Assembly: GCA_030824575.1 (NCBI GenBank)
Contig: JAVBXL010000205.1
Span: 52,350-116,349 of the forward strand
Source of the DNA: a bacterium
Lineage (GTDB): Bacteria; Pseudomonadota; Alphaproteobacteria; Sphingomonadales; Sphingomonadaceae
Length of the DNA: 64,000 bases
Direction: 5' to 3'
Part shown: piece by piece, positions 1 to 64,000 of the stretch
Layout of the letters: every line of letters begins with the position of its first letter
Position numbering within the stretch: the first letter of the stretch is position 1
Notes under the pieces: generated by a model
The model's input: the letters and a program-made list of their open reading frames with translations, nothing else
Database searches by the model: none
Told to the model about the DNA's origin: nothing
Program-made: the position numbers and the translations under genes

Positions 1-1281
1 CATCACATGGGTACCGATATGGACGAGGATGCCCGCCAGCAGCTGCTCGCGCAGCCGGATCGTCGGTTCCGGAAAGGTTGCGAGCTCATTCGGCACGACG
101 GTCGCGCCGAAGCGGGCATGGATCAGAAGGGTCGCAGGTTCGGCTAATCCCGCCAAGGCAAACTTCTCCTCGCAGATATGAACCGCCGGACTGCGCTTCT
201 TGTCCGTGGACAGCGCTCCTGTCGGAACGAGCAGGCCGAGCATCAGTGGGATCGGCCCGGACTGCGACTGCGCCTGATCGCAGTTTGCGCCCCCGCGGAT
301 CACGACGATCTGGCCTTCGGTGCGCCGCGACTGCTTCAGCTTGAACTCGTGCTCACGCAGATCACCGGCTGTCATGCCGAACTTCGCCAGCATGGCATCG
401 TCAGCGAGCTTCGCATTGTCGAGCGGAATGACGGCACCCCAGTCCAGACGCGCGACGGCCTCGGCGGGCGGGATGGCCAGATGCAGCATGGTGTTCATCC
501 GGGCCTTCTGGGGTGGCGTCAGCGCAGCTGCCGGCTGGAAGGTAACCGCCCGATCCCACAGCGCTTCGTCTTCAGGCACAGACGGTCGGTTAAGAATGCG
601 ATCGCTCAGAAGAGGCGCGAGAGCGGACGTAACGGCTCCCTTGCGATCATTCGGTGCATTGTCCTTGCCGAGTGCTGCCACGGCCAACAGGCTCAGAACA
701 TTGTCCAGCGCCGCGGGATAGGTGCAGATACTGCGCTGATCATCGGGAACCAGTCCACCGATAATCGCCAGCGTTTCATTGGCGGCGGCGAGTACGTCAC
801 GTTCCCAGGCGAGTAGCGCCTGAAGCTGGGGCATCGCGACGATCTGTTCGCGGATCGCCTGCCGGAGCGCATCGGCATTCCAGACACCGGCATTCCGGAA
901 CCGCGTCTTGTCGAGGGCAAGAACCGCGATAGGCCGCTTCGCGGCAGGCAGAAGTTCTTCCAAGCGCGCAGTCAATGCCGCCCGTTCATGCTCATGCGAC
1001 GTCCAAAGAACCAGCAGGTAGGGGCCATGCTGATCGGGCACACATCGATCGATGAGGCTTGCCAGTGTGTTGTAATGCTGGACGCCAGCCGGCTGCGCTT
1101 TGACAAGATGCAGGTCGCTGAACAGGATTCTGAGCCCGGCGAACAGCGCGGGTTCGGGGAGCCCGAGCGGATCGAAACGCACGCCGACACAGGGTGCCCC
1201 CAAGACGTGTAGCGCATCGACCAGCGTCGCCAGCTCAGCGGGCTCGTCATCGAGGACGATGTATCGGGCGGGCGTGAACAT
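1..1281 (-). CDS. Partial protein with response-regulator receiver-like N-terminus; runs off left edge
   Basis: Manual translation from ATG at 1281 is open to position 1: MFTPARYIVLDDEPAELATLVDALHVLGAPCVGVRFDP...LRILFSDLHLVK. The DDEP and SDLHL segments resemble a receiver domain. ATG overlaps the stop of the upstream gene. Absent from the ORF track because it is incomplete. Confidence 0.7.
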   Translation of the reverse strand, partial: MFTPARYIVLDDEPAELATLVDALHVLGAPCVGVRFDPLGLPEPALFAGLRILFSDLHLVKAQPAGVQHYNTLASLIDRCVPDQHGPYLLVLWTSHEHERAALTARLEELLPAAKRPIAVLALDKTRFRNAGVWNADALRQAIREQIVAMPQLQALLAWERDVLAAANETLAIIGGLVPDDQRSICTYPAALDNVLSLLAVAALGKDNAPNDRKGAVTSALAPLLSDRILNRPSVPEDEALWDRAVTFQPAAALTPPQKARMNTMLHLAIPPAEAVARLDWGAVIPLDNAKLADDAMLAKFGMTAGDLREHEFKLKQSRRTEGQIVVIRGGANCDQAQSQSGPIPLMLGLLVPTGALSTDKKRSPAVHICEEKFALAGLAEPATLLIHARFGATVVPNELATFPEPTIRLREQLLAGILVHIGTHVM

Positions 1282-3419
1282 CAGTGGTTCCCGAACACGA
1301 GCGCGGCGACTGCGCCGTCATAGCCGTCCGGAACTTCCGCCTGATCCATGGTTGGAAACACGAGATGGCCCTCGTTCAGATCCATGACAAGATTGGCGAA
1401 ATAGAGTCCCAGGCCGCTGCCACCCGGCCGGCGTGTAAAGAATGGACTGATCATGGTAGCCGGGTCGTCGAGAAAACCTGAGCCATTGTCAGCAACGACG
1501 ATCGCGGGACCGCCTTCATAATCCGGAACGACGTTGACGAAGATTCGCCGCTCGGCCGGATCCGCGTGCCTGACCTTCACCCAGTGGACAGCATTGTCGA
1601 TCAGGTTGGTAAGTGCGCCCAGTACGAGGCTTGATGCGAAGGTCGCCGTTGCATCAGGGCCGTCCTCCTCGAGCGCAGGACATTCTAGCTTGATGCCGTG
1701 CAGCCTGAATCGAAGCAGACTCAGATCGCGCGCCGTTCGCACGATGTCGCGCAGCGAGCCGGGCTTGCTCGTTGTGGTCTTCAGCAGCTGCGACGATGTT
1801 TCGAGAACACCCTGGAGCTGGCCCGCCTGGTCGCGGATCGACTCGATCGTCATGGCGGGGTCGTTGATCGAGCCGGTGAGAACGCGGACGCCGCGTTCAA
1901 CTTCGTGGAAGATCACGGCGAGCCCCGCATGCGAGACGCCCGATCGCGCGAAGTTCTCTCGCAACATGTTGTAGTCGTCTTCGATCTTGCGGATCGTGGG
2001 TTCGAGCACGTCGCCGATCCGGTGCTCGCTGGCCAGCCGTCGAAGTTCGGCCAGCGGCCCGTCTACGCCCTGCGGCACGTGCGGCGGCCCGCCCGTCAGT
2101 TCGCGGATGCGCTCCTTGTCGATGTTGCGCTCGACCTGCAGTACCCAGAGCGCACCTAGAACCAAGCGCTGGAGCCGGTCATAGGCCTCGTTCTCGACGA
2201 ACCCCTCGCGGTTAGTTTTCTCGTGGAGGGCCTGGCTCTCCGCGAGGCCAAGATCGACAACGCCGATCGTGATGTTGCGACTGAGTCGCTTGGTCGGTTC
2301 GTTGACGCGTCTGAGGTCGAGGCCCAGCCAGTCGTCGCTCGGCTCACCGTAGTTGTAAACGCGCATGCTGTCGCGGTAGACCCGGACACCGCCGTTCTGG
2401 TTGAGATAGCGCTCGAGAAAGCGGGTATCGCCATAGAGCGGCAAGATCTTCCGATCGCGATCGAAGATATGGAAACGGCCCGAGATCCGGCCGATGCCGT
2501 CGATTGTCGAACTGTCAGCGGTAATGCGATGCTGACGCTTGGGCCGGGGCTGATCGATCGGATCGAGGTCGTCGGGCTCCCGCGCGGGCGGGATCTGGAA
2601 GTGCATATCGTTACGTTCGACGACACGCTTCTCCAGCTTCAGCCCCGGCACACCAACAAACTCATAGCGATAGTGAAGACGCTCTCCGTCGAAGTCGAAC
2701 TCAAACCGGTAGGGCGCCATCTCGAGCAACTGATGGACGCCCGGCAGTGTCCCGACCCATTCGGGATGCTCGGGCACGTCGAGCCTGACTTCGAAGTCGC
2801 CCACCCGATCCCCGAACGGAGAGGCGATCGAGGTCACCTGACGGTAGAGGTCGCGTATCTCGCCCCGCGTCCATCCGTCCGACCTGAGGCGTCCCACCTT
2901 GATCAGCGTGCCGGTCGTGTCCTTGAAGACTTCAGGCGTGCGCTGTGAGACCGTAATCTCGGCGTCGGTGAGATAGGTTTCCTTGAGCAGCTCCTCCCAG
3001 TCGAACCTAGCATGGCATTCGGACTCGCCTTCGGCTCGGGTTACAAGCTCGATCGTGTCGCCCAACTTGTGCACCGCAAAACGTCCAACTCCCTTTTCAC
3101 CCAAAGGCAGCCGACCATATTTTGGAGACCGAACATTGCCTTCGCGCTCTCGTTCGCGATGGTCATGGCCGGGCACCAGCCAGACATGCTCGATCGTGTC
3201 CAGTGACATCCCTTGGCCATTGTCACGGATGACGATGCTCGCTTCGGGCGTTCCGAGATCCTCGAAGGTAATCGTGACTTCGTCGGCGTCGGCGTCATAG
3301 GCATTCTTGACGAGTTCGAAGAGCGCAAGCCGTGGCGAACCGATCAACTGGTCGCCCAGAAGCTGAAGCAGGCGCGCCCTTGGTCTGAATGGGCGTTTGA
3401 GAACGCGATCATCGCTCAT
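1281..3419 (-). CDS. ATP-binding sensor protein with N-terminal HSP90/MORC-like and C-terminal histidine-kinase-like ATPase domains
   Basis: N-terminal LFELVKNAYDADADEVTI...IRDNGQGM and GEKGVGRFA; C-terminal NLIDNAVHW...VVADNGSGF...GGSGLGLYFANLVM; possible H-box IFHEVERGVRVL. Confidence 0.8.
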   Translation of the reverse strand: MSDDRVLKRPFRPRARLLQLLGDQLIGSPRLALFELVKNAYDADADEVTITFEDLGTPEASIVIRDNGQGMSLDTIEHVWLVPGHDHREREREGNVRSPKYGRLPLGEKGVGRFAVHKLGDTIELVTRAEGESECHARFDWEELLKETYLTDAEITVSQRTPEVFKDTTGTLIKVGRLRSDGWTRGEIRDLYRQVTSIASPFGDRVGDFEVRLDVPEHPEWVGTLPGVHQLLEMAPYRFEFDFDGERLHYRYEFVGVPGLKLEKRVVERNDMHFQIPPAREPDDLDPIDQPRPKRQHRITADSSTIDGIGRISGRFHIFDRDRKILPLYGDTRFLERYLNQNGGVRVYRDSMRVYNYGEPSDDWLGLDLRRVNEPTKRLSRNITIGVVDLGLAESQALHEKTNREGFVENEAYDRLQRLVLGALWVLQVERNIDKERIRELTGGPPHVPQGVDGPLAELRRLASEHRIGDVLEPTIRKIEDDYNMLRENFARSGVSHAGLAVIFHEVERGVRVLTGSINDPAMTIESIRDQAGQLQGVLETSSQLLKTTTSKPGSLRDIVRTARDLSLLRFRLHGIKLECPALEEDGPDATATFASSLVLGALTNLIDNAVHWVKVRHADPAERRIFVNVVPDYEGGPAIVVADNGSGFLDDPATMISPFFTRRPGGSGLGLYFANLVMDLNEGHLVFPTMDQAEVPDGYDGAVAALVFGNH

Positions 3420-3539
3420 TTACAAAGAACACCCCCGCCCGATCTGGATGCGAGTCTCGGTCAGAAACTTGCTGCCAATTCCGTGGCTAGCCGAAATGTG
3501 ATGGGCTAGGAAGCGTGGTCACCCAAATCCGTCCGCCGC

Positions 3540-5501
3540 TCAACTTAACGTCGGTCCCGATCGACCACGACCGATCTGCCAGCTGATGCCGTCGGTTCGC
3601 ATGACGCCCGCAGCCGTCCTGCCAATATTGCGTTCAAGTACGTCGCGCCATGGCACCAGCGTAAAATCCCGCGACCGCTCGACAACCGCGTAGCTGCCGC
3701 TTTCGAGATCAACACGACGCGCAATCACGCCCTCGATGCGCTCGCCCATTCGGGGCGGCTCGAACGGCTTGCCGAGCCGGTCTGCGAGCCCCTTCGCGGT
3801 GTCGTGAAGTTCGCGGTGGCGCAGCGCGCCCACCGCGCCATCGCGCAGCCGAAATTTCCCGCGCTCTTCGCTGGCGAGTCGTTGCTCGATCAGCCATTGC
3901 CGCCGAGCTGCGAGCGCTGTCCTGACCTCGCGGCCAAAACCGATGTCGCGCGGGGCATGCGCGGCGCCCTCGATTTCGCGATCGAGCCAAGTCGGGGCAT
4001 CCCTCGACGGAAGTTCGGCAAGAGGCGTCCGGGACAGCACCGAAAGCGTCACCGGTCGATCACGCTGCTGGCGTTGGGCAAAGGCTTCCGCCTGCGCTAG
4101 GTGATCGTCGGAAATCTCCCAACTTCCGTCCGCCAGCCGCTCGGGCCCGGCTCCGGCGCGCCGCATCGCCTCCAGCCGGCGCACGTGGCTCGTCGCGAAC
4201 GCCTCGCTGGCGCTGGGATCGTGCGCCAAGTGCAGGTCGACCGAATAGCGGCCGCCATTGGCGCGGGCGATGGCAGCGACCGTCCGATCCGCCTGTGTCG
4301 CCGACAGTTTGGTCGGCTCGATCCTGATCGTCGCGCCTTCGGGCGCGCTGGGCGTTCCGTCGCCACGTCCGACATCAACGTAATGGACGCGGCCATCGGT
4401 GCCATCGATCATCAGGTAATGGCGGTCGCGATGCTCGTCGGAAAATCCACGATGGATCATGCGGCCGACGATCGGTTCGGAGAGCGTCGTCGTGACCACC
4501 TGCTCGACCCCGGCGCGGTCCAGCCGGCGTGCGGTCAACTCGCGCTGCATGAGGCGGACGATGTCGCCGCGCTCACCCATCCGGCGCAGCGTGTCCTCCA
4601 GCCCCTCCGCAAGCCGATAGCGACCGCCGCCGATGTCCTCGGCCAGATCCATGGCCTTGAGTTTGCGCAAGCGCCCCGCCGCGACCGATTGCTGGAGTGG
4701 GTCGTTGTCCGCAGCTGACACTTCGCGCTCGCCGTCCATGCGGCGCAGCAATCGCCGGTCGATTGCAGTGAGGCGCTCCTGGTCGACATCGTGGCGCAGA
4801 CGCGCCTCGATTTCCTGGTCCGTGCGAGGGCCCAAGTCGAGCGTCACCAGTTCCGATGCGCGCTCGCGCAGCCCGTGTGCGATATACTCACGAGCGATGA
4901 TGAGATTGTCGCCGCGATCATCGACGCCGCGCAGGACTATATGGGTGTGCGGACGCTCGGTGTTGAAGTGATCTACCGCCACCCAGTCGAGCTTCGTGCC
5001 TAGGTCCTGCTCGACCTGTGTCATCAGCCGTCGGACATAAGGCTTGAGGTCGGGATATTCGGCACCGTCCTCGGCCGAGACGATGAAGCGGAACTGGTGG
5101 CGGTCGCCGGCCGTGCGCTTGAGGAAATCATCTCCATCCGCGCGGTCGGTTTCCGGGCCGTAGAGTTCGCCCGGTAGCCCCTCGCGCGTCACCCCGTCGC
5201 GCTGGATGTAGCGCATGTGCGCACGGGCAACCTGACCCGCCTTGCCTTGGAGACGGATCAGGCTCGCCTTGACCACCGCGCGGCGACCGCGGAATCCAGC
5301 AAGCCGGTCGCGGCTCGACAGGAGCCGGCCCATGCTCGCGCCGCGCCCGATCCGGCTGCCATCGAACCGGCGCGAGCGGACGCCGGTCCTGGTGCCGGCA
5401 AGCCGGGCGGCAGCAAGGATGCGCCCGCCATATTTGACGACCTTCTTGCCGTCCTTGCCGCGCTTGCTGCCGAGCCTGGGCTTGAAGTCGTCTTCAGACA
5501 T
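3540..5501 (-). CDS. Relaxase/mobilization protein (DUF3363, VirD2/RlxS-like)
   Basis: FIVSAEDGAEYPDLKPYVRRLMTQVEQDLGTKLDWVAVDHFNTERPHTHIVLRGVDDRGDNLIIAREYIAHGLRERA is the MOBP-type histidine motif region. Start taken at MSEDDFKPRLGSKRGK. Confidence 0.9.
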   Translation of the reverse strand: MSEDDFKPRLGSKRGKDGKKVVKYGGRILAAARLAGTRTGVRSRRFDGSRIGRGASMGRLLSSRDRLAGFRGRRAVVKASLIRLQGKAGQVARAHMRYIQRDGVTREGLPGELYGPETDRADGDDFLKRTAGDRHQFRFIVSAEDGAEYPDLKPYVRRLMTQVEQDLGTKLDWVAVDHFNTERPHTHIVLRGVDDRGDNLIIAREYIAHGLRERASELVTLDLGPRTDQEIEARLRHDVDQERLTAIDRRLLRRMDGEREVSAADNDPLQQSVAAGRLRKLKAMDLAEDIGGGRYRLAEGLEDTLRRMGERGDIVRLMQRELTARRLDRAGVEQVVTTTLSEPIVGRMIHRGFSDEHRDRHYLMIDGTDGRVHYVDVGRGDGTPSAPEGATIRIEPTKLSATQADRTVAAIARANGGRYSVDLHLAHDPSASEAFATSHVRRLEAMRRAGAGPERLADGSWEISDDHLAQAEAFAQRQQRDRPVTLSVLSRTPLAELPSRDAPTWLDREIEGAAHAPRDIGFGREVRTALAARRQWLIEQRLASEERGKFRLRDGAVGALRHRELHDTAKGLADRLGKPFEPPRMGERIEGVIARRVDLESGSYAVVERSRDFTLVPWRDVLERNIGRTAAGVMRTDGISWQIGRGRSGPTLS

Positions 5502-5752
5502 CGGGGAAACCCAGAGTCTCGCGATTTTTGGCCAAAAATGGCAGATTTCCGCCAATCCTGGCGCCGCTGTCTCGCGGCGCGAAGCGCCAGTCTCCACAAA
5601 AAAGGATGTGCAGACAAAGACTTATGCAGGGTCGCGAGACACTGCCTTTATCTTGTTTCCCCTCTCTTCCTTCCTTCCCACCATCAAGGCTCAAAAAAGG
5701 GGGAGAGACGAGCGCCTTCCGACGCCGCCTCTCCCCGCGAAATCCATCTACG

Positions 5753-6124
5753 TCAGTGCGCATGGAGCATTGCATCCCGCGCCCTGACCAGCGATCTGAA
5801 CTGCCGGCATCCCATCATCCCGTGAGCCTGGCCATCGCCATCCACGAGCATGGTGGCGCAGAACCACTTGCCATCGAGCCGCCCGCAAATCGCGATCCGA
5901 TCGAGTTCGAAATCCTCGTCGTCAGCGCTTTCGTAGGTGCCGATCCAGCGTTCCTCGACCCTCGCATCCCAGCGAAAATCTGCTTCCTCAGCCTCCAGAA
6001 ACCGGTGTGCCAGTGCCTCTCCGGCGCCGCGTCCGAACTCCAGTTCCAAGCCTGAGATCAGCGCCGCCATCACGCAGTCCACCACATTGGCCGACGCCGT
6101 TTCGATGCTCTGATACATGCTCAT
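5753..6124 (-). CDS. Hypothetical protein
   Basis: ORF MSMYQSIETASANVVDCVMAALISGLELEFG..., located between the relaxase and transglycosylase genes. Confidence 0.55.
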   Translation of the reverse strand: MSMYQSIETASANVVDCVMAALISGLELEFGRGAGEALAHRFLEAEEADFRWDARVEERWIGTYESADDEDFELDRIAICGRLDGKWFCATMLVDGDGQAHGMMGCRQFRSLVRARDAMLHAH

Positions 6125-6178
6125 TGTGACCTCCAACGCTTTGTTCTCACCATCGAGAACGGCGTTTGAGGGACGGGT

Positions 6179-6294
6179 GGCGGAGCGGCTGTCAGGGCCG
6201 CGGAGTGCAGCAGAGCGCCGCGAAGCGGACGTGGGGGGAACCGATTTTCGAAGAAAATTGGGGGGCACCCGCGGGCCTTGATAGCCGCTCCGCC
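6179..6294. repeat. Long imperfect inverted repeat (21-nt arms, 2 mismatches) in ICE intergenic region
   Basis: GGCGGAGCGGCTGTCAGGGCC (6179-6199) against GGCCTTGATAGCCGCTCCGCC (6274-6294). Confidence 0.7.
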
Positions 6295-6356
6295 GCCCGT
6301 CATGCTGGGTCTATCGAGACGAGCTTCCTCCCTCTCGATCACGCGCGACATCTCGC

Positions 6357-6968
6357 TCAATCCCGCTGCGACAGGGCGACGAACAGGGAGGGAACCGGCG
6401 TCGTGGCCGGCCGATCCGCATCACCTGTGGGTACATTCCGACGCACGACGAAGATCGACTGAGGCGAGGCTGGCCCGGCCACGACCATCGCCGGCACAGA
6501 TGCCGATGGCGCGACGCTGGCGAGATAGCCGATCGTCTCCGACGGCAGCGCACGACGCCCAGCAAGATGCTCGGCATAGCGGCCGGGGCCGGCATTATAA
6601 GCCGCGAACAGGCCCGGATAGCCGAAGCGGTCGTACATCAGCCGGAGGTAGAACGTGCCCGCCAGGATGTTGTCACGCGGGTCGTCGGGATCACTGCCAA
6701 GCCCGAGCCTAGCGCGCATCTCCTCCCATGTGCGAGGCATCAACTGCATCAGTCCGATCGCGCCAGCCGACGAACGGATCGGGCGGCCACCCAGATGCGT
6801 CCGGCCCCGGCTCTCGGCGCGCATGACGCGTTCGATCCACGCGACCGGCACGCCGAAGCGGCTCGACGCTTCGACAATGTACGACCGCCAGCTATCGACG
6901 GATTGGGCGTGCGCCGGGCTGGCGATGGCCAGCGAAGCGATGGTGAGCCATGATTTCAGCGCGCCCAT
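6357..6968 (-). CDS. Lytic transglycosylase (SLT domain)
   Basis: MRAESRGRTHLGGRPIRSSAGAIGLMQLMPRTWEEM...NILAGTFYLRLMYDRFGYPGLFAAYNAGPGRYAEHL; signal peptide MGALKSWLTIASLAIASPAHAQ. Confidence 0.9.
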   Translation of the reverse strand: MGALKSWLTIASLAIASPAHAQSVDSWRSYIVEASSRFGVPVAWIERVMRAESRGRTHLGGRPIRSSAGAIGLMQLMPRTWEEMRARLGLGSDPDDPRDNILAGTFYLRLMYDRFGYPGLFAAYNAGPGRYAEHLAGRRALPSETIGYLASVAPSASVPAMVVAGPASPQSIFVVRRNVPTGDADRPATTPVPSLFVALSQRD

Positions 6969-7537
6969 AGCAGCCGCGCCTTTCCGATGACGTCGGTGCC
7001 CTCGGTCACGCCGAAATAGCGCCCGTCGAACGATGCCGCTGCGTCCATCAGAAGGAAGAGCTGGCGCCCGCGCAGCCGCACGCAGCCCGACCACATCGGC
7101 ATCGCACGGCCTGCGCCATCGGTGACGCGGCGCTCGGCGATCCAGCGTCCGTTGACGAAGATTTCCTGCCCCAACGCGCAGACCTCATCGCCCGCCGCAG
7201 CTGCGACGCGCTTCACCAACGGCACGTTCATCGGCAGGTAGCGGCGCGTCGCGGCGAGGCGGCGGAAGGTTTCGGGAACGCGTGCGATCACCATGTCGCC
7301 GGGTTCGGCGAGACCTTTCGGCGCGACCCAATAGAGACCGATCGGCGCGCTTGCCGAGGCATTCCACACGAGGCGCGGAGTCGGCGGGAAGGCTGCAGAG
7401 GTGAGCAGGACCGCCACGCCCGTCGCGATGATCGCAATGCGCCGTCCGAGCTTTTTTCGGCGCAGTTTCGCCGCGCGAAGTGCATCGCCCCAGGCGAGCA
7501 GCGGCGCGTCCGCGCCGCGTGCGTTGCGCCCGGTCAC
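6956..7537 (-). CDS. traF: TraF-type conjugative transfer signal peptidase (S26)
   Basis: SASAPIGLYWVAPKGLAEPGDMVIARVP...VPLVKRVAAAAGDEVC...; GTG start overlaps the upstream stop. Confidence 0.85.
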   Translation of the reverse strand: MTGRNARGADAPLLAWGDALRAAKLRRKKLGRRIAIIATGVAVLLTSAAFPPTPRLVWNASASAPIGLYWVAPKGLAEPGDMVIARVPETFRRLAATRRYLPMNVPLVKRVAAAAGDEVCALGQEIFVNGRWIAERRVTDGAGRAMPMWSGCVRLRGRQLFLLMDAAASFDGRYFGVTEGTDVIGKARLLWAR

Positions 7538-7764
7538 GAGCGCGAATCCCGCGCGCCGCTGTCGCGGCTCCAGGCGTCGAGGTCGTCGATATGGTACTGG
7601 ACCATGCGGGTGTGGCGGCGAAATGCCGGCCCCTTGCCATCGCGCCGCAGCCGCTTGAGCGACTTGGGCGAGATCTTGAGATAGGCTGCGGCCTGGTCCG
7701 TGGTGAGGAAGGGCGAGCCGCGTTTCGCGCGGCCCGCACGGTCGATGTCGCTGTCGTCGTGCAT
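7534..7764 (-). CDS. Helix-turn-helix protein, candidate RdfS-like excisionase
   Basis: PFLTTDQAAAYLKISPKSLKRLRRDGKGPAFRRHTRMVQYHIDDLDAW is an excisionase-type HTH. It lies directly upstream of traF. Confidence 0.7.
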   Translation of the reverse strand: MHDDSDIDRAGRAKRGSPFLTTDQAAAYLKISPKSLKRLRRDGKGPAFRRHTRMVQYHIDDLDAWSRDSGARDSRS

Positions 7765-7885
7765 TGTGCTCTGGGTCCGAATCTGGCGGCGGCGAAAGTG
7801 CCGGCGCGTCCCCGAACCTCGCCAACCCGACCCGGCGGCGGGAGTGTCGAACCGATTGCCGGTTTCGACACCCCGGCACGCGGGT

Positions 7886-8185
7886 TCAGCGGGACCAGAT
7901 GAGCTTCCAGTCGGTGCCGTCGCCTTGCACGAGTTGCGCGTAGATCGGCGAAGGCAGCGAAGGGTCGTCGAGTTTCAGCGACAGGTACTCGGTGCCGGTC
8001 TCGCGCGCGGCCTTGGTCCAACCCGCGCCGATCTCAACGGCGCCGGCGAAGACGCGGTGGTCGGGTGCCTTGTCGTTGTCGCGATCGACCGGGCGGATGG
8101 TCGCCTTGACGTTGAGAGTGAGAGTGCGGATCGAGCCCGAAAAGACCTTGGATTCGTCGCGGGTGAAGGTTCCGATCTGTGCCAT
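7886..8185 (-). CDS. DUF736 family protein
   Basis: MAQIGTFTRDESKVFSGSIRTLTLNVKATIRPVDRDNDKAPDHRVFAGAVEIGAGWTKAARETGTEYLSLKLDDPSLPSPIYAQLV. Confidence 0.88.
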   Translation of the reverse strand: MAQIGTFTRDESKVFSGSIRTLTLNVKATIRPVDRDNDKAPDHRVFAGAVEIGAGWTKAARETGTEYLSLKLDDPSLPSPIYAQLVQGDGTDWKLIWSR

Positions 8186-8546
8186 GATGCAATGTCCTTT
8201 GCTTCTCGAAGCCGCCCCATGCGGCCTCGACGGGCGGACATCGGCGGCAGCAGGTCCGGCGCTGCACCCGCAGGGCCGAAACGCAGCGGAGGACGCGGTT
8301 AGCGGGCTTTCTTGTCCCGCGAGGAGGACGCGCACGCGTCCGGGGAAGAAAGTTCGCTTGCCGCGTTGCGGCGGCGGACGGCCTGCCGCAGGCCGCCTTG
8401 TCAGACGAGGCCAGTGGGGCGGTCGGGACGCGCGGCACGTGAGCCAGACACGGTTCGTGTTACCCACAATCGCTATCCGGCTGTCTTGCAGGGGCGTCGG
8501 CTCCGCGATTTCCTCGCCGGAGCCGGCATCCATTCGGGGGACATGC

Positions 8547-8822
8547 ATGACCAGCAAAGACATCGCCGACAGGCTCGCCACGACGCGTGGGATCAGCAAG
8601 GCGGAGGCCCGCGAGATCGTCGCGGCGGTGCTCGACGCGATCTCGACGGGCGTTGCAAAAGGCGAAGTTTCGCTGGCCGGGTTCGGGAAATTCACGACCT
8701 CGCGGCGTGCCGCGCGTCCCGGCCGCAATCCCCGGAGCGGTGAAACGATCATCATCGGACCGTCCTGCCGCGTCTCGTTCCGCGCGGCCAAGGGACTCAA
8801 GGACCGGGTGTCCGGTAATTAG
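8547..8822 (+). CDS. HU/IHF-family DNA-binding protein
   Basis: MTSKDIADRLATTRGISKAEAREIVAAVLDAISTGVAKGEVSLAGFGKFTTSRRAARPGRNPRSGE. Confidence 0.88.
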   Translation: MTSKDIADRLATTRGISKAEAREIVAAVLDAISTGVAKGEVSLAGFGKFTTSRRAARPGRNPRSGETIIIGPSCRVSFRAAKGLKDRVSGN

Positions 8823-8941
8823 ATGCGCCGCGCGCCGAGCCAGCCAGGCGAGGCGCGCGGCGCGAAATATTTGAGACCTCGGGTCGCGCCGAGGGAGACG
8901 CGGGCGGTCCTTGACCCGCCGCCCGCGTCTCTTTTTTCCGA

Positions 8942-10681
8942 TCAGGCGGCGAGCCTTTCCTGCTCGCCTTCCGGCTCTTGCCTGGCCGCTCGAATGGCGG
9001 CGGCGACGCTCGCGACACCCCCGCGCGCGGTATACGCTGCGGGCGGGAAGCGCATCCAGCGCGGCACCCAGCGTTCCACTTTCGCCCGGCCATTTGCGCC
9101 TTCGATATGATCGCGGGCGATCTTCTTGAGCGTCTTCGCCTTCTCGCTTTCGTTCGCCTTGGCGACCACCTCGCCCGCGATCTCGCCGAGCAAGGCGAGT
9201 GACACTTCACGATCGCGGACCAGATCGAACAGGCATTCGTCGGCCTGCCACCAGTCGGCCATATCGATGCCGAGATGGCCGCCGACCGCATTGACGGCGG
9301 CGCTTCCGACCGCCAACGTCTCGCCCATCGCGACAGCGACGATGTCAAGCACGACGCCATCGGGAAGCTCCAGCAGTCGATGGAACAGCTGGCAAAGACC
9401 GTGGTCGTCGCCATTGCCGCCAGTGACGGTCGGCTCTTCGGGCGACAGGTCCAGCACCGCCAGCACGGCGCGACGATGCTCGTCGAAGCGCGCCTCGCCG
9501 AGGCTGGTTTCGACGCTCTCGCGCACCTCGTCGTTGCGGGTCGATTGCGGATCGGGCCGCACGGTCCACAGCGGCGAGCCGATGATCGCATGGGCGACCA
9601 TCAAGCGCAGCGCGACACCTGAATGCGCTGCAATCGCGGCGCGCACGGCGGCATGGCGGTGCAGATCGACATAGGTCTGCATGGCGCTGGTGATCTCGGG
9701 CCGCGCGGGCTTGGCGCCGCTGTCGATGGGTTCGCCGCGCGCAGCGCGGCGCGCCTCCGCGCGGGTCAGATAGCCCTCATGGAAGGCCACCTCACCATTG
9801 GCGCGCACATCGACATAGACGCGCCCGCCCTTGCGCTTGGCAGCCTTCTCATGCTCCCAGCTATCGAACCGCTCGGACGGCGGCACGATCACAACATCGC
9901 TCCACCCGGCCTCAAGATAGACCTCGCGGCGCGCGTCGATCGCCGCGTTCTGCGCCGCCCAGAAGGCGTCGGCGTCCGCGAAATAGCGGTCGTCCCCGAA
10001 GAGGTCGGCGACCAGCGCGCCCGTGTATTGCTCGATATCGAACAGCGCATGGGCGGCGCTAATCGACTGCCTGCCGAGCAGCCATGCCTTCAACTGATGA
10101 CCGGTCGGGACATAGGCGTTGGGGTCGTCCAGTAGTGCCAGCCACGCGCGCTGTTGCGCCTTGCTTGCCATGGTCAGGTGACGGACGGTGGCGCGGTCGA
10201 TCTCCTCGCGGCGGTAAAGTTCACGGACACGCGGCATGAGATTGCCGAGCGCCAGCACGCGGCGGACGGTGAGGTCGGGTAGCCCGAAGGTATGCGAAAT
10301 GTCCGCTATCTCACGGCCTTCCTTGGCCAGCCGGGTGAAGGTTTCCCACTGCGTCACTTCGTCGGCGTCGAGGCGGGCGAGGTTCTCGATCATCGACGCC
10401 TCGATGGCGTCGGCATCGTCGCCCGCCGCGAGGATGCGGCACGGCAGCGGCTCGGCCTCGCCGGTCTCTGCGGCGACCAGCGCGGCGGCATGGAAGCGCC
10501 GCGCGCCCGCGACGATCTCGTAATCGCCTTCGGTGTCGGTCGGGCGCACCAGCAATGTCTGGATGACCCCGCGCTTGCGGACGGTGGGTAGGATGTCGCT
10601 GACATCGGGTGCCTTGCGGCTGTGGCGCATGTTGGTTTTACTGACCGACAGGCGATCCTGCGCGATGAACATCAAGGTCAT
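8942..10681 (-). CDS. ParB/RepB/Spo0J-family partition-like protein
   Basis: PTVRKRGVIQTLLVRPTDTEGDYEIVAGARRFHAAALV plus HTH IADISHTFGLPDLTVRRVLAL. Confidence 0.88.
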   Translation of the reverse strand: MTLMFIAQDRLSVSKTNMRHSRKAPDVSDILPTVRKRGVIQTLLVRPTDTEGDYEIVAGARRFHAAALVAAETGEAEPLPCRILAAGDDADAIEASMIENLARLDADEVTQWETFTRLAKEGREIADISHTFGLPDLTVRRVLALGNLMPRVRELYRREEIDRATVRHLTMASKAQQRAWLALLDDPNAYVPTGHQLKAWLLGRQSISAAHALFDIEQYTGALVADLFGDDRYFADADAFWAAQNAAIDARREVYLEAGWSDVVIVPPSERFDSWEHEKAAKRKGGRVYVDVRANGEVAFHEGYLTRAEARRAARGEPIDSGAKPARPEITSAMQTYVDLHRHAAVRAAIAAHSGVALRLMVAHAIIGSPLWTVRPDPQSTRNDEVRESVETSLGEARFDEHRRAVLAVLDLSPEEPTVTGGNGDDHGLCQLFHRLLELPDGVVLDIVAVAMGETLAVGSAAVNAVGGHLGIDMADWWQADECLFDLVRDREVSLALLGEIAGEVVAKANESEKAKTLKKIARDHIEGANGRAKVERWVPRWMRFPPAAYTARGGVASVAAAIRAARQEPEGEQERLAA

Positions 10682-10768
10682 TGGTCTGCTCCTTCATTGG
10701 AGCCGGACGTGCACGCAACCTTTGCGGGTCCGGCGAAATGGGCGGCGCGGACAAGCGCCGCCCGGTGA

Positions 10769-11194
10769 TCATCCGTTGCCGGATGCGTCGGGCGGCGGCC
10801 CGATTTCGTCACCGCGCGCGAGGCGGCGCAGCAGGGTTTCGGCCCAGAGGATAGACCCGGCGCGACGGCTCCATGCCGTCCAGACCGAAAGGCGATGGCG
10901 TCCCTCGAAGGCGAGGTCGCGCTCGATGCCGAGGCCGAACGGCAAGCGGACGCCCGCGATCTCGGACAGGCTGAACGAGCCAAGCTCGGGACAGCCAAAG
11001 CCGAGGTCGGCGAGGCCGAACAAGGTGTCGTCGTCCTCGTCCAGTTCCGTCGCAAGCCATGTCGCGGCACCCAGCGGATTGAACAGCTTGAGCACCGGCA
11101 CGGGATCGAAGGCCGCGTCCCTGGCGTCGGCGGCACGGCGGTTGATGGCGTTGACGCGCAGCGCGGAACGCAGGTCAGGAGGCAGGAGGATCAT
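10769..11194 (-). CDS. DUF2958 domain protein
   Basis: MILLPPDLRSALRVNA...PVLKLFNPLGAATWLATELDEDDDTLFGLADLGFGCPELGSFSLSEI. Confidence 0.85.
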   Translation of the reverse strand: MILLPPDLRSALRVNAINRRAADARDAAFDPVPVLKLFNPLGAATWLATELDEDDDTLFGLADLGFGCPELGSFSLSEIAGVRLPFGLGIERDLAFEGRHRLSVWTAWSRRAGSILWAETLLRRLARGDEIGPPPDASGNG

Positions 11195-12171
11195 GCCGCG
11201 ATCCTCCCCTCGACCTGTGCGTCCATCGCCTCGCGGTGGCGCGCCAGCAGCCAGTCGGCGGCCTTGCTGGCCTGACTGGCGTCGCGGAAGATCGCGCGAT
11301 TGTCCTCGCGCAGCACCTCCAGCCACGATGCGATATAGTCGGCATGGCGCACGGTCGGGACGATGCCGAGCGCGGCGCAAAGGAAGGCCGAACCCAGTTC
11401 GGCGACCAGTTCCTCGCGGGCATAGCCCTTGGTCCCGAACCCGTTGGTCAGGTCGCGCGCCAGCCGCTTGGCGTGGCCGGTCGCGTGAGTCAGTTCGTGC
11501 AGGCAGGTCCGGTAGTAGTTGATCTGCTCGAAGAAGGCTGGCTGCGGCGGCACCGACACGAAATCGGCGGACGGCACATAGAAAGCCTTGCTCCCCCCGA
11601 TCCGGAAATCGACGCCGGATGCGGCGATCACCTCCTCGGCGACCGGCACGATCTCACGCTCGGGCAGCGGCGCGGGGTCGAGCGCGAGGCCGGGGCGCAG
11701 GCCTTCGCATTGCGCGATGTTGAAGACGGTGAAGCGCTTGAGGAACGGCACGGCCTTGGCCTCGCCGCCCTCGCGCGCGGCGCGGGCCTTCTCTGCCTCG
11801 GGGGTGAAGCGGTCGGCATAGACCACGGTCTGGCCGCGCTCGCCCTTGATGACGCAACCACCCGCCTCGCGCGCCTGCCGGAAGGTCAGCCAGCTTTGCG
11901 AGGGATAGCCATTGGCGATGACCGCGCCCCACAGCAGCAAGACATTGACGCCCGAATAGCTGCGCCCGGTCAGCGCATTGCGCGGCAGCGACGGGCCAGC
12001 ACAGGCGGCACCGCTCCACGGCTGAACCCACGGGATGCGCCCCGCCTCAAGCTCGGCGATGATACGGGCGGTCACCTCATCATAGAGGTTCGCGCGCGGT
12101 TCCTGCTGATCGCCAGCAGCGTTCTCCCCTGCATTGCGGCTTGCACGACGGTTCGATGGTCTGGACACCAT
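11191..12171 (-). CDS. ArdC-like ssDNA-binding/zincin metallopeptidase antirestriction protein
   Basis: NLYDEVTARIIAELEAGRIPWVQPW...GRSYSGVNVLLLW...HELTHATGHAKRLARDL. Confidence 0.9.
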   Translation of the reverse strand: MVSRPSNRRASRNAGENAAGDQQEPRANLYDEVTARIIAELEAGRIPWVQPWSGAACAGPSLPRNALTGRSYSGVNVLLLWGAVIANGYPSQSWLTFRQAREAGGCVIKGERGQTVVYADRFTPEAEKARAAREGGEAKAVPFLKRFTVFNIAQCEGLRPGLALDPAPLPEREIVPVAEEVIAASGVDFRIGGSKAFYVPSADFVSVPPQPAFFEQINYYRTCLHELTHATGHAKRLARDLTNGFGTKGYAREELVAELGSAFLCAALGIVPTVRHADYIASWLEVLREDNRAIFRDASQASKAADWLLARHREAMDAQVEGRIAA

Positions 12172-12787
12172 AGCCTCCTCATCCGCCCAAAAAGCTCCAT
12201 GGCCTCCCCCGAGAGGCGGGGGTGGGCGGCGAGACGCGACCAGAGGAGGCCCGGCTCCAGCGGCGCGCGCACCCGGAGGGGCGCAATGCAATGAAGCACT
12301 CCGCGCAGCGGAGTTGCGCGCACCGCGACGGGCCTCAGGCGGAAGCGCCGGCCACACCCGCCGACGAGGGAAGGCCCACCACAGAACGCCGCCGCGTCCG
12401 CGCTTCAGTCGCGCGATTTGGCAAGCAAATCGCTGGGGCGCGGCGACATCAGATGCGCCATGTGATCGTCACCGCAGGCCGAGACCCGCAAGGGGCTCGG
12501 GGTCGCGGCAGCGACCTAGAGCATGGTCGTGGGCGGCGAACCGCGATGCCCTGCGCCGCAAAGGCGCGAACAGAAACGCACCCTTGTACGCGGCCGGCCA
12601 GTGCGGCGGCGTGCGCGCGGGCCTGTGGGCCAGCCGCCGCCGTGCTCCACGACCGCGCAAGCGTGCAGACGCGGGCTACTCAAACGCGCGACCCCTGGCG
12701 GCAGCGCAGCGGCGCCAGAGTGCGCACCGCAGATCCCGCGTTCGACCAGGCATCGCCGCCATCCCGCGAGGCGCCCCATTTGTCGCG

Positions 12788-13081
12788 TCATGGCCGCCGA
12801 TGGGAAGCTGCGCGTGCCTGCTCGCCGAATGCGGCGATTGCACTGCGCAGTCCGGCGCCGGTGATCCACCGCGCCCGCGCGAGATGACTGTCCCAGCAGG
12901 TCCGGGCGCGCGTTGCATCCGTCACCGGGTCGATGCCGAGGATATCGAGTGCACCGTCCTGCCAGGCGATGCCGTCTTTCTCGGCGTCTAGCAGCTCGGC
13001 ATAGGTGAGCAGATGCCGCCGGTCATAGTCCAAGACAATTTCGCCAGTTGGCGCGAGGGTATCGAGAGGATCTGACGACAT
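12788..13081 (-). CDS. Small DUF2285-like protein, candidate QseM-type antiactivator
   Basis: YAELLDAEKDGIAWQDGALDILGIDPVTDATRARTCWDSHLARARWITGAGLRSAIA aligns by eye with the DUF2285 region at 13424-13933 (H-x3-R-x-x-x-I). Confidence 0.6.
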   Translation of the reverse strand: MSSDPLDTLAPTGEIVLDYDRRHLLTYAELLDAEKDGIAWQDGALDILGIDPVTDATRARTCWDSHLARARWITGAGLRSAIAAFGEQARAASHRRP

Positions 13082-13126
13082 TGGCCCTCGGCGTGCGTGA
13101 TGACCGACCAACGGCCACACGCGTTA

Positions 13127-13143
13127 TACATCAAGTTGGTGTA
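13127..13143. promoter_or_regulatory. Candidate operator 1: TACATCAA-G-TTGGTGTA
   Basis: 8+1+8 dyad with one mismatch in the divergent intergenic region. Confidence 0.65.
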
Positions 13144-13166
13144 AGAAACAGCTGAAGTCACGGTCC

Positions 13167-13183
13167 CACATCAATTTGATGTG
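13167..13183. promoter_or_regulatory. Candidate operator 2: CACATCAA-T-TTGATGTG
   Basis: Perfect 8+1+8 palindrome; core shared with operator 1; centres 40 bp apart. Confidence 0.75.
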
Positions 13184-13190
13184 AGGGACT

Positions 13191-13427
13191 GTGGCGCGAG
13201 GCATCCACGATAGTCGTTATCGCTGGGTGATCGAGCAATTGATCGAGGCCCGCAAGCGACAGGCACTGACGCAGCAGGCTGTGGCGGCGAAGCTCGGCAA
13301 GCCGCAGCAGTATGTCTCTCGCTACGAGACTGGCGAGCGCCGGCTCGACATCTTCGAGTTCATGGATGTCGCGGCCGCATTAGCGATCGACGCGCTCGCG
13401 TTGGTGGGCAACGCGCCAAAATCCTAG
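13191..13427 (+). CDS. XRE-family transcriptional regulator, candidate QseC-like
   Basis: EARKRQALTQQAVAAKLGKPQQYVSRYETGERRLDIFEFMDVAAAL; divergent from the DUF2285-like small gene. Confidence 0.85.
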   Translation: MARGIHDSRYRWVIEQLIEARKRQALTQQAVAAKLGKPQQYVSRYETGERRLDIFEFMDVAAALAIDALALVGNAPKS

Positions 13428-14150
13428 AATCGCTCCGCCAATACGCCGCGCGGACCTGCCCGGACCAAGGCGGCGGCCAGCGGGATCATCCGCCGCACGC
13501 GCGATTTCAGGTGCTCGCCATCTCCAGGCCAATCCCCACGGTAGATGCCAAGGCCGATCGCACGTTGGCTGGCGCCTGCGGCGATCGCGTCGCCGACGCG
13601 GAGCGCTTCCACCAGTCTGCCGAACCGCGTTCCTAAATCGGTTGGCGGCTCCCGACCTGACAGAAAGGCATCGAGGCGGCGGACCGACTCGAGCTGGGGC
13701 TCGAGGTTGCGACCAAAATCGATCAACGCCGAGATCCGGCGCGGCCCGTCATCGAGGGCGCCATCAAGACCGTCCAGCTGCAAGGTTTGCCGTGACAGGT
13801 GCAGGAGGACATGGCGCCGATCGCCGGTGCGCGCCGCGCGATGCCCTATTCGTGCGAGATCGAGCGCCGGACCCGATCGCGCCGGGACCACCGTCAGCAG
13901 GCGCGGGTTCGCGGCCGCCGTCCAGATCGGCACGGCGTGGGCGCAGTCGAGCGAGGGATCAACCGGGAAAGTGAAGCCCCCACACAGCAGCGAAATGCGC
14001 AGCCACGTCGTTGCCGCGCACGGTGCTGAAATCCGAGCGGTAGGCGGGATCGCGCCGCAGTAGTTCCCAGGCGAGCGCCAGCCGCCCGCCGGCGAGCACG
14101 GCGGCGTAGGCCGCCGTTTCTCGCCAGTCGGGAAGCCCGGACATCGTCAT
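13424..14150 (-). CDS. Split DUF6499 + DUF2285 gene, candidate FseA-type excision activator expressed by +1 frameshift
   Basis: ORF1 14150-13959 (MTMSGLPDWRETAAYAAVLAGGRLALAWELLRRDPAYRSDF...HFAAVWGLHFPG*) and ORF2 ending at 13424 (VDPSLDCAHAVPIWTAAANPR...GASQRAIGLGIYRGDWPGDGEHLKSRVRRMIPLAAALVRAG). They join with a +1 shift at TTT-CCC (13965-13970). Confidence 0.75.
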
Positions 14151-15007
14151 CAGTCCTGCCGATCCGCGAGGAAGGCGGCGGCCTGCGCCTCCTGGTCGGC
14201 TCGCAGCGCGTCGATCGCGCCGAGATACTCGGGGACCGATTCTCCAAGCAGGATTGACGGGCATCGTCCTTCCACATTGCCGAGATTGGGCCGGTGCTGC
14301 GCATAGCCGACCAGCGCCGCCAATTCGGGCGAGAAATGCCGTGCTACCGCCGGCGGATAAACCAGCCATTGCAGTTCGAAGGGTTTCAGCCAGCCGAGGC
14401 AATAGCTGACGATCACACCACGGCGCGGCGCGCCCGATATGTTGCCGCCACCGCCATGCAGGGTGGAGCCGAGAAACAACAGCGCATCGCCGGGCGCAAG
14501 CTTGGGGACGACCGCATCCTCCTCGGGCATTTCGCCGACATCCGGGTCGACATGGCTGCCGGCCCACAGCCGCGTGCCGCCATTCTCCTGGGTGAATGGA
14601 TCGATCGGCCACATCACGTTGACGAGATATTCCATGCTGCCCTTGGGACCGGCCCACATATCCTGATCCCGATGGGGCAGCTGCGCCGGTGCGCCGGGAC
14701 GGATCTCGACGGCCTGCGTCAGGTTGAGCGCGATCCGCTCGCACCAAGGCAGCAGCATGCGTTCAACGATCGTCAGCACCGCAGGGTGGCGGACCAGCGC
14801 CTCGGCCTGGGGCGAACGGCGAAGCAACGCGCCGAAGCGCCGGGTGCGGTGGCCATAAAAGACGCCCTGGCACATCGGCGTCAGCACGAAGGCAGGAGCA
14901 AGGTCGGCGGCCAGCACACCGATCACGGTGGGGGCGAGTGCCCCGCGCAGCACGCACATCCCATCTCGCGAGAGATCGCCGGCAGCGATGTCGATACCCA
15001 CGGTCAT
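14150..15007 (-). CDS. Phytanoyl-CoA dioxygenase (PhyH) family protein
   Basis: AQLPHRDQDMWAGPKGSMEYLVNVMWPIDPFTQENGGTRLWAGSHVDP...LAPGDALLFLGSTLHGGGGNISGAPRRGVIVSYCLGWLKP; ATGA overlaps at both ends. Confidence 0.9.
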   Translation of the reverse strand: MTVGIDIAAGDLSRDGMCVLRGALAPTVIGVLAADLAPAFVLTPMCQGVFYGHRTRRFGALLRRSPQAEALVRHPAVLTIVERMLLPWCERIALNLTQAVEIRPGAPAQLPHRDQDMWAGPKGSMEYLVNVMWPIDPFTQENGGTRLWAGSHVDPDVGEMPEEDAVVPKLAPGDALLFLGSTLHGGGGNISGAPRRGVIVSYCLGWLKPFELQWLVYPPAVARHFSPELAALVGYAQHRPNLGNVEGRCPSILLGESVPEYLGAIDALRADQEAQAAAFLADRQD

Positions 15008-15606
15008 GCCGCCAGCTCCAGCGCGCCGACATAGGTGCCGGTCCAAGCCAGCCGTTCGCAAATGTCGGGCGTGACCTCGACGCGGAACGCGCCGATCGGA
15101 CCGCCGGCGATGCGGACGGCGGGGCCGAGCGGCTCGGCGCGCCAACCCATGGCCAGCACCTCGCGCCGGAAACCCTCGGGTATGACGCCGGTGATGTGCT
15201 CGAGCCCGCGCGCCAACGCGAAGTCGGCCATCGCCGAGATCAGCGCGCTTCGCAGTTCCCTCCTGCGCGCGGCACCGTGGCGGCTGGGCAGGCAGAGCCG
15301 CGTGCTCTCCCATGTCGTCGCTCCAACCGGAACACCGGCGACGCAGAGGTGGGGAAATATCTCGCCCAGCAGGTGTGGCCGCCAGCTCGGCAGCATGCGC
15401 AGTGACGCCTCGTGCCGTCCGCTTTCGTCGATCGCGACGATATAGATGGCGTCGACGGTGTCGAACTGGTCGATCTCGAAGCGGCCGTCGACGACCGGCA
15501 CGTCCCAGTCGAAGAAGTCCACGAACTGCGCCTTGCGGTCCGCGAACATGGTTTCGAGCGCCGTTTGGTGCGCGCTCTTGGGGTAGTTCTCGATGGTAAG
15601 GATCAT
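15004..15606 (-). CDS. luxI: Acyl-homoserine-lactone synthase (LuxI family)
   Basis: FFDWDVPVVDGRFEIDQFDTVDAIYIVAIDESGRHEASLRMLPSWRPHLLGEIFPHLC...WESTRLCL. Confidence 0.93.
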   Translation of the reverse strand: MILTIENYPKSAHQTALETMFADRKAQFVDFFDWDVPVVDGRFEIDQFDTVDAIYIVAIDESGRHEASLRMLPSWRPHLLGEIFPHLCVAGVPVGATTWESTRLCLPSRHGAARRRELRSALISAMADFALARGLEHITGVIPEGFRREVLAMGWRAEPLGPAVRIAGGPIGAFRVEVTPDICERLAWTGTYVGALELAA

Positions 15607-15662
15607 GTGGTGCTCCCGTGGCTTGATGCGCCACGAGAGGAAGCAGCTTTGGATCGTCAGCT

Positions 15663-16454
15663 TTAGCGCCCGGAATCCACGGTCCTTGACAGCCGCAATT
15701 CGTCCGTCGCGATCTCGCCGGCAAGGATCGCGGCAGCCAGCAATTCCGTGCGGTCGCTCGCCCCGAACAGGTGACGCGCATCACGCATGTAGCTCTCGAC
15801 GGTGCGAACTGTCAGGCCAAGGCGATGGGCGACAAGCTTGTCCTTCAGGCCCTGACCGGCGAGCAGGACGCAGTCGCGATGGCGCGGCTCGAGCCTCGGC
15901 AGCGGACCGAGTTGCGCCGGGCCGGCGAAGCGTCGGGCCTGCTGGAAGGCGAAGGTGCCGAACGTCTGTGCGGGTCCGAGAAGCATTTCGGCGCTACGGA
16001 CACTTTTCAGGCCGGCGAAGGTGCAGGATCCGAAACAGGCGCCGAGCCTGGCACAGGGGACCGTGATCCCTTCGTTCAGTCCCTCGCGGCGACCAAGTTC
16101 AAGGGCAAGCCGGTCATGGCCATCCAGCTCGATGATGGCGGGCAGGTCCGACCACAGGAACGCGGCCTCGGCGAACAGGCAGCCACGCATGACCGGATCG
16201 CGGCGATAGCGGCCCTCGGAAACAATGCGGCGGGTGGCTCCTTCCGCATAGTCGCGCAGATCGACGGTGCCAGGCTTCGGCGCACGCAGATCCTCGTGCG
16301 TCAGGATCGCGAAGTAACGGCATCCCAGATCGTCGGCGAAGGCGCGCGTCACCGCCCGAAGCTGGGCGCGATCCTCGGTGTCGCGGATCGCGCGCACGAT
16401 GTCGTCCAGCAAATTGAACGCGCACTCGTTCCATAGCCGAGCTCTTCCAGCCAT
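15663..16454 (-). CDS. luxR: LuxR-family quorum-sensing regulator (autoinducer-binding + HTH)
   Basis: C-terminal LEPRHRDCVLLAGQGLKDKLVAHRLGLTVRTVESYMRDARHLFGASDRTELLAAAI; AGGAGG precedes ATG at 16454. Confidence 0.9.
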   Translation of the reverse strand: MAGRARLWNECAFNLLDDIVRAIRDTEDRAQLRAVTRAFADDLGCRYFAILTHEDLRAPKPGTVDLRDYAEGATRRIVSEGRYRRDPVMRGCLFAEAAFLWSDLPAIIELDGHDRLALELGRREGLNEGITVPCARLGACFGSCTFAGLKSVRSAEMLLGPAQTFGTFAFQQARRFAGPAQLGPLPRLEPRHRDCVLLAGQGLKDKLVAHRLGLTVRTVESYMRDARHLFGASDRTELLAAAILAGEIATDELRLSRTVDSGR

Positions 16455-16538
16455 GCGCAGCCCTCCTGCCGCGGCGTTGCCGCTAGCCCGGGTCCCCCTT
16501 CGCCGGTCGGTTGAACATCCTGCCCCGTTCGCGACCAT

Positions 16539-16567
16539 GACAAGGCGAGGCCGGCAAATGGGTAACG
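16539..16567 (-). promoter_or_regulatory. Putative ECF-type promoter reading toward luxR: CGTTACC-N18-TGTC
   Basis: Minus strand CGTTACCCATTTGCCGGCCTCGCCTTGTC; same motif upstream of fecI and the TonB receptor gene. Confidence 0.4.
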
Positions 16568-16713
16568 TGCCGGCCGATCAGTTCAGGTGCCAAACCGCCC
16601 CGATGGCGCGTTACCCATATCGATGCGCAGCTGGTCTAACCGGGCATTCGCCGAACCCCAGCCACAAGGATCAAACAGGGTCGGCGAAAAAAATGCGTGG
16701 GTAGCCATTTTCG

Positions 16714-16742
16714 CGTTACCAATTGTGCCGGTGCGGACTGTC
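16714..16742 (+). promoter_or_regulatory. Putative ECF-type promoter of fecI: CGTTACC-N18-TGTC
   Basis: CGTTACCAATTGTGCCGGTGCGGACTGTC ends about 41 nt before the fecI ATG. Confidence 0.45.
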
Positions 16743-16783
16743 ATGCCCACTTCGGACAATTGCAGCGAGGCTCACCCGCCTGA

Positions 16784-17356
16784 ATGATCGACGATGACGA
16801 ACTCAATGCCTGGTTTGTGCGGGAGGTTCTTCCTCTCGAGCGGGCGTTGACGTCCTACATCCGTCGCAACTGGAGGGTGCCCGAAGACGTGCTGGAACTG
16901 CGGCAGGACATATATGAGCATTCGCTGATCGGCGCGCGGCGTGCGCTGCCGCTCAATGCGCGCGCCTATGTCTTCACGGTCGCCCGCAATCACCTGATCA
17001 ACAATGCCAAGCGCGCCCGGATCGTCCCGATCGACACGATGGCCGATCTCGATGCGATGCACCGTGACATCGACATGTTCGAGGCCGAGCGGGCGCTTTC
17101 CGCGCGGGACGAGTTGCGCCACGCGAAGGAAGGAATCGATAAACTGCCGCCCAAGTGCCGTGAAATCATCCTGCTGCAGAAGGTCGACGGGATGACCGAC
17201 CGCGAAGCGGCGGCATCCCTGGGCGTGTCGGTCGAGACGGTCCGGCGCCAGATCAAGCTCGGCATGAAGGCGCTGTTCGACCATATGGCAGGCGGCTCGG
17301 GGAGGATCGTGCGCAAGAGCTATCGGCGGAGCGCGGACCATGAGGTGCTGCCATGA
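16784..17356 (+). CDS. FecI-like ECF RNA polymerase sigma factor
   Basis: ARAYVFTVARNHLINNAKRAR...IDKLPPKCREIILLQKVDGMTDREAAASLGVSVETVRRQIKLGMKAL. Confidence 0.92.
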   Translation: MIDDDELNAWFVREVLPLERALTSYIRRNWRVPEDVLELRQDIYEHSLIGARRALPLNARAYVFTVARNHLINNAKRARIVPIDTMADLDAMHRDIDMFEAERALSARDELRHAKEGIDKLPPKCREIILLQKVDGMTDREAAASLGVSVETVRRQIKLGMKALFDHMAGGSGRIVRKSYRRSADHEVLP

Positions 17357-18327
17357 GGCGACAGGAAGCGATCGAGGACCAGGCGCTCGACTGGCTGATC
17401 CGCCGCAATGCGCCGGACTGGACCCAGGAGGAGCAGGTCGATCTCGATGCTTGGCTTGACGAGGCCATGGCACACAAGGCAGCGTTCTGGCGCGCGGACC
17501 ATCTCTGGCAACAGGCGGATCGTATCCGCTCGCTCGGGATCGAGCGCGAGGATCGGGCCGACGATCACGAGCCGCGTCGCAAATGGTGGCCGGCCGCGAT
17601 CGCCGCCAGCCTGATCGCTGCGGTCGGCATCGGCGGATTAGCGGTCGCGCCACGATTTTCGGATCAGCCCGCGCCGCAGGTGCAACAGGCCCGCTTCGAC
17701 ACGCCTATCGGCGGGCGTCGCGTGGTACCGCTGGTTGATGGGAGCAAGGTCGAACTGAACACGCGGACGGTGCTGCGGACGGCTGTCGGCCAGAGGAAGC
17801 GCGACGTCTGGCTGGACTCCGGCGAAGCTTTCTTCGACGTCGCCCATCGTGATGGCGAGCCGTTCGTGGTCCACGCCGGCCGGCAAACGATCACTGTTCT
17901 GGGCACGAAATTCTCGGTGCGCCGGGACAAGGATCGCGTCACGGTCAACGTGCTGGAAGGGCGTGTGCGGGTCGAAGACGGCGAAGGCACTATGGGGCAT
18001 GCCGCGATAATCACCGCAGGCGACACCGCGATCTCACACGGAGCGTCCACGCTGATTGCGGCCAAGTCCGAGGAACGCGTCGAGAGTGCGCTCGCCTGGC
18101 GGGACGGCATGCTGAGCTTCGATCAGGCACCGCTCACCAAAGTTGTGGCCGAATTCAACCGCTACAATCGCGTGCAGCTAAGCGTTACTGATACGGCGAC
18201 CGGCCGGATCCCGATCGGCGGCTCATTCCAGGCTTCCAGCGTGGACTCGTTCACCCGCTTGTTGCATGATGCATACGGGCTCAAGGTCGAACGCAGCGAA
18301 ACCACAATTAAAATCTCCAGGCCGTAG
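17353..18327 (+). CDS. FecR-domain anti-sigma/transducer protein
   Basis: ARFDTPIGGRRVVPLVDGSKVELNTRTVLRTAVGQRKRDVWLDSGEAFFDVAHRDGEPFVVHAG; DUF4880-like N-terminus ALDWLIRRNAPDWTQEEQVDLDAWL. Confidence 0.93.
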   Translation: MRRQEAIEDQALDWLIRRNAPDWTQEEQVDLDAWLDEAMAHKAAFWRADHLWQQADRIRSLGIEREDRADDHEPRRKWWPAAIAASLIAAVGIGGLAVAPRFSDQPAPQVQQARFDTPIGGRRVVPLVDGSKVELNTRTVLRTAVGQRKRDVWLDSGEAFFDVAHRDGEPFVVHAGRQTITVLGTKFSVRRDKDRVTVNVLEGRVRVEDGEGTMGHAAIITAGDTAISHGASTLIAAKSEERVESALAWRDGMLSFDQAPLTKVVAEFNRYNRVQLSVTDTATGRIPIGGSFQASSVDSFTRLLHDAYGLKVERSETTIKISRP

Positions 18328-18458
18328 TGATCCCAAAAGCTATAAAGGCTTTTTCGCCGATATCTGCGGCAGATAGTCTTCCTAGGTGATAGGGCCTCTT
18401 TATCTGGACCCTCATAGCGCGTTTGCAAAACTGCATGTCGCACCCGTCTGCAAAGTCC

Positions 18459-20594
18459 TCAATTCGCAGTTAAGGGCATTTTTGTCCTCATCGGCTTCCA
18501 GTGCTCATATTGGCGAATATCGACCGGGTCTGTGTCGTTCCGACCGTTGAACCAGAAATCGAACCATTGCAGGTTTCGATTATAAATTGTGTATCGGTGC
18601 TCCGGTTGTCTCTTAATGTGATCTTCGTCTGGAAATATATACATGGCCGATGGGCGATTATATGCCTTTAATACTCCATAACTTTCTAAGGCCATCAAAT
18701 ATTCATTGTCAGAAATCTGCATCAATATCGGTATATTGATTTTTTCAATGTTACTTTCGATCGATACATTAGCCCAAAACTTGGACTGATCCTTGTCTAG
18801 AGACGGGTAGCCCATGTCTAGGAGTTGCTTTGCCCAAGCCGAACCGCCGTAAATTTGAGTTGATTTCGGCTCTTGAAAACCCGTTGAAATTGACGCAGCC
18901 GCAAATAATCTGGGGGAATTCACCAACGCGAATTGCACCGTCGATACGCCATCACTCAGGCCGGTGATGCCTATGCGATTTGCGTCGATGTTAGCCCGAG
19001 TTGTAGCCAACTCGATGCCTTTTACCAAGGCAGACTGAACACTGCGTCGATCATTCCAATCATTTTGGTTCGAGACGCGGGCATCGAGTGCCGTCCGCAC
19101 CGTTCCATCTTTAACCGTCGTATAATAGTCAGCAGGCCTTTGCAGGCTGAGAACGGCAAAGCCTTTCTCAGCAAATGGGAATATGGGAAATTCATCTCCC
19201 ACACCACCACGGAGAAAGCCTCTGGTGAGGTACTGAACGACGATCAGCGGTATTTTGCCCGTGCGAGGCTGATCGCGGGGCAGAACTAGATCCCCGAAGG
19301 ATTCTATACCGACGTCATTGGTCCAGCGCAGGCGCTCGACGCTTCCTTTCCTCAACTCGCCGAAGGATGGGTTGGGATCGAATAGCGTCGTCAAGGCGCC
19401 GGTGTCTGTGTTGATGCGAACGATGCGCCTCGGATGGCTGGACGCTTCGTGTAGGCAGATGAGCGTGGCGGATTCCAACTGGCAACCTGTTACCAGATCA
19501 TTCGTCTTCAAGATGATGGCTGGGGCAGACCGCGTGTCCCAACTGTAGAGTTGCAGTTCGCTTTTCCCCCATCCGGCCCGCCGAAGAAAAAGGATCCTCT
19601 GTCCGTTCGCGGTCCACCACATATTGAGGATGCCGTCTGTACAGGCCGGATCGTCGCACCTTCGCCTTCGTCCATCAGCATATTGCAACCACAGGTCACT
19701 GGGCGATAAGATGCTAGCGGCGTCTCGCTGCACGATCTGAGCGGTGACGCTTTGGCTTGTCGCCGTGGAGCGGACGAGTTTTCTTGGTGATGCGTCTACG
19801 GGCACCTTCATATCTGCGGGCAGTTCCTCACTGCTCGCTGGACGAATGTTGGTTCCACTCGCCGTGGAAGAAAAGAATTCGATCGGAACGGGACCAGGAA
19901 TGGATGGGCGGGCCTCTCGATTGGGTACGAAGCTGTCATCGTATAAAAAGCCAACTCGGCCTCGCCGGTCGATCTCAGTTTTATGCCGTGCGGCTTCAGG
20001 TTCATTCCCAAACAGCAGCCTACCGCCCGGCGTCCATGCAACTTGGCGAACCGCTGTCTCGGAAGTTGTTGTGAACAGCACGGATGCATTCTCAACTGAC
20101 ACAACGCGGGCCTGGGGGGTGCCTTGGATCGATACCAAATAGGCGAGATATCGGCTGTCTGGTGACCATCGCGGACTGTTTATGATTGGCGAGCCGTTGA
20201 TCATCCGAAAGCCACGAATAGTCGGCGCGCCGATGATCAGTCCATTGCTCATATCGACAATCTGGGCCGGGGCTTGGCTTTCGGCATCGATTGTGACGAG
20301 CGCTTGGCAATAATCGTTCATCACCGGATCTGCCCGGCTTATAACGAAGGCCAGACGTGTGCCGTCAGGTGATAGCGCGAGAGGGCTTTCAGGCAGATCG
20401 GTCCCGAAGTTCGGGCCGATGTCGCGTAGGCCGATCAGATCGTTCGTGGTGACGCCGCGCTTATCCGCATGCCCATTTGCACCTTCATCAATGAGGTTCC
20501 GGCAAACTGGCGGGGTTTCAGTGGCGGCTGCCTCTGCATGAGAAGCAGCACCGATTATGCCGGCGCATGTCGCCAGCAGGACAACAGACTTCAT
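18459..20594 (-). CDS. AtxE2-family lasso peptide isopeptidase (S9 prolyl oligopeptidase-like)
   Basis: beta-propeller plus alpha/beta-hydrolase; catalytic Ser region IGITGLSDGVSTVQFALV; His region FPDEDHIKRQPEHRYTIYNRNLQWFDFW; paired with TonB receptor/FecR/FecI. Confidence 0.8.
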   Translation of the reverse strand: MKSVVLLATCAGIIGAASHAEAAATETPPVCRNLIDEGANGHADKRGVTTNDLIGLRDIGPNFGTDLPESPLALSPDGTRLAFVISRADPVMNDYCQALVTIDAESQAPAQIVDMSNGLIIGAPTIRGFRMINGSPIINSPRWSPDSRYLAYLVSIQGTPQARVVSVENASVLFTTTSETAVRQVAWTPGGRLLFGNEPEAARHKTEIDRRGRVGFLYDDSFVPNREARPSIPGPVPIEFFSSTASGTNIRPASSEELPADMKVPVDASPRKLVRSTATSQSVTAQIVQRDAASILSPSDLWLQYADGRRRRCDDPACTDGILNMWWTANGQRILFLRRAGWGKSELQLYSWDTRSAPAIILKTNDLVTGCQLESATLICLHEASSHPRRIVRINTDTGALTTLFDPNPSFGELRKGSVERLRWTNDVGIESFGDLVLPRDQPRTGKIPLIVVQYLTRGFLRGGVGDEFPIFPFAEKGFAVLSLQRPADYYTTVKDGTVRTALDARVSNQNDWNDRRSVQSALVKGIELATTRANIDANRIGITGLSDGVSTVQFALVNSPRLFAAASISTGFQEPKSTQIYGGSAWAKQLLDMGYPSLDKDQSKFWANVSIESNIEKINIPILMQISDNEYLMALESYGVLKAYNRPSAMYIFPDEDHIKRQPEHRYTIYNRNLQWFDFWFNGRNDTDPVDIRQYEHWKPMRTKMPLTAN

Positions 20595-20600
20595 GTCCGT

Positions 20601-23198
20601 TCACCAGGATTTCGAGATCGAAAAGCTGATGTAACGACCCCATGGTGAGTAATTGGCCGAATCGTATGGCGACTGGCTGACTTGGGTTGTCGCGATTACG
20701 GATGGTTTGTTGTTGAAGACATTTTGCGCGGAAAGGGAGAAGTCCATGCCGCGAAAAATCGGCGTTTCACTGTCTATTTTCAGCCTGGCGGTCAGATCGA
20801 ACGTGGTCATCGAACCGACGTCATATGTCACCGTCGCGCGTCGATCTTTCACTCCCCCGATATAATTCACGATGGGGGTAAGCTTGAAAGGCCCTTGCTC
20901 CCATGTGAAGCCGGCGACGCCCCGCAAATGCGGTGGGAAGAATAGGCTACCCGCCAGTTCGGTTTCCGGCTGTAAAGCACTCAGGCGCTGTTGACTTTCG
21001 ATATAGCTCGCATTCGCCCAAAAAGAGATATCACCCATGGCACCCAGATCGGCGTGATGGCTCAGATTGACATCGACGCCATCTATTTTCTGACGGGCCG
21101 CATTGGCATATTGACTGTAGATGATTGCTCCTACTTTCGCGGGATCCCAAGGGCCGCTAGAGTTGTTGAAGAGCAAAGCTCCGTCGAGTGCCGCATTTAT
21201 CTCATCTGCGGTCGGGTTCACGCTCACTAGATCAGCATAGATTGGATTGCTGAGCGCTTGGGTGATGTAGGTGACTGGCGTTACGATCCGATCCCGATAA
21301 CGGATCGAATAGTAGGTCACCTCGATCTTCGAATTGGGTGAGAATGCAGGCTTAAGTATCACGGACGCCGTCCAGTTCGTGGATCGCTCCGGTTTCAAAT
21401 CAGGATTTCCGCCACCGCTGTACAAGCCTACAGTTCCTGCGGGGAAGCCAATTCCGCCAAAGACTCCAATGTTGTAGACGCTTGCGCCTCGTACGCTATG
21501 CAACTGGTAAAGCGTGGGCGCTTTGAAGGATTTGCCCCATGAGAGTTTGAAGGTCACGCCATAGCCAGTCGCCAGAACGGCACCAAGCTTAGGTGTCGCC
21601 ACATCTCCTATACCCGGATAATCTTCATATCGAACCGCGCCGTTCAGAATTAGGGACTGGACGAGCGCACCGTCCTCTTCCGACCGGACAATAGGAGCAT
21701 TAATCTCCAAGAAACCGTAACGGTTGTCCTGGCTTGCTTCAACGCTCTGACCATTATCTACAAGCCGATTATATGAATGCAGATAATTTTTTCGATAACC
21801 CCCGCCAAGCGCGGCCTTAACTGGCCCAGCCCCGAGATCGAGCAGCGTGCCTTTGGCGGTGCCTTCAATACTAAATGCCCTGTTGCAATAGCAAAGTTCG
21901 GTTCTCGACAAAACGCTGCTGGTATAGCTATCGGACTTTGAGAGAGTTCGATCTTCAGCGTAAACGCCGGAAAATGCAATATTCCAAGTGTCACTGGCTT
22001 GTATATCGATGTTTGGGGCCACGCTGACTGTTCTGGTATTAGTTAACCGGCGGAGGCCTTGTATCCGGTAATCCCCCGCTGCTGAAGACGCAAAAGCTCG
22101 ATCCGTCTTGCGCTCGCCGTAAAGGCCATCGATGCTGAACTCTACGCCTGGCATGATGTTTTGGTGGCCGCTTAGCAACACGTTGTGGCGATCAAAGCCC
22201 GGATAAAGGGTCAGACCTGGCGAACGAGTCGCTGCATAATCGCGTTGACTTGCTAGAATGGGCGTCGAGTGCGCGAAATCGTAGGCAAGGATGAAGCCGC
22301 CGGAATTCCATGTCGTTCCGCCGGTGACGCTATAATTCTGCTGTGCGTTCCCTCCATCGGTGGAGGCTCCCCAATATGCGCGCGCTGTTAGGCCGCGATA
22401 GTCCTTACGCAGGATGATGTTCGCGACACCCGCTATGGCGTCGGAACCATAAAGGGCGGACGCTCCATCGGTTACGATTTCCATCCGGTCGACAGCAGCA
22501 AGAGGAATAGCCGAAATATCGATTGACTGAACCGCCGTGTTGAAAGCCAGCCTGTGGCCATTGAGCAGGGTGACGGTCGCATCGGACCCCAGACCACGAA
22601 GATTGATTGAGGTGGCTCCTCCCAGATTGCTGCCGACGCTTTCTGGGACGTTCTGACCGATTCCCGGATTTTGGCCCGCACCTGAAGCAACAGGCAACGC
22701 CCTGACAGCTTCGGCGAGACTGTTGTGACCATTATCAAGCATTCGCTCCCGGCTGATGATTTGCGTAGGGGAAGGGGAAACAACCCCTGCGATCAGCGAA
22801 CCTGTAACAACGATTTCAGCGCTCTCGTCTTTGGACGATGCACCTCCAGATGCCGATTTTCGTAATGATGCAATGCTCTCATCGGCGTTTTGGCCGTTTC
22901 CCGCTTTCACAATTGCGACGAGATTACCATCGACTTGGGTTGTGAACCCACTGCCCGCCAATAGATTGGCGAGCGCAGCATCGGCTGAAAGTGGCCCGCG
23001 TGCGCCCGGTGAGCGCGCTGAGCGTACTTGATCGGCGCGATAGACCACTTGCCGTCCAGATTGTTGGACATAGGCATCAAGCGCGACCTTTAGCGAACCC
23101 GCAGGTATCCTATATTCGCGGGTCTGCGCTGCCGCAGGTGCCGCAAGTGCCACGATACAGGTGCTGGTTGCAAATACCGCTGCGAGTGTCCGAATCAT
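20601..23198 (-). CDS. TonB-dependent receptor with N-terminal STN signalling domain
   Basis: STN region YRIPAGSLKVALDAYVQQSGRQVVYRADQVRS...GSGFTTQVDGNLVAIV; plug GGATSINLRGLGSDATVTLLNGHRLA; C-terminus GRYISFSISKSW. Confidence 0.93.
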   Translation of the reverse strand: MIRTLAAVFATSTCIVALAAPAAAQTREYRIPAGSLKVALDAYVQQSGRQVVYRADQVRSARSPGARGPLSADAALANLLAGSGFTTQVDGNLVAIVKAGNGQNADESIASLRKSASGGASSKDESAEIVVTGSLIAGVVSPSPTQIISRERMLDNGHNSLAEAVRALPVASGAGQNPGIGQNVPESVGSNLGGATSINLRGLGSDATVTLLNGHRLAFNTAVQSIDISAIPLAAVDRMEIVTDGASALYGSDAIAGVANIILRKDYRGLTARAYWGASTDGGNAQQNYSVTGGTTWNSGGFILAYDFAHSTPILASQRDYAATRSPGLTLYPGFDRHNVLLSGHQNIMPGVEFSIDGLYGERKTDRAFASSAAGDYRIQGLRRLTNTRTVSVAPNIDIQASDTWNIAFSGVYAEDRTLSKSDSYTSSVLSRTELCYCNRAFSIEGTAKGTLLDLGAGPVKAALGGGYRKNYLHSYNRLVDNGQSVEASQDNRYGFLEINAPIVRSEEDGALVQSLILNGAVRYEDYPGIGDVATPKLGAVLATGYGVTFKLSWGKSFKAPTLYQLHSVRGASVYNIGVFGGIGFPAGTVGLYSGGGNPDLKPERSTNWTASVILKPAFSPNSKIEVTYYSIRYRDRIVTPVTYITQALSNPIYADLVSVNPTADEINAALDGALLFNNSSGPWDPAKVGAIIYSQYANAARQKIDGVDVNLSHHADLGAMGDISFWANASYIESQQRLSALQPETELAGSLFFPPHLRGVAGFTWEQGPFKLTPIVNYIGGVKDRRATVTYDVGSMTTFDLTARLKIDSETPIFRGMDFSLSAQNVFNNKPSVIATTQVSQSPYDSANYSPWGRYISFSISKSW

Positions 23199-23243
23199 GA
23201 TGCCCCCAATCTCTAGGCAGATTATCCGCCCACGGGAAAGTGA

Positions 23244-23271
23244 GACAGTCGAGCCCGAGCTTTGGGTAACG
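23244..23271 (-). promoter_or_regulatory. Putative ECF-type promoter of the TonB receptor gene: CGTTACC-N17-TGTC
   Basis: Minus strand CGTTACCCAAAGCTCGGGCTCGACTGTC, about 46 nt before the ATG. Confidence 0.45.
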
Positions 23272-23482
23272 ACAAACCGCACCCAGCGAATTCTCTGATC
23301 TATCGAACTTGAAACGCTCCGTATTTCGGGCGCCACAACTGCCGTTCAGGGGGCGCCACTAGGCCGGTGTCCCCAACAAGGCAGGCTGGGTCCCCAGCGG
23401 GTATCTGCCGCCAATGACGAACCTCTGCGAATTCTCTGCAAGCCCTCGGACACTAATGTCGGCACGCGGGCGAAAGGCTCGC

Positions 23483-25525
23483 ATGACCCCGACCAAACTG
23501 CTCATCGGTCAAATTCTCGTGGTACTTGCGATCGTCATCGCGGGTATCTGGATCGCAACGCAATGGGCGGCGGCACAGCTTGCGTATCAGCCAGAACTCG
23601 GCCCGCCGTGGTTCATCGCCTTCGATCAGCCAATCTACCATCCGTGGTCGGTCTTCCCGTGGTGGTATCACTTCGATGCGTATGCGCCGGTCATTTTCGA
23701 CGAGGCGGGGGCAATCGCGGCAACTGGCGGATTTGTCGGCTGCGGCGCTGCGATCTTCGGGTCGCTCTGGCGCGCGCGCCAGTCGAGCAATCTCACCACC
23801 TATGGCTCTGCGCGTTGGGCAAACCATCGTGACATCAAGGCCGCTAGGCTGCTCGGCAACCAAGGTGTCGCGCTAGGCCGGATCGGCGGAGACGATCTCC
23901 GCCATGACGGTCCGGAGCACGTCATGGCGTTCGCGCCGACCCGATCGGGCAAGGGTGTGGGCCTCGTAGTACCCACGCTGCTCAACTGGACCGGTTCGAC
24001 CGTCGTACACGACATCAAGGGCGAGAACTGGCAACTGACCGCCGGCTGGCGTGCGCGCTTCTCGCACTGCCTGTTGTTCAACCCGACCGATGCGCGCTCG
24101 GCGCGCTACAATCCGCTGCTCGAAGTGCGGCGTGGCGTGAACGAAGTCCGCGACGTTCAGAACATCGCCGACATCCTTGTCGATCCCGAAGGCGCACTCG
24201 AACGTCGCAATCACTGGGAGAAGACCAGCCATTCGCTGCTGGTCGGTGCGATCCTCCACGTCCTCTACGCCGAGGAAGAGAAGACGCTCGCCCGCGTCGC
24301 AACCTTCCTGTCGGACCCGCAGAGGAGCTTCGCCGCGACCTTGCGCCGGATGATGGCGACCAACCACCTCGGCTCGGCGGACGCGCCGATGGTCCATCCG
24401 GTCGTCGCCTCGGCGGCGCGCGAACTGCTCAACAAGAGCGAGAACGAACGCTCGGGCGTGCTGTCGACGGCGATGTCGTTTCTAGGTCTTTATCGCGATC
24501 CGACTGTGGCTGCGGTCACGGCCGCGTCGGATTGGCGGATCACTGATCTCGTCGAAGCAGCGCATCCGGTTTCGCTCTACCTCGTAGTGCCGCCATCGGA
24601 TATCAGCCGCACCAAGCCGTTGGTCCGCCTGATCCTCAACCAGATCGGCCGTCGGCTGACCGAGGAACTGCGCGGCACCGGCAAGGACGGCGAAGCCGCC
24701 CCCGGTCGCCACCGGCTGCTGATGATGCTCGACGAGTTTCCGGCACTGGGGCGGCTCGACTTCTTTGAAACGAGCCTCGCCTTCCTCGCCGGCTATGGCG
24801 TGCGTGCCTTCCTCATCGCGCAGAGCCTCAACCAGATCGAGAAGGCCTATGGCGAGCACAACGCCATCCTCGACAATTGCCATGTCCGCATCGCCTTCGC
24901 GACCAATGACGAGCGCACCGCCAAGCGAATTTCGGACGCGCTCGGCACCGCGACCGAGCAGCGCGCAATGCGCAACTATGCCGGCCACCGGCTGGCGCCC
25001 TGGCTCGCGCACGTCATGGTCAGCCGGCAGGAGACCGCGCGTGCGCTGTTGACTCCGGGCGAAGTGATGCAACTTGCGCCGACCGACGAGCTTGTCCTGA
25101 TCTCGGGTCAGCCCCCGATCCGCGCGAAGAAGCTGCGCTACTACGAGGATCGCCGATTCACCACGCGCGTCCTGCCCGCACCGTCGCTCGATAGCGATGG
25201 GTACCGTGACCTTCCCGCCGCACGGCCCGACGATTGGGCCGGACAGATACGCGGTGCCGACATGCGCCTTGCCGCCGGCAATGATACCGAAGAAGGCGCC
25301 GATGCCGGCGGTCTCGAACATGCTCGCCATCCTGCGCACGAAATCGAACCGGCCGTCGCGGTCGAGCCTGAGATCGCCGATCCGCTAGGGCTCGGCGAGG
25401 ACGATGGCGACCAGGCCGCTGAGCGCCGGGCCATGGACCGAGTGCAGCAGCTCGGCACCGCTCGCACGGTCTATGGTCTCGATGCCGCGTCTGGTCGTCC
25501 CGACGACCTGCAGCTGGGGTTCTGA
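23483..25525 (+). CDS. traG: Conjugal transfer coupling protein TraG/VirD4
   Basis: VMAFAPTRSGKGVGLVVPTLLNWTGSTVVHDIKGENWQLTAGWR and LLMMLDEFPALGRLDFFETSLAFLAGYGVRAFLIAQSLNQIEKAYG. Confidence 0.95.
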   Translation: MTPTKLLIGQILVVLAIVIAGIWIATQWAAAQLAYQPELGPPWFIAFDQPIYHPWSVFPWWYHFDAYAPVIFDEAGAIAATGGFVGCGAAIFGSLWRARQSSNLTTYGSARWANHRDIKAARLLGNQGVALGRIGGDDLRHDGPEHVMAFAPTRSGKGVGLVVPTLLNWTGSTVVHDIKGENWQLTAGWRARFSHCLLFNPTDARSARYNPLLEVRRGVNEVRDVQNIADILVDPEGALERRNHWEKTSHSLLVGAILHVLYAEEEKTLARVATFLSDPQRSFAATLRRMMATNHLGSADAPMVHPVVASAARELLNKSENERSGVLSTAMSFLGLYRDPTVAAVTAASDWRITDLVEAAHPVSLYLVVPPSDISRTKPLVRLILNQIGRRLTEELRGTGKDGEAAPGRHRLLMMLDEFPALGRLDFFETSLAFLAGYGVRAFLIAQSLNQIEKAYGEHNAILDNCHVRIAFATNDERTAKRISDALGTATEQRAMRNYAGHRLAPWLAHVMVSRQETARALLTPGEVMQLAPTDELVLISGQPPIRAKKLRYYEDRRFTTRVLPAPSLDSDGYRDLPAARPDDWAGQIRGADMRLAAGNDTEEGADAGGLEHARHPAHEIEPAVAVEPEIADPLGLGEDDGDQAAERRAMDRVQQLGTARTVYGLDAASGRPDDLQLGF

Positions 25526-25527
25526 CC

Positions 25528-25926
25528 ATGGAAAAGGTCCGCCACCAGTTGTTTCTGCCCAAGCCGCTCTCCGACCGGCTGGAAGTGCTCGCCGCCAAGC
25601 CCGGCGCCAGCAAGTCGGCGATCCTCGTCGATGCGGTCACCGCCTGGCTCAACCGCCGCGGGGCCTCCGAACTGGAGGATCGGTTCGCGATCCGGCTCGA
25701 TCGGCTGACGCAATCGATCGGCCGCGTCGATCGTGACGCTTATGTGATCCTCGAGACGCTCGCGCTATTCATTCGCTTCGAACTCGCGATCCAGACGCCG
25801 CTTGCCGAGAACGACCAGGCAGGGCGTGCCCTCGGAGCAAAAAGGTTCGAGGCCTTCATTACCCAGGTCGGGCGGCAAGTCTCGACGGGGCGTCGCACGC
25901 TCGGTGCGTCGGAGGACGGCGAATGA
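25528..25926 (+). CDS. CopG/ribbon-helix-helix family protein
   Basis: MEKVRHQLFLPKPLSDRLEVLAAKPGASKSAILVDAVTAWLNRR. Confidence 0.8.
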   Translation: MEKVRHQLFLPKPLSDRLEVLAAKPGASKSAILVDAVTAWLNRRGASELEDRFAIRLDRLTQSIGRVDRDAYVILETLALFIRFELAIQTPLAENDQAGRALGAKRFEAFITQVGRQVSTGRRTLGASEDGE

Positions 25927-26909
25927 GCGCTGGTCTTTCCGCGGAGCGTCGCCGACGCATGCTGATCACTGCGCTCGGTGCTGACATCGCATCGGCCATG
26001 CGCGATCCGCTGGTGATCGAGATCATGGTCAATCCCGATGGCGCATTACGGCTCGACCGGCTCGGCGAGGGCCGCACCGATACCGAAGTCCGGATCGAAC
26101 CCGACCAGGTCGAGCGGATCATCCGGCTGGTAGCGAGTCACGCGCGCGCCGAGGTCCATGCCGAGCATCCGATCATTTCGGCCGAGCTGCCGCCGCATAT
26201 CGAAGGCCGGGCCGGAGAGCGGTTCGAAGGCGTGCTTCCGCCAGTGTCGTCGGCGCCGTGCTTCTCGATCCGCAAGCCCGCGCAAAAGCTGCACACGCTC
26301 GACGACTATATCGCTGACGGGCTGATGACGGAAAAACAGGCCGACGCGCTGCGCGCCGCGGTTACGCAGCGCTACAATATCCTCGTTGCCGGCGGCACCA
26401 GCTCGGGCAAGACCACGCTCGCCAATGCGCTGCTCGCCGAGATGGCCTGGGTCGATGCCCGCGTTATCCTGATCGAGGACACGCGCGAGCTGCAATGCCC
26501 GCTGCCCGACACGGTCGCGCTGCGCACCCGACCACCGCATGTCTCGATGACCGAACTGGTGCGCTCGACCATGCGCCTGCGGCCCGACCGCATCGTGGTC
26601 GGCGAGGTGCGCGGCCCCGAAGCGCTCGACATGCTCAAGGCCTGGAACACCGGCCATCCCGGCGGGATCGCGACCGTCCACGCCAACAGTGCGCTGGCCG
26701 CGCTCTACCGGATCGAACAACTGGTGCAGGAGACGGTCATCACCGTGCCGCGCCAGCTGATCGCGGAAGCCATCGACATCGTCGTGTTCATTTCCGGGCG
26801 CGGCATCGATCGCCGCGTCTCGACCATCGCGCGCGTCGCCGGGCTCGATCCCGACACCGGCACCTACGCGCTCGCCGACTTTCCCACCGCCAGACCCAAG
26901 GAGATCTGA
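25923..26909 (+). CDS. trbB: P-type conjugative transfer ATPase TrbB
   Basis: YNILVAGGTSSGKTTLANALLAEMAW...LIEDTRELQC...LRPDRIVVGEVRGPEALDMLKAWNTGHPGGIATVHANSA. Confidence 0.95.
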   Translation: MSAGLSAERRRRMLITALGADIASAMRDPLVIEIMVNPDGALRLDRLGEGRTDTEVRIEPDQVERIIRLVASHARAEVHAEHPIISAELPPHIEGRAGERFEGVLPPVSSAPCFSIRKPAQKLHTLDDYIADGLMTEKQADALRAAVTQRYNILVAGGTSSGKTTLANALLAEMAWVDARVILIEDTRELQCPLPDTVALRTRPPHVSMTELVRSTMRLRPDRIVVGEVRGPEALDMLKAWNTGHPGGIATVHANSALAALYRIEQLVQETVITVPRQLIAEAIDIVVFISGRGIDRRVSTIARVAGLDPDTGTYALADFPTARPKEI

Positions 26910-26912
26910 CCC

Positions 26913-27254
26913 ATGACGCGTGCCCAACTGATCCGACTTCCCGGAAATCGCCCGCTGCTGATCGGCGCGGCCCTCGGCCTCGCACTGACGCTCGCCACCC
27001 AGGTCCAGGCTGCCGGCTCCGGCATGCCGTGGGAAGAGCCGCTACAACAGGTCCTGGAATCGGTGCAGGGACCGGTCGCCAAGATCGTGGCGGTGATCAT
27101 CATCATCGTCACCGGCCTGACGCTCGCGTTCGGCGAGACCGCAGGCGGATTCCGGCGGCTCATCCAGATCGTATTCGGCCTCTCGATCGCGTTCGCCGCC
27201 TCGTCCTTCTTCCTGTCCTTCTTCAGCTTCGGCGGCGGAGCGCTGATCTCGTGA
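26913..27254 (+). CDS. trbC: TrbC/VirB2 pilin-like protein
   Basis: Signal peptide plus hydrophobic segments; position between trbB and trbD. Confidence 0.9.
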   Translation: MTRAQLIRLPGNRPLLIGAALGLALTLATQVQAAGSGMPWEEPLQQVLESVQGPVAKIVAVIIIIVTGLTLAFGETAGGFRRLIQIVFGLSIAFAASSFFLSFFSFGGGALIS

Positions 27255-27535
27255 TCGCCCAAACCGCCTTTGCCGGCCAGCATATCGAAGGCTTCGAGGT
27301 GCCGATCCACGGCTCGCTCGGCAGTCCGCTGCTGCTCGGCGGCGCGCCGCGCGGCCTTGCAATCGTCAATGGCACGCTGGCCGCCGCCGTCGGCCTCGGC
27401 CTCCAGCAATGGCTGGCCGGTGTCCTGCTTTGGGCAGTCGGGCACAGCGTCGCGGTGATGGCCGCCCGCCGCGACCCGAGTTTCGCGCCGGTCCTGCTTC
27501 GCCACATCCGCCAGAAGGGGTATTTCGCATGCTGA
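27251..27535 (+). CDS. trbD: TrbD
   Basis: EGFEVPIHGSLGSPLLLGGAPRGLAIVNGTLAAAV...DPSFAPVLLRHIRQKGYF; GTG start overlaps the trbC stop. Confidence 0.88.
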   Translation: MIAQTAFAGQHIEGFEVPIHGSLGSPLLLGGAPRGLAIVNGTLAAAVGLGLQQWLAGVLLWAVGHSVAVMAARRDPSFAPVLLRHIRQKGYFAC

Positions 27536-29994
27536 GCCTGCGCGAATATCGCGACCGCGCCGAGCGGCTCGCCGACCATCTCCCCTGGGCAGCGTTGGTC
27601 GCCCCAGGTGTCGTGCTCAACAAGGACGGCAGCTTCCTTCGGGTGCTGACGTTCCGTGGTCCCGATCTCGAATCCGCCACCGAGGCCGAACTGGTCGGCG
27701 CCTGCGCACGGGCGAACAACGTGCTCAAGCGGTTCGGCAGCGGCTGGGCGCTGTTCTTCGACGCCGAACGACGGGAGGCACTGGCCTATCCCGACAGCGC
27801 CTTTCCCGATGCGGCAAGCTGGCTGGTCGATGGCGAGCGGCAGGCTGCATTCGAGGCCGAGGGCACGCATTTCGAGAGCCGCTACCACCTGACGCTGACC
27901 TGGCTGCCGCCGGCCGATGCGACCGATCGCGCCGGGCGCTCGCTGGTCGAGCGGCCTGATGGCGACAAGGAACGCGACTGGCGCGGCACATTGGAGAGCT
28001 TCGTCGCCGACACCGACCGGGTACTCGACCTGCTGGCCGGATTCATGCCCGAGGTGCGAGCGCTCGACGATGGCGCGACGCTGACCTTTCTTCACGGCAC
28101 GATCTCGGACCGCCGGCACGCTGTCGCCGCGCCGGAAACGCCGATGTATCTCGACGCGGTGCTCGCCGACACGCCGCTGGTCGGCGGGCTGGAGCCGCGA
28201 CTCGGCGACCTGCACGTCCGCACGCTGACCATCCTCGGCTTCCCGAGCCTGAGCCGACCGGGCATCCTTGATGCGCTCAACCATCAGGATTTCGGCTACC
28301 GCTGGGTCACGCGCTTCATCGCGCTCGACAAGACGCTCGCGACCAAGACGCTGACCTCGCTCCGGCGGCAATGGTTCAACAAGCGCAAGTCGGTCACGGC
28401 GATGTTGCGCGAGGTGCTCTACAATAGCCCTGCGCAACTGCTCGACAGCGATGCCGACAACAAGGTGGTCGATGCCGATCTCGCCCTGCAGGCGCTCGGC
28501 GGCGACCATGTCGCATTCGGCTATCTGACCACGACAATTACGGTCACCGATCGCAGCCGCACTGCAGTCGAGGACAAGGTCCGCGCGGTCGAGCGGATCG
28601 TCAACGGCTTGGGCTGCACCTGTGTGCGCGAAGGCGTGAACGCGGTCGAGGCCTGGCTCTCGTCCTTGCCCGGTCATGTCTACGCCAATGTCCGGCAGCC
28701 GCTGGTCCATACCCTCAACCTCGCGCATTTGATGCCGCTCTCGTCGGTGTGGGCCGGGCCGGTGCGCAACACGCATCTCGACGGACCGCCGCTGCTGGTA
28801 GCGAAGACGGCCGGCTCGACGCCATTCCGGCTGTCCACCCATGTCGGCGATGTTGGCCATATGATGGTGGTCGGGCCGACCGGTGCGGGCAAGTCGGTGC
28901 TGCTCAGCCTGATCGCGCTCCAGTTTCGCCGCTACGCCGACGCGCAAGTCTATATTTTCGACAAGGGCAATTCGGCCCGCGCCGCGGTGCTGGCGATGGG
29001 CGGCGCGCATCATGCGCTCGGCTCCGCCGAAGCTGATGGCGATGCGCTCGCCTTCCAGCCGCTGGTCGGCATCGACGATGCGACCGAGCGTAGCTGGGCC
29101 GCGGACTGGATCGCGGCGCTGCTCGCCGCCGAAAATGTGCCGGTCACGCCGGAGGCCAAGGACGCGGTCTGGACCGCGCTCGGCAGCCTCGCCTCGGCAC
29201 CGCGCGAAGAGCGGACCATGACCGGCCTCGCGCTGCTGCTCCAGTCGAATGCGCTGCGGATCGCGCTCCAGCCCTACACGCTCGAAGGCCCGCACGGCCG
29301 GTTGCTCGACGCGGCCGAACAGCAACTCGCACTCGCCGACGTCCAGTGTTTCGAGACCGAGGCGCTGATGGGCCAAGCAGGCGCGGTCGCGCCGGTGCTA
29401 ACCTATCTGTTCCACCGGCTGGAGGAGCGGTTCGACGGCCGACCGACCCTACTGATCCTCGACGAAGCCTGGATCTTCCTCGACCATCCGCTGTTCGCCG
29501 CCCGAATTCGCGAATGGCTAAAAGTGCTGCGCAAGAAGAATGTCGCGGTGCTGTTCGCGACCCAGAGCCTTGCCGACATCGCCGGATCGGCGATCGCGCC
29601 CGCCATTATCGAGAGTTGTCCGCAGCGCATCCTGCTGCCCAACGACCGCGCGATCGAGCCGCAGGGCCACGACATCTATGCGCGCTTCGGGCTCAACGAC
29701 CGCCAGATCGAGCTGATCGCCCGGGCCACGCCCAAGCGGCATTATTACCTCCAATCCGCGCGCGGCAACCGGCTGTTCGAACTCGGCCTCGGCCCGGTCA
29801 CGCTGGCGCTGTGCGGCTCGTCCGACCCGGTCGCGCAGGCGCGCATCGACGCTGTCCTCGCCGAGCACGGCCGCTCCGGCTTTGCCGCCGGCTTCCTCCG
29901 CGACGCCGGCCTCGACTGGGCGGCCGATCTCGCCGCCGACTTTCCAGCTTCAGAACCGTCCACGTCCCAAGCCCCCCAAGAAGGAGAAGAGTAA
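27529..29994 (+). CDS. trbE: Conjugal transfer ATPase TrbE/VirB4
   Basis: MMVVGPTGAGKSVLLSLIALQFRRY and RPTLLILDEAWIFLDHPLFAARIREWLKVLRKKNVAVLFATQSLADI. Confidence 0.95.
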   Translation: MLSLREYRDRAERLADHLPWAALVAPGVVLNKDGSFLRVLTFRGPDLESATEAELVGACARANNVLKRFGSGWALFFDAERREALAYPDSAFPDAASWLVDGERQAAFEAEGTHFESRYHLTLTWLPPADATDRAGRSLVERPDGDKERDWRGTLESFVADTDRVLDLLAGFMPEVRALDDGATLTFLHGTISDRRHAVAAPETPMYLDAVLADTPLVGGLEPRLGDLHVRTLTILGFPSLSRPGILDALNHQDFGYRWVTRFIALDKTLATKTLTSLRRQWFNKRKSVTAMLREVLYNSPAQLLDSDADNKVVDADLALQALGGDHVAFGYLTTTITVTDRSRTAVEDKVRAVERIVNGLGCTCVREGVNAVEAWLSSLPGHVYANVRQPLVHTLNLAHLMPLSSVWAGPVRNTHLDGPPLLVAKTAGSTPFRLSTHVGDVGHMMVVGPTGAGKSVLLSLIALQFRRYADAQVYIFDKGNSARAAVLAMGGAHHALGSAEADGDALAFQPLVGIDDATERSWAADWIAALLAAENVPVTPEAKDAVWTALGSLASAPREERTMTGLALLLQSNALRIALQPYTLEGPHGRLLDAAEQQLALADVQCFETEALMGQAGAVAPVLTYLFHRLEERFDGRPTLLILDEAWIFLDHPLFAARIREWLKVLRKKNVAVLFATQSLADIAGSAIAPAIIESCPQRILLPNDRAIEPQGHDIYARFGLNDRQIELIARATPKRHYYLQSARGNRLFELGLGPVTLALCGSSDPVAQARIDAVLAEHGRSGFAAGFLRDAGLDWAADLAADFPASEPSTSQAPQEGEE

Positions 29995-30746
29995 TGCGTA
30001 TCCCCACTCGAAAGCACGTCATTGCGGTGGCCCTCGGCCTCGGGACCGTTGGTTCGCTCGGCATGGGCTTGGTGATGTCGGCCACACCGGCGCACGCCCA
30101 ATTCGGCGGCGTCGTGTTCGATCCCAGCAATTACGCGCAGAACATCCTGACCGCCGCGCGCACGCTGCAGACCGTCAACCAGCAAATCCAGCAGCTCCAG
30201 AATGAAGCGCAGATGCTGGTCAACATGGGGAAGAACCTGACCCGCATCGACTTCCCGCAGCTCGATGCGCTCAAGCAGAAGCTCGCCGAGATCGACCGGC
30301 TGATGGGACGGGCCCAGGCGATCGACTTCCGCGTCGACCAGCTCGACGACAAGTTCCAGTCGCTGTTTCCGCAGGATTTCTCGTCGGCGCTGCGGACCGA
30401 TGCCCGCGTCCGTGACGCACGAGCCCGTCTCGATGCGAGCATGGGCGCCTTCCGCCAGACGATGACTGTGCAGGCGCAAGTGGTCGAGAACATCCAGAGC
30501 GATACCGAGGCGCTCGCTGACATCGTCGCGCGCAGCCAGGGCGCCGAAGGATCGCTGCAAGCCCAGCAGGCCACCAACCAGCTACTCGCGCTTACGGCCA
30601 AGCAGCAGTTCCAGCTCCAGCACATGTTGGCCGCGCAGTTCCGCAGCGAAGCTGTCGAACAGGCGCGGCGCGCCACCCAGGCTGCCGAAGCGCGCGCGGC
30701 GACCAAGAAGTTCCTCGGATCCGGATCGGCCTACACGCCCCGATAG
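29994..30746 (+). CDS. trbJ: TrbJ
   Basis: QFGGVVFDPSNYAQNILTAARTLQTVNQQIQQLQNEAQMLVNMGKNL. Confidence 0.93.
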   Translation: MRIPTRKHVIAVALGLGTVGSLGMGLVMSATPAHAQFGGVVFDPSNYAQNILTAARTLQTVNQQIQQLQNEAQMLVNMGKNLTRIDFPQLDALKQKLAEIDRLMGRAQAIDFRVDQLDDKFQSLFPQDFSSALRTDARVRDARARLDASMGAFRQTMTVQAQVVENIQSDTEALADIVARSQGAEGSLQAQQATNQLLALTAKQQFQLQHMLAAQFRSEAVEQARRATQAAEARAATKKFLGSGSAYTPR

Positions 30747-30886
30747 CCCCCCCGGGGCCGACAGGCTCGATCCGGACTCGCGACCGGCGGCGTTCCCTCC
30801 CGTCCCGGTCGCCGTCGCGGGGCGCGGTCCAGCTCCCCCACCGCGTCCCGCGACACCTCTTCAATCGCCAGCAGGAAGGCAGCCAC

Positions 30887-32209
30887 TTGAACGACCTCAA
30901 CGTCATCGACCGCTTCCTGCAGGCGTTCATCACCTACATCGACAGCGGTTTCGGGTTGCTGGGTCCCGATGTCGGGTTCCTGACCGCGACGCTGATCGGC
31001 ATCGACATCACGCTCGCTGGGCTGTTCTGGGCAATGGGCGGCGAGGACAATGTCATCGGCCGCTTTCTCAAGAAGATCCTCTACATTGGCGCGTTCGCGT
31101 TCATCCTGAACAGCTTCTCGACGCTCGCCGACATCATCTTCCGCTCGTTCGCGCAGGCGGGACTGACCGCAGGCGGTGGGACGCTTTCGGCTGACGACCT
31201 GCTCAAGCCCGGACGGCTTGCAGGCACCGGCTTCTCGGCGGCCTGGCCGCTGCTCGAACAGGCCAGCGAAATGGTCGGGTTCACGACCTTCTTCGACAAT
31301 TTCCTGACGATCATGGTGCTGCTGTTCGCCTGGGCGCTGGTGATCGTCGCCTTCTTCATCCTAGCCGTGCAAATGTTCGTCTGTATCCTCGAGTTCAAGC
31401 TGACCAGCCTCGCCGGGTTTATCCTCGTGCCGTTTGCGCTGTGGAACCGGACCAGCTTTCTCGCCGAGCGCGTGCTCGGCAATGTCGTAAGCTCGGGCAT
31501 CAAGGTTATGGTGCTCGCCGTCATCGTCGGCATCGGCTCCAATTTCTTCACCGAGTTCACCGAAGCGCTGCAGGGCCAGGAGCCCGACATCGGGCAAGCC
31601 ATGAGCCTCGTGCTCGCCAGTCTGTCGCTATTTGGCCTCGGGATCTTCGGTCCGTCGATCGCCTCGGGTCTCGTCGCCGGCGCGCCGCAGCTGGGTGCCG
31701 GCGCGGCGCTGGGCACCGCCGTCGGCGCGGCCGGCGTGACCATGCTGGCCGGTGGCGCAGCCGCTGGTGGCGCGCGGGCGCTTGGCGGGGCGGCATTGGG
31801 CGCAGTGCGATCGGGCACGGCAATGGGGTCGGCCGCATCGACCGCCTACCAGCTCGGCCGCGAGACGGCCGCCACGCCATCGGTCGGCGCGGGCCTCGGC
31901 GGTGTCGCGCGTGCTGCCGGCAATGCCGCCAGGTCGCGCGCCGGCAGTGCGCTCGGTCTGGGCGAGGCCACTGCCAGCGGACGCCAGGCGGCATGGAACG
32001 CGCTTAACCAGAACTCGACCCAGAACTCTCCGTCGTCGTCTCAGGGTGGACCGGGCGGCGGCGGGGAGACCGGCACGCCCGCCTGGGCGCGCGCGATGCG
32101 CGACCAGCAGACCAGCCGGCATCGGCGTCAGGTCGCAATCCATACGCTCCAGCAGGGCGACCGCGGCGGCGCGTCCGCCACCCCCGACATCAAGGAAAGG
32201 AACGACTGA
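30887..32209 (+). CDS. trbL: TrbL/VirB6
   Basis: Multi-TM protein NVIDRFLQAFITYIDSGFGLLGPDVGFLTATLIGIDITLAGLFWAMGG; TTG start. Confidence 0.92.
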   Translation: MNDLNVIDRFLQAFITYIDSGFGLLGPDVGFLTATLIGIDITLAGLFWAMGGEDNVIGRFLKKILYIGAFAFILNSFSTLADIIFRSFAQAGLTAGGGTLSADDLLKPGRLAGTGFSAAWPLLEQASEMVGFTTFFDNFLTIMVLLFAWALVIVAFFILAVQMFVCILEFKLTSLAGFILVPFALWNRTSFLAERVLGNVVSSGIKVMVLAVIVGIGSNFFTEFTEALQGQEPDIGQAMSLVLASLSLFGLGIFGPSIASGLVAGAPQLGAGAALGTAVGAAGVTMLAGGAAAGGARALGGAALGAVRSGTAMGSAASTAYQLGRETAATPSVGAGLGGVARAAGNAARSRAGSALGLGEATASGRQAAWNALNQNSTQNSPSSSQGGPGGGGETGTPAWARAMRDQQTSRHRRQVAIHTLQQGDRGGASATPDIKERND

Positions 32210-32212
32210 GCC

Positions 32213-33034
32213 ATGTTCTTCAAGCGAAGTGCGCAGCGCTACGGGCGCACGCCCCCTCCCGAGACGCCGTACCAGCGTGCGGGCCAGCTCTGGGACGACC
32301 GGATCGGATCTGCTCGTGTGCAGGCGCGCAACTGGCGACTGATGGCGTTCGGTTGCCTCGCCCTAACCGCTGGCACGTCGGCGGGCCTTGCCTGGCAGTC
32401 GCTGCAGAGCCGCGTCACGCCCTATGTCGTCGAGGTCGACGGGCTGGGTGAGGCTCGGGCCGTACAGGCCGCTGATGTCGATTACCGGCCGACCGATCCG
32501 CAGGTCGCATGGCACCTGTCGCACTTCATCACCAATGTCCGCTCGGTGTCGCTCGACCCGGTGCTGATGCGCCGCGACTGGCTTGAAGCCTACGACTTCG
32601 CCACCAGGCGCGGCGCGCAGTTCCTCGGCGAGTATGCGCGATCAGCCGCGCCATTCGCCAATGTCGGCGAGCGGACCGTGTCGGTGCAGGTCACCAGCGT
32701 CGTCCGGGCATCGGACAAGTCGTTCCAGGTGAAGTGGACCGAGACCGCCTTCGAGCGCGGCTCGCAATCCGGCACCAGCCGCTGGACTGCGATCCTGACG
32801 ACCGTCACCCGCCCGCCGGCATCCGCCGATGTGCTGCGCAAGAACCCGCTCGGCATTTACGTGGACGCCGTCGACTGGAGCCGCGAACTGGACGGCGAGG
32901 CTCCCGTGCGCCCTGCGCCGACTGCGTTACCCGCGGACATACCCTCGACTGTCGCAAGCTCGATCCCCGCCGGATCGCCCCTCGATCCCGCGACCGGCAC
33001 CCCGGCCATCAACGCCCAGGAGACGCAACCATGA
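32213..33034 (+). CDS. trbF: TrbF/VirB8
   Basis: NWRLMAFGCLALTAGTSAGLAWQSLQSRVTPYVVEVDGLGEARAVQ...VKWTETAFERG. Confidence 0.93.
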   Translation: MFFKRSAQRYGRTPPPETPYQRAGQLWDDRIGSARVQARNWRLMAFGCLALTAGTSAGLAWQSLQSRVTPYVVEVDGLGEARAVQAADVDYRPTDPQVAWHLSHFITNVRSVSLDPVLMRRDWLEAYDFATRRGAQFLGEYARSAAPFANVGERTVSVQVTSVVRASDKSFQVKWTETAFERGSQSGTSRWTAILTTVTRPPASADVLRKNPLGIYVDAVDWSRELDGEAPVRPAPTALPADIPSTVASSIPAGSPLDPATGTPAINAQETQP

Positions 33035-33870
33035 AATCGGCCATCCTTCCAGCGCTCGTCGGCATTCTCACCGCCGCGCCGGCACTAGCCCAGCCTGAAA
33101 CAACGGCGGGATCGATCCGTCATGTCGCGACCGCCAACCGCGAAGCGACGTTCCGGCCGGCGCCGTCCGGGTTCATCGGCGGCGCGCAGGTCTATCCCTG
33201 GAGCGAGGGTACGATCTATATCGCCTACACGGCGCCCGGACTGGTGACCGACATCGTCCTCCAGTCCGGTGAATCGCTGATCGCGGTGGCGAGCGGGGAT
33301 ACCGCGCGTTGGGTGATCGGCGACACTACCAGCGGCTCCGGCGAGACGAAGCAAACGCATTTGCTCGTGAAGCCCTTCTCGGGCGGTCTCGTCACCAATC
33401 TTGTCGTTACGACAGACCGTCGCACCTATCATGTCCGGCTGGTCAGCACTTCGGCGACCGCGCTGTCGTCGATGCGCTGGACCTATCCGCAGGATGAGTT
33501 GCTGGCGCTCCGACGCAAGGCGGAAGGCGAGCGAGCCGCCGCGCCAGTCGCTACGGGACTGTCGGTCGAGACGCTTCACTTCAACTACGCGATCAGCGGC
33601 GACAAGCCTGTATGGCGTCCGTTGCGCGCTTTCGACGACGGCCAGCGGACCTATGTGGAGTTCCCCGCATCGTTGGCGAGTAGCGAGGCACCGCCGCTGT
33701 TTCTCGTCGACCGCGAGGGCAAGGCTGAGCTGGTCAACTACCGGCTGAGCGGCCGCTTCTACATCGTCGACCGGATCTTCGACGCCGCGGAGCTTCGTCT
33801 CGGCCTGAAGAAGCAGCAGATTGTGCGCATCGACCGCACAGCGCCATCAGCCAAGCGGAGGGGCGCATGA
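33031..33870 (+). CDS. trbG: TrbG/VirB9
   Basis: GSIRHVATANREATFRPAPSGFIGGAQVYPWSEGTIYIAYTAPGLVTDIVLQSGESL; start trimmed to ATG 33031. Confidence 0.93.
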   Translation: MKSAILPALVGILTAAPALAQPETTAGSIRHVATANREATFRPAPSGFIGGAQVYPWSEGTIYIAYTAPGLVTDIVLQSGESLIAVASGDTARWVIGDTTSGSGETKQTHLLVKPFSGGLVTNLVVTTDRRTYHVRLVSTSATALSSMRWTYPQDELLALRRKAEGERAAAPVATGLSVETLHFNYAISGDKPVWRPLRAFDDGQRTYVEFPASLASSEAPPLFLVDREGKAELVNYRLSGRFYIVDRIFDAAELRLGLKKQQIVRIDRTAPSAKRRGA

Positions 33871-35072
33871 CGGAGGCCGCTGCACCTGCGCCAGCCGCAT
33901 CGGGCTTGCCGCCCCAGTCCCCGCAGCCAAAGCTCGATCCAGAGACCTTGGCCATCCGTTCGCGCCCGGCGCGGGCGATCCGCTTCCGCAAGGGTGCGAT
34001 CATCGGCATCGCGGCGCTTGGATCAGTCAGCCTGATGGGAATCGCCTGGATGGCGCTTAAGCCGCAGGTGTTCCGACAGGTGGCCCAGGAAAGCGAGCTT
34101 TCGCAGCCGATGTCGAAGCCGGCGTCCGACGCGCTATCCGGCTTGCCGTCCAGCTACGGCAACGCGCCGAAGCTCGGGCCGCCGCTTCCCGGCGACCTCG
34201 GTCGGCCGATCCTGCGGGCGCAGCAACAGGCGGAGGGCGTCGCCCCACCCACGCGGGTCGATACCGCCGAGGCCGAACGCCAGCAACGCCTCGCCGACCT
34301 CAAGGCCGCGCGGGAATCGGGATTGATGACGCAGGTGCAATCCAGCCGTGCTGCTCCCGTTTCGCTAGAAGTCGATCCGGCCTCAGGCGTGTCAGGCGCA
34401 CTGCCAGCGCCAGCTGCCACCGGCACGCGCAAGGAGCAATTCGCTTCGGCACGCGAAAAGGACGGTGACCTCAACTCAGGCAGCTTGGTCTCGCCGCTCT
34501 CGCCGAACAGCCTGCTCGCGGGCAGCGTCATCGCAGCCAGCCTCATCACCGGGCTGAACTCCGACCTGCCCGGCATGGTCACGGCGCAGGTGACCCAGAA
34601 CGTCTTCGACACGGTGACGGGCAACATCCTGCTGGTGCCGCAGGGTGCACGGTTGATCGGCAAATACGATTCGGTCGTGGCGTTCGGCCAGCGTCGCGCG
34701 CTGGTCGTGTGGCAGCGCCTCATCCTGCCCGATGGCGGCTCGATCCGGCTCGACAACATGCCCGCGACCGATCCGGCAGGCTATTCGGGTCTCGCCGACA
34801 AGGTCGACTTTCACACTTGGGCGCTTCTGAAGGGCGTGGCTATCGCCACGTTGCTCGGCGTCGGCTCGGAATTGTCGATCTCGGGTGAAACCGATCTCGT
34901 TCAGGCCATCCGCGAGTCCGCCCAATCGAACACGGCACGGGCGGGCGACCAGGTCACGCAGCGTAACCTCGACATCCAGCCAACACTCACGATCCGGCCG
35001 GGCGCGCCGGTCCGAGTGCTCGTGACCCGCGATCTTGTCCTGGTGCCGTGGCGCGGCATAACGGGGAGTTGA
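33867..35072 (+). CDS. trbI: TrbI/VirB10
   Basis: LLAGSVIAASLITGLNSDLPGMVTAQVTQNVFDTVTGNILLVPQGARLIGKYDS...VLVTRDLVLVPW. Confidence 0.95.
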   Translation: MTEAAAPAPAASGLPPQSPQPKLDPETLAIRSRPARAIRFRKGAIIGIAALGSVSLMGIAWMALKPQVFRQVAQESELSQPMSKPASDALSGLPSSYGNAPKLGPPLPGDLGRPILRAQQQAEGVAPPTRVDTAEAERQQRLADLKAARESGLMTQVQSSRAAPVSLEVDPASGVSGALPAPAATGTRKEQFASAREKDGDLNSGSLVSPLSPNSLLAGSVIAASLITGLNSDLPGMVTAQVTQNVFDTVTGNILLVPQGARLIGKYDSVVAFGQRRALVVWQRLILPDGGSIRLDNMPATDPAGYSGLADKVDFHTWALLKGVAIATLLGVGSELSISGETDLVQAIRESAQSNTARAGDQVTQRNLDIQPTLTIRPGAPVRVLVTRDLVLVPWRGITGS

Positions 35073-35075
35073 CCA

Positions 35076-35306
35076 ATGGTTGATCTGAAACTCGCCAAGT
35101 TGCCGGATCGCACGCCGGTCAAGCTCGCCATCACCATCACGCCCGACTTGCAGAGCGCCCTCAACGATTACGCCGCGGTCTATGCGCAGGCCTATGGCCG
35201 CGAGGAGCCGGTCGCCGAACTGATCCCCGCGATGCTGGCGTCGTTCCTCGACAGCGACCGCAACTTCGCCAGGGCGCGCGACGACGCGCGCAGGGGGCGG
35301 ACATGA
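35076..35306 (+). CDS. DUF2274 protein
   Basis: MVDLKLAKLPDRTPVKLAITITPDLQSALNDYAAVYAQAYGREEPVAELIPAMLASFLDSDRNFARAR. Confidence 0.85.
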   Translation: MVDLKLAKLPDRTPVKLAITITPDLQSALNDYAAVYAQAYGREEPVAELIPAMLASFLDSDRNFARARDDARRGRT

Positions 35307-35509
35307 TCGAGCGGGCCTGGGAGCAGAAGATCGAGCCGCTTACGGTGCGTATCTCGACGGCCGTCCGCATCACCGGTCTCAGCCGGTCGAGGATCTACGA
35401 GCTGATCCAATCCGGCGACATCGACACGGTGAAGGTCGGCCGCTGCACACTGGTTCAGTTCGAGAGCCTGAAGGCATTGACCCGCAGTCGAGCGGCGTCA
35501 GACGGCTGA
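35303..35509 (+). CDS. Excisionase-family HTH DNA-binding protein
   Basis: RISTAVRITGLSRSRIYELIQSGDIDTVKVGRCTLVQFESLKAL. Confidence 0.8.
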   Translation: MIERAWEQKIEPLTVRISTAVRITGLSRSRIYELIQSGDIDTVKVGRCTLVQFESLKALTRSRAASDG

Positions 35510-35587
35510 GGTTGGCTACCGGCCATTCGCTTGAACCCGACAGCTTATTGCAACCTCCGCGGAAGTCGCCCCGAACTGGATGGCCGC

Positions 35588-36193
35588 CTACCGATCGATG
35601 CCATCGTGGGCGCGGGCGTAGAGTTCGGGACGCGTTCGGGCGAAGTGCAGGCGTGTCGCGCGAGCCTCGGCAAGACCCGGTGCGAACGCCTCCCACGCCG
35701 CCACCGCCGAGACGAGACTGCCTGATCGCTCGAGCAGCCGGTCGGCGAGCGCTACCACGACCAGGTTCGGCGTGACTTCGGGCCGGACCACCAGCAATCG
35801 TTCCAGCGCCTGCGCCTCATTTCCGGGACCAAGTCGGTCGGCGAGGATCGCCAGCGCTATCCCGGCAGAGCGTCCCACGCCGTGGAAGCAATGCACCAGC
35901 AGCGAGCGATCGATCCTAGCCCGCGCGAAGACGACTGCCCGCTCCACGTCTCCCAGCGTCGCCACGCGGATGCCGAGGCTGTCGGTGTCGACGTCCTCGA
36001 ACTGGAGCACGAGATGCGCCCTTCCGGGATCGGGCGCGAACCGTAGTCGCAGGTTTGGCCGGGCGCCCGGCTGCTCGATCGTGATCACCGCGTCGAACTT
36101 GCGCTTGTGGCGCTTCGCCTGCGGCAGGCTTCCGACGGACACGCCGCCGGGCTTGGGCAATGCTAGCGGGGCTGGTTTCGTATATCCCGACAT
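35588..36193 (-). CDS. Tyrosine/dual-specificity-phosphatase-like protein
   Basis: LLVHCFHGVGRSAGIALAILADRLG is a HCx5R phosphatase loop. Confidence 0.75.
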   Translation of the reverse strand: MSGYTKPAPLALPKPGGVSVGSLPQAKRHKRKFDAVITIEQPGARPNLRLRFAPDPGRAHLVLQFEDVDTDSLGIRVATLGDVERAVVFARARIDRSLLVHCFHGVGRSAGIALAILADRLGPGNEAQALERLLVVRPEVTPNLVVVALADRLLERSGSLVSAVAAWEAFAPGLAEARATRLHFARTRPELYARAHDGIDR

Positions 36194-36298
36194 GTTTCGT
36201 GCTCACGGAATTGCAGTGAGACCGTTAGGACAATGCCTGCGTCATTTTGGGGAACGTGCCGGTGCCTGTCTGAACACCGGCACGCCCACGGCCGGCGA

Positions 36299-37525
36299 TC
36301 AGGCGCGCCGCGCCGCCGGAAAGGCTGGCCGTAGGATCTTCCCACCGCCGCGCAGCTGGTCGAGATAGTCCGACCAGCGCTGCATCATGACGACGCGCTC
36401 GTCCCAATATTCGCCGCGAGCATAGGCTCGCCGGACCTGGTTGGTGTCGACATGGGCGAGCTGGCGCTCGATCGCGTCGGGGTTCCATTCGCCCATCTCG
36501 TTGAGCAGCGTCGCGGCCATCGCCCGGAAGCCGTGCGCGGTCATCTGGTCGGTCGTGTAGCCGAGCTTGCGCAGGCCCTGGTTGACGGCATTCTCCGACA
36601 TCGCCTTGCGCGGCTTGCCGAGGCACGGGAACAGGTATTTCCACCAGTGCGTGTGCTCGTGAAGCTCCTTGAGCATCGCGATCACCTGCCGTGACAGCGG
36701 CACCCGGTGCGGCCGTCGCATCTTCATGCGCTCCGCAGGGATAAACCAGATCGCCTCGTCGAAATCGATATCGGTCCATTCGGCCTGCCTCAGCTCGCCG
36801 GGCCGAAGCAGCACATGGGGGGAGAGCCGCATTGCCATGACGGTGACCTTGTGGCCGCTGTAGCCGTCAATGGCCCGGAGCAAAGCGCCGACCTCGGACG
36901 GCCGCGTGATGGCCGCGAAATGCTTGACCTTCGGCACGGCGATAGCACCGCGAAGGTCGGCGGCAACATCCTTGTCGCACCGAACCGTCGCCACGCCATA
37001 GCGGAACACGCGGCTCAGGACGCTGCGCATGCGCCGTGCGCTCTCGTATGCGCCGGTCGCCTCGACCTTGCGAAGGACGGCGAGCGCCTCATGCGGTGTG
37101 ATCTGCGCGATCGGGATCGTGCCGATCAATGGATAGGCCTTGGCGAGAAGCCAGCGGATCTTGTCGACGGTCACCGGCGCGAGACCGTCCCGCTCGCATT
37201 TGACGAGCCATTCCTCGGCGACCGCCTCGAAGGTGTTGGCAGCAGCGTATTTGGCGGCGATCCGGGCGCGCTTTTTCTCCAGCGCCGGATCGATCCCCTC
37301 GGCAATCTTCTTCTTGGCCTCGTCGCGCCGCACACGCGCCTCCGCGAGGCTTACCGTTGGCCATCCACCGAGATGAAGCTTCTTCTGTTTGTCCAGAAAA
37401 CGGTAGTTGAAGCGCCACAGCTTCGAGCCGTTGGGCTGGATGACGAGATAGAGATTCTGAGAATCGGTAAGGTTCCAGGCCTTCGCTCTCGGCTTGGCGG
37501 CATTGATCTGGATGTAGGTCAGCAT
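36299..37525 (-). CDS. int: Tyrosine recombinase/site-specific integrase (P4-type)
   Basis: MLTYIQINAAKPRAKAWNLTDSQNLYLVIQPNGSKLWRFNYRFLDKQKKLHLGGWPTVSLAEAR...HVLLRPGELRQAEWTDID...TAHGFRAMAATLLNE; adjacent to tRNA-Leu. Confidence 0.95.
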   Translation of the reverse strand: MLTYIQINAAKPRAKAWNLTDSQNLYLVIQPNGSKLWRFNYRFLDKQKKLHLGGWPTVSLAEARVRRDEAKKKIAEGIDPALEKKRARIAAKYAAANTFEAVAEEWLVKCERDGLAPVTVDKIRWLLAKAYPLIGTIPIAQITPHEALAVLRKVEATGAYESARRMRSVLSRVFRYGVATVRCDKDVAADLRGAIAVPKVKHFAAITRPSEVGALLRAIDGYSGHKVTVMAMRLSPHVLLRPGELRQAEWTDIDFDEAIWFIPAERMKMRRPHRVPLSRQVIAMLKELHEHTHWWKYLFPCLGKPRKAMSENAVNQGLRKLGYTTDQMTAHGFRAMAATLLNEMGEWNPDAIERQLAHVDTNQVRRAYARGEYWDERVVMMQRWSDYLDQLRGGGKILRPAFPAARRA

Positions 37526-37558
37526 GGTCGTTTTCCCAGCAAGGCCGGGTCGATCCGA

Positions 37559-37601
37559 GGGCACCAAAAAGAGCAGCATTTTGTGGTCGCTGCTGGTGCC
37601 C
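37559..37601. repeat. Inverted repeat GGGCACCA...TGGTGCCC between int and tRNA-Leu
   Basis: GGGCACCA at 37559-37566 and TGGTGCCC at 37594-37601; the octamer equals part of the tRNA 3' end. Confidence 0.6.
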
Positions 37602-37702
37602 TTAGCCGGATTTCGCCGGACGGTGTCTGGCGATTCTCGGCCTAAAAATGCTGTGAAACCAGCCGCTTACTGGATGCTGCTGGACGTCTCCAGAGCCAGT
37701 AT

Positions 37703-37789
37703 TGGTGCCCAGAAGAGGACTCGAACCTCCACGACCTTGCGATCGCCAGCACCTGAAGCTGGTGCGTCTACCAATTCCGCCATCTGGGC
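37703..37789 (-). tRNA. tRNA-Leu(CAG), ICE integration target
   Basis: Minus strand GCCCAGATGGCGGAATTGGTAGACGCACCAGCTTCAGGTGCTGG...GGTTCGAGTCCTCTTCTGGGCACCA; anticodon CAG; encoded CCA. Confidence 0.95.
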
Positions 37790-37911
37790 ACGGGGTAGGA
37801 GGGCGCCTCTAACCGGGTCCCCCAAAGCTGTCAACGCATTGTCTCCAATATTTTTCTCGCCATAGCAAAAAGCCGGTCTAAGGCGGCATCGTCATCGCAA
37901 GATCATGAAGG

Positions 37912-38688
37912 ATGCTGACCGTGAACGATATTCCTGCCGCCCCGCCCGCGCTGTTCGCCCGGCCCGACGGGCTGCGTCTGGCCTATCGGCAGCAGGCCGG
38001 CATCGGACCGACGATCGTCTTCCTGCCCGGTTACATGTCCGACATGGAGGGCGGCAAGGCGGTTGCGCTGGAGCGGTGGGCCGCAGAGCAGGGCCGCGCG
38101 ATGCTGCGGCTGGATTATGCCGGTTGCGGCGCCAGCGAGGGGCGGTTTGCGGACGGGACGCTCGCGAGTTGGCGCGACGATGTGCTGCTGCTGCTGGACG
38201 CGCTGGTCGAGGGGCCGGTGGTGCTGGTCGGATCATCCATGGGCGGCTGGCTGGCGCTGCTGGTGGCGCTGGCCCGGCCCGATCGGGTTGTGGGACTAGT
38301 CGGCATCGCCGCTGCGCCCGACTTTACCGAATGGGGCTTCACCGATGCGGACAAAGCGCTGCTGGCGACCGAGGGGCGGATCGAGGAGCCGTCGGCCTAT
38401 AGCGAAGCCCCCTATGTGACGACGCTGGCCTTCTGGCAGTCGGGACAGGCGTTGCGGCTGCTGGAGGGCGAAATCGCGATCGATTCTCCGGTGCGGCTAC
38501 TCCACGGCCAGCAGGACCGCGACGTGCCCTGGTATGTGGCGGTCAAAACGGCGGGACTGGTGCGTTCATCCGATGTGCAGACGCTGCTGATTAAGGACGG
38601 CGACCATCGTCTTTCCCGCGACGGCGACATCGCCCTGTTGATCCGCACCGTCGCCAGCCTGTTGGCCCAAACTGTGGACACACTCTAA
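37912..38688 (+). CDS. Alpha/beta hydrolase
   Basis: TIVFLPGYMSDMEGGKA...LVGSSMGGWLALLVALARPDRV. Confidence 0.9.
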   Translation: MLTVNDIPAAPPALFARPDGLRLAYRQQAGIGPTIVFLPGYMSDMEGGKAVALERWAAEQGRAMLRLDYAGCGASEGRFADGTLASWRDDVLLLLDALVEGPVVLVGSSMGGWLALLVALARPDRVVGLVGIAAAPDFTEWGFTDADKALLATEGRIEEPSAYSEAPYVTTLAFWQSGQALRLLEGEIAIDSPVRLLHGQQDRDVPWYVAVKTAGLVRSSDVQTLLIKDGDHRLSRDGDIALLIRTVASLLAQTVDTL

Positions 38689-39557
38689 TGCATTTCCTCC
38701 TGCCACTCCTGCTCCAGGCCTATTCCCCCGAAACCGAGGCGGTGATGAATCGCAGCCGGAGGGAGAAACAGGAAGAGCGCGCCGCTGCGGCAGCGGCGGC
38801 GAATCCTGTTGCCCCGGCCCCGGCGCGCGAGGACGGCAAGGTGCCCATCCCCGCCAAATTTGCCGCGCCGTTTCAGGCATGCCTGGACCAGGCGATCGAA
38901 TCGCCCGATGCCGGGATCGCCTTCGCGCAGAAATGGCGGATCGAGGGGGGCAGCTTTTATGCGCGCCACTGTATGGGCTTTGCCTATGCGCGCGCCGAGC
39001 GCTGGACGCCCGCGATCGTCGCGTTCGAGCAGGCGGCCGAGGAGGCCGAGCGCAGCGGCGAGATGGTGGAAGCGGCGCGGCTATGGGCGCAGGCTGGCAA
39101 CGCCGCGATGGCCAGCGGCGACCTGCCCAAGGCGCGCGGTGATTTCGACGCGGCACTGGCGCGCGGATTGCCCGACGGGCTGGAAAAGGGCGAGGTCCAT
39201 CTGGACCGGGCGCGGGCACTGGTGGCGCTGAACGAGTCGGACGCGGCGCGCGATTCGCTGGACGTCGCGCTGGCGCAAGCGCCCAAAGACCCGCTGGGCT
39301 GGCTGTTGTCGGCGACGCTGGCGCGCCGGTCGGGCGAGATGAGCCTGGCGCAGGCGCATATTGCGCGGGCGGTGCAATTGTCGCCCGATGACGCCTCGGT
39401 GGCGCTGGAGGAGGGTAATATCGCCGTCCTGACCGATCACGAGGATATTGCGCGGGCGGCCTGGGCACGGGCGGTGAAGCTGGCCCCGGACAGCCCGTCC
39501 GGCAAGGCGGCGGCGGACAATCTGTCGCGGCTACCGATTGCCAAGGCGGCCAAGTAA
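38688..39557 (+). CDS. TPR-repeat protein
   Basis: Repeated helical TPR-like segments (ARLWAQAGNAAMASGDLPKARGDFDAAL...). Confidence 0.75.
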   Translation: MHFLLPLLLQAYSPETEAVMNRSRREKQEERAAAAAAANPVAPAPAREDGKVPIPAKFAAPFQACLDQAIESPDAGIAFAQKWRIEGGSFYARHCMGFAYARAERWTPAIVAFEQAAEEAERSGEMVEAARLWAQAGNAAMASGDLPKARGDFDAALARGLPDGLEKGEVHLDRARALVALNESDAARDSLDVALAQAPKDPLGWLLSATLARRSGEMSLAQAHIARAVQLSPDDASVALEEGNIAVLTDHEDIARAAWARAVKLAPDSPSGKAAADNLSRLPIAKAAK

Positions 39558-39644
39558 AACGCCAGCAAGACTTTGTAACGGAACCGCTTTCGCCTTCGCC
39601 CCGTTCGCTCGTCCGTAGCGGGATTGCATGAAGGAGACAGCGAG

Positions 39645-39890
39645 TTGGAGAGTTATTGGAAGAAAAGCGCAGCCATCGGTCTGCTGCTGGTTGGCGCGAT
39701 GGCGACCACCGCCTGTTCGCGCGGCGCGACCCGAGGCGGCCTGATCGGCGGCGCGGGTGGCGCGGTCGTGGGCAGCGCCACCGGCCTTGGCACGGTTGAA
39801 GGTGCCGCGATCGGTGGCGCTGTCGGCGCAGTCATCGGCGACAAGGATGATCGCTGCTCACGTCGGGATCGCCGCCGGGGCCGGTGCTGA
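39645..39890 (+). CDS. Glycine-zipper lipoprotein
   Basis: SYWKKSAAIGLLLVGAMATTACSRGATRGGLIGGAGGAVVGSATGLGTVEGAAIGGAVGAVIG; TTG start after AAGGAG. Confidence 0.7.
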   Translation: MESYWKKSAAIGLLLVGAMATTACSRGATRGGLIGGAGGAVVGSATGLGTVEGAAIGGAVGAVIGDKDDRCSRRDRRRGRC

Positions 39891-39899
39891 GAAAGCCCC

Positions 39900-40607
39900 T
39901 TATTTGAGGTAGAAGTCGACGGTCGTGACGACGCGCACCTTCTTATAAGGCGTGTCGCTCGATCCGTCGCCGCCTTCGCCATCGCGGGCGTCGATCGAGA
40001 AATAACCCTGGGTGGCGCTCTTGATGCCCCCTACCCCGGACCCTGAATCCTTGGCGAATTGTTCGGCGGCGGCGCGCGCGTCGCGGGTGGCGGCGGCGAC
40101 CATGTCGGGCTTGACGTCATTCAGCTTGGTAAAGCTATATTTCATCCCCGACCCTTCCTGCAACGTCACGCCGCGGCGGACCAGGTCGAACTGCTGGGCG
40201 ACCGCCTTTTGCGCGCTGGCGACGTCAGTCGTGCGGAGCAGCATCCGCTGTGTGATGGTGATGTTGTTGACGCCATTGTTGAGATATTGGTTCACCCCCG
40301 CGCCGGTCGGGGTCAACTCGCCAGGCTTAAAGCCCAGGCCATTGAAATAGGCTTGCAATTCCTTGGTGTTATTGTCGATCTCCGCCCGCACGGTGGGCAG
40401 GTCGAAGCCGGTGGCCGAATAGCTGATCGACCAGGTGGCGAGGTCCGCCGTCACATCTTTTTCCGCCAGGCCGCGCACCGTGACCGATCGGTCCGCCGCC
40501 TTGGCGCGCTTGAGCCCATCACCCAGCAGATAACCGCCTGCAATCGTCCCGAAAGCCAGCAGCGCCGCGCCGCCCAGCAAAACCTTGTCCCGCATTTCCA
40601 ACGCCAT
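39900..40607 (-). CDS. SIMPL-domain protein (DUF541)
   Basis: DRSVTVRGLAEKDVTADLATWSISYSATGFDLPTVRAEIDNNTKELQAYF. Confidence 0.88.
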   Translation of the reverse strand: MALEMRDKVLLGGAALLAFGTIAGGYLLGDGLKRAKAADRSVTVRGLAEKDVTADLATWSISYSATGFDLPTVRAEIDNNTKELQAYFNGLGFKPGELTPTGAGVNQYLNNGVNNITITQRMLLRTTDVASAQKAVAQQFDLVRRGVTLQEGSGMKYSFTKLNDVKPDMVAAATRDARAAAEQFAKDSGSGVGGIKSATQGYFSIDARDGEGGDGSSDTPYKKVRVVTTVDFYLK

Positions 40608-40711
40608 TGTCCGCTTTCCTCTTCCGTCTGGTGATGCGCGACCTTATCTTGGGGCGGTATCTACGACTCCTGAGATGAACCGTTGCTTGATAGCGACGAA
40701 CGGAGAATATC

Positions 40712-41146
40712 TTGCCCAAATTTCTGCATAGCATGATCCGCGTCCGTGACGTCGACAAGACGATTACCTTTTTCGAACTGCTGGGCCTGAAGGAGGTCAA
40801 GCGCTTCGACAGCGAACAGGGCTGCTTCACCCTAGTCTATCTCGCCGCGCCGGGTGACGAGGATGCGCAGGTCGAACTGACCTATAATTGGCCGCCGGTC
40901 GATGGCAGCGCGGCCGAAACCTATGATGGCGGGCGTAATTTTGGCCATATCGCCTACCAGGTCGAGAATATCTATGACACCTGCCAGCGGCTGATGGACG
41001 CGGGCGTGACTATCAATCGGCCGCCGCGCGATGGCCATATGGCCTTCGTGCGCACGCCCGACGATATTTCGATCGAACTATTGCAGGACGGGCGGCTGGA
41101 GCCGGCCGAACCTTGGGCGTCGATGCCCAATATCGGGGTCTGGTAA
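40712..41146 (+). CDS. gloA: Lactoylglutathione lyase (glyoxalase I)
   Basis: LHSMIRVRDVDKTITFFELLGLKEVKRFD...VELTYNW...GRNFGHIAYQVENIYDTCQRLMDAG. Confidence 0.93.
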   Translation: MPKFLHSMIRVRDVDKTITFFELLGLKEVKRFDSEQGCFTLVYLAAPGDEDAQVELTYNWPPVDGSAAETYDGGRNFGHIAYQVENIYDTCQRLMDAGVTINRPPRDGHMAFVRTPDDISIELLQDGRLEPAEPWASMPNIGVW

Positions 41147-41149
41147 GCC

Positions 41150-41872
41150 ATGCTGGAGATCGTCCGCATCCCCGTCCTAAACGACAATTATGTCTGGCTG
41201 CTGCATGACTCCGCCAGCGGCGAGACGGTCGCAGTCGATCCGGCGGTGGCGGAGCCGGTGCTGGAGGCCGCCGCCGCGCGCGGCTGGACCATTGGCCAGA
41301 TCTGGAACACCCATTGGCATGGCGACCATGTCGGCGGCAATGCGGCGATCAAGGCCGCCACAAGCTGCGTGATCACCGGCCCGGCGGCGGAGGCTGAGAA
41401 GATCGGGACGCTGGACCGGACGGTGGGCGAAGCCGACACCGTGCGGATCGGCCATCACGTCGCCACGGTGATGGCCGTGCCAGCACATACGGCGGGGCAT
41501 ATCGCCTATCATCTGGCCGACGATCAGATCCTGTTCGTGGGCGACACGCTGTTCGCTATGGGCTGCGGCCGGCTGTTCGAAGGCACGGCGGCGCAGATGT
41601 TCGCCAACATGGCGCGCTTCGCCACGCTGCCGGACGATACGATCGTCTATTGCGCGCATGAATATACCCTTTCCAACGGCCGTTTCGCGCTGGGTGTGGA
41701 GCCTGGCAATGCGGCGTTGGCGGCACGGGTCGCAACGGTCGAGGCTGCACGGGCGCGGGGCGAGGCCACAGTGCCGACCAGCATCGGGATCGAGCGGGAG
41801 ACGAACATCTTCATGCGCGCGCGCGATGCGACCCAACTGGCGGAACGTCGCGCGGCGAAGGACGCGGCCTGA
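41150..41872 (+). CDS. gloB: Hydroxyacylglutathione hydrolase (glyoxalase II)
   Basis: IPVLNDNYVWLLHD...IWNTHWHGDHVGGN...PAHTAGHIAYHLAD...VYCAHEYTLSN. Confidence 0.95.
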   Translation: MLEIVRIPVLNDNYVWLLHDSASGETVAVDPAVAEPVLEAAAARGWTIGQIWNTHWHGDHVGGNAAIKAATSCVITGPAAEAEKIGTLDRTVGEADTVRIGHHVATVMAVPAHTAGHIAYHLADDQILFVGDTLFAMGCGRLFEGTAAQMFANMARFATLPDDTIVYCAHEYTLSNGRFALGVEPGNAALAARVATVEAARARGEATVPTSIGIERETNIFMRARDATQLAERRAAKDAA

Positions 41873-41923
41873 CGGTTTTTGCGCTATAGTGCCGTCCTAT
41901 GGTCGATGGATGGGAGAATCACG

Positions 41924-42325
41924 ATGCGCGCGTGGATGGGTATGGCGCCGCTGCTGCTGGCGGCCTGCACCGGCAGCTATGAGCCGACGCCGCTGACCGA
42001 CAAGCAGGCGGCTAAACTCGACAAGGCGCTGGCGGGCAAGGTAGCGGGCGAAAAGGTCAGCTGCATCAATCGCGAGCCGCAGACCAGCCTGACGGTCATC
42101 AGCAACAATGTGCTGCTCTACAGGGTCAGCCGCAGGCTGGTGTACAAGAATGAACTGATCGGCAGTTGCAGCGGCCTGACCTATGGCGACACGATGATCG
42201 TGCGCAGCTATGGATCGCAAATGTGCCGGGGCGACTTCACCACGACCGCCAATTTGCAGACCGGTATCACGACCGGCGCCTGCGCATTGGGCGACTTCAT
42301 CCCCTATCGCGCGCCCAAGCCCTAA
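41924..42325 (+). CDS. Putative lipoprotein
   Basis: MRAWMGMAPLLLAACTGSYEP lipobox. Confidence 0.7.
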   Translation: MRAWMGMAPLLLAACTGSYEPTPLTDKQAAKLDKALAGKVAGEKVSCINREPQTSLTVISNNVLLYRVSRRLVYKNELIGSCSGLTYGDTMIVRSYGSQMCRGDFTTTANLQTGITTGACALGDFIPYRAPKP

Positions 42326-42331
42326 GACAAG

Positions 42332-42682
42332 TCAGTCGCCGATCGCCTTGGCCAGGGCGGTGCGGATGGCCATGAGCCGGGCCAGAAGGTCCGGTGGGTC
42401 GGACGGCGCAGCCTTGGCGAGGGGTATGGCGGGCGCATGGCCATTGCCATCCAGCAGCGCCTTTTGCGCGCCCTTGACCGTGAACCCCTCGACATTGAGC
42501 AACTGGTGGATGCGGCGCGCCAGCGCGACGTCGGTCGGCCGATAATAGCGGCGGTTGCCCGATCGCTGGAGCGGGCGCAGCTGCGGAAAGCGCGTTTCCC
42601 AATAGCGCAATATATGTTGGGGAAGACCCAGCTCGCCGGCCAGCTCGCTGATGGTCAGAAATGCACCCTCTGCCTTTTCCAT
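42332..42682 (-). CDS. MerR-family transcriptional regulator
   Basis: FLTISELAGELGLPQHILRYWETRFPQLRPLQRSGNRRYYRPTDVALARRIHQLL. Confidence 0.9.
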   Translation of the reverse strand: MEKAEGAFLTISELAGELGLPQHILRYWETRFPQLRPLQRSGNRRYYRPTDVALARRIHQLLNVEGFTVKGAQKALLDGNGHAPAIPLAKAAPSDPPDLLARLMAIRTALAKAIGD

Positions 42683-42764
42683 GACAGCGATGTTGCACCC
42701 ATAATTGTACGAACGTCAACTATGGTAAAGCAATGGTAATGCTGGAAAAGCGCTGAGCCGCACT

Positions 42765-43061
42765 TTAAACCGCGGCGACCCGGTCCCGCATCGTCTGGCT
42801 GGCGCGGAAGGTGAGCACCCGGCGCGGTTCGATAGGCACTTCCACGCCGGTCTTGGGGTTGCGGCCCATACGTTCCGTCTTGTCGCGCAGGACGAAGGTG
42901 CCGAAGCTGGAAATCTTCACATTTTCCCCGCGTTCGAGCGCGCCGGACATATGTTCGAGGATCGATTCGACCAACGCGGCGGCTTCCGCCCGCGACAGGC
43001 CGACATGGCGGTTCACGCTTTCAGCCAGATCGGCCCGCGTCAAGGTTGCATTGCCGCTCAT
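42765..43061 (-). CDS. ihfA: Integration host factor subunit alpha
   Basis: [66 protein letters not shown]. Confidence 0.93.
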
Positions 43062-43168
43062 AGACCATCCCCACTTCTTCACCCCAGCGACCATCTTCGC
43101 GGACGATCTGCCTGAAATGTGATCGATTCGCAGCGCTTTGGCAAGCGCCGCCTATCCTGCGCGCAGTC

Positions 43169-44137
43169 CTAGAGCCGCAGGACGCACGCGCCCCAGGTGA
43201 AGCCGCCGCCCATCGCTTCCAGCACCACCAGGTCGCCCGGCTTGATCCGGCCGTCGCGCACCGCATAATCGAGCGCCAAGGGAACCGACGCCGCGGACGT
43301 ATTGGCGTGCCGATCGACCGTCACCACCACCCGGTCGGGCGACAATTTGAGCTTGCGCGCGGTCGCGTCGAGGATGCGGGCATTGGCCTGATGCGGCACC
43401 AGCCAATCGATTTCGTCGGTAGAGAGGTTTGCGATTGCCATCACTTCCCTCAGCACCGAAGCGAGGTTGACGACGGCGTGGCGGAACACTTCCTGCCCCC
43501 GCATCCGCAACTTGCCTACCGTCTGGGTCGTGGACGGGCCGCCATCGACATAGAGAAGCTGGTTGTGGCGGCCATCGGCATGAAGCTTGGCGGCCAGGAT
43601 GCCGCGCTTGCCGTCCGCGCTTTCCTCCGCGCCCAGCACCACGGCACCAGCGCCGTCGCCGAACAGGACGCAGGTGGTGCGGTCTTCCCAGTCGAGGATG
43701 CGGCTGAAAGTCTCCGCGCCGATCACCAGCGCGCGGTTGGCCGCGCCCGACCGGATCATGCTGTCGGCCACGGTCACGGCATAGAGGAAGCCCGAACAGA
43801 CCGCCGCGACGTCGAACGCGACGCAATCGTCGATGCCGAGCGCCGCCTGCACCTTGGTCGCGGCGGCGGGAAATGTCTGGTCGGGGGTCGCCGTCGCCAG
43901 GATGATGAGGTCGATATCCTGCGCCGTCAGGCCCGCCGCGGCGATCGCCTGGCGCGCAGCGTTCGCGGCCAGGCTGGCGGTGGTTTCGCCCTCCCCCGCG
44001 ATATAGCGGTTACGGATGCCGGTGCGCTCGACGATCCATTCGTCGCTGGTGTCCACGGTCTCCGCCAGTTCGGCATTGCTGACCGCACGGACGGGCAGGG
44101 CCGAGCCCGTGCCGAGCAGGATGGAGCGGCGGATCAC
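43169..44137 (-). CDS. fabH: 3-oxoacyl-ACP synthase III
   Basis: [28 protein letters not shown]...[15 protein letters not shown]...[11 protein letters not shown]. Confidence 0.96.
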
Positions 44138-45201
44138 TTGACGGGCTGCTCCAGCTTGGACGCCGCGGCCGACAGCGACTGGATGCCGGCCATATCGGCG
44201 GCGATGCGGCGGGTGATGTCTTCCTCCAGCAGCCGGGCGGCGACATGGACGGCGTTGGCGATGCCCTTGTCGTTCGCACTGCCATGGCTTTTCACGACCA
44301 CGCCGTTGAGGCCCAGGAAAACCGCGCCATTATGGTTGTTGGGGTCGAGATGATGTTTGAGCAGGTGCATCGCGGGCTTCGAGATCAGGAAGCCGATCTT
44401 CGAGCGGATCGAACTGGTGAACGCCTTGCGCAGCACGTCGGTCACGAAGCGGGCCGTGCCCTCCGCCGTCTTGAGCGCGACATTGCCGGAAAAGCCATCA
44501 CACACGATCACGTCGGCGTCGCCGCGGGCGATCTTGTCGCCCTCGGTGAAGCCGTCGAACTGCAGCGGCAGGCTCTTCGCGCTGCGCAGCACGGCGGCGG
44601 CTTCGCGAATCTCGTCGGTGCCCTTCAAGTCTTCGGTGCCGATGTTGAGCAGGCGCACGCGGGGCCGTTCAAGATCGAAGGCGATGCGCGAATAGGCCGC
44701 GCCCATCACCGCGAACTGGACGAGGTTGCGGGCGTCGCATTCGGTATTGGCGCCCAGGTCCAGCATGACGACGTCATTGTCGCCCAGCGTCGGCAGTAGC
44801 GCGGCCAGCGCGGGCCGATCCACGCCCGGCATGGTGCGCAGCGCCAGCTTCGCCATCGCCATCAGCGCGCCGGTATTGCCGGCGGACACAGCGGCACCCG
44901 CCTGCCCCGATTTCACGGCGGCGATCGCCATGCTCATCGAGCTGCTCTTCTTGCGAATCGCCACGCTCGGCTTATCGGAACCCGCAACGACGGTGTCGGC
45001 GTGGACGATTTCCGACGCCGCCCGCAAATTGGGGTGATGATCGAGCGCAGCCTTGATCTGCGTCTCATCGCCAAACAGGGTGAAGCGCAGCCCGTCATGA
45101 CGGCGGCGGGCCAAAGCCACGCCTGCCATCATCACGCGCACGCCTTCGTCCCCGCCCATCGCGTCTATTGCGATTCGCGGCTGACTGGACACTGCGATCA
45201 C
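44134..45201 (-). CDS. plsX: Phosphate acyltransferase PlsX
   Basis: [22 protein letters not shown]...[22 protein letters not shown]...[16 protein letters not shown]. Confidence 0.96.
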
Positions 45202-45225
45202 CCCTTTGCGGAGATGGGGATGGGC

Positions 45226-45405
45226 TTACGCCCCGACGGCGACGATTTCGCGGCCGTTATAATGCCCACAGGCGTCGCACAGATTGTGGGGACGCTTCAG
45301 TTCACCGCAGTTGGAGCATTCCTGAAATGCTTCGACGCGCAGCGAATCGTGGCTACGGCGCATGCCGCGCTTGGAGGGGGACGTTTTCCTTTTGGGGACA
45401 GCCAT
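45226..45405 (-). CDS. rpmF: 50S ribosomal protein L32
   Basis: Manual translation [59 protein letters not shown]; 59 aa, not in the ORF track. Confidence 0.95.
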
Positions 45406-45624
45406 GTCGGCACCTTGTTCCGTGTATAATCAAGTTGTGCGACCGGCCAGTTCCGAACAGAAAAGCTGACGCCAACGGCGCCGCAGACCCATGCGGCCCG
45501 GTGATCGCGAAGCCCTGCGCCTATAGCGCTTTTTGTCCGGGGTGCAAGGCTTTCCTTTCCCTTTGGCCTTGCCCCATTGCCCATGCCGTCTAGGGTACGG
45601 CGCTTGAAACGAGGGGGATATTCC

Positions 45625-46056
45625 ATGCTGCTGCCGATCACGCTGACCTTTGCCGCAGCCTGCGCGCTGCTCAACCTGTGGATCGCGACTCGCTGCGCGC
45701 GGATTCGCATCGCCGACAAGGTGATGCATGGCGATGCGGGCAATAGCCTGCTGGCGCGGCGGATGCGGGCGCACGCCAATTTCGTGGAATATACGCCGAT
45801 CATACTGATTCTCTTCGCGCTGGTCGAACTGGCCGTGGGCGCATCGCTATGGCTGTGGATCGGCGCGCTGGTCTATGTGGTGGCGCGGGTCGCCCATGCG
45901 TTCGGCATGGACGCGGACAAGCCCACGGTCTGGCGCGCGGGCGGCGCGCTGCTGACCTGGGGCGTGATGGTCGCGATGGCGATCGCGGCGCTGACCATCG
46001 CCTATACAGCGACACGGGAGATGCCGGCTCCGCCCGCCATGGCTTTGCAGGGGTAA
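45625..46056 (+). CDS. MAPEG-family membrane protein
   Basis: HGDAGNSLLARRMRAHANFVEYTPIILILFALVELAVG. Confidence 0.9.
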   Translation: MLLPITLTFAAACALLNLWIATRCARIRIADKVMHGDAGNSLLARRMRAHANFVEYTPIILILFALVELAVGASLWLWIGALVYVVARVAHAFGMDADKPTVWRAGGALLTWGVMVAMAIAALTIAYTATREMPAPPAMALQG

Positions 46057-46058
46057 GG

Positions 46059-46718
46059 TTACCCCGCCAGCACCGAATCGGCGACATAGGGGTTGGTGCG
46101 CCGCTCATGGGCGAAATTGCTCATCTGGCCATGGCCGGGCACGAAGGCGGTGTCGCCGCCCAGCGGCCACAGCTTGCCGGTGATCGCATCGATCAGATCC
46201 TGATGATTGCCGCGCGGGAAGTCGGTGCGGCCGATCGATCCCTGGAACAGCACGTCGCCCACGATCGCCAGCTTGCTGGGCGCGTGGTGGAAGACGACAT
46301 GGCCGGGCGTGTGGCCGGGACAATGATAAACGTCGAAGGTCAGCTGGCCAACCGTCACCTGATCGCCGTCATTGAGCCAGCGATCCGGCTCGAAACTCTC
46401 GCCTGGTACGCCCCAGCGCTCGCCATCCTGGGGCAGCCGGTCGATCCAAAAACGGTCGTCTTCATGCGGACCCTCGATCGGGACATTCAGGTCGCGGGCC
46501 AGCACGCCGGCTTGGCCGCAATGGTCGATATGACCATGGGTGACGAGGATCTTCTCGATCGTGACGCCCTGATCGGCGGCCGCCTTCTTGAGCACCGGCA
46601 GGTCGCCGCCCGGATCGACGAAAGCGCCGCGCATCGTTTGCGTGCACCAGAAGAGGGTGCAGTTCTGTTGCAACGGGGTGACGGGGATCAGGACGGCTTT
46701 GAGCGGCGGCGTGGTCAT
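46059..46718 (-). CDS. Metallo-beta-lactamase-fold hydrolase
   Basis: ILVTHGHIDHCGQAGVLARDLNVPIEGP...CPGHTPGHVVFHH. Confidence 0.9.
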   Translation of the reverse strand: MTTPPLKAVLIPVTPLQQNCTLFWCTQTMRGAFVDPGGDLPVLKKAAADQGVTIEKILVTHGHIDHCGQAGVLARDLNVPIEGPHEDDRFWIDRLPQDGERWGVPGESFEPDRWLNDGDQVTVGQLTFDVYHCPGHTPGHVVFHHAPSKLAIVGDVLFQGSIGRTDFPRGNHQDLIDAITGKLWPLGGDTAFVPGHGQMSNFAHERRTNPYVADSVLAG

Positions 46719-46763
46719 GGGGCTGATGTGGCGAAGGTGACGGGCAAGCGCAAGGCTCAGGGC

Positions 46764-46896
46764 CTGTCTGGAAAAGCCGGTTCCGGCCCGCTCCCCCGCC
46801 CAACCACCCGATCCAGTATCATCCTGTCGGGTGGTTGGGCGGGGGAGCGGGCCGGAACCGCACTTGAAAAGCGCCCTTTCGCGCTTTTCCAAACAG
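46764..46896. repeat. Nested inverted-repeat element with 33-bp perfect arms
   Basis: Arms 46779-46811 and 46827-46859; outer imperfect arms CTGTCTGGAAAAGC (46764) and GCGCTTTTCCAAACAG (46881-46896). Confidence 0.85.
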
Positions 46897-46900
46897 TCTT

Positions 46901-47326
46901 TCAGGCCTCATCCATCGCCGCGAACGGTTCGGCCAGGCTGATGCTGTCCAGCACCTTGGCCGTCTCGTCGCGGACGCGCAGCATCACGCGATGCAGGCGA
47001 CATTCCGATTCGGGCAGGCAGTTGGTGCAGCTTTCATGGGCGAAGCGGCTGGCGCAGGGGGTCAGCGCGAGCGAGCCGCGGGTCAACCGGACGATGTCGC
47101 CATAGCTGACGTCCACCGGCGCCAGCGCCAGCCAATAGCCCCCGTCCCGCCCGCGCTGGGTCGCGACCAGCCCTTCGCGCGACAGTTCGGACAGGATCAC
47201 GGTCAGGAATTTGGACGGGATGTTCTGGCGCGTCGCGATTTCGTTGAGGGGCACCGGACCCTGGCGGTAGCGGTCGGCAAGATGCTGAAGCGCACGGATG
47301 GCGTAACGGGTCTTCTGGGACAACAT
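46901..47326 (-). CDS. Rrf2-family transcriptional regulator
   Basis: MLSQKTRYAIRALQHLADRYRQGPVPLNEIATRQNIPSKFLTVILSELSREGLVATQRGRDGGYWLA...CTNCLPESECRLHRVM. Confidence 0.92.
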   Translation of the reverse strand: MLSQKTRYAIRALQHLADRYRQGPVPLNEIATRQNIPSKFLTVILSELSREGLVATQRGRDGGYWLALAPVDVSYGDIVRLTRGSLALTPCASRFAHESCTNCLPESECRLHRVMLRVRDETAKVLDSISLAEPFAAMDEA

Positions 47327-47438
47327 AAGGCTGTTATTCGCCCCCCCACCCGCTTTGGCAAGTCAAGCGTGGCGAGAGAGAAAGAGTTTTCGCGCTGGGT
47401 CAGCAGAGTGAAGAGCAACATGTTCCCGCGCAGGCTGA

Positions 47439-48479
47439 TTAGCGCGTTGGCTCCAGCGCGGCCTTCGCCTGTCCGGGGAAGTCGCTGAAGATGCCATCGA
47501 CGCCGGTTGCCGCGATGGCGCGGACCCAGGAGGCGAAGTCGCCGCGCCCCTGCGGGTCGTCGGTGCGCTGATATTGGGGCGGCAGAAAGCTGTTTTCCAT
47601 CCGCAACGTCCAGACATGGACCTGCAACCCCGCATCATGGGCGCGGCCGACCAGCGCGGTCGGGCCTTCGGGCGCGATGATGAGCGCCGCCGACGGACCG
47701 ACGCCGTCGGCATAGGTGGCGATGTCGGTCAGGCCCTGCACCGTCAGCATGTCGGCATAAGTCGTGCCGGGCAGGTCGGCCGGGCCACCCTCCGCATCGA
47801 CCAGCTGAATGAGGCGCAGGCGCGAGGCGGCGCGCAGCGCTTTCAGATTGCTGACCTCGAACGACTGGATGAAAACCGGGTCGGCCTCTGTTTGATAGCC
47901 GTAGCGGCCGAGCAAATCGAGCAGCGCCGCCTGATGCGGCAGGCCGATACCCGCGAAATAGCTGGGATGCTTGGTTTCGGGATAGAGGCCGATGCGGCGA
48001 CCGGCCTCCGCCTCCTTGGCGCGGACCAGCTTCAATATCTCTTCGAAGGTAGGGATAAGATAGAGATCGTCGAAGCGCCGATTGGCCGGGCGGACATAGG
48101 ACAGCCGTTCGCGCGCGCGCAGGGTGCGCAGTTCGGCGAGGGTGAAATCCTCCGTGAACCATCCCGCCATGGCGACGCCGTCGATCGTCTTGGTCGTCTT
48201 GCGATCGGCAAATTCGGGATGATCCGCGACATCGGTGGTGCCGCTTATCTCATTTTCATGCCGGGCGACGAGGACGCCGTCCTTGGTCAGCACCAGGTCG
48301 GGCTCGATAAAGTCGGCCCCCTGGTCGATCGCGCGCTCATAGGCGGCGAGCGTATGTTCGGGCCGTTCGCCGCTGGCACCGCGATGGGCGATCAGGATCG
48401 GTTCGGCCTGAACCACAGAAAGGGGGATGAGGCTCATCAACAGGAACAGTGTGATGCGCGCCAGCCCCCGCCCGATCAT
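47439..48479 (-). CDS. Glycerophosphodiester phosphodiesterase
   Basis: ILIAHRGASGERPEHTLAAYERAIDQGADFIEPDLVLTKDGVLVARHE. Confidence 0.93.
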   Translation of the reverse strand: MIGRGLARITLFLLMSLIPLSVVQAEPILIAHRGASGERPEHTLAAYERAIDQGADFIEPDLVLTKDGVLVARHENEISGTTDVADHPEFADRKTTKTIDGVAMAGWFTEDFTLAELRTLRARERLSYVRPANRRFDDLYLIPTFEEILKLVRAKEAEAGRRIGLYPETKHPSYFAGIGLPHQAALLDLLGRYGYQTEADPVFIQSFEVSNLKALRAASRLRLIQLVDAEGGPADLPGTTYADMLTVQGLTDIATYADGVGPSAALIIAPEGPTALVGRAHDAGLQVHVWTLRMENSFLPPQYQRTDDPQGRGDFASWVRAIAATGVDGIFSDFPGQAKAALEPTR

Positions 48480-48832
48480 GCCTTCACGCCCTGGAGCGCA
48501 TTTTCATAGGTGGTCGCCTTGAATCCGATGATGGTTTCGCGGCCGGTGTCGAGGATCGGGCGCTTGATCATCGACGGGTTGGTGATCATCAGCAGGATCG
48601 CCTTGTCCGCGTCGATATGCGCCTTGTCGCCCGCATCCAGCGCCTTGAAGGTGGTGCCAGAGCGGTTGAGGATGGTTTCCCAGCCATGTTCCATCACCCA
48701 TTCTTCCAGCTTCGCCTTGTCCACACCGGCGACCTTATAGTCGTGGAAGCTGTAGCTCACGCGCTCATTGTCCAGCCAGTTGCGGGCCTTCTTGATCGTG
48801 TCGCAATTTTTGATGCCATACATGGTAATCAT
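48476..48832 (-). CDS. ArsC/Spx-family reductase
   Basis: MYGIKNCDTIKKARNWLDNERVSYSFHDYKVAGVDKAKLEEW...NPSMIKRPILD. Confidence 0.92.
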   Translation of the reverse strand: MITMYGIKNCDTIKKARNWLDNERVSYSFHDYKVAGVDKAKLEEWVMEHGWETILNRSGTTFKALDAGDKAHIDADKAILLMITNPSMIKRPILDTGRETIIGFKATTYENALQGVKA

Positions 48833-48847
48833 GATGCCGTGCTCCTG

Positions 48848-49228
48848 TTACCCTTTGAAGGCGGTGACTTCGATTTCGATCTTCATGTCCGGCTTGACGA
48901 GGCCGGCGATGACGCAGCTGGCGGCGGGGCGGATGTCGCCGAACACGGGGCCGGCAATGTCGCCCATGACGTCCCAATAGGCGGCGTCGGTGATATAATA
49001 GGTCACGCGCACCACATCGGCGAAGGAAAAGCCGGCGTCGTCCAGCGCCTTGCCGATCACCTTGAGCGCGTTCCTGCCCTGCGCCACCACATCGTCCGGC
49101 ATCGTCTTGGTTTCGGGATCGGTGCCGGTGGTGCCGGCGACGAAGCACCAGTCGCCCTGAACGACGGCACGCGAATAGCCGACCTGCGCCTCGAAGGGCG
49201 AGCCGGAGGAAATGAGCTGGCGGGGCAT
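48848..49228 (-). CDS. RidA-family protein
   Basis: RAVVQGDWCFVAGTTGTDPETKTMPDDVVAQGRNALKVIGKALDDAGFSFADVVRVTYYI. Confidence 0.92.
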   Translation of the reverse strand: MPRQLISSGSPFEAQVGYSRAVVQGDWCFVAGTTGTDPETKTMPDDVVAQGRNALKVIGKALDDAGFSFADVVRVTYYITDAAYWDVMGDIAGPVFGDIRPAASCVIAGLVKPDMKIEIEVTAFKG

Positions 49229-49367
49229 GAGGATTCCTGCTGCAGTGCGAAAGGATCAGAGCGGCCTTTGCCCCCTGCGCCTGTTGCTGTCCAGCAATTT
49301 CCCCCGGAACGGCGGGCGCGCCGGGCCGTTGGGGAGGGATCGGGCATCAGGCCCAAGGAGACATGCG

Positions 49368-49664
49368 ATGGACCGCCCTACCCCCGACCACGAATATGAC
49401 GAGAATAAGGAGCAGGCCGAAGCCGGCACCCAGGCACAGGATGTTGCGGACGATGCGCGGGCGCGCACCACCGACCTGTCGGAAGAGAGCGAGCATGGCG
49501 GGCGCACCAATCCGGCGCAGATCATCCCCGACGATGTGCCCGACCTGGTCGACAAGATGAACGAGATGAGCCGGTCCGGCCGGATCGACATGGATGCCTA
49601 TGCCGGCGAACCGCAGATGGACGATGAAGAGGAAGAGATGGGGCCGACCGAGGAGGACGAATAG
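49368..49664 (+). CDS. Acidic hypothetical protein
   Basis: MDRPTPDHEYDENKEQAEAGTQAQDVADDARARTTDLSEESEHGG; GGAG upstream. Confidence 0.6.
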   Translation: MDRPTPDHEYDENKEQAEAGTQAQDVADDARARTTDLSEESEHGGRTNPAQIIPDDVPDLVDKMNEMSRSGRIDMDAYAGEPQMDDEEEEMGPTEEDE

Positions 49665-49904
49665 CGCCCGTCAGGTCAAACGCTCGGCCATGGCGCGGGC
49701 GGGCACTTCGCCGATGATGCGGGCATAAGGGCTGGGCTGTACGCCGGCGTTGATCGATTTAGCGCCGTTTCGGATGGTCCGGCCCGGCATGGCAGCGCGC
49801 GGGCGTACGGCATCGATGTGCATCACATCAGATTGACGCCGGATCGGTGAAAAGCTGGATCGGCTTTAACGCCCTGTTTGCCGGACGCTCGCTAGAGCAT
49901 AGGC

Positions 49905-50507
49905 ATGGCGAGCGAATGGAACAGACGGCCGCGGCCGTCACGCAGAAATAAGGTGCAGCAGGCTTGGGTCGCGGAGGCGCAGCGCGCGGGTGCCGCACGC
50001 TTGCGTCCGGTACGGCAGCGGCGCAGCGGGATCACCGGACCGGCGCTTGTTTATATGTTGTGCCTAGGGCTGTTGCTCGGCTGGTATGGGCCAGGCTGGG
50101 TTGATCGCTTAGACCAAGCGCCCACCATGACCTCCGCTCCGGCGCTTTTGACCGACAGCCTGTCCGCCGATTTCACCTTCTGCCATCGCGGCGGCGGGAC
50201 CAATTGCGTGGTCGATGGCGACACATTCTGGTTTCGCGGCGACAAATATCGAATTGCCGATATCGACACGCCCGAAACCCATGGGCGGCGCTGTGCGGCG
50301 GAAGGCGAGTTGGGCGCGCGCGCGACGCAGCGATTGCAGGCGCTGATGAACGACGGCGCCTTCTCGCTGGAAAGCGGCGATCGCGACATTGATCGCTATG
50401 GCCGGGCCTTGCGGATCGTAACGCGCGGAGGCCAGTCGATCGGCGACCAACTGGTCGCTGAAGGACTGGCCCGACGTTGGGATGGCGGTCGCCACCCCTG
50501 GTGCTAG
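49905..50507 (+). CDS. Thermonuclease-family protein
   Basis: CVVDGDTFWFRGDKYRIADIDTPETHGRRCAAEGELGARATQRL...DRYGRALRIV. Confidence 0.88.
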   Translation: MASEWNRRPRPSRRNKVQQAWVAEAQRAGAARLRPVRQRRSGITGPALVYMLCLGLLLGWYGPGWVDRLDQAPTMTSAPALLTDSLSADFTFCHRGGGTNCVVDGDTFWFRGDKYRIADIDTPETHGRRCAAEGELGARATQRLQALMNDGAFSLESGDRDIDRYGRALRIVTRGGQSIGDQLVAEGLARRWDGGRHPWC

Positions 50508-50511
50508 GCGC

Positions 50512-51135
50512 TTAGCGGCAATTAACGCCGCCGCGGTCGATTTCACGGCCCAGCAGCGCGCCGGCGCCGCCGCCGATCAGAGTGCCCAATATGTTGGACT
50601 GACCCTGGGCCAGTTGGTTGCCGAGCAGGCCGCCCAGCGCCGCGCCGACGATCAGGCCGGTGGTGCCATCCGAACGGCGGCAATAATAGCGATTGTCATT
50701 GCCGCGATAGATGCGGGTGCGGCGATCGACGCGGATCGGGGCATAGCCAGTGCGATAATAGCGGTCTGGCCGGTAGGAACGGCCATAGCGCGGATCGGGG
50801 CGGTTCCAGTCATAGCTGTACACCGGGCGGCCGGGACGGCGATAATCGTTGCGGCCATTGTCCACGCGGCGATCCTGGCGCAAGTCGCGGCGGTCCTGAC
50901 GGACATCACGGCGCACGTCTCGACGGTCCTGACGGACGTCACGACGGACTTCGCGGCGATCTTGACGGACTTCGCGACGATCTTCACGCTGGTCCTGGCG
51001 ATTGTCGCGGCGATCGTCACGCCGTTCGCGGTTATTCTGGCCCGGCTGAGCGAAAGCGGGGGTGGCGGCTATGCCGGTCAGGGTCATGGCGCCGAGCGAC
51101 AGGGCGGCGATGGCCTGTTTGAACGAAAATGTCAT
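50512..51135 (-). CDS. Secreted Arg/Asp-rich repeat protein with C-terminal glycine zipper
   Basis: Signal peptide; RRDDRRDNRQDQREDRREVRQDRREVRRDVRQDRRDVRRDVRQDRRDLRQDRR; C-terminal TGLIVGAALGGLLGNQLAQGQSNILGTLIGGGAGALLGREI. Confidence 0.8.
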   Translation of the reverse strand: MTFSFKQAIAALSLGAMTLTGIAATPAFAQPGQNNRERRDDRRDNRQDQREDRREVRQDRREVRRDVRQDRRDVRRDVRQDRRDLRQDRRVDNGRNDYRRPGRPVYSYDWNRPDPRYGRSYRPDRYYRTGYAPIRVDRRTRIYRGNDNRYYCRRSDGTTGLIVGAALGGLLGNQLAQGQSNILGTLIGGGAGALLGREIDRGGVNCR

Positions 51136-51677
51136 GGGCGGGGGTCCTTCCCTCTTGGTATCGTGGCGGTAGAACACGCGAGAATAGGGGATGTTGCATG
51201 AACGGAACAAAACGCGCCGTTCAGTCGGCGGACAGGCGCGGCGGGTCTGGCGAGGCGAGTCCGGCGCAGCGGCCTAAATGTCCGGAACTGAACGCCTATC
51301 GGCCATGGCAAATTCTTCCTACGCCGACCTTACCCTTGGCGCAGCGGAGAGATGGCTGACGATGCGAACAAACCGGGCGGACGATAACGCGGCGGCATGG
51401 AAAACAGCGCTCGATGCGGGCGGCCGGGCTAGTAGAGGCCGCTATGGGAATTAGAGCGCGTTGGCGAGGGCGGCCCGCTGTTCGTTGGTGAGGCCGTCGG
51501 CGGCGGCGTTGTCGCCCTGCGCGCCTTGGCTATCGTCGCCGGACCCGACGAACTGGATCGCGGTCAGGATAACCAACACCGCCCAAAGCAGTGCGAACCA
51601 GCGGCTGGTAAAAATCGAGCGGAGGCGGACGCCGAAGAACATGGGGCGCAGGATAGGACCGCGGGGTTAAGGAAGCC

Positions 51678-51944
51678 TCACCCCGGCGATGCGGCCATGG
51701 CGGGATCGAAGCCGAAATCAGGCGCGGCGAATGTGATCGGGCTGGTCAGCACGACCCGGTCGAGCCGCGCGGCGCTCATGCAGCGATGGCACCAGCTATG
51801 GTCGAAGGCGACCTCCAGCACCCAATGCTGCGCCGCCGTGCCCCACGCCGCCCAGGCGTCCCGCGTGACATGATCGCTGCCGCAGACATTGCAGATATAG
51901 GCGTGGTGGACGGGCGTGCGAGGGATAGGGGTTTGCTCGGTCAT
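51678..51944 (-). CDS. Hypothetical zinc-ribbon-like protein
   Basis: YICNVCGSDHVTRDAWAAWG...FDHSWCHRCMSAARLD has paired CxxC motifs. Confidence 0.6.
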   Translation of the reverse strand: MTEQTPIPRTPVHHAYICNVCGSDHVTRDAWAAWGTAAQHWVLEVAFDHSWCHRCMSAARLDRVVLTSPITFAAPDFGFDPAMAASPG

Positions 51945-52014
51945 GATGCCGAGTATAAGGCGATTCGCGCCGTTTTGGGGGAAGATGGGTCCGTTATGGA
52001 CACGATGAGCGGCG

Positions 52015-52269
52015 TCAGGCGGCGGCCTTGCGCGATCGGGTCTGGTCGCCACGCCCCGCCAGCAGGCCGGCGATAGAGATGTCTTCGTCGATTTCCTCCC
52101 AATGGAGGCCGGAACGACTCATCTCGACCTGCGCGCGCTGATCGGGCGTCGCGTGCAGCAGGCGCGGAAACCAAGCAAGCGGCACCCCCAGCGTGCGGCC
52201 ATCTTCGAGATCGACCCAGAAACTGTCGTCATCGAAACGGACGGCGAGGGGTTCAGGAGAAAAAGTCAT
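52015..52269 (-). CDS. DUF2442 protein
   Basis: LAVRFDDDSFWVDLEDGRTLGVPLAWFPRLLHATPDQRAQVEMSRSGLHWEEIDEDISIAGLLAG. Confidence 0.88.
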   Translation of the reverse strand: MTFSPEPLAVRFDDDSFWVDLEDGRTLGVPLAWFPRLLHATPDQRAQVEMSRSGLHWEEIDEDISIAGLLAGRGDQTRSRKAAA

Positions 52270-52495
52270 TCCATGCGCTTTCTATCTCGGAGCGTCGTTC
52301 TTCTATAACATGGGACAATTGAGAAAGCACATGGGCGGGGAAACCCCGACTTTCAGCTACCGTCACTTCGGGCCAGAGCCAGAATTTCGCATTGTCACGC
52401 CCCTTGCGAACATGGATGTGCACAGGCTCGCGCGGTTCACCCTCGTTCGCGTAGAAGTGGAAGCGATAGCCGTTCCATGTGAAGATTTTGGGCAT
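52253..52495 (-). CDS. DUF4160 protein
   Basis: MPKIFTWNGYRFHFYANEGEPREPVHIHVRKGRDNAKFWLWPEVTVAESRGF; overlaps DUF2442. Confidence 0.9.
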   Translation of the reverse strand: MPKIFTWNGYRFHFYANEGEPREPVHIHVRKGRDNAKFWLWPEVTVAESRGFPAHVLSQLSHVIEERRSEIESAWNDFFS

Positions 52496-53130
52496 TATTT
52501 CTGATGGAGCGCGGGTGCTGCGCGATGGGCAACCGCAGCAGGAAGAGTGAACGCATATCGCAAAAAGTTTTCAGTGAAACCCTTTAATGCTTGCGCATCC
52601 TCCTTTGAAAACATCTCGTCATCATGGGCGGCTTCGTTTCCCCCCAATCTAATTTCGTTGGCCCATTCGCCCAAGGCAGGGGTAATGAGATGATTTTCGA
52701 CCAATTTCTCCACTCTCTTAAAGAGAGTTAAATGGGCCGATGGTGGATCTATCTCTTTAGTTGCACTTTCAAGCGACTTCCGAAACATCATGCCCGCCGC
52801 ATCAAAATTTCCATTTTGCAAGCTATCCGTCGCTTGCTTGAAGAAATTAGCCACGTTATTCGGCGTACTTTCTGGCGCATTTCCTTCGACCATAGCAGGC
52901 CATTGCTCGCCAGTAAAGAATTTAGCTCGGAAAAGATCTCCTGCGACATCGGTAGGAGAAGCATGACTGCTAGTTGGCGATCTATATTCCCATATCACGC
53001 CTTCACCACAACAACCGCAGATAAAAAATGCCCGTTTCCCACCAGATTTCGTCACGAAGCTCTTCTGAGCGACAAAAGCTACATTTTTAGTGAAGCAATA
53101 TGGGCATTTACCTACATATATTCCTACCAT
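52495..53130 (-). CDS. DUF4145 domain protein
   Basis: GKCPYCFTKNVAFV...ICGCCGEGVI...GNFDAAGMMFRKSLESATKEI...NEIRLGGNEAAHDDEMFSKEDAQALKGFTENFLRY. Confidence 0.8.
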   Translation of the reverse strand: MVGIYVGKCPYCFTKNVAFVAQKSFVTKSGGKRAFFICGCCGEGVIWEYRSPTSSHASPTDVAGDLFRAKFFTGEQWPAMVEGNAPESTPNNVANFFKQATDSLQNGNFDAAGMMFRKSLESATKEIDPPSAHLTLFKRVEKLVENHLITPALGEWANEIRLGGNEAAHDDEMFSKEDAQALKGFTENFLRYAFTLPAAVAHRAAPALHQK

Positions 53131-53134
53131 TTCA

Positions 53135-54187
53135 TCACTCCGCAGCGATGCCCGCCGCCTTGAACATGTCCGGGTCAGCCTCGTCCATGTTCGCCGCGTC
53201 GCTGCCCTTGATCTTCTGGCGGCGGTCGAAGGCGTCCCAGACGTCGTTCCACTGGCCCCGCGTCGCGCCCTTGGAATATTCGGTCGAGCGGGTTTCGAAG
53301 AAGTTGGCATGCTCGACGCCGTTCAGCATCGGGGCGAGCCAGGGGAGCGGATGTTCCTCGATCATGTAGATGGGCTTCAACCCCAGTTGGCCCAGGCGCC
53401 AGTCGGCGATGTAGCGGACATATTTCTTGATGTCCTTGGGCGTCATACCGGGCACCGGCCCCATTTCGAAGACCAGGTCGACGAAGGCGTCCTCGATACG
53501 GACGGTCTTCTGGCACATGTCCATGATGTCGTCCTTGACCGCGGGGGTCAGGCAATTGCGTTCGGCGCAGAAGGCGTGGAACAGCTTGATGATGCCCTCG
53601 CAATGGAGCGTCTCGTCGCGGATCGACCAGGTGACGATCTGGCCCATGCCCTTCATCTTGTTGAAGCGCGGGAAGTTCATCAGCATGGCGAAGCTGGCGA
53701 AGAGTTGCAGCCCTTCGGTAAAGCCGCCGAACATGGCGAGCGTGCGGGCGATATCCTCGTCCGTATCGACGCCGAACTGTTGCAGATAGTCGTGTTTGTC
53801 CTTCATCTCCTTATACTGCATGAAGGCGCTATATTCGCTTTCGGGCATGCCGATCGTGTCGAGCAGATGCGAGTAAGCGGCGATGTGGACGGTTTCCATG
53901 TTGCTGAACGCGGTCAGCATCATCTTGACTTCCGTGGGCTTGAACACGCGGCCATATTTTTCGTGGTAGCAATCCTGCACTTCCACGTCGGCCTGGGTGA
54001 AGAAGCGGAAAATCTGCGTCAGCAGGTTGCGCTCATGATCGGACAGCTTCTGCGCCCAGTCGCGGCAATCCTCACCCAAGGGCACTTCTTCGGGCAGCCA
54101 GTGCAGTTGCTGCTGGCGCTTCCAATATTCATAGGCCCAGGGATATTCGAAGGGCTTGTACACCTTGGAGGCTTGGAGAAGAGGCAT
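53135..54187 (-). CDS. nrdB: Ribonucleotide-diphosphate reductase subunit beta
   Basis: YPWAYEYWKRQQQLHWLPEEVPLGEDCRDW...VQDCYHEKYGRVFKPTEV...WSIRDETLHCEGI. Confidence 0.96.
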   Translation of the reverse strand: MPLLQASKVYKPFEYPWAYEYWKRQQQLHWLPEEVPLGEDCRDWAQKLSDHERNLLTQIFRFFTQADVEVQDCYHEKYGRVFKPTEVKMMLTAFSNMETVHIAAYSHLLDTIGMPESEYSAFMQYKEMKDKHDYLQQFGVDTDEDIARTLAMFGGFTEGLQLFASFAMLMNFPRFNKMKGMGQIVTWSIRDETLHCEGIIKLFHAFCAERNCLTPAVKDDIMDMCQKTVRIEDAFVDLVFEMGPVPGMTPKDIKKYVRYIADWRLGQLGLKPIYMIEEHPLPWLAPMLNGVEHANFFETRSTEYSKGATRGQWNDVWDAFDRRQKIKGSDAANMDEADPDMFKAAGIAAE

Positions 54188-54289
54188 GGGACGAAACTCC
54201 GGGCGAAATCGTTACGAATGAAGGGCGGTTGCAACCTGGGCGAGGGCGGGACGTTGAAGCGTCGTTACCCCCCGCACAGGAGAAATATC

Positions 54290-54535
54290 ATGGTCGACCT
54301 GACCAGCATCAAGGAACATGCCGAAGTGATCGGCGCCGATGGCGTGCATGTCGGCACCGTCGACCATATGGACGGTGACCGGATCAAGCTGACCAAGAAG
54401 GACAGCGGGGAAGGCAGCCATAAGGGGCATCATCATTATATCAGCCAGGGCCTGATCGCGGCGGTCGAGGATGACGGCACGGTGCGGCTTTCCGCCAATG
54501 CCGACGTCGCGGTGACGTTCGAAGAAGAAGAGTGA
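54290..54535 (+). CDS. DUF2171 protein
   Basis: MVDLTSIKEHAEVIGADGVHVGTVDHMDGDRIKLTKKDS. Confidence 0.88.
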   Translation: MVDLTSIKEHAEVIGADGVHVGTVDHMDGDRIKLTKKDSGEGSHKGHHHYISQGLIAAVEDDGTVRLSANADVAVTFEEEE

Positions 54536-54581
54536 GCGCGCGGGCGCGGCGGCATAGGCCGTCGCGCCCGGCTCCCATGCC

Positions 54582-56522
54582 TTACTGGCAGGCAAGACAC
54601 TCGTCATAGTCGGTGGTCTCGCCGATTTCGAACTTGGGGGCGTCGATCGTGTTGTCGGCCTCCACGCCGCCGGCGAAGCCCGCGCGCTGCACGCTCTTCG
54701 AGCGCAGATAGTAAAGCGACTTGATGCCCAGTTCCCAAGCGCGGAAGTGGAGCATGAGCAGATCCCACTTCTCCACGTCGGCCGGGATGAACAGGTTCAG
54801 CGACTGCGCCTGGTCGATATAGGGCGTGCGGTCGGCGGCCAGTTCGAGCAGCCAGCGCTGGTCGATTTCGAAGCTGGTCTTGAACGTGTCCTTTTCTTCC
54901 GGGCTCAGGAAGTCGAGATGCTGGACCGAACCGCCCTTTTCCAGGATCGAGTTCCACACCGCGCTGCTGTCCTTCGCCTTGGCGACCAGCAGCTTTTCGA
55001 GGTACGGATTCTTGATCGAGAAGCTGCCCGACAGCGTCTTGTGGGTGTAGATGTTCGCCGGGATCGGCTCGATACAGGCCGACGTACCGCCGCAGATGAT
55101 GCTGATCGACGCGGTCGGCGCGATCGCCATCTTGCAAGAAAAGCGCTCCATCACGCCCTGGTCGGCGGCGTCGGGGCACGGGCCGCGTTCCTGCGCCAGC
55201 ATCATCGATGCCTCATTCACCTGCGCGTTGATATGCTTGAACATGCGCAGGTTCCACGATTTGGCCATCGCGCCTTCGAACGGGATGCCGCGTGCCTGGA
55301 GGAAGCTGTGGAAGCCCATGACGCCCAGGCCCACCGAGCGTTCGCGCATCGCGCTATATTTGGCGCGCGCCATTTCGGGCGGTGCGCGGTCAATATAGTC
55401 CTGAAGCACATTGTCGAGGAAACGCATGATGTCCTCGGCAAACAGCTTTTCGTCCTTCCATTCGTCCCAGGTTTCCAGGTTCATGGAGGAGAGGCAGCAG
55501 ACCGCGGTACGATCATTACCCAGATGGTCACGGCCGGTTGGCAGCGTGATTTCCGAACAGAGGTTGGAGGTCGACACCTTCAGGCCCAGGTCGCGATGAT
55601 GTTTGGGCATCATACGGTTCACCGTGTCGTTGAACACGATATAGGGCTCGCCGGTGGCCAGGCGCACTTCGACCAGCTTCTGGAACAGGGCGCGGGCATT
55701 GACCGTGCCGCGGATCGACTGGTCCTTGGGGCTGCGCAGATGGAAGTCACCGCCGTCGCGCACCGCTTCCATAAACTCGTCGGTCAGCAGGACACCGTGG
55801 TGGAGGTTCAGCGCCTTGCGGTTGAAATCGCCGCTGGTCTTGCGGATTTCAAGGAACTCCTCGATCTCCGGGTGGGAGACGTCGAGATAGCAAGCGGCCG
55901 AACCACGACGCAGGCTGCCCTGGCTGATCGCCAGCGTCAGCGAATCCATCACCCGGACGAAGGGAATGATGCCGCTGGTCTTGCCATTCAGGCCCACCGG
56001 CTCGCCGATGCCGCGGACATTGCCCCAATAGGTGCCGATGCCGCCGCCGCGCGAGGCAAGCCAGACATTCTCGTTCCAGGTGTTGACGATGCCTTCCAGG
56101 CTGTCGTCCACGCTGTTGAGATAGCAGCTGATCGGCAAGCCGCGCCCGGTGCCGCCGTTCGACAGGACCGGGGTCGCCGGCATGAACCAGAGCTTCGAGA
56201 TATAGTCATAGACGCGCTGGGCATGAGCGGCGTCGTCCGAATAGGCCGCCGCCACGCGGGCGAAGAGATCCTGATAGGATTCGCCGGGCAGCAGATAGCG
56301 GTCGTTCAGCGTATCCTTGCCGAATTCCGTCAGCAGCGCGTCGCGCGACGGATCGGTCGTGACAGGGAAGCGTCGCGCCTGCACGGTCGAGGAGGTCAGC
56401 ACCTCCGGCTCCGCCCGCGTTTCCACAGGCGCGGCCTGGGCCTGCGCCTTCATATCGTCCAAAAGATCATCCATTACAGTCGCCACGTCGCCAGCACCTT
56501 GTCCACTATCTCGAAAATCCAT
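54582..56522 (-). CDS. nrdA: Ribonucleoside-diphosphate reductase subunit alpha
   Basis: RRGSAACYLDVSHPEIEEFLEIRK...NLCSEITLPTGRDHLGNDRTAVCCLSSMNLE...CLACQ C-terminus. Confidence 0.95.
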   Translation of the reverse strand: MDFRDSGQGAGDVATVMDDLLDDMKAQAQAAPVETRAEPEVLTSSTVQARRFPVTTDPSRDALLTEFGKDTLNDRYLLPGESYQDLFARVAAAYSDDAAHAQRVYDYISKLWFMPATPVLSNGGTGRGLPISCYLNSVDDSLEGIVNTWNENVWLASRGGGIGTYWGNVRGIGEPVGLNGKTSGIIPFVRVMDSLTLAISQGSLRRGSAACYLDVSHPEIEEFLEIRKTSGDFNRKALNLHHGVLLTDEFMEAVRDGGDFHLRSPKDQSIRGTVNARALFQKLVEVRLATGEPYIVFNDTVNRMMPKHHRDLGLKVSTSNLCSEITLPTGRDHLGNDRTAVCCLSSMNLETWDEWKDEKLFAEDIMRFLDNVLQDYIDRAPPEMARAKYSAMRERSVGLGVMGFHSFLQARGIPFEGAMAKSWNLRMFKHINAQVNEASMMLAQERGPCPDAADQGVMERFSCKMAIAPTASISIICGGTSACIEPIPANIYTHKTLSGSFSIKNPYLEKLLVAKAKDSSAVWNSILEKGGSVQHLDFLSPEEKDTFKTSFEIDQRWLLELAADRTPYIDQAQSLNLFIPADVEKWDLLMLHFRAWELGIKSLYYLRSKSVQRAGFAGGVEADNTIDAPKFEIGETTDYDECLACQ

Positions 56523-57021
56523 GCGCGCCCCCGATGTTCCTGTTCCGTTCGATTCGGTCAAGCGGGTCGCGACAAGCCGCGCATCCTAGCATGAACCGTA
56601 CCGTGCCGGGGACGTAAAAGGGCCCAACCGAGCGATCGCAGGGACGGAAATCCCCTAACGCCAGACAATCGCCCAGCCACGCAATCACAATCTGTTGGGT
56701 GACCCCCGTTAACCCGATACCATAGATAGTGCCATACCCACTTGGCGGCGCAAGAGGGTAAATGACAATCCGAAGACTCGGTTCGTCGATGTTCGACGTC
56801 ATTCCGCCACGGCGCGCGCGGGCGACGCACGGACTTGCCTTGCCCCCAAAAAAGGCAAGGGGGATGATGGGTCAGAAAAATAAATTTCGCTTGCCAGCCA
56901 TTTTTAGACGAAGGTCTAAGGGGTTGCAGGCGTCGGGTAATAGCACCGTTGGCCATGGTGCGGCCGCCATGCCCGGACGCGGCCAGATGCGCAGATAGTG
57001 CGCTTGTGCGGAGGATGCCCG

Positions 57022-57666
57022 ATGATTCTCTATTATCACCCCCTCTCCTCCTATTGCTGGAAGGTGCTGATCGCCTTTTACGAGAATGGCGCGCCGTTCA
57101 CCGCGCGGACGCTGGAGGATGCGGACGTCGCGCGGGAATGGATGGACCTGTGGCCGATCGGCAAATTCCCGCTGCTGCGCGACCCGGCGCGCGACGCCAC
57201 GGTCGGCGAGGCGAGCATCATCATCGAATATCTCGCCCAGCATGAAGCCGGCACCTTCCGCCCCATCCCCGCCGATCCCGACGCGGCGCTGGAGGTGCGG
57301 TTGATGGATCGGTTGTTCGACAATTATGTCATGGCGCCGATGCAGGCGATCGTGGCCGACCGGCTGCGGCCGGAGGCGCAGCGCGATTCGCTGGGCGTGG
57401 CGCAGGCGCGCGACTTGCTGGCCAAAGCCTATGCGTTGATCGAAGCGCGGATCGCCGGGCGGCGCTGGGCGGTGGGCGACGCCTTCACCCTGGCCGACTG
57501 CGCCGCCGCCCCGGCGATCTTCTACGCCGACAAGATCATACCGTTGGGCGCGGATTTTCCGCTGCTGGCGGCCTATCTGGCGCGGCTGGAGGCGCGCCCC
57601 AGCTTTGCCCGCGTGCTGGAGGAGAAACAGCCCTGGTGGCACCTCTTCCCCTTTGCGGATGGCTGA
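57022..57666 (+). CDS. Glutathione S-transferase family protein
   Basis: MILYYHPLSSYCWKVLIAFYENGAPFTARTLED...GKFPLLRDPARDATVGEASIIIEYL. Confidence 0.9.
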   Translation: MILYYHPLSSYCWKVLIAFYENGAPFTARTLEDADVAREWMDLWPIGKFPLLRDPARDATVGEASIIIEYLAQHEAGTFRPIPADPDAALEVRLMDRLFDNYVMAPMQAIVADRLRPEAQRDSLGVAQARDLLAKAYALIEARIAGRRWAVGDAFTLADCAAAPAIFYADKIIPLGADFPLLAAYLARLEARPSFARVLEEKQPWWHLFPFADG

Positions 57667-57761
57667 TGCTGGACTTGGGCGGGATTCCCCACTAGCCGCT
57701 GCCCCTGCATGGACCCGCTGTGCAGAGGCGGGCCGCAGAATGCAGATAAGGACCAGGGTAG

Positions 57762-59282
57762 ATGACGCTCATCAAAACCGCCGACCTGATCGACAGCGTG
57801 GCCGACGCGCTCCAGTTCATCAGCTATTATCATCCGATGGATTATATTCGCGCGCTGGGCAAAGCCTATGACGTCGAAGCCAATCCGGCGGCCAAGGACG
57901 CCATTGCCCAGATCCTGACCAACAGCCGCATGTGCGCGGAGGGGCATCGCCCGATCTGTCAGGACACCGGCATCGTCAATGTCTTCGTCAAATGGGGCAT
58001 GGACTGCCGGCTGGACGACAACAGCCGCTCCATGCAGGAAATCGTCGATGACGGCGTGCGCAAGGCCTATCTCAACCCCGAAAACCGCCTTCGCGCCTCC
58101 ATCCTGCGCGACCCCGCCTTCGCACGCCAGAATACCAAGGATAACACGCCCTGCGTGCTGAACGTCGAAATGGTGCCGGGCAACAAGGTCGTCATCGACG
58201 TCGCGGCCAAGGGCGGCGGGTCTGAGAACAAAACCAAGTTCAAGATGATGAACCCCAGCGATTCGATCGTCGATTGGGTGCTGGAGATGATACCACAGAT
58301 GGGCGCGGGCTGGTGCCCGCCTGGCATGTTGGGCATCGGCATCGGCGGCACCGCGGAAAAGGCGGTGGCGCTGGCCAAAGAAAGCCTGATGGAACCCATC
58401 GACATGGGCGAACTCAAGCTCCGCGGGCCGCAGAACAAGATCGAAGAGATGCGGATCGAGATTTTCGACAAGGTCAATGCGCTGGGTATCGGCGCGCAGG
58501 GCCTGGGCGGGTTGTCCACCATCCTCGACGTCAAGATTTACGACTATCCTTGCCATGCGGCGGGTAAGCCCGTGGCGATGATCCCCAATTGCGCCGCGAC
58601 GCGCCACGCGCATTTCACGTTGGACGGGTCCGGCCCCGCCTATCTGGAAGCGCCCAAGATTTCCGAATGGCCCGACGTGAACTGGACACCGAGCAAGGAG
58701 GCCATCAGCGTCGATCTGAACACGCTGACGCCGGAGATCGTCCAAAGCTGGAAGCATGGCGACCGGCTGCTGCTCAACGGCAAGATGCTGACCGGGCGCG
58801 ACGCCGCGCACAAGCGGATCAAGGACATGCTGGCCAAGGGCGAGCAACTGCCGGTCGATTTCAAGGGCCGCGTGATCTATTATGTCGGCCCGGTCGACCC
58901 GGTCGGCGACGAAGTGGTCGGCCCGGCCGGTCCAACCACCGCGACCCGCATGGACAGCTTCATGGACATGATGCTGGAACAGGGCCTGCTCAGCTGCGTC
59001 GGCAAGGCCGAGCGCGGCGTGGCGGCAACCGCGGCGATCGCCAAGCATAAGAGCGCATATCTGATGGCGGTTGGCGGCGCGGCCTATCTGGTCGCGCGCG
59101 CGATCAAGGGCGCCAAGGTCGTGGGCTTTGAAGATCTGGGCATGGAGGCGATCTACGAGTTCGATGTGCAGGACATGCCGGTGACTGTCGCGGTCGATAG
59201 CGAAGGGCGCAATGTCCATCACCTCGCCCCGCTGGTGTGGCAGGAAAAGATCAAGCGCGAGAAACTGCTCGAAGGCGCATGA
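57762..59282 (+). CDS. Fumarate hydratase class I
   Basis: NSRMCAEGHRPICQDTGIVNVFVKWG...GIGIGGTAEKAVALAKESLMEPIDM...KGRVIYYVGPVDPVGDEVVGPAGPTTATRMDSF. Confidence 0.94.
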   Translation: MTLIKTADLIDSVADALQFISYYHPMDYIRALGKAYDVEANPAAKDAIAQILTNSRMCAEGHRPICQDTGIVNVFVKWGMDCRLDDNSRSMQEIVDDGVRKAYLNPENRLRASILRDPAFARQNTKDNTPCVLNVEMVPGNKVVIDVAAKGGGSENKTKFKMMNPSDSIVDWVLEMIPQMGAGWCPPGMLGIGIGGTAEKAVALAKESLMEPIDMGELKLRGPQNKIEEMRIEIFDKVNALGIGAQGLGGLSTILDVKIYDYPCHAAGKPVAMIPNCAATRHAHFTLDGSGPAYLEAPKISEWPDVNWTPSKEAISVDLNTLTPEIVQSWKHGDRLLLNGKMLTGRDAAHKRIKDMLAKGEQLPVDFKGRVIYYVGPVDPVGDEVVGPAGPTTATRMDSFMDMMLEQGLLSCVGKAERGVAATAAIAKHKSAYLMAVGGAAYLVARAIKGAKVVGFEDLGMEAIYEFDVQDMPVTVAVDSEGRNVHHLAPLVWQEKIKREKLLEGA

Positions 59283-59422
59283 CCTTCATCACCCCTCCCC
59301 ATCGCCAGATGGGGAGGGGTGGAAGAATCGCGCTAACCCCGATCAAGTCGCCTGCCGACATCGGAACTCGCCCCCTCACCCCGCATTGTCACCGGCATCC
59401 TCATATCGCCGGAGCTCCGCCC

Positions 59423-59659
59423 ATGTCCTTCACCCAACTCGATCCGCCCCTGCCTGTTCATGTAGAGGGCAAGGGGAAGGGCTATGCCCTGGCCGTCATC
59501 GATTATGGGCAGGAACATAATCTGATCTGGGTGACCGGCCTGAGCGAATCGGGCGAAATCTGGTGCGCGCCCAATCCGCTGGTGCGGCTGGAGGCGAACT
59601 GGACGATGGGACGAACGGGTTTCCCGCACGCGCTGCCGCCCGGCACCAAGCCCAGTTGA
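59423..59659 (+). CDS. Hypothetical protein
   Basis: MSFTQLDPPLPVHVEGKGKGYALAVIDYGQEHNLIWVTGLSESGEIWCAPNPLVRLEANWT. Confidence 0.75.
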   Translation: MSFTQLDPPLPVHVEGKGKGYALAVIDYGQEHNLIWVTGLSESGEIWCAPNPLVRLEANWTMGRTGFPHALPPGTKPS

Positions 59660-59728
59660 TCGCCACCCTGCTGATCGCCACCAAAGCCGTCTGGTGTATG
59701 TCATACACCGCTGATAGGCTCCCGGCCC

Positions 59729-60781
59729 ATGACAGGGGAAATCGAAGCAGCAGGTGACGCGGTCACCGGAGCCATGCTGGCGCGCGCAACGGAGCCGGAC
59801 CATGGCGAAGCGCATGACGTTGGCCATGGTGCCTGCCTCAATTGCGGGGCGGTGGTCGCTGGCAATTATTGCGCGCAATGCGGTCAGGCGGCGCATCTGC
59901 ATCGCAGCTTCGGCGCGATCGGCCATGACCTGGCCCATGGCGTGCTGCATTTCGAGGGGAAGATCTGGACCACCCTGCCTGAACTGGCGCTGCGGCCGGG
60001 CCATCTGACGCGGCGCTATATCCATGGCGAGCGTGCGAAATTCGTGTCGCCCTTTGCCCTGTTCCTGTTTTCCGCCTTTCTGATGTACGCGATCTTTTCG
60101 CTGACCAGCCATGGCCCGGAAGCCGGGAAAATGGTGCAGATGGACAAGGGCGAGATCGCCGAACTGAAGCAGGAAGAGGCGCGGGCTGACGCGCAGATCG
60201 CTAAGATCGAGGCGAAGCTGGCGGCGCCAGGCCTGTCGGCGGCACGCAAGGCGGCGCTGACCGAAAATCTGGTCGAAGCGCGCGAGGAGCGGCAGGGCCT
60301 GACCATGGCGAGCGGGCTGACCGAGGCGCTGCGGGGCGAAGGGGTGAATGGCGGGGTGGCGCAGACCGTCGGCACCGCCATCAGCGCGGCAGCCAAGAAT
60401 CCCGAATTTGCTTATTATAAGCTCAAGGCCAACGCCTATAAATTCTCCTGGGCGCTGATCCTGATTTCGCTGCCCTTTATCTGGCTGCTCTTTCCCTTCA
60501 GCCGCCGATACAAGATGTACGATCATGCGATTTACATCACTTACTCGATCGCCTTCATGTCGCTGCTCTTTTCGCTGTCGATGGTCCTGACGATGGTCCA
60601 TGTGACCAGCGGGCTGGTGACGCTGGCGCTGATGCTCTTCGCCATCTGGCACATGTATCGCCAGTTCAAGGACGCCTATGCCCTGTCGCGGATGGGCGCT
60701 GTGTGGCGGCTGCCCCTGCTTTACGGCTTCGCCTGCGTGTCGCTCTCGCTCTTCTTCACCTTCCTCGTGATGATGGCCTGA
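59729..60781 (+). CDS. DUF3667 domain protein
   Basis: CLNCGAVVAGNYCAQCGQAAHLHRSFGAIGHDLAHGVLHFEGKIWTTLPELALRPGHLTRRYIHGERAKFVSPFALFLFS. Confidence 0.88.
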   Translation: MTGEIEAAGDAVTGAMLARATEPDHGEAHDVGHGACLNCGAVVAGNYCAQCGQAAHLHRSFGAIGHDLAHGVLHFEGKIWTTLPELALRPGHLTRRYIHGERAKFVSPFALFLFSAFLMYAIFSLTSHGPEAGKMVQMDKGEIAELKQEEARADAQIAKIEAKLAAPGLSAARKAALTENLVEAREERQGLTMASGLTEALRGEGVNGGVAQTVGTAISAAAKNPEFAYYKLKANAYKFSWALILISLPFIWLLFPFSRRYKMYDHAIYITYSIAFMSLLFSLSMVLTMVHVTSGLVTLALMLFAIWHMYRQFKDAYALSRMGAVWRLPLLYGFACVSLSLFFTFLVMMA

Positions 60782-60815
60782 TAATGATGGCCTGATAATG
60801 ATGGGATGACTGGCT

Positions 60816-61758
60816 GTGTCCGCCCTGTATAGGGCGGGCATGATCACATCCCCGATCTGGTTGCCCGCGACGCTGATCGCCGGGGCCGTGCAGGCCTGGC
60901 GCACCGCGATCCAGCGGCGGGTCAGCCACAGCCTGTCGATCAATGCGGCGGGGCTGGTCCGCTATCTTTACGGGATCCCCTTCACCCTGCTGCTGCTGTG
61001 CGGCTATGCCTTGCTCTTCCCCGCGCCGCTGCCCGCGATCAAGACTGATTTCCTGCTCTTCTGCATCGGCGGCGGGCTGGCGCAGATCGTCGCCACCAAT
61101 TTGTTGATCGCCGCGTTCAAGCATCGCAATTTCGTGGTCGGCACCGCTTATTCCAAAACCGAAGCGGTGCAGGGTGCTGCGCTGTCCTTCCTGCTGCTGG
61201 GCGAACGGCTGCATCCGCTGGCCTGGGCCGGTATAGGCTGCGGCGTGATCGGCGTGATGCTGCTTTCCACCGGGGGCAAGCGGATGGGGCCGGGCGATTT
61301 CCTGCGCGCTCTGGGCCAACCGGCAGCAAAGGCCGGCATCGCGTCGGGGTTTTTCTTTGCGTTGACCGCGATCGGCATCCGCCGGGCGACGCAGGCGGTG
61401 GGCGGGGACGACCACATCCTCGCTGCGCTGCTGGTGCTGGTCGCCACTGTGCTGGTCCAGACGCTGATGCCAGGGGGCTTGGCTGATGGCGCGCGAGCAG
61501 GGCGAGATGCGGCGGGTGTTTGCAAGCTGGCGGGTGTCGGGACAGGTCGGATTGCTGTCCGCGCTGGGCAGCGCCTGCTGGTTCACGGGCTTTGCCACCG
61601 CGCCGGTGGCGCTGGTGCGGATCGTGGGCCAGGTCGAGGTCGCCTTCACCATGGCGTTCGGCCATTTCTACCTGAAAGAACGAATGCGGCGGAGCGAGGC
61701 GGCCGGGCTGCTGCTGGTCGTCGCGGGCGTGGCGCTGGCATTGATGGGCGCGCTTTGA
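60816..61758 (+). pseudogene. DMT/EamA-family transporter with apparent frameshift near 61478
   Basis: Frame 1 encodes a TM protein up to LVQTLMPGG; the rest (LMAREQGEMRRVFASWRVSGQVGLLSALGSACWFTGFATAPVALVRIVGQVEVAFTMAFGHFYLKERM) is in another frame. Confidence 0.8.
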
Positions 61759-61813
61759 ACGGCACGTCGCATCGCTAAGCTTTCCTTTACCATGGGCTGT
61801 TAGCCCTTCCCAT

Positions 61814-63217
61814 GTGGGAAAAGAAGCGCACTCCGAAAATGTCGCCCGAGCGGTGATGAAGGTCGCCAAATTGTCTGGCGACCTGGGCATCCGCACGCTC
61901 GATTTACAGGCGGACATCAGCGAACTGGCCGACCGGGTGACGCATCAGGCGCGCACGATCGAGGCGATCAGCGGCGCGGCCGCGCAATTGTCGCGCGACG
62001 GCGACAGCGTGGCGATGGCCGGGCAGGAAGCCCGCGCGCAGGCTGTGGCGGCCCGCGGCATCATCGACGATTCGGGCCGACAACTGTCCACGGCCAATCA
62101 TAATTTCGTTGGCCTCATCGACCAGGTGAGCCTCATCCACGCGCGGCTGGACGGCTTTGGCGAGGCGCTCAAGACGGTGGCGCATGTCACCAGCGTCATC
62201 AGCGGCATCGCCAGCCAGACCAATCTCCTTGCGCTCAACGCCACGATCGAGGCGGCGCGCGCCGGCGATGCCGGACGCGGCTTCGCCGTGGTCGCGTCCG
62301 AGGTGAAGAAACTGGCGCAGGAAACGGCGGCAGCGACCCATACGATCGAACAATCGATCGCGGCGCTGACCGGCGAGGCGGGCGGCATGTTGGCCAGCAT
62401 CACCCATGGCGCGCAGACCGCGCGCACCGCGCTCAACGACACCAAGAATATCGAGACGCTGGTCGATCGGCTGGGCACGTTGATGCAGGGCCTGTCGAAC
62501 AATAGCGAGGCGGTGGCCGAGCGAATCGCGTCTATGGTGGGCTCCGCAGGCGAGATTCGCGGCGGGCTGGCCGCGCTCGCCAGCACATCGACCGACAATG
62601 CCGACGGGCTGCAACGCCTGTCCGGCCGCGTTTCCACCGCCAGCGACGACACTAATGAATTGTTGCAATATCTGGCCGAAAGCGGCGTCGATATTCCCGA
62701 TTCGCCCTATATCCGCTTCAGCCTGGACAGCGCGCAGCAGGTCGGCCGCGCGATCGAGCGCGCGATCGACGCGGGCGCGGTCAGCGAAGCGGCGATTTTC
62801 AGCGACTATTATGCGCCGATCACTGGCACCAATCCGCCGCTTTTCACCCATCCGGTACAGGACGCGATGCTGCCTGCCGCCCGTACCGCGCAGGAAAAGG
62901 CGCGCGGCTTCCCCGGCCTGTTCGGCATGACCTTTACCGATCGGAACGCCTATGGCGCGGTCGCCATGCCCGAACGCGCACAGCAGCAGCGACCGGGGGA
63001 CGACAGCTGGAACCTGGAATATGCGCGCCAGGGCGTGATCTTCGATTTTCCCGACACGCGCGAACAGGCCCGGACGACCAAGCCCTTCTGCATCAAGGCC
63101 TATCGCCGCCTGACCGCGCAGGGCGAGGTCATCCTGCTGAAACAGGTTATCGCGTCCATCCATGTGAAGGGCCGCCACTGGGGCATATTGCAGATGGCCT
63201 ATCAGGATCAGAGCTGA
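61814..63217 (+). CDS. Methyl-accepting chemotaxis protein, apparently cytosolic, with C-terminal sensory-type extension
   Basis: [44 protein letters not shown]; no obvious TM segment; roughly 170-aa C-terminal extension. Confidence 0.88.
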
Positions 63218-63289
63218 ATCGGCGAATTGAGGGTTTGTGGCCAGGTCAATGCGCGGGCACCCCAACCGCGATGATCCTAATGAAACAGC

Positions 63290-63550
63290 CTATGCTGGAT
63301 CGGTCGGCGCAGCGCGCAATGTGGCGGCGATCTGCGCTTCAGCCGTGGTCGCTTCGGCAATGAGCAGGCGTAACGCCTTTGCCGTATCTTCAAGAAGCCC
63401 GGCGCTGACAGGCCGCTCACCATTGAGAAAACGGCGGATGGCTCGCTCGTCTATGCCAAGCCGTCGCGAAAAAGCGGTGGTGCCCCCAAAGAGTTGCACG
63501 CAATAAGCAAAATGCTCATGTCGCTCGTCGATCGACAATGACGCGGCCAT
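63290..63550 (-). CDS. Putative HTH DNA-binding protein
   Basis: FAYCVQLFGGTTAFSRRLGIDERAIRRFLNGERPVSAGLLEDTAKALRLL. Confidence 0.7.
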   Translation of the reverse strand: MAASLSIDERHEHFAYCVQLFGGTTAFSRRLGIDERAIRRFLNGERPVSAGLLEDTAKALRLLIAEATTAEAQIAATLRAAPTDPA

Positions 63551-63756
63551 TTTTTCTTCCTTTCGTTCGCTGGCGGCGGCCATAGACCATATGGCGAACA
63601 GGGCGCAATCGAGCTTTTGGGGACGATCATAGCCTCTCCCCTGAAGGGAACCGGAGCAAGAAAACCTGCCGCCTCTTCCCCGCCCATGGCCGACCTCAAC
63701 CCTTGCCCCATCGTCGCCTTGCGCTATGTCGCTGGACGTCATCTTTAGGAGCAGTC

Positions 63757-64000
63757 ATGGGTCGCCTTGTCAGCATCGTCCGCGGCGCAGGGATCGCGCT
63801 GCTGTTCGCCGTCATCGCCCTGTGCCTGATGATCACGATCATTCCGCCCTTTCTGGACCGCATCTATTATCAGGGACCGGTCAGCCGCCATTATGACGGC
63901 GCGCATTTCTTCAATCCCGATGGCGCGATCGACATACCCGCACCGCCCGGCACCAGCCGGCAAGGCTTTATTGCGCGCTGGCTGATCGGTCATGACGACC
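63757..64000 (+). CDS. Partial membrane-anchored protein, possibly MBL-fold hydrolase; runs off right edge
   Basis: MGRLVSIVRGAGIALLFAVIALCLMITIIPPFLDRIYYQGPVSRHYDGAHFFNPDG open to window end. Confidence 0.6.
   Translation, partial: MGRLVSIVRGAGIALLFAVIALCLMITIIPPFLDRIYYQGPVSRHYDGAHFFNPDGAIDIPAPPGTSRQGFIARWLIGHDD

Follow-up and report, generated by a model that had tools for sequence, protein, structure and literature searches.

A luxR-luxI-phyH-fseA cluster as the probable transfer-control module of a sphingomonad ICE

Gene content of the regulatory locus

The 64,000-nucleotide window analyzed here, from a contig of a member of the Sphingomonadaceae, carries a six-gene regulatory cluster that adjoins the transfer region of an integrated mobile element (Table 1). 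On the minus strand, the genes run in the order luxR, luxI, phyH and a split DUF6499/DUF2285 gene (fseA), with an XRE gene and a small acidic QseM-like gene next to them. A first-pass annotation had claimed this cluster, and Pfam matches for luxR, luxI, phyH, DUF6499, DUF2285 and XRE bear it out. Two of its details needed revision. Of the two ATGA overlaps it described, the one between luxI and phyH stands, whereas the junction of phyH with DUF6499 reads TGATG (1 nt). Likewise, the XRE gene converges only on fseA, with stop codons that overlap at 13424-13427, and diverges from the QseM-like gene. The most likely start of luxR is 16454, which is common to its orthologue L051.

Table 1. Features of the regulatory locus and the adjoining element
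Feature	Position	Strand	Remarks
rlxS relaxase	3540..5597	-	NCBIfam RlxS, 937 bits against a cut-off of 850
lytic transglycosylase (SLT)	6357..7094	-	homology covers 6369-6968; Pfam 4.5e-17
traF	6959..7513	-	S26-type transfer signal peptidase; NCBIfam TIGR02771 6.6e-22, below its cut-off
rdfS	7540..7764	-	recombination directionality factor; HTH_17 6.5e-12
candidate FseA-box-like inverted repeat, GTGTCGAA...TTCGACAC	7844..7871		about 80 bp upstream of rdfS
QseM-like antiactivator (putative)	12788..13081	-	97 aa, acidic
predicted operator palindrome, ACATCAAGTTGGTGT	13128-13142		0.01 matches expected by chance (both palindromes)
predicted operator palindrome, ACATCAATTTGATGT	13168-13182		
XRE/HTH_3 regulator	13191..13427	+	qseC slot; Pfam HTH_3 4e-12
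fseA second half (DUF2285)	13424..13980	-	+1 frame from FPVDPSLD; PF10074 1.4e-7
predicted +1 frameshift site, TGGGGGCTTCACTTTC	13966..13982 (approximate)	-	conserved; just before frame-0 stop
fseA first half (DUF6499)	13959..14153	-	frame 0, AWELLRRD motif; PF20109 3.9e-14
phyH	14150..15007	-	Fe(II)/2-oxoglutarate dioxygenase; Pfam PhyH 3.4e-23; ATGA overlap with luxI
luxI	15004..15606	-	AHL synthase; Pfam Autoind_synth 7.2e-22
luxR	15663..16454	-	LuxR-type receptor/activator; Pfam Autoind_bind 1.9e-16
TraG coupling protein and Trb genes (TrbE, TrbL, VirB8/TrbF, TrbI, others)	23414..35072	+	
tyrosine integrase	36299..37579	-	Pfam Phage_integrase 9.7e-22
tRNA-Leu (CAG)	37703..37789	-	presumed attachment site; single copy in genome

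The two halves of fseA lie in different frames. Frame 0 runs through AWELLRRD to VWGLHFPG and a stop, and the +1 frame leads from FPVDPSLD into DUF2285; the PF20109 and PF10074 matches, the latter at 13424-13933, both exceed their cut-offs. This is the layout expected of a +1 frameshift, with a putative WGL/TGGGGG site that is conserved across species. The layout recurs in all 36 readable split loci, and the presumed shift codon is TTT, compared with 24% TTT in phyH genes. The C-terminus of FseA is net positive in 33 of 33 proteins. In a search of solved structures with the DUF2285 half alone, no solved relative was found.

For the product of 12788-13081, similarity to DUF2285 had been set beforehand as a test of the annotation. 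The protein has no Pfam match, which might have been taken for a refutation; comparing a family profile with solved structures reversed this: the profile of 29 orthologues matches PDB 7uqt, the QseM of ICEMlSymR7A, with E=1e-17, bearing out the proposed identity. An AlphaFold model (pLDDT 90) has 7uqt as its best fold match (probability 1.00, TM 0.62-0.70, Foldseek E=3e-3), and QseM-like proteins are negatively charged in 33/33 cases. Between this gene and the XRE gene, within 13128..13182, lie the two predicted palindromes, with ACATCAAnTTGATGT as the candidate XRE operator sequence. The XRE protein is likened to QseC by position, in that it occupies the same slot: an HTH gene beside qseM, with palindromes between. 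Across our survey, the XRE gene has been exchanged between families jointly with the operator palindrome, a swap that is new relative to the first-pass annotation.

Transfer genes and element ends

The annotation had further suggested that the cluster is a mobility switch, an idea strengthened by the presence within the window of the circuit's target side, namely rdfS with its upstream inverted repeat, traF, rlxS and an integrase at a tRNA gene. A profile of 17 RdfS orthologues matches PDB 8dgl (RdfS) with E=6.9e-31. The repeat upstream of rdfS is the sole FseA-box-like inverted repeat in the window, and its hexamers are spaced by 12 bp compared with the published 15-16. The mechanism linking FseA, QseM and RdfS is known from earlier work (PMC10359603; PMC8627217). 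Because a QseM-like protein, RdfS, both FseA halves and a box-like repeat were found, candidates for all parts of a switch of the R7A type are present; counterparts of TraR, TraI1, FseA, QseC and QseM, which the annotation had listed, can each be named, the XRE protein being matched to QseC by slot.

RlxS, TrbE (1360 bits against a cut-off of 1020), TraG and the integrase are full-length. The window holds conjugation genes and, next to tRNA-Leu, the integrase; this tRNA gene is the one presumed attachment site located in the draft genome. A second tRNA-Leu end was not found, either in the contig among repeats of at least 14 bp or genome-wide with a 24-mer and no more than 3 mismatches. A missing second site, a two-frame fseA and an odd receptor pocket (see below) are what would be seen if the module had decayed, with fseA a frameshifted pseudogene and the receptor degenerate. 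However, many species share the frameshift site, the pocket substitutions and the order of the genes, all genes are open, and the four proteins named above are full-length, so that we consider decay very improbable.

Recurrence and comparison with known systems

The cluster recurs and is not a one-off. In 401 Sphingomonadales genomes, DUF6499 lies within 6 kb of 39 of 113 phyH genes (<1 expected), in agreement with the linkage of phyH loci to DUF6499/DUF2285 that had been anticipated from the window. The same gene order is shared by 31 of 80 named phyH loci and also occurs on linuron plasmids; since it is found repeatedly in many genomes, the arrangement is not due to chance. Beside this recurrent linkage, PhyH forms one clade.

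Common to the window and ICEMlSymR7A of Mesorhizobium japonicum R7A are LuxR/LuxI, a split FseA with a +1-shift layout, RdfS, an acidic QseM whose gene diverges from that of an HTH protein next to it, TraF, RlxS and Trb transfer genes, and tRNA integration. Unlike ICEMlSymR7A, the window has phyH between luxI and fseA, a receptor without W57/Y61, regulators that all lie within 3.7 kb, exchangeable XRE families, the 12-bp box spacing and tRNA-Leu instead of tRNA-Phe. The sphingomonad luxR-luxI-phyH clusters (novR-novI-phyH) have the same order, and those of topology T likewise lie beside conjugation genes; in contrast to the window, their receptors keep W57 and Y/F61, and their gene X is not fseA. 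Gene X of topology T was considered as a candidate fseA and rejected, as its 112-aa product is unrelated and a DUF6499/DUF2285 gene was not found next to any of the topology T loci. The papers describing the sphingomonad clusters do not mention DUF2285.

Plasmid pEN1 and the Variovorax/Hydrogenophaga linuron plasmids carry the order luxR-luxI-phyH-DUF6499/DUF2285-XRE-small DUF2285-rdfS-traF-SLT, as in the window. Their PhyH and LuxI are 70% and 60% identical, respectively, to those of the window. The linuron plasmids are conjugative. Unlike in the window, the module on these plasmids is a piece between IS1071 copies. The text of the linuron plasmid paper does not mention homoserine, phytanoyl or a transcriptional regulator.

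The signal, PhyH and the proposed switch

AHL-responsive LuxR proteins carry the pocket motif WYDPWG (PMC4414361). In an alignment to RhlR that is gap-free across this segment, the LuxR of the window has Ala and Ile at the equivalents of W57 and Y61 and keeps D70, P71 and W85; this loss of Trp57/Tyr61 is new relative to the first-pass annotation. Among type-A receptors, i.e., LuxRs like that of the window, 28 of 32 have aliphatic residues at both positions, whereas the type-B and type-C receptors read in the survey keep W and Y/F. The catalytic residues of LuxI are retained with all receptor types across the survey, and R24, F28, W34, D46, D49 and R70 are kept in the window protein. Because the receptor lacks two residues that usually contact the signal, the signal of the type-A circuit may be unusual. 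An inverted repeat was seen between luxR and luxI.

PhyH is apparently an intact Fe(II)/2-oxoglutarate dioxygenase, judging from its alignment, in which H112-x-D114 and H184 (metal triad) and R195 (2OG-binding Arg) are invariant. Its predicted structure is poor over the C-terminal part, and the active-site argument is therefore not based on the model. The gene adjoins luxI in nearly every copy read. With the ATGA overlap, the invariant active site, the retained LuxI catalysis and the aliphatic type-A pocket, this raises the idea that PhyH oxidises the HSL of LuxI or its acyl precursor and that the type-A LuxR senses the product and not plain AHL. We hold this to be rather unlikely: PhyH also occurs with the normal-pocket receptors of types B and C, such that the pocket change is not strictly coupled to PhyH, ligand specificity was not set by the pocket motif alone (PMC4414361), and PhyH may have another substrate. 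A non-canonical signal would be a special form of the switch proposed below.

It is quite possible, even if short of an even chance, that PhyH has a separate quorum sensing-regulated job, such as metabolism or recipient/surface modification, and merely shares the operon while plain AHL runs the switch. PhyH accompanies luxI in three transfer-control architectures, and its mean identity is higher than that of LuxI and LuxR (60, 50 and 41%), which suits a constant substrate and not a changing acyl chain. Moreover, phyH or luxI is missing from some natural relatives, among them circuits without phyH (L144, L145 and L146), and novI clones yielded AHLs in earlier heterologous work on sphingomonad LuxI (PMC5012321). 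Against a separate job stand the near-constant adjacency of phyH to luxI and the changed pocket of type A. Signal modification by PhyH is plausible but unproven, given that PhyH also occurs beside receptors with a normal pocket and is absent from some relatives.

Taken as a whole, the cluster is very probably the transfer-control module of a sphingomonad ICE and works like the ICEMlSymR7A switch. LuxI would make a homoserine-lactone-type signal, and ligand-bound LuxR would presumably activate the luxI-phyH-fseA operon. A +1 ribosome shift near TGGGGGCTTCACTTTC would yield full-length FseA, whose predicted binding at the GTGTCGAA inverted repeat before rdfS would turn on rdfS-traF and, probably, the genes that follow. 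The integrase and RdfS would then excise the element at tRNA-Leu for transfer by RlxS and the Trb system. The QseM-like protein would block FseA by occupying its DUF6499 half, and the divergent XRE protein, by controlling qseM via the two palindromic operators, may determine which cells respond. The weakest step is that of co-transcribed PhyH, which may serve signalling, with modification of the signal or of a precursor as the likeliest way; we advance this step tentatively, with some doubt. A wider proposal, in which a large sphingomonad ICE clade controls transfer via a PhyH-oxidised HSL, an aliphatic-pocket LuxR and a frameshifted FseA/QseM switch, carries a low probability in our estimation.

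These findings join two previously unmet bodies of work, on sphingomonad luxI-phyH clusters and on the rhizobial ICE FseA/QseM switch. The role of PhyH in luxI-phyH clusters has been a standing question since 2013; if the locus does work as an R7A-type switch, ICE excision would offer a clear readout for it. The altered pocket of the receptor is a pointer to an unusual signal. That the XRE gene and its operator can be exchanged as a pair suggests a way in which ICEs replace the gate deciding which cells transfer. Finally, capture of the module by herbicide-degradation plasmids gives it a bearing on the spread of catabolic genes.

Module genes and the split fseA gene

The gene list proposed for the module in the first-pass annotation was borne out by Pfam, and the coordinates are collected in the table below. 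Of the two ATGA overlaps described there, the one at luxI/phyH stands, while the phyH/DUF6499 junction is TGATG, a one-base overlap. In the window, the DUF6499 frame terminates as ...VWGLHFPG*, and the +1 frame runs on as FPVDPSLDCAHAVPIW into DUF2285. The shift codon is TTT in 36/36 split loci with a readable motif, although these loci are related and partly overlapping and so give no independent count; the next base is C (35) or T (1). TTT accounts for 24% of the Phe codons in the phyH genes of the same loci. A broken fseA gene would hardly show such constancy, and the frameshift layout is conserved across the sequences compared.

Coordinates of module genes, element genes and phyH-less variants
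Feature	Coordinates	Strand	Basis or remark
luxR	15663-16454	minus	Pfam
luxI	15004-15606	minus	Pfam
phyH	14150-15007	minus	Pfam
DUF6499 ORF (fseA first half)	14153 down to 13959	minus	Pfam
DUF2285 ORF (fseA second half)	down to 13424	minus	Pfam
XRE gene	13191-13427	plus	Pfam
Small QseM-like gene	12788-13081	minus	profile of orthologues; nothing from Pfam
Tyrosine integrase	36299-37579		adjoins tRNA-Leu(CAG)
HTH protein (RdfS homologue)	7540-7764		just upstream of traF and transglycosylase
L144	6844-8259		luxI then fseA directly, without phyH
L145	4736-7749		luxR-luxI-GntR, divergent fseA, without phyH
L146	4961-8016		luxR-luxI-GntR, divergent fseA, without phyH

The small gene had been called DUF2285-like; Pfam gave no match in its product, and a profile of 29 orthologues matches PDB 7uqt (E=1e-17), titled "Quorum sensing master protein" (QseM of ICEMlSymR7A from Mesorhizobium). 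The same entry is the top fold match of its AlphaFold model (pLDDT 90; Foldseek probability 1.00, TM 0.62-0.70, E=3e-3). On profile and fold, the product is QseM-like. The activator's DUF2285 domain is reported to be positively charged and QseM negatively (PMC10359603). Counting rows that include a few near-copies, net charge is negative in 33/33 QseM-like proteins (-1 to -9) and positive in 33/33 FseA C-terminal stretches (+1 to +10).

Two near-perfect palindromes, against 0.01 matches expected, lie between the QseM-like and XRE genes. In type-A loci, which share the architecture of the window's module, the XRE slot is occupied by differing XRE families, and the palindrome varies with the family. 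For example, ACATCAAnTTGATGT occurs in 8/8 loci of the window's XRE family and in one elsewhere, and ATTCAnTATAnTGAAT in 4/5 loci of another family and in none elsewhere; GGAACnATnGTTCC and GGAGTATACTC fall inside the largest XRE group. Such tracking of family by putative operator is the expected pattern where an XRE protein recognises these sites and regulator and operator are exchanged together.

The element and a candidate FseA target

The relaxase (3540-5597) clears the NCBIfam RlxS cut-off (937 versus 850 bits), TrbE and TraG likewise exceed theirs, and TrbL, VirB8/TrbF and TrbI are found in the window. The sole match in the genome to the end of tRNA-Leu(CAG) is that tRNA itself, and a search of contig and genome for the other ICE end found none. 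A profile of the set containing the HTH protein matches PDB 8dgl, the RdfS of R7A (E=7e-31). FseA, QseM, RdfS, RlxS and Trb parts can all be identified by sequence, and the regulators and their expected target share one window. A 712-aa protein with two HATPase domains (1281-3419), beside the relaxase, is cargo.

An inverted repeat of GTCGAA/GTCGGA hexamers precedes rdfS in most loci; the commonest hexamer occurs in 13 upstream regions, whereas 200 shuffled sets gave no more than 5. FseA is described as binding two hexamers, 15-16 bp apart, upstream of PrdfS (PMC10359603). The spacing is 15-16 bp in most loci, and 12 bp with the same arms in the window and its nearest relatives. The window holds one such repeat (7844-7871); position and conservation make it a candidate FseA target.

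Adjoining the quorum-sensing module (16784-23336) are genes for an ECF sigma factor, FecR, a TonB receptor and an S9 peptidase, the last of which clears the NCBIfam model for the lasso peptide isopeptidase Atxe2 (705 versus 400 bits). The same receptor/isopeptidase set adjoins type-B luxI-phyH loci, one of which (L084) additionally carries an asparagine-synthetase-like and a lasso-B-like ORF; neither was recognised between luxR and TraG in the window. Between luxR and the ECF sigma gene, which diverge from each other, lie three GTAAC-type repeats (gggtaacg, cgttaccc, cgttacc; 16530-16720) that may serve as ECF promoters or operators.

Distribution and architectures

Eighty named loci were collected by PhyH similarity. 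The linkage of phyH to DUF6499/DUF2285, which the first-pass annotation had marked for survey, was found in 31/80 as type A: luxI-phyH, then DUF6499/DUF2285, XRE and QseM-like genes (luxR undetected in one), with ArdC, ParB and TraF as the usual next genes. In 401 Sphingomonadales genomes, luxI lies within 4 kb of at least 98/113 phyH copies; 12 of the remainder were read directly, and ten of these have luxI, in one case as a contig-edge fragment. DUF6499 lies within 6 kb of 39/113 (8 downstream; upstream, 21 divergent and 10 on the same strand), where our own estimate from DUF6499 density in these genomes predicts well under one. The linkage is recurrent. Type-A PhyH proteins form one clade (support 90/90; 100/99 once a fused and a rearranged relative are included).

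In type B, luxR-luxI-phyH is followed by GntR, which takes the position held by fseA in type A. Here an fseA-like gene often lies divergently to luxR, as at about 7.4-8.1 kb in L084, L088, L101, L111, L116 and L130, among others. Type C corresponds to "topology T" (PMC4288048). Its gene X, between phyH and virB1, was considered as fseA and rejected, being a conserved 112-aa hypothetical protein (L007 6946-7284). On linuron-degradation plasmids of Betaproteobacteria, IS1071 copies flank the whole switch, including rdfS-traF-SLT (L005 18540-23817, L006 6540-11817); the plasmid paper leaves the module unnamed. The window's own genome carries two further FseA-like loci on other contigs (G000:C114:50798-51925, G000:C174:124739-125035), for which the genome search detected no luxI of their own.

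Receptor, PhyH and the proposed circuit

AHL sensors bear a WYDPWG motif (PMC4414361). The window's LuxR, whose pocket segment aligns to RhlR without gaps, has A, I, D, P and W at 57, 61, 70, 71 and 85. Aliphatic residues occupy both 57 and 61 in 28/32 type-A receptors; type-B and type-C receptors in the survey retain W and Y/F, except one truncated row. The four type-A receptors without the change at both positions (L074, L079, L093, L109) are early type-A branches in the PhyH tree, and the evident pocket substitutions thus look like one event within type A. They suggest that the type-A ligand is not bound like an ordinary AHL. The catalytic residues of LuxI are kept. Since PhyH also accompanies normal receptors, the pocket change is no proof that PhyH makes the difference.

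Among the three signalling proteins PhyH varies least, at 60% mean pairwise identity versus 50% for LuxI and 41% for LuxR, and its metal ligands (H112, D114, H184) and 2-oxoglutarate Arg195 are invariant. The relatives with solved structures are fungal natural-product dioxygenases, and sphingomonad papers call the role of PhyH open (PMC3704786, PMC5012321). Natural variants include three loci without phyH (L144, L145, L146) and two with phyH and luxR but without luxI (L135, L141). In the open-access literature searched on Sphingobium or Sphingomonas together with FseA/DUF2285 or rdfS, no paper was found that describes this circuit in sphingomonads. As proposed here, LuxR would activate the operon, FseA would act on the inverted repeat, QseM would block FseA, the XRE protein would set qseM, and PhyH may act on the signal.

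Follow-up and report, generated by a model that had tools for sequence, protein, structure and literature searches.

Two adjacent open reading frames (ORFs) on the minus strand of a 64 kb stretch of sphingomonad DNA (64,000 nucleotides, hereafter called the window) encode a DUF6499 and a DUF2285 domain in different frames, and raise the question whether they represent two genes, one damaged gene or one gene joined by recoding. A first-pass annotation had proposed the last, with tRNA-Phe slipping +1 at TTT-CCC to give an FseA-like activator. The DUF6499 ORF runs from ATG 14150, which overlaps the stop codon of phyH (TGATG), to TGA 13961–13959, and meets the DUF2285 ORF where the minus strand reads TGG GGG CTT CAC TTT CCC GGT TGA (13982–13959). 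If C 13967 is skipped after TTT 13970–13968, reading continues FPVDPSLDCAHAVPIW... as far as TAG 13424; both the ORF end and the continuation were confirmed in the sequence. The predicted junction peptide of the joined protein is GLHFPVDPSLDC (...GLHF-PVDPSLDC..., the hyphen marking the junction). Both halves carry intact domains, as had been stated: on the joined frame, PF20109 (formerly DUF6499) and PF10074 (formerly DUF2285, now RovC_DNA-bd) score above their Pfam cut-offs (Table 1), and AWELLRRD at residues 27–34 corresponds to the AWEFLRRN-like helix expected of an FseA DUF6499 domain. The motif TGGGGNYTNNNNTTTCSY occurs once in the 64 kb, at this site, compared with 0.02 occurrences expected from shuffles. 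From the comparisons described below, we consider it highly probable that both ORFs form one gene, fseA, which would be expressed via +1 programmed ribosomal frameshifting in an FseA-type circuit as proposed.

Table 1. Coordinates of fseA, its recoding site and associated genes in the window.
Feature	Position	Strand	Basis
fseA first half (DUF6499 / PF20109), through slip Phe codon	13968..14150	-	ORF from ATG 14150; PF20109 residues 8–62, 49.3 bits (cut-off 23.8); dN/dS 0.15–0.39 against relatives (imprecise, see text)
Recoding site TGGGGG CTT CAC TTT/C CC	13965..13982	-	Sequence, homologue comparison, identical in L152
Internal Shine-Dalgarno-like TGGGGG	13982–13977	-	Part of recoding site
Slip codon TTT; skipped C	13970–13968; 13967	-	Parts of recoding site
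TGA ending unshifted product, two codons past TTT	13959..13961	-	Sequence
fseA second half (DUF2285 / PF10074, DNA-binding), +1 frame	13424..13966	-	PF10074 31.9 bits (cut-off 26.4); dN/dS 0.26–0.48 against relatives (imprecise, see text); joined-family profile against RovC 6XZ5, E 1.8e-17
phyH, phytanoyl-CoA dioxygenase family	14150..15007	-	PF05721 81.7 bits; stays beside luxI in plasmids and genomes
luxI-type acyl-homoserine-lactone synthase	15004..15606	-	PF00765 78.2 bits
luxR-type regulator, autoinducer-binding domain	15663..16538	-	PF03472 60.3 bits; GerE 19.6 bits, below cut-off 23.5
XRE-type regulator, qseC-like by position	13191..13427	+	HTH_3 46.4 bits; same place in Hydrogenophaga plasmid L035
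qseM-like antiactivator gene, lone DUF2285-like domain	12788..13081	-	PDB 7UQT QseM, E 5.8e-10, 42.8 bits
Two 18-nt repeats ACATCAA(G/T)TTG(G/A)TGT, candidate QseC operators	13128..13185		Between qseC and qseM; function inferred from position
rdfS-like HTH_17 gene, first of rdfS-traF-SLT-rlxS	7534..7764	-	HTH_17 45.9 bits
Inverted repeat GTGTCG-N16-CGACAC, candidate FseA box	7844..7871		Upstream of rdfS; sole match in window, 0.03 expected
traF (S26 peptidase), SLT transglycosylase, DUF3363 relaxase (rlxS-like)	3540..7534	-	Domain searches
Tyrosine integrase of element	36299..37579	-	Pfam; adjoins tRNA-Leu(CAG)
tRNA-Leu(CAG)	37703–37789		ARAGORN

Homologues were gathered from the family, class and phylum of the window with a DUF6499 profile only, blind to the slip motif, and their DUF2285 halves were located by means of a profile built on continuous homologues, likewise blind to the slip site. 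Among 125 DUF6499 loci, 94 have the DUF2285 half in the +1 frame, 24 in the same frame and two in the −1 frame, and in five it was not found; the +1 frame thus accounts for 94 of the 120 homologues with an identifiable second half. TTT occupies the aligned slip site in 91 of 93 scored +1 loci, compared with 198 of 591 Phe codons (33%) elsewhere in the same genes (Fisher p 8e-39, kinship ignored). The glycine of the WGL sequence is encoded by GGG in 67 of the 93 split genes, compared with 192 of 1246 (15%) elsewhere (Fisher p 3e-32, kinship again ignored), and this codon creates an internal Shine-Dalgarno sequence. Nearly all continuous homologues have lost TTT. A tree of 111 joined proteins requires nine changes between the split and the continuous state, and in seven independent pairs on this tree TTT accompanies the split in six to seven and never shows the opposite pattern (median p 0.016); of these tests, only the last allows for relatedness. 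Alignment of split and continuous genes defines the site as TGGGGn-YTn-nnn-TTT-C. A search of the genome contigs with the DUF2285 half gave 598 pattern matches, none of which was confirmed.

The comparison also bears on which codon slips. CCC-N is a +1-prone Pro context, and a shift of tRNA-Pro from CCC to CCG would yield the same protein in the window as a shift on UUU, so the choice of UUU comes from the comparison and not from the window sequence alone. The slip hexamers are TTTCGC (37), TTTCCC (35), TTTCCT (10), TTTCGT (3) and rarities. In about 40 of the 93 split sites, CGC or CGT replaces CCC, and tRNA-Arg could not re-pair with GCN, whereas TTT is constant. As TTT is followed by either a Pro or an Arg codon, re-pairing there cannot be the common step, while a move of tRNA-Phe from UUU to UUC can be. 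With CGC/CGT sites about as common as CCC/CCT, slippage on the Pro codon was rejected; we regard it as extremely improbable in the window as well. The slip by tRNA-Phe suggested initially is therefore supported.

A more trivial reading is that one extra base, real or erroneous, breaks a normal continuous gene. Continuous homologues do exist (24 of 120), G-runs are error-prone, and the genome is a draft with an estimated contamination of 8.9%. A search of the genus with the LuxI of the window returned a locus 96% identical (G855, L152) and another 83% identical (G861, L153). In L152, an independent assembly from a second species, the recoding site is identical base for base and fseA differs at one of 727 bases, an agreement that rules out a sequencing error private to one assembly. 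The FseA halves of L153 share only some 60% identity with those of the window, and the site reads TGG GGG CTG CAC TTT CGC GAT TGA. Of 17 scored loci surrounding related luxI genes in the genus, 16 share the position of the split and one, L167, is continuous. Finally, purifying selection acts on both halves, as judged from dN/dS values of 0.15 (first half) and 0.26 (second half) between the window and L153, and of 0.15–0.39 and 0.26–0.48, respectively, against relatives, values which are imprecise because dS is near or above 1 with most of them. Together with the conservation of TTT and GGG across split homologues, these data strongly contradict a pseudogene or an error, to which we give next to no weight, and they agree with the earlier preference for regulated recoding.

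Two other fseA genes of the same genome are also split (G000 C114 and C174; L015 and L082), so the assembly probably holds several related elements. On C114, a qseM-like gene is also present, upstream of fseA. The similarity between the window and L152 is not uniform: there is one difference within 12788–14562, compared with 164 within 14563–16538. The abrupt change at 14562/14563 suggests recombination inside the quorum-sensing operon.

The two halves might instead be translated independently, as two proteins acting together or in opposition without any recoding. The first half closes with a normal stop, a GTG is available at residue 12 of the +1 frame, and the DUF6499 part of the R7A protein alone binds QseM in two-hybrid assays (PMC10359603). 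However, conservation in the +1 frame sets in directly at the slip codon: all 87 of 87 homologues have a Trp within residues 11–18, and 83 of the 87 have a Pro at residue 3 or 4, while the first 10 codons of this frame are devoid of a start codon in 75 of 91. In most homologues this conservation precedes any start codon, which speaks against translation of the second half on its own. Moreover, the silent choice between TTT and TTC would make no difference if the proteins were separate, but TTT is close to fixation, and the joined DUF6499-DUF2285 architecture is identical in the continuous homologues. Independent translation thus appears very unlikely, though marginally less so than the two explanations dealt with above, and we retain the single, frameshifted fseA gene.

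Pairing with the anti-Shine-Dalgarno sequence of 16S rRNA has its minimum 11–14 nt upstream of UUU, with a mean of about −8 kcal/mol compared with −1.0 over all offsets. Stimulatory RNA structure downstream of the site is unsupported, as none stands out over 87 loci (mean z −0.19; window −0.89). A stop codon at the slip was rejected as a general requirement: in 91 homologues the median distance from TTT to the 0-frame stop is 13 codons. The +1 frameshift of prfB (RF2) likewise has an internal Shine-Dalgarno-like GGGGG ahead of the slippery codon. In prfB, 3 nt separate the two, an in-frame stop occupies the A site and the release factor regulates its own synthesis. The fseA site differs in its spacing of 6 nt, in having no obligatory in-frame A-site stop and in lacking release-factor autoregulation.

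These features are compatible with the following course of events. Translation would begin at ATG 14150, probably coupled to that of phyH. On reaching UGG GGG CUU CAC UUU C, the ribosome would probably pause as UGGGGG pairs with the anti-Shine-Dalgarno sequence; such a pause, which we infer to promote the slip, is in line with the suggestion in PMC10359603 that UGGGGG may stall translation. The P-site tRNA-Phe (anticodon GAA) would then shift from UUU to UUC, where it pairs better. By analogy with R7A, slippage in cells would be of low efficiency: a fraction of ribosomes would enter the DUF2285 frame and most would terminate two codons later, releasing a DUF6499 fragment.

Continuous alleles of the WGC type occur in L074, L077, L167 and L028, the slip site being still intact in the last. 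The first three make up a sister group that shares the luxR-luxI-phyH neighbourhood but has a continuous fseA and a decayed TTT site, which indicates that the split is dispensable. L028 (G008) has a continuous fseA with TTTCCC retained and a G-run one G shorter, in an assembly that is 86% complete; either the fusion is recent or the homopolymer was misread in sequencing. Loss of one G from the GGGGG tract would fuse the frames (WGL to WGC), and the tract might act both as a stimulator of frameshifting and as a mutation hot spot, an idea that we hold to be unlikely. If true, loss of a G would let elements switch between frameshift-limited and unrestrained FseA, and tight control of transfer could give way to loose control by a natural route.

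The fseA gene belongs to an integrative and conjugative element (ICE), as had been recognized: an integrase, a DUF3363 relaxase and a type IV secretion system are present, and the integrase lies beside a tRNA gene. A second copy of the tRNA-Leu end (att repeat) was sought on the contig and none was found; part of the element may lie on a different contig. Genes for LuxR and LuxI lie upstream of fseA in the same orientation. The position 'just downstream of luxI' given in the first-pass annotation did not hold, as phyH intervenes and fseA is two genes downstream. Also within the element are a QseM relative, an XRE-type regulator gene and the rdfS operon. The XRE gene is convergent with fseA, its stop overlapping the end of fseA, and the qseM-like gene is divergent from the XRE gene. 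The qseM-like product matches the QseM structure 7UQT over 72 residues, its DUF2285 domain being below Pfam detection, and the rdfS-like gene shares 57% identity with the HTH gene that occupies the equivalent setting of a Hydrogenophaga plasmid (L035). In this plasmid, luxR-luxI-phyH-fseA-qseC-qseM-rdfS-S26-SLT form one run, and fseA is split.

By analogy with R7A, LuxR and LuxI would turn on transcription of luxI-phyH-fseA. In the manner of FseA, the joined protein would probably activate the rdfS-traF-SLT-rlxS operon and hence excision and transfer. QseM, as in R7A, would bind the DUF6499 half and block FseA, and the adjacent XRE repressor would control QseM. The inverted repeat GTGTCG-N16-CGACAC, a candidate FseA box, sits 80 bp upstream of rdfS. 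Across 169 loci, every occurrence of the repeat lies upstream of rdfS; the loci concerned are the window, L035/L141, L153 and L167, and the repeat is confined to the group of the window. Its centre and spacing (16 or 19) vary among these loci. The published FseA box consists of hexamers 15–16 bp apart in an inverted repeat upstream of the −35 element, so the spacing of 19 in L035 and L167 leaves the GTGTCG repeat as a candidate only. The upstream regions of 63 rdfS genes were not generally enriched in 6-nt inverted repeats spaced 16 nt apart.

The closest known system is FseA (msi172-msi171) of ICEMlSymR7A from Mesorhizobium, which likewise has a DUF6499-DUF2285 organization and a +1 break after WGL encoded by TGGGGG, accompanied by quorum-sensing genes, a QseM-like gene and an rdfS-traF-SLT-rlxS operon (PMC10359603, PMC11963761). 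The comparison of the sites follows the wording of PMC10359603, a conserved +1 programmed frameshift with WGL encoded by UGGGGG. The operon order of ICEMlSymR7A (rdfS, traF, msi107, rlxS; PMC11963761) is the same in the window. Unlike ICEMlSymR7A, the element is of a sphingomonad type with phyH between luxI and fseA, has ArdC, ParB-like and DUF736 genes between qseM and rdfS, and has its integrase next to tRNA-Leu(CAG). Jowsey 2023 described a conserved +1 site across alpha-, beta- and gammaproteobacteria, with about 61% of 4709 FseA homologues split (PMC10359603). Those activators have the same domains and type of break as the genes in our sample, with no difference in kind. The fseA gene of the window is a well-supported further case of the published mechanism, judged from its sequence, and the mechanism itself is not new. 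Searched as a single sequence against PDB, FseA had no relative; a profile of the joined family was needed to match RovC of Yersinia (6XZ5), which we use as a structural relative only; RovC regulates type VI secretion and not conjugation (Pfam PF10074 description).

The locus would not alter the view that specialists hold of FseA. It probably offers a clean and complete instance of translational recoding in the control of gene transfer outside rhizobia, in which a single element holds quorum-sensing genes, antiactivator and excision factor. Aligning split with continuous genes provides a usable site definition and reveals a gap in annotation, which records the DUF2285 half of fseA but not the first half in the Hydrogenophaga and Variovorax plasmids.

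The occurrence of phyH beside luxI in sphingomonads is already known (PMC3704786). We found phyH following luxI also in numerous conjugative plasmids of sphingomonads, of which at least one (L036) has no fseA nearby, and in the Hydrogenophaga and Variovorax plasmids. The dioxygenase may modify the signal molecule. Beside the circuit, at 16784–23336, the element carries cargo genes for an ECF sigma factor, FecR, an S9 peptidase and a TonB-dependent receptor; the last two have a third-position codon GC much below that of their neighbours.
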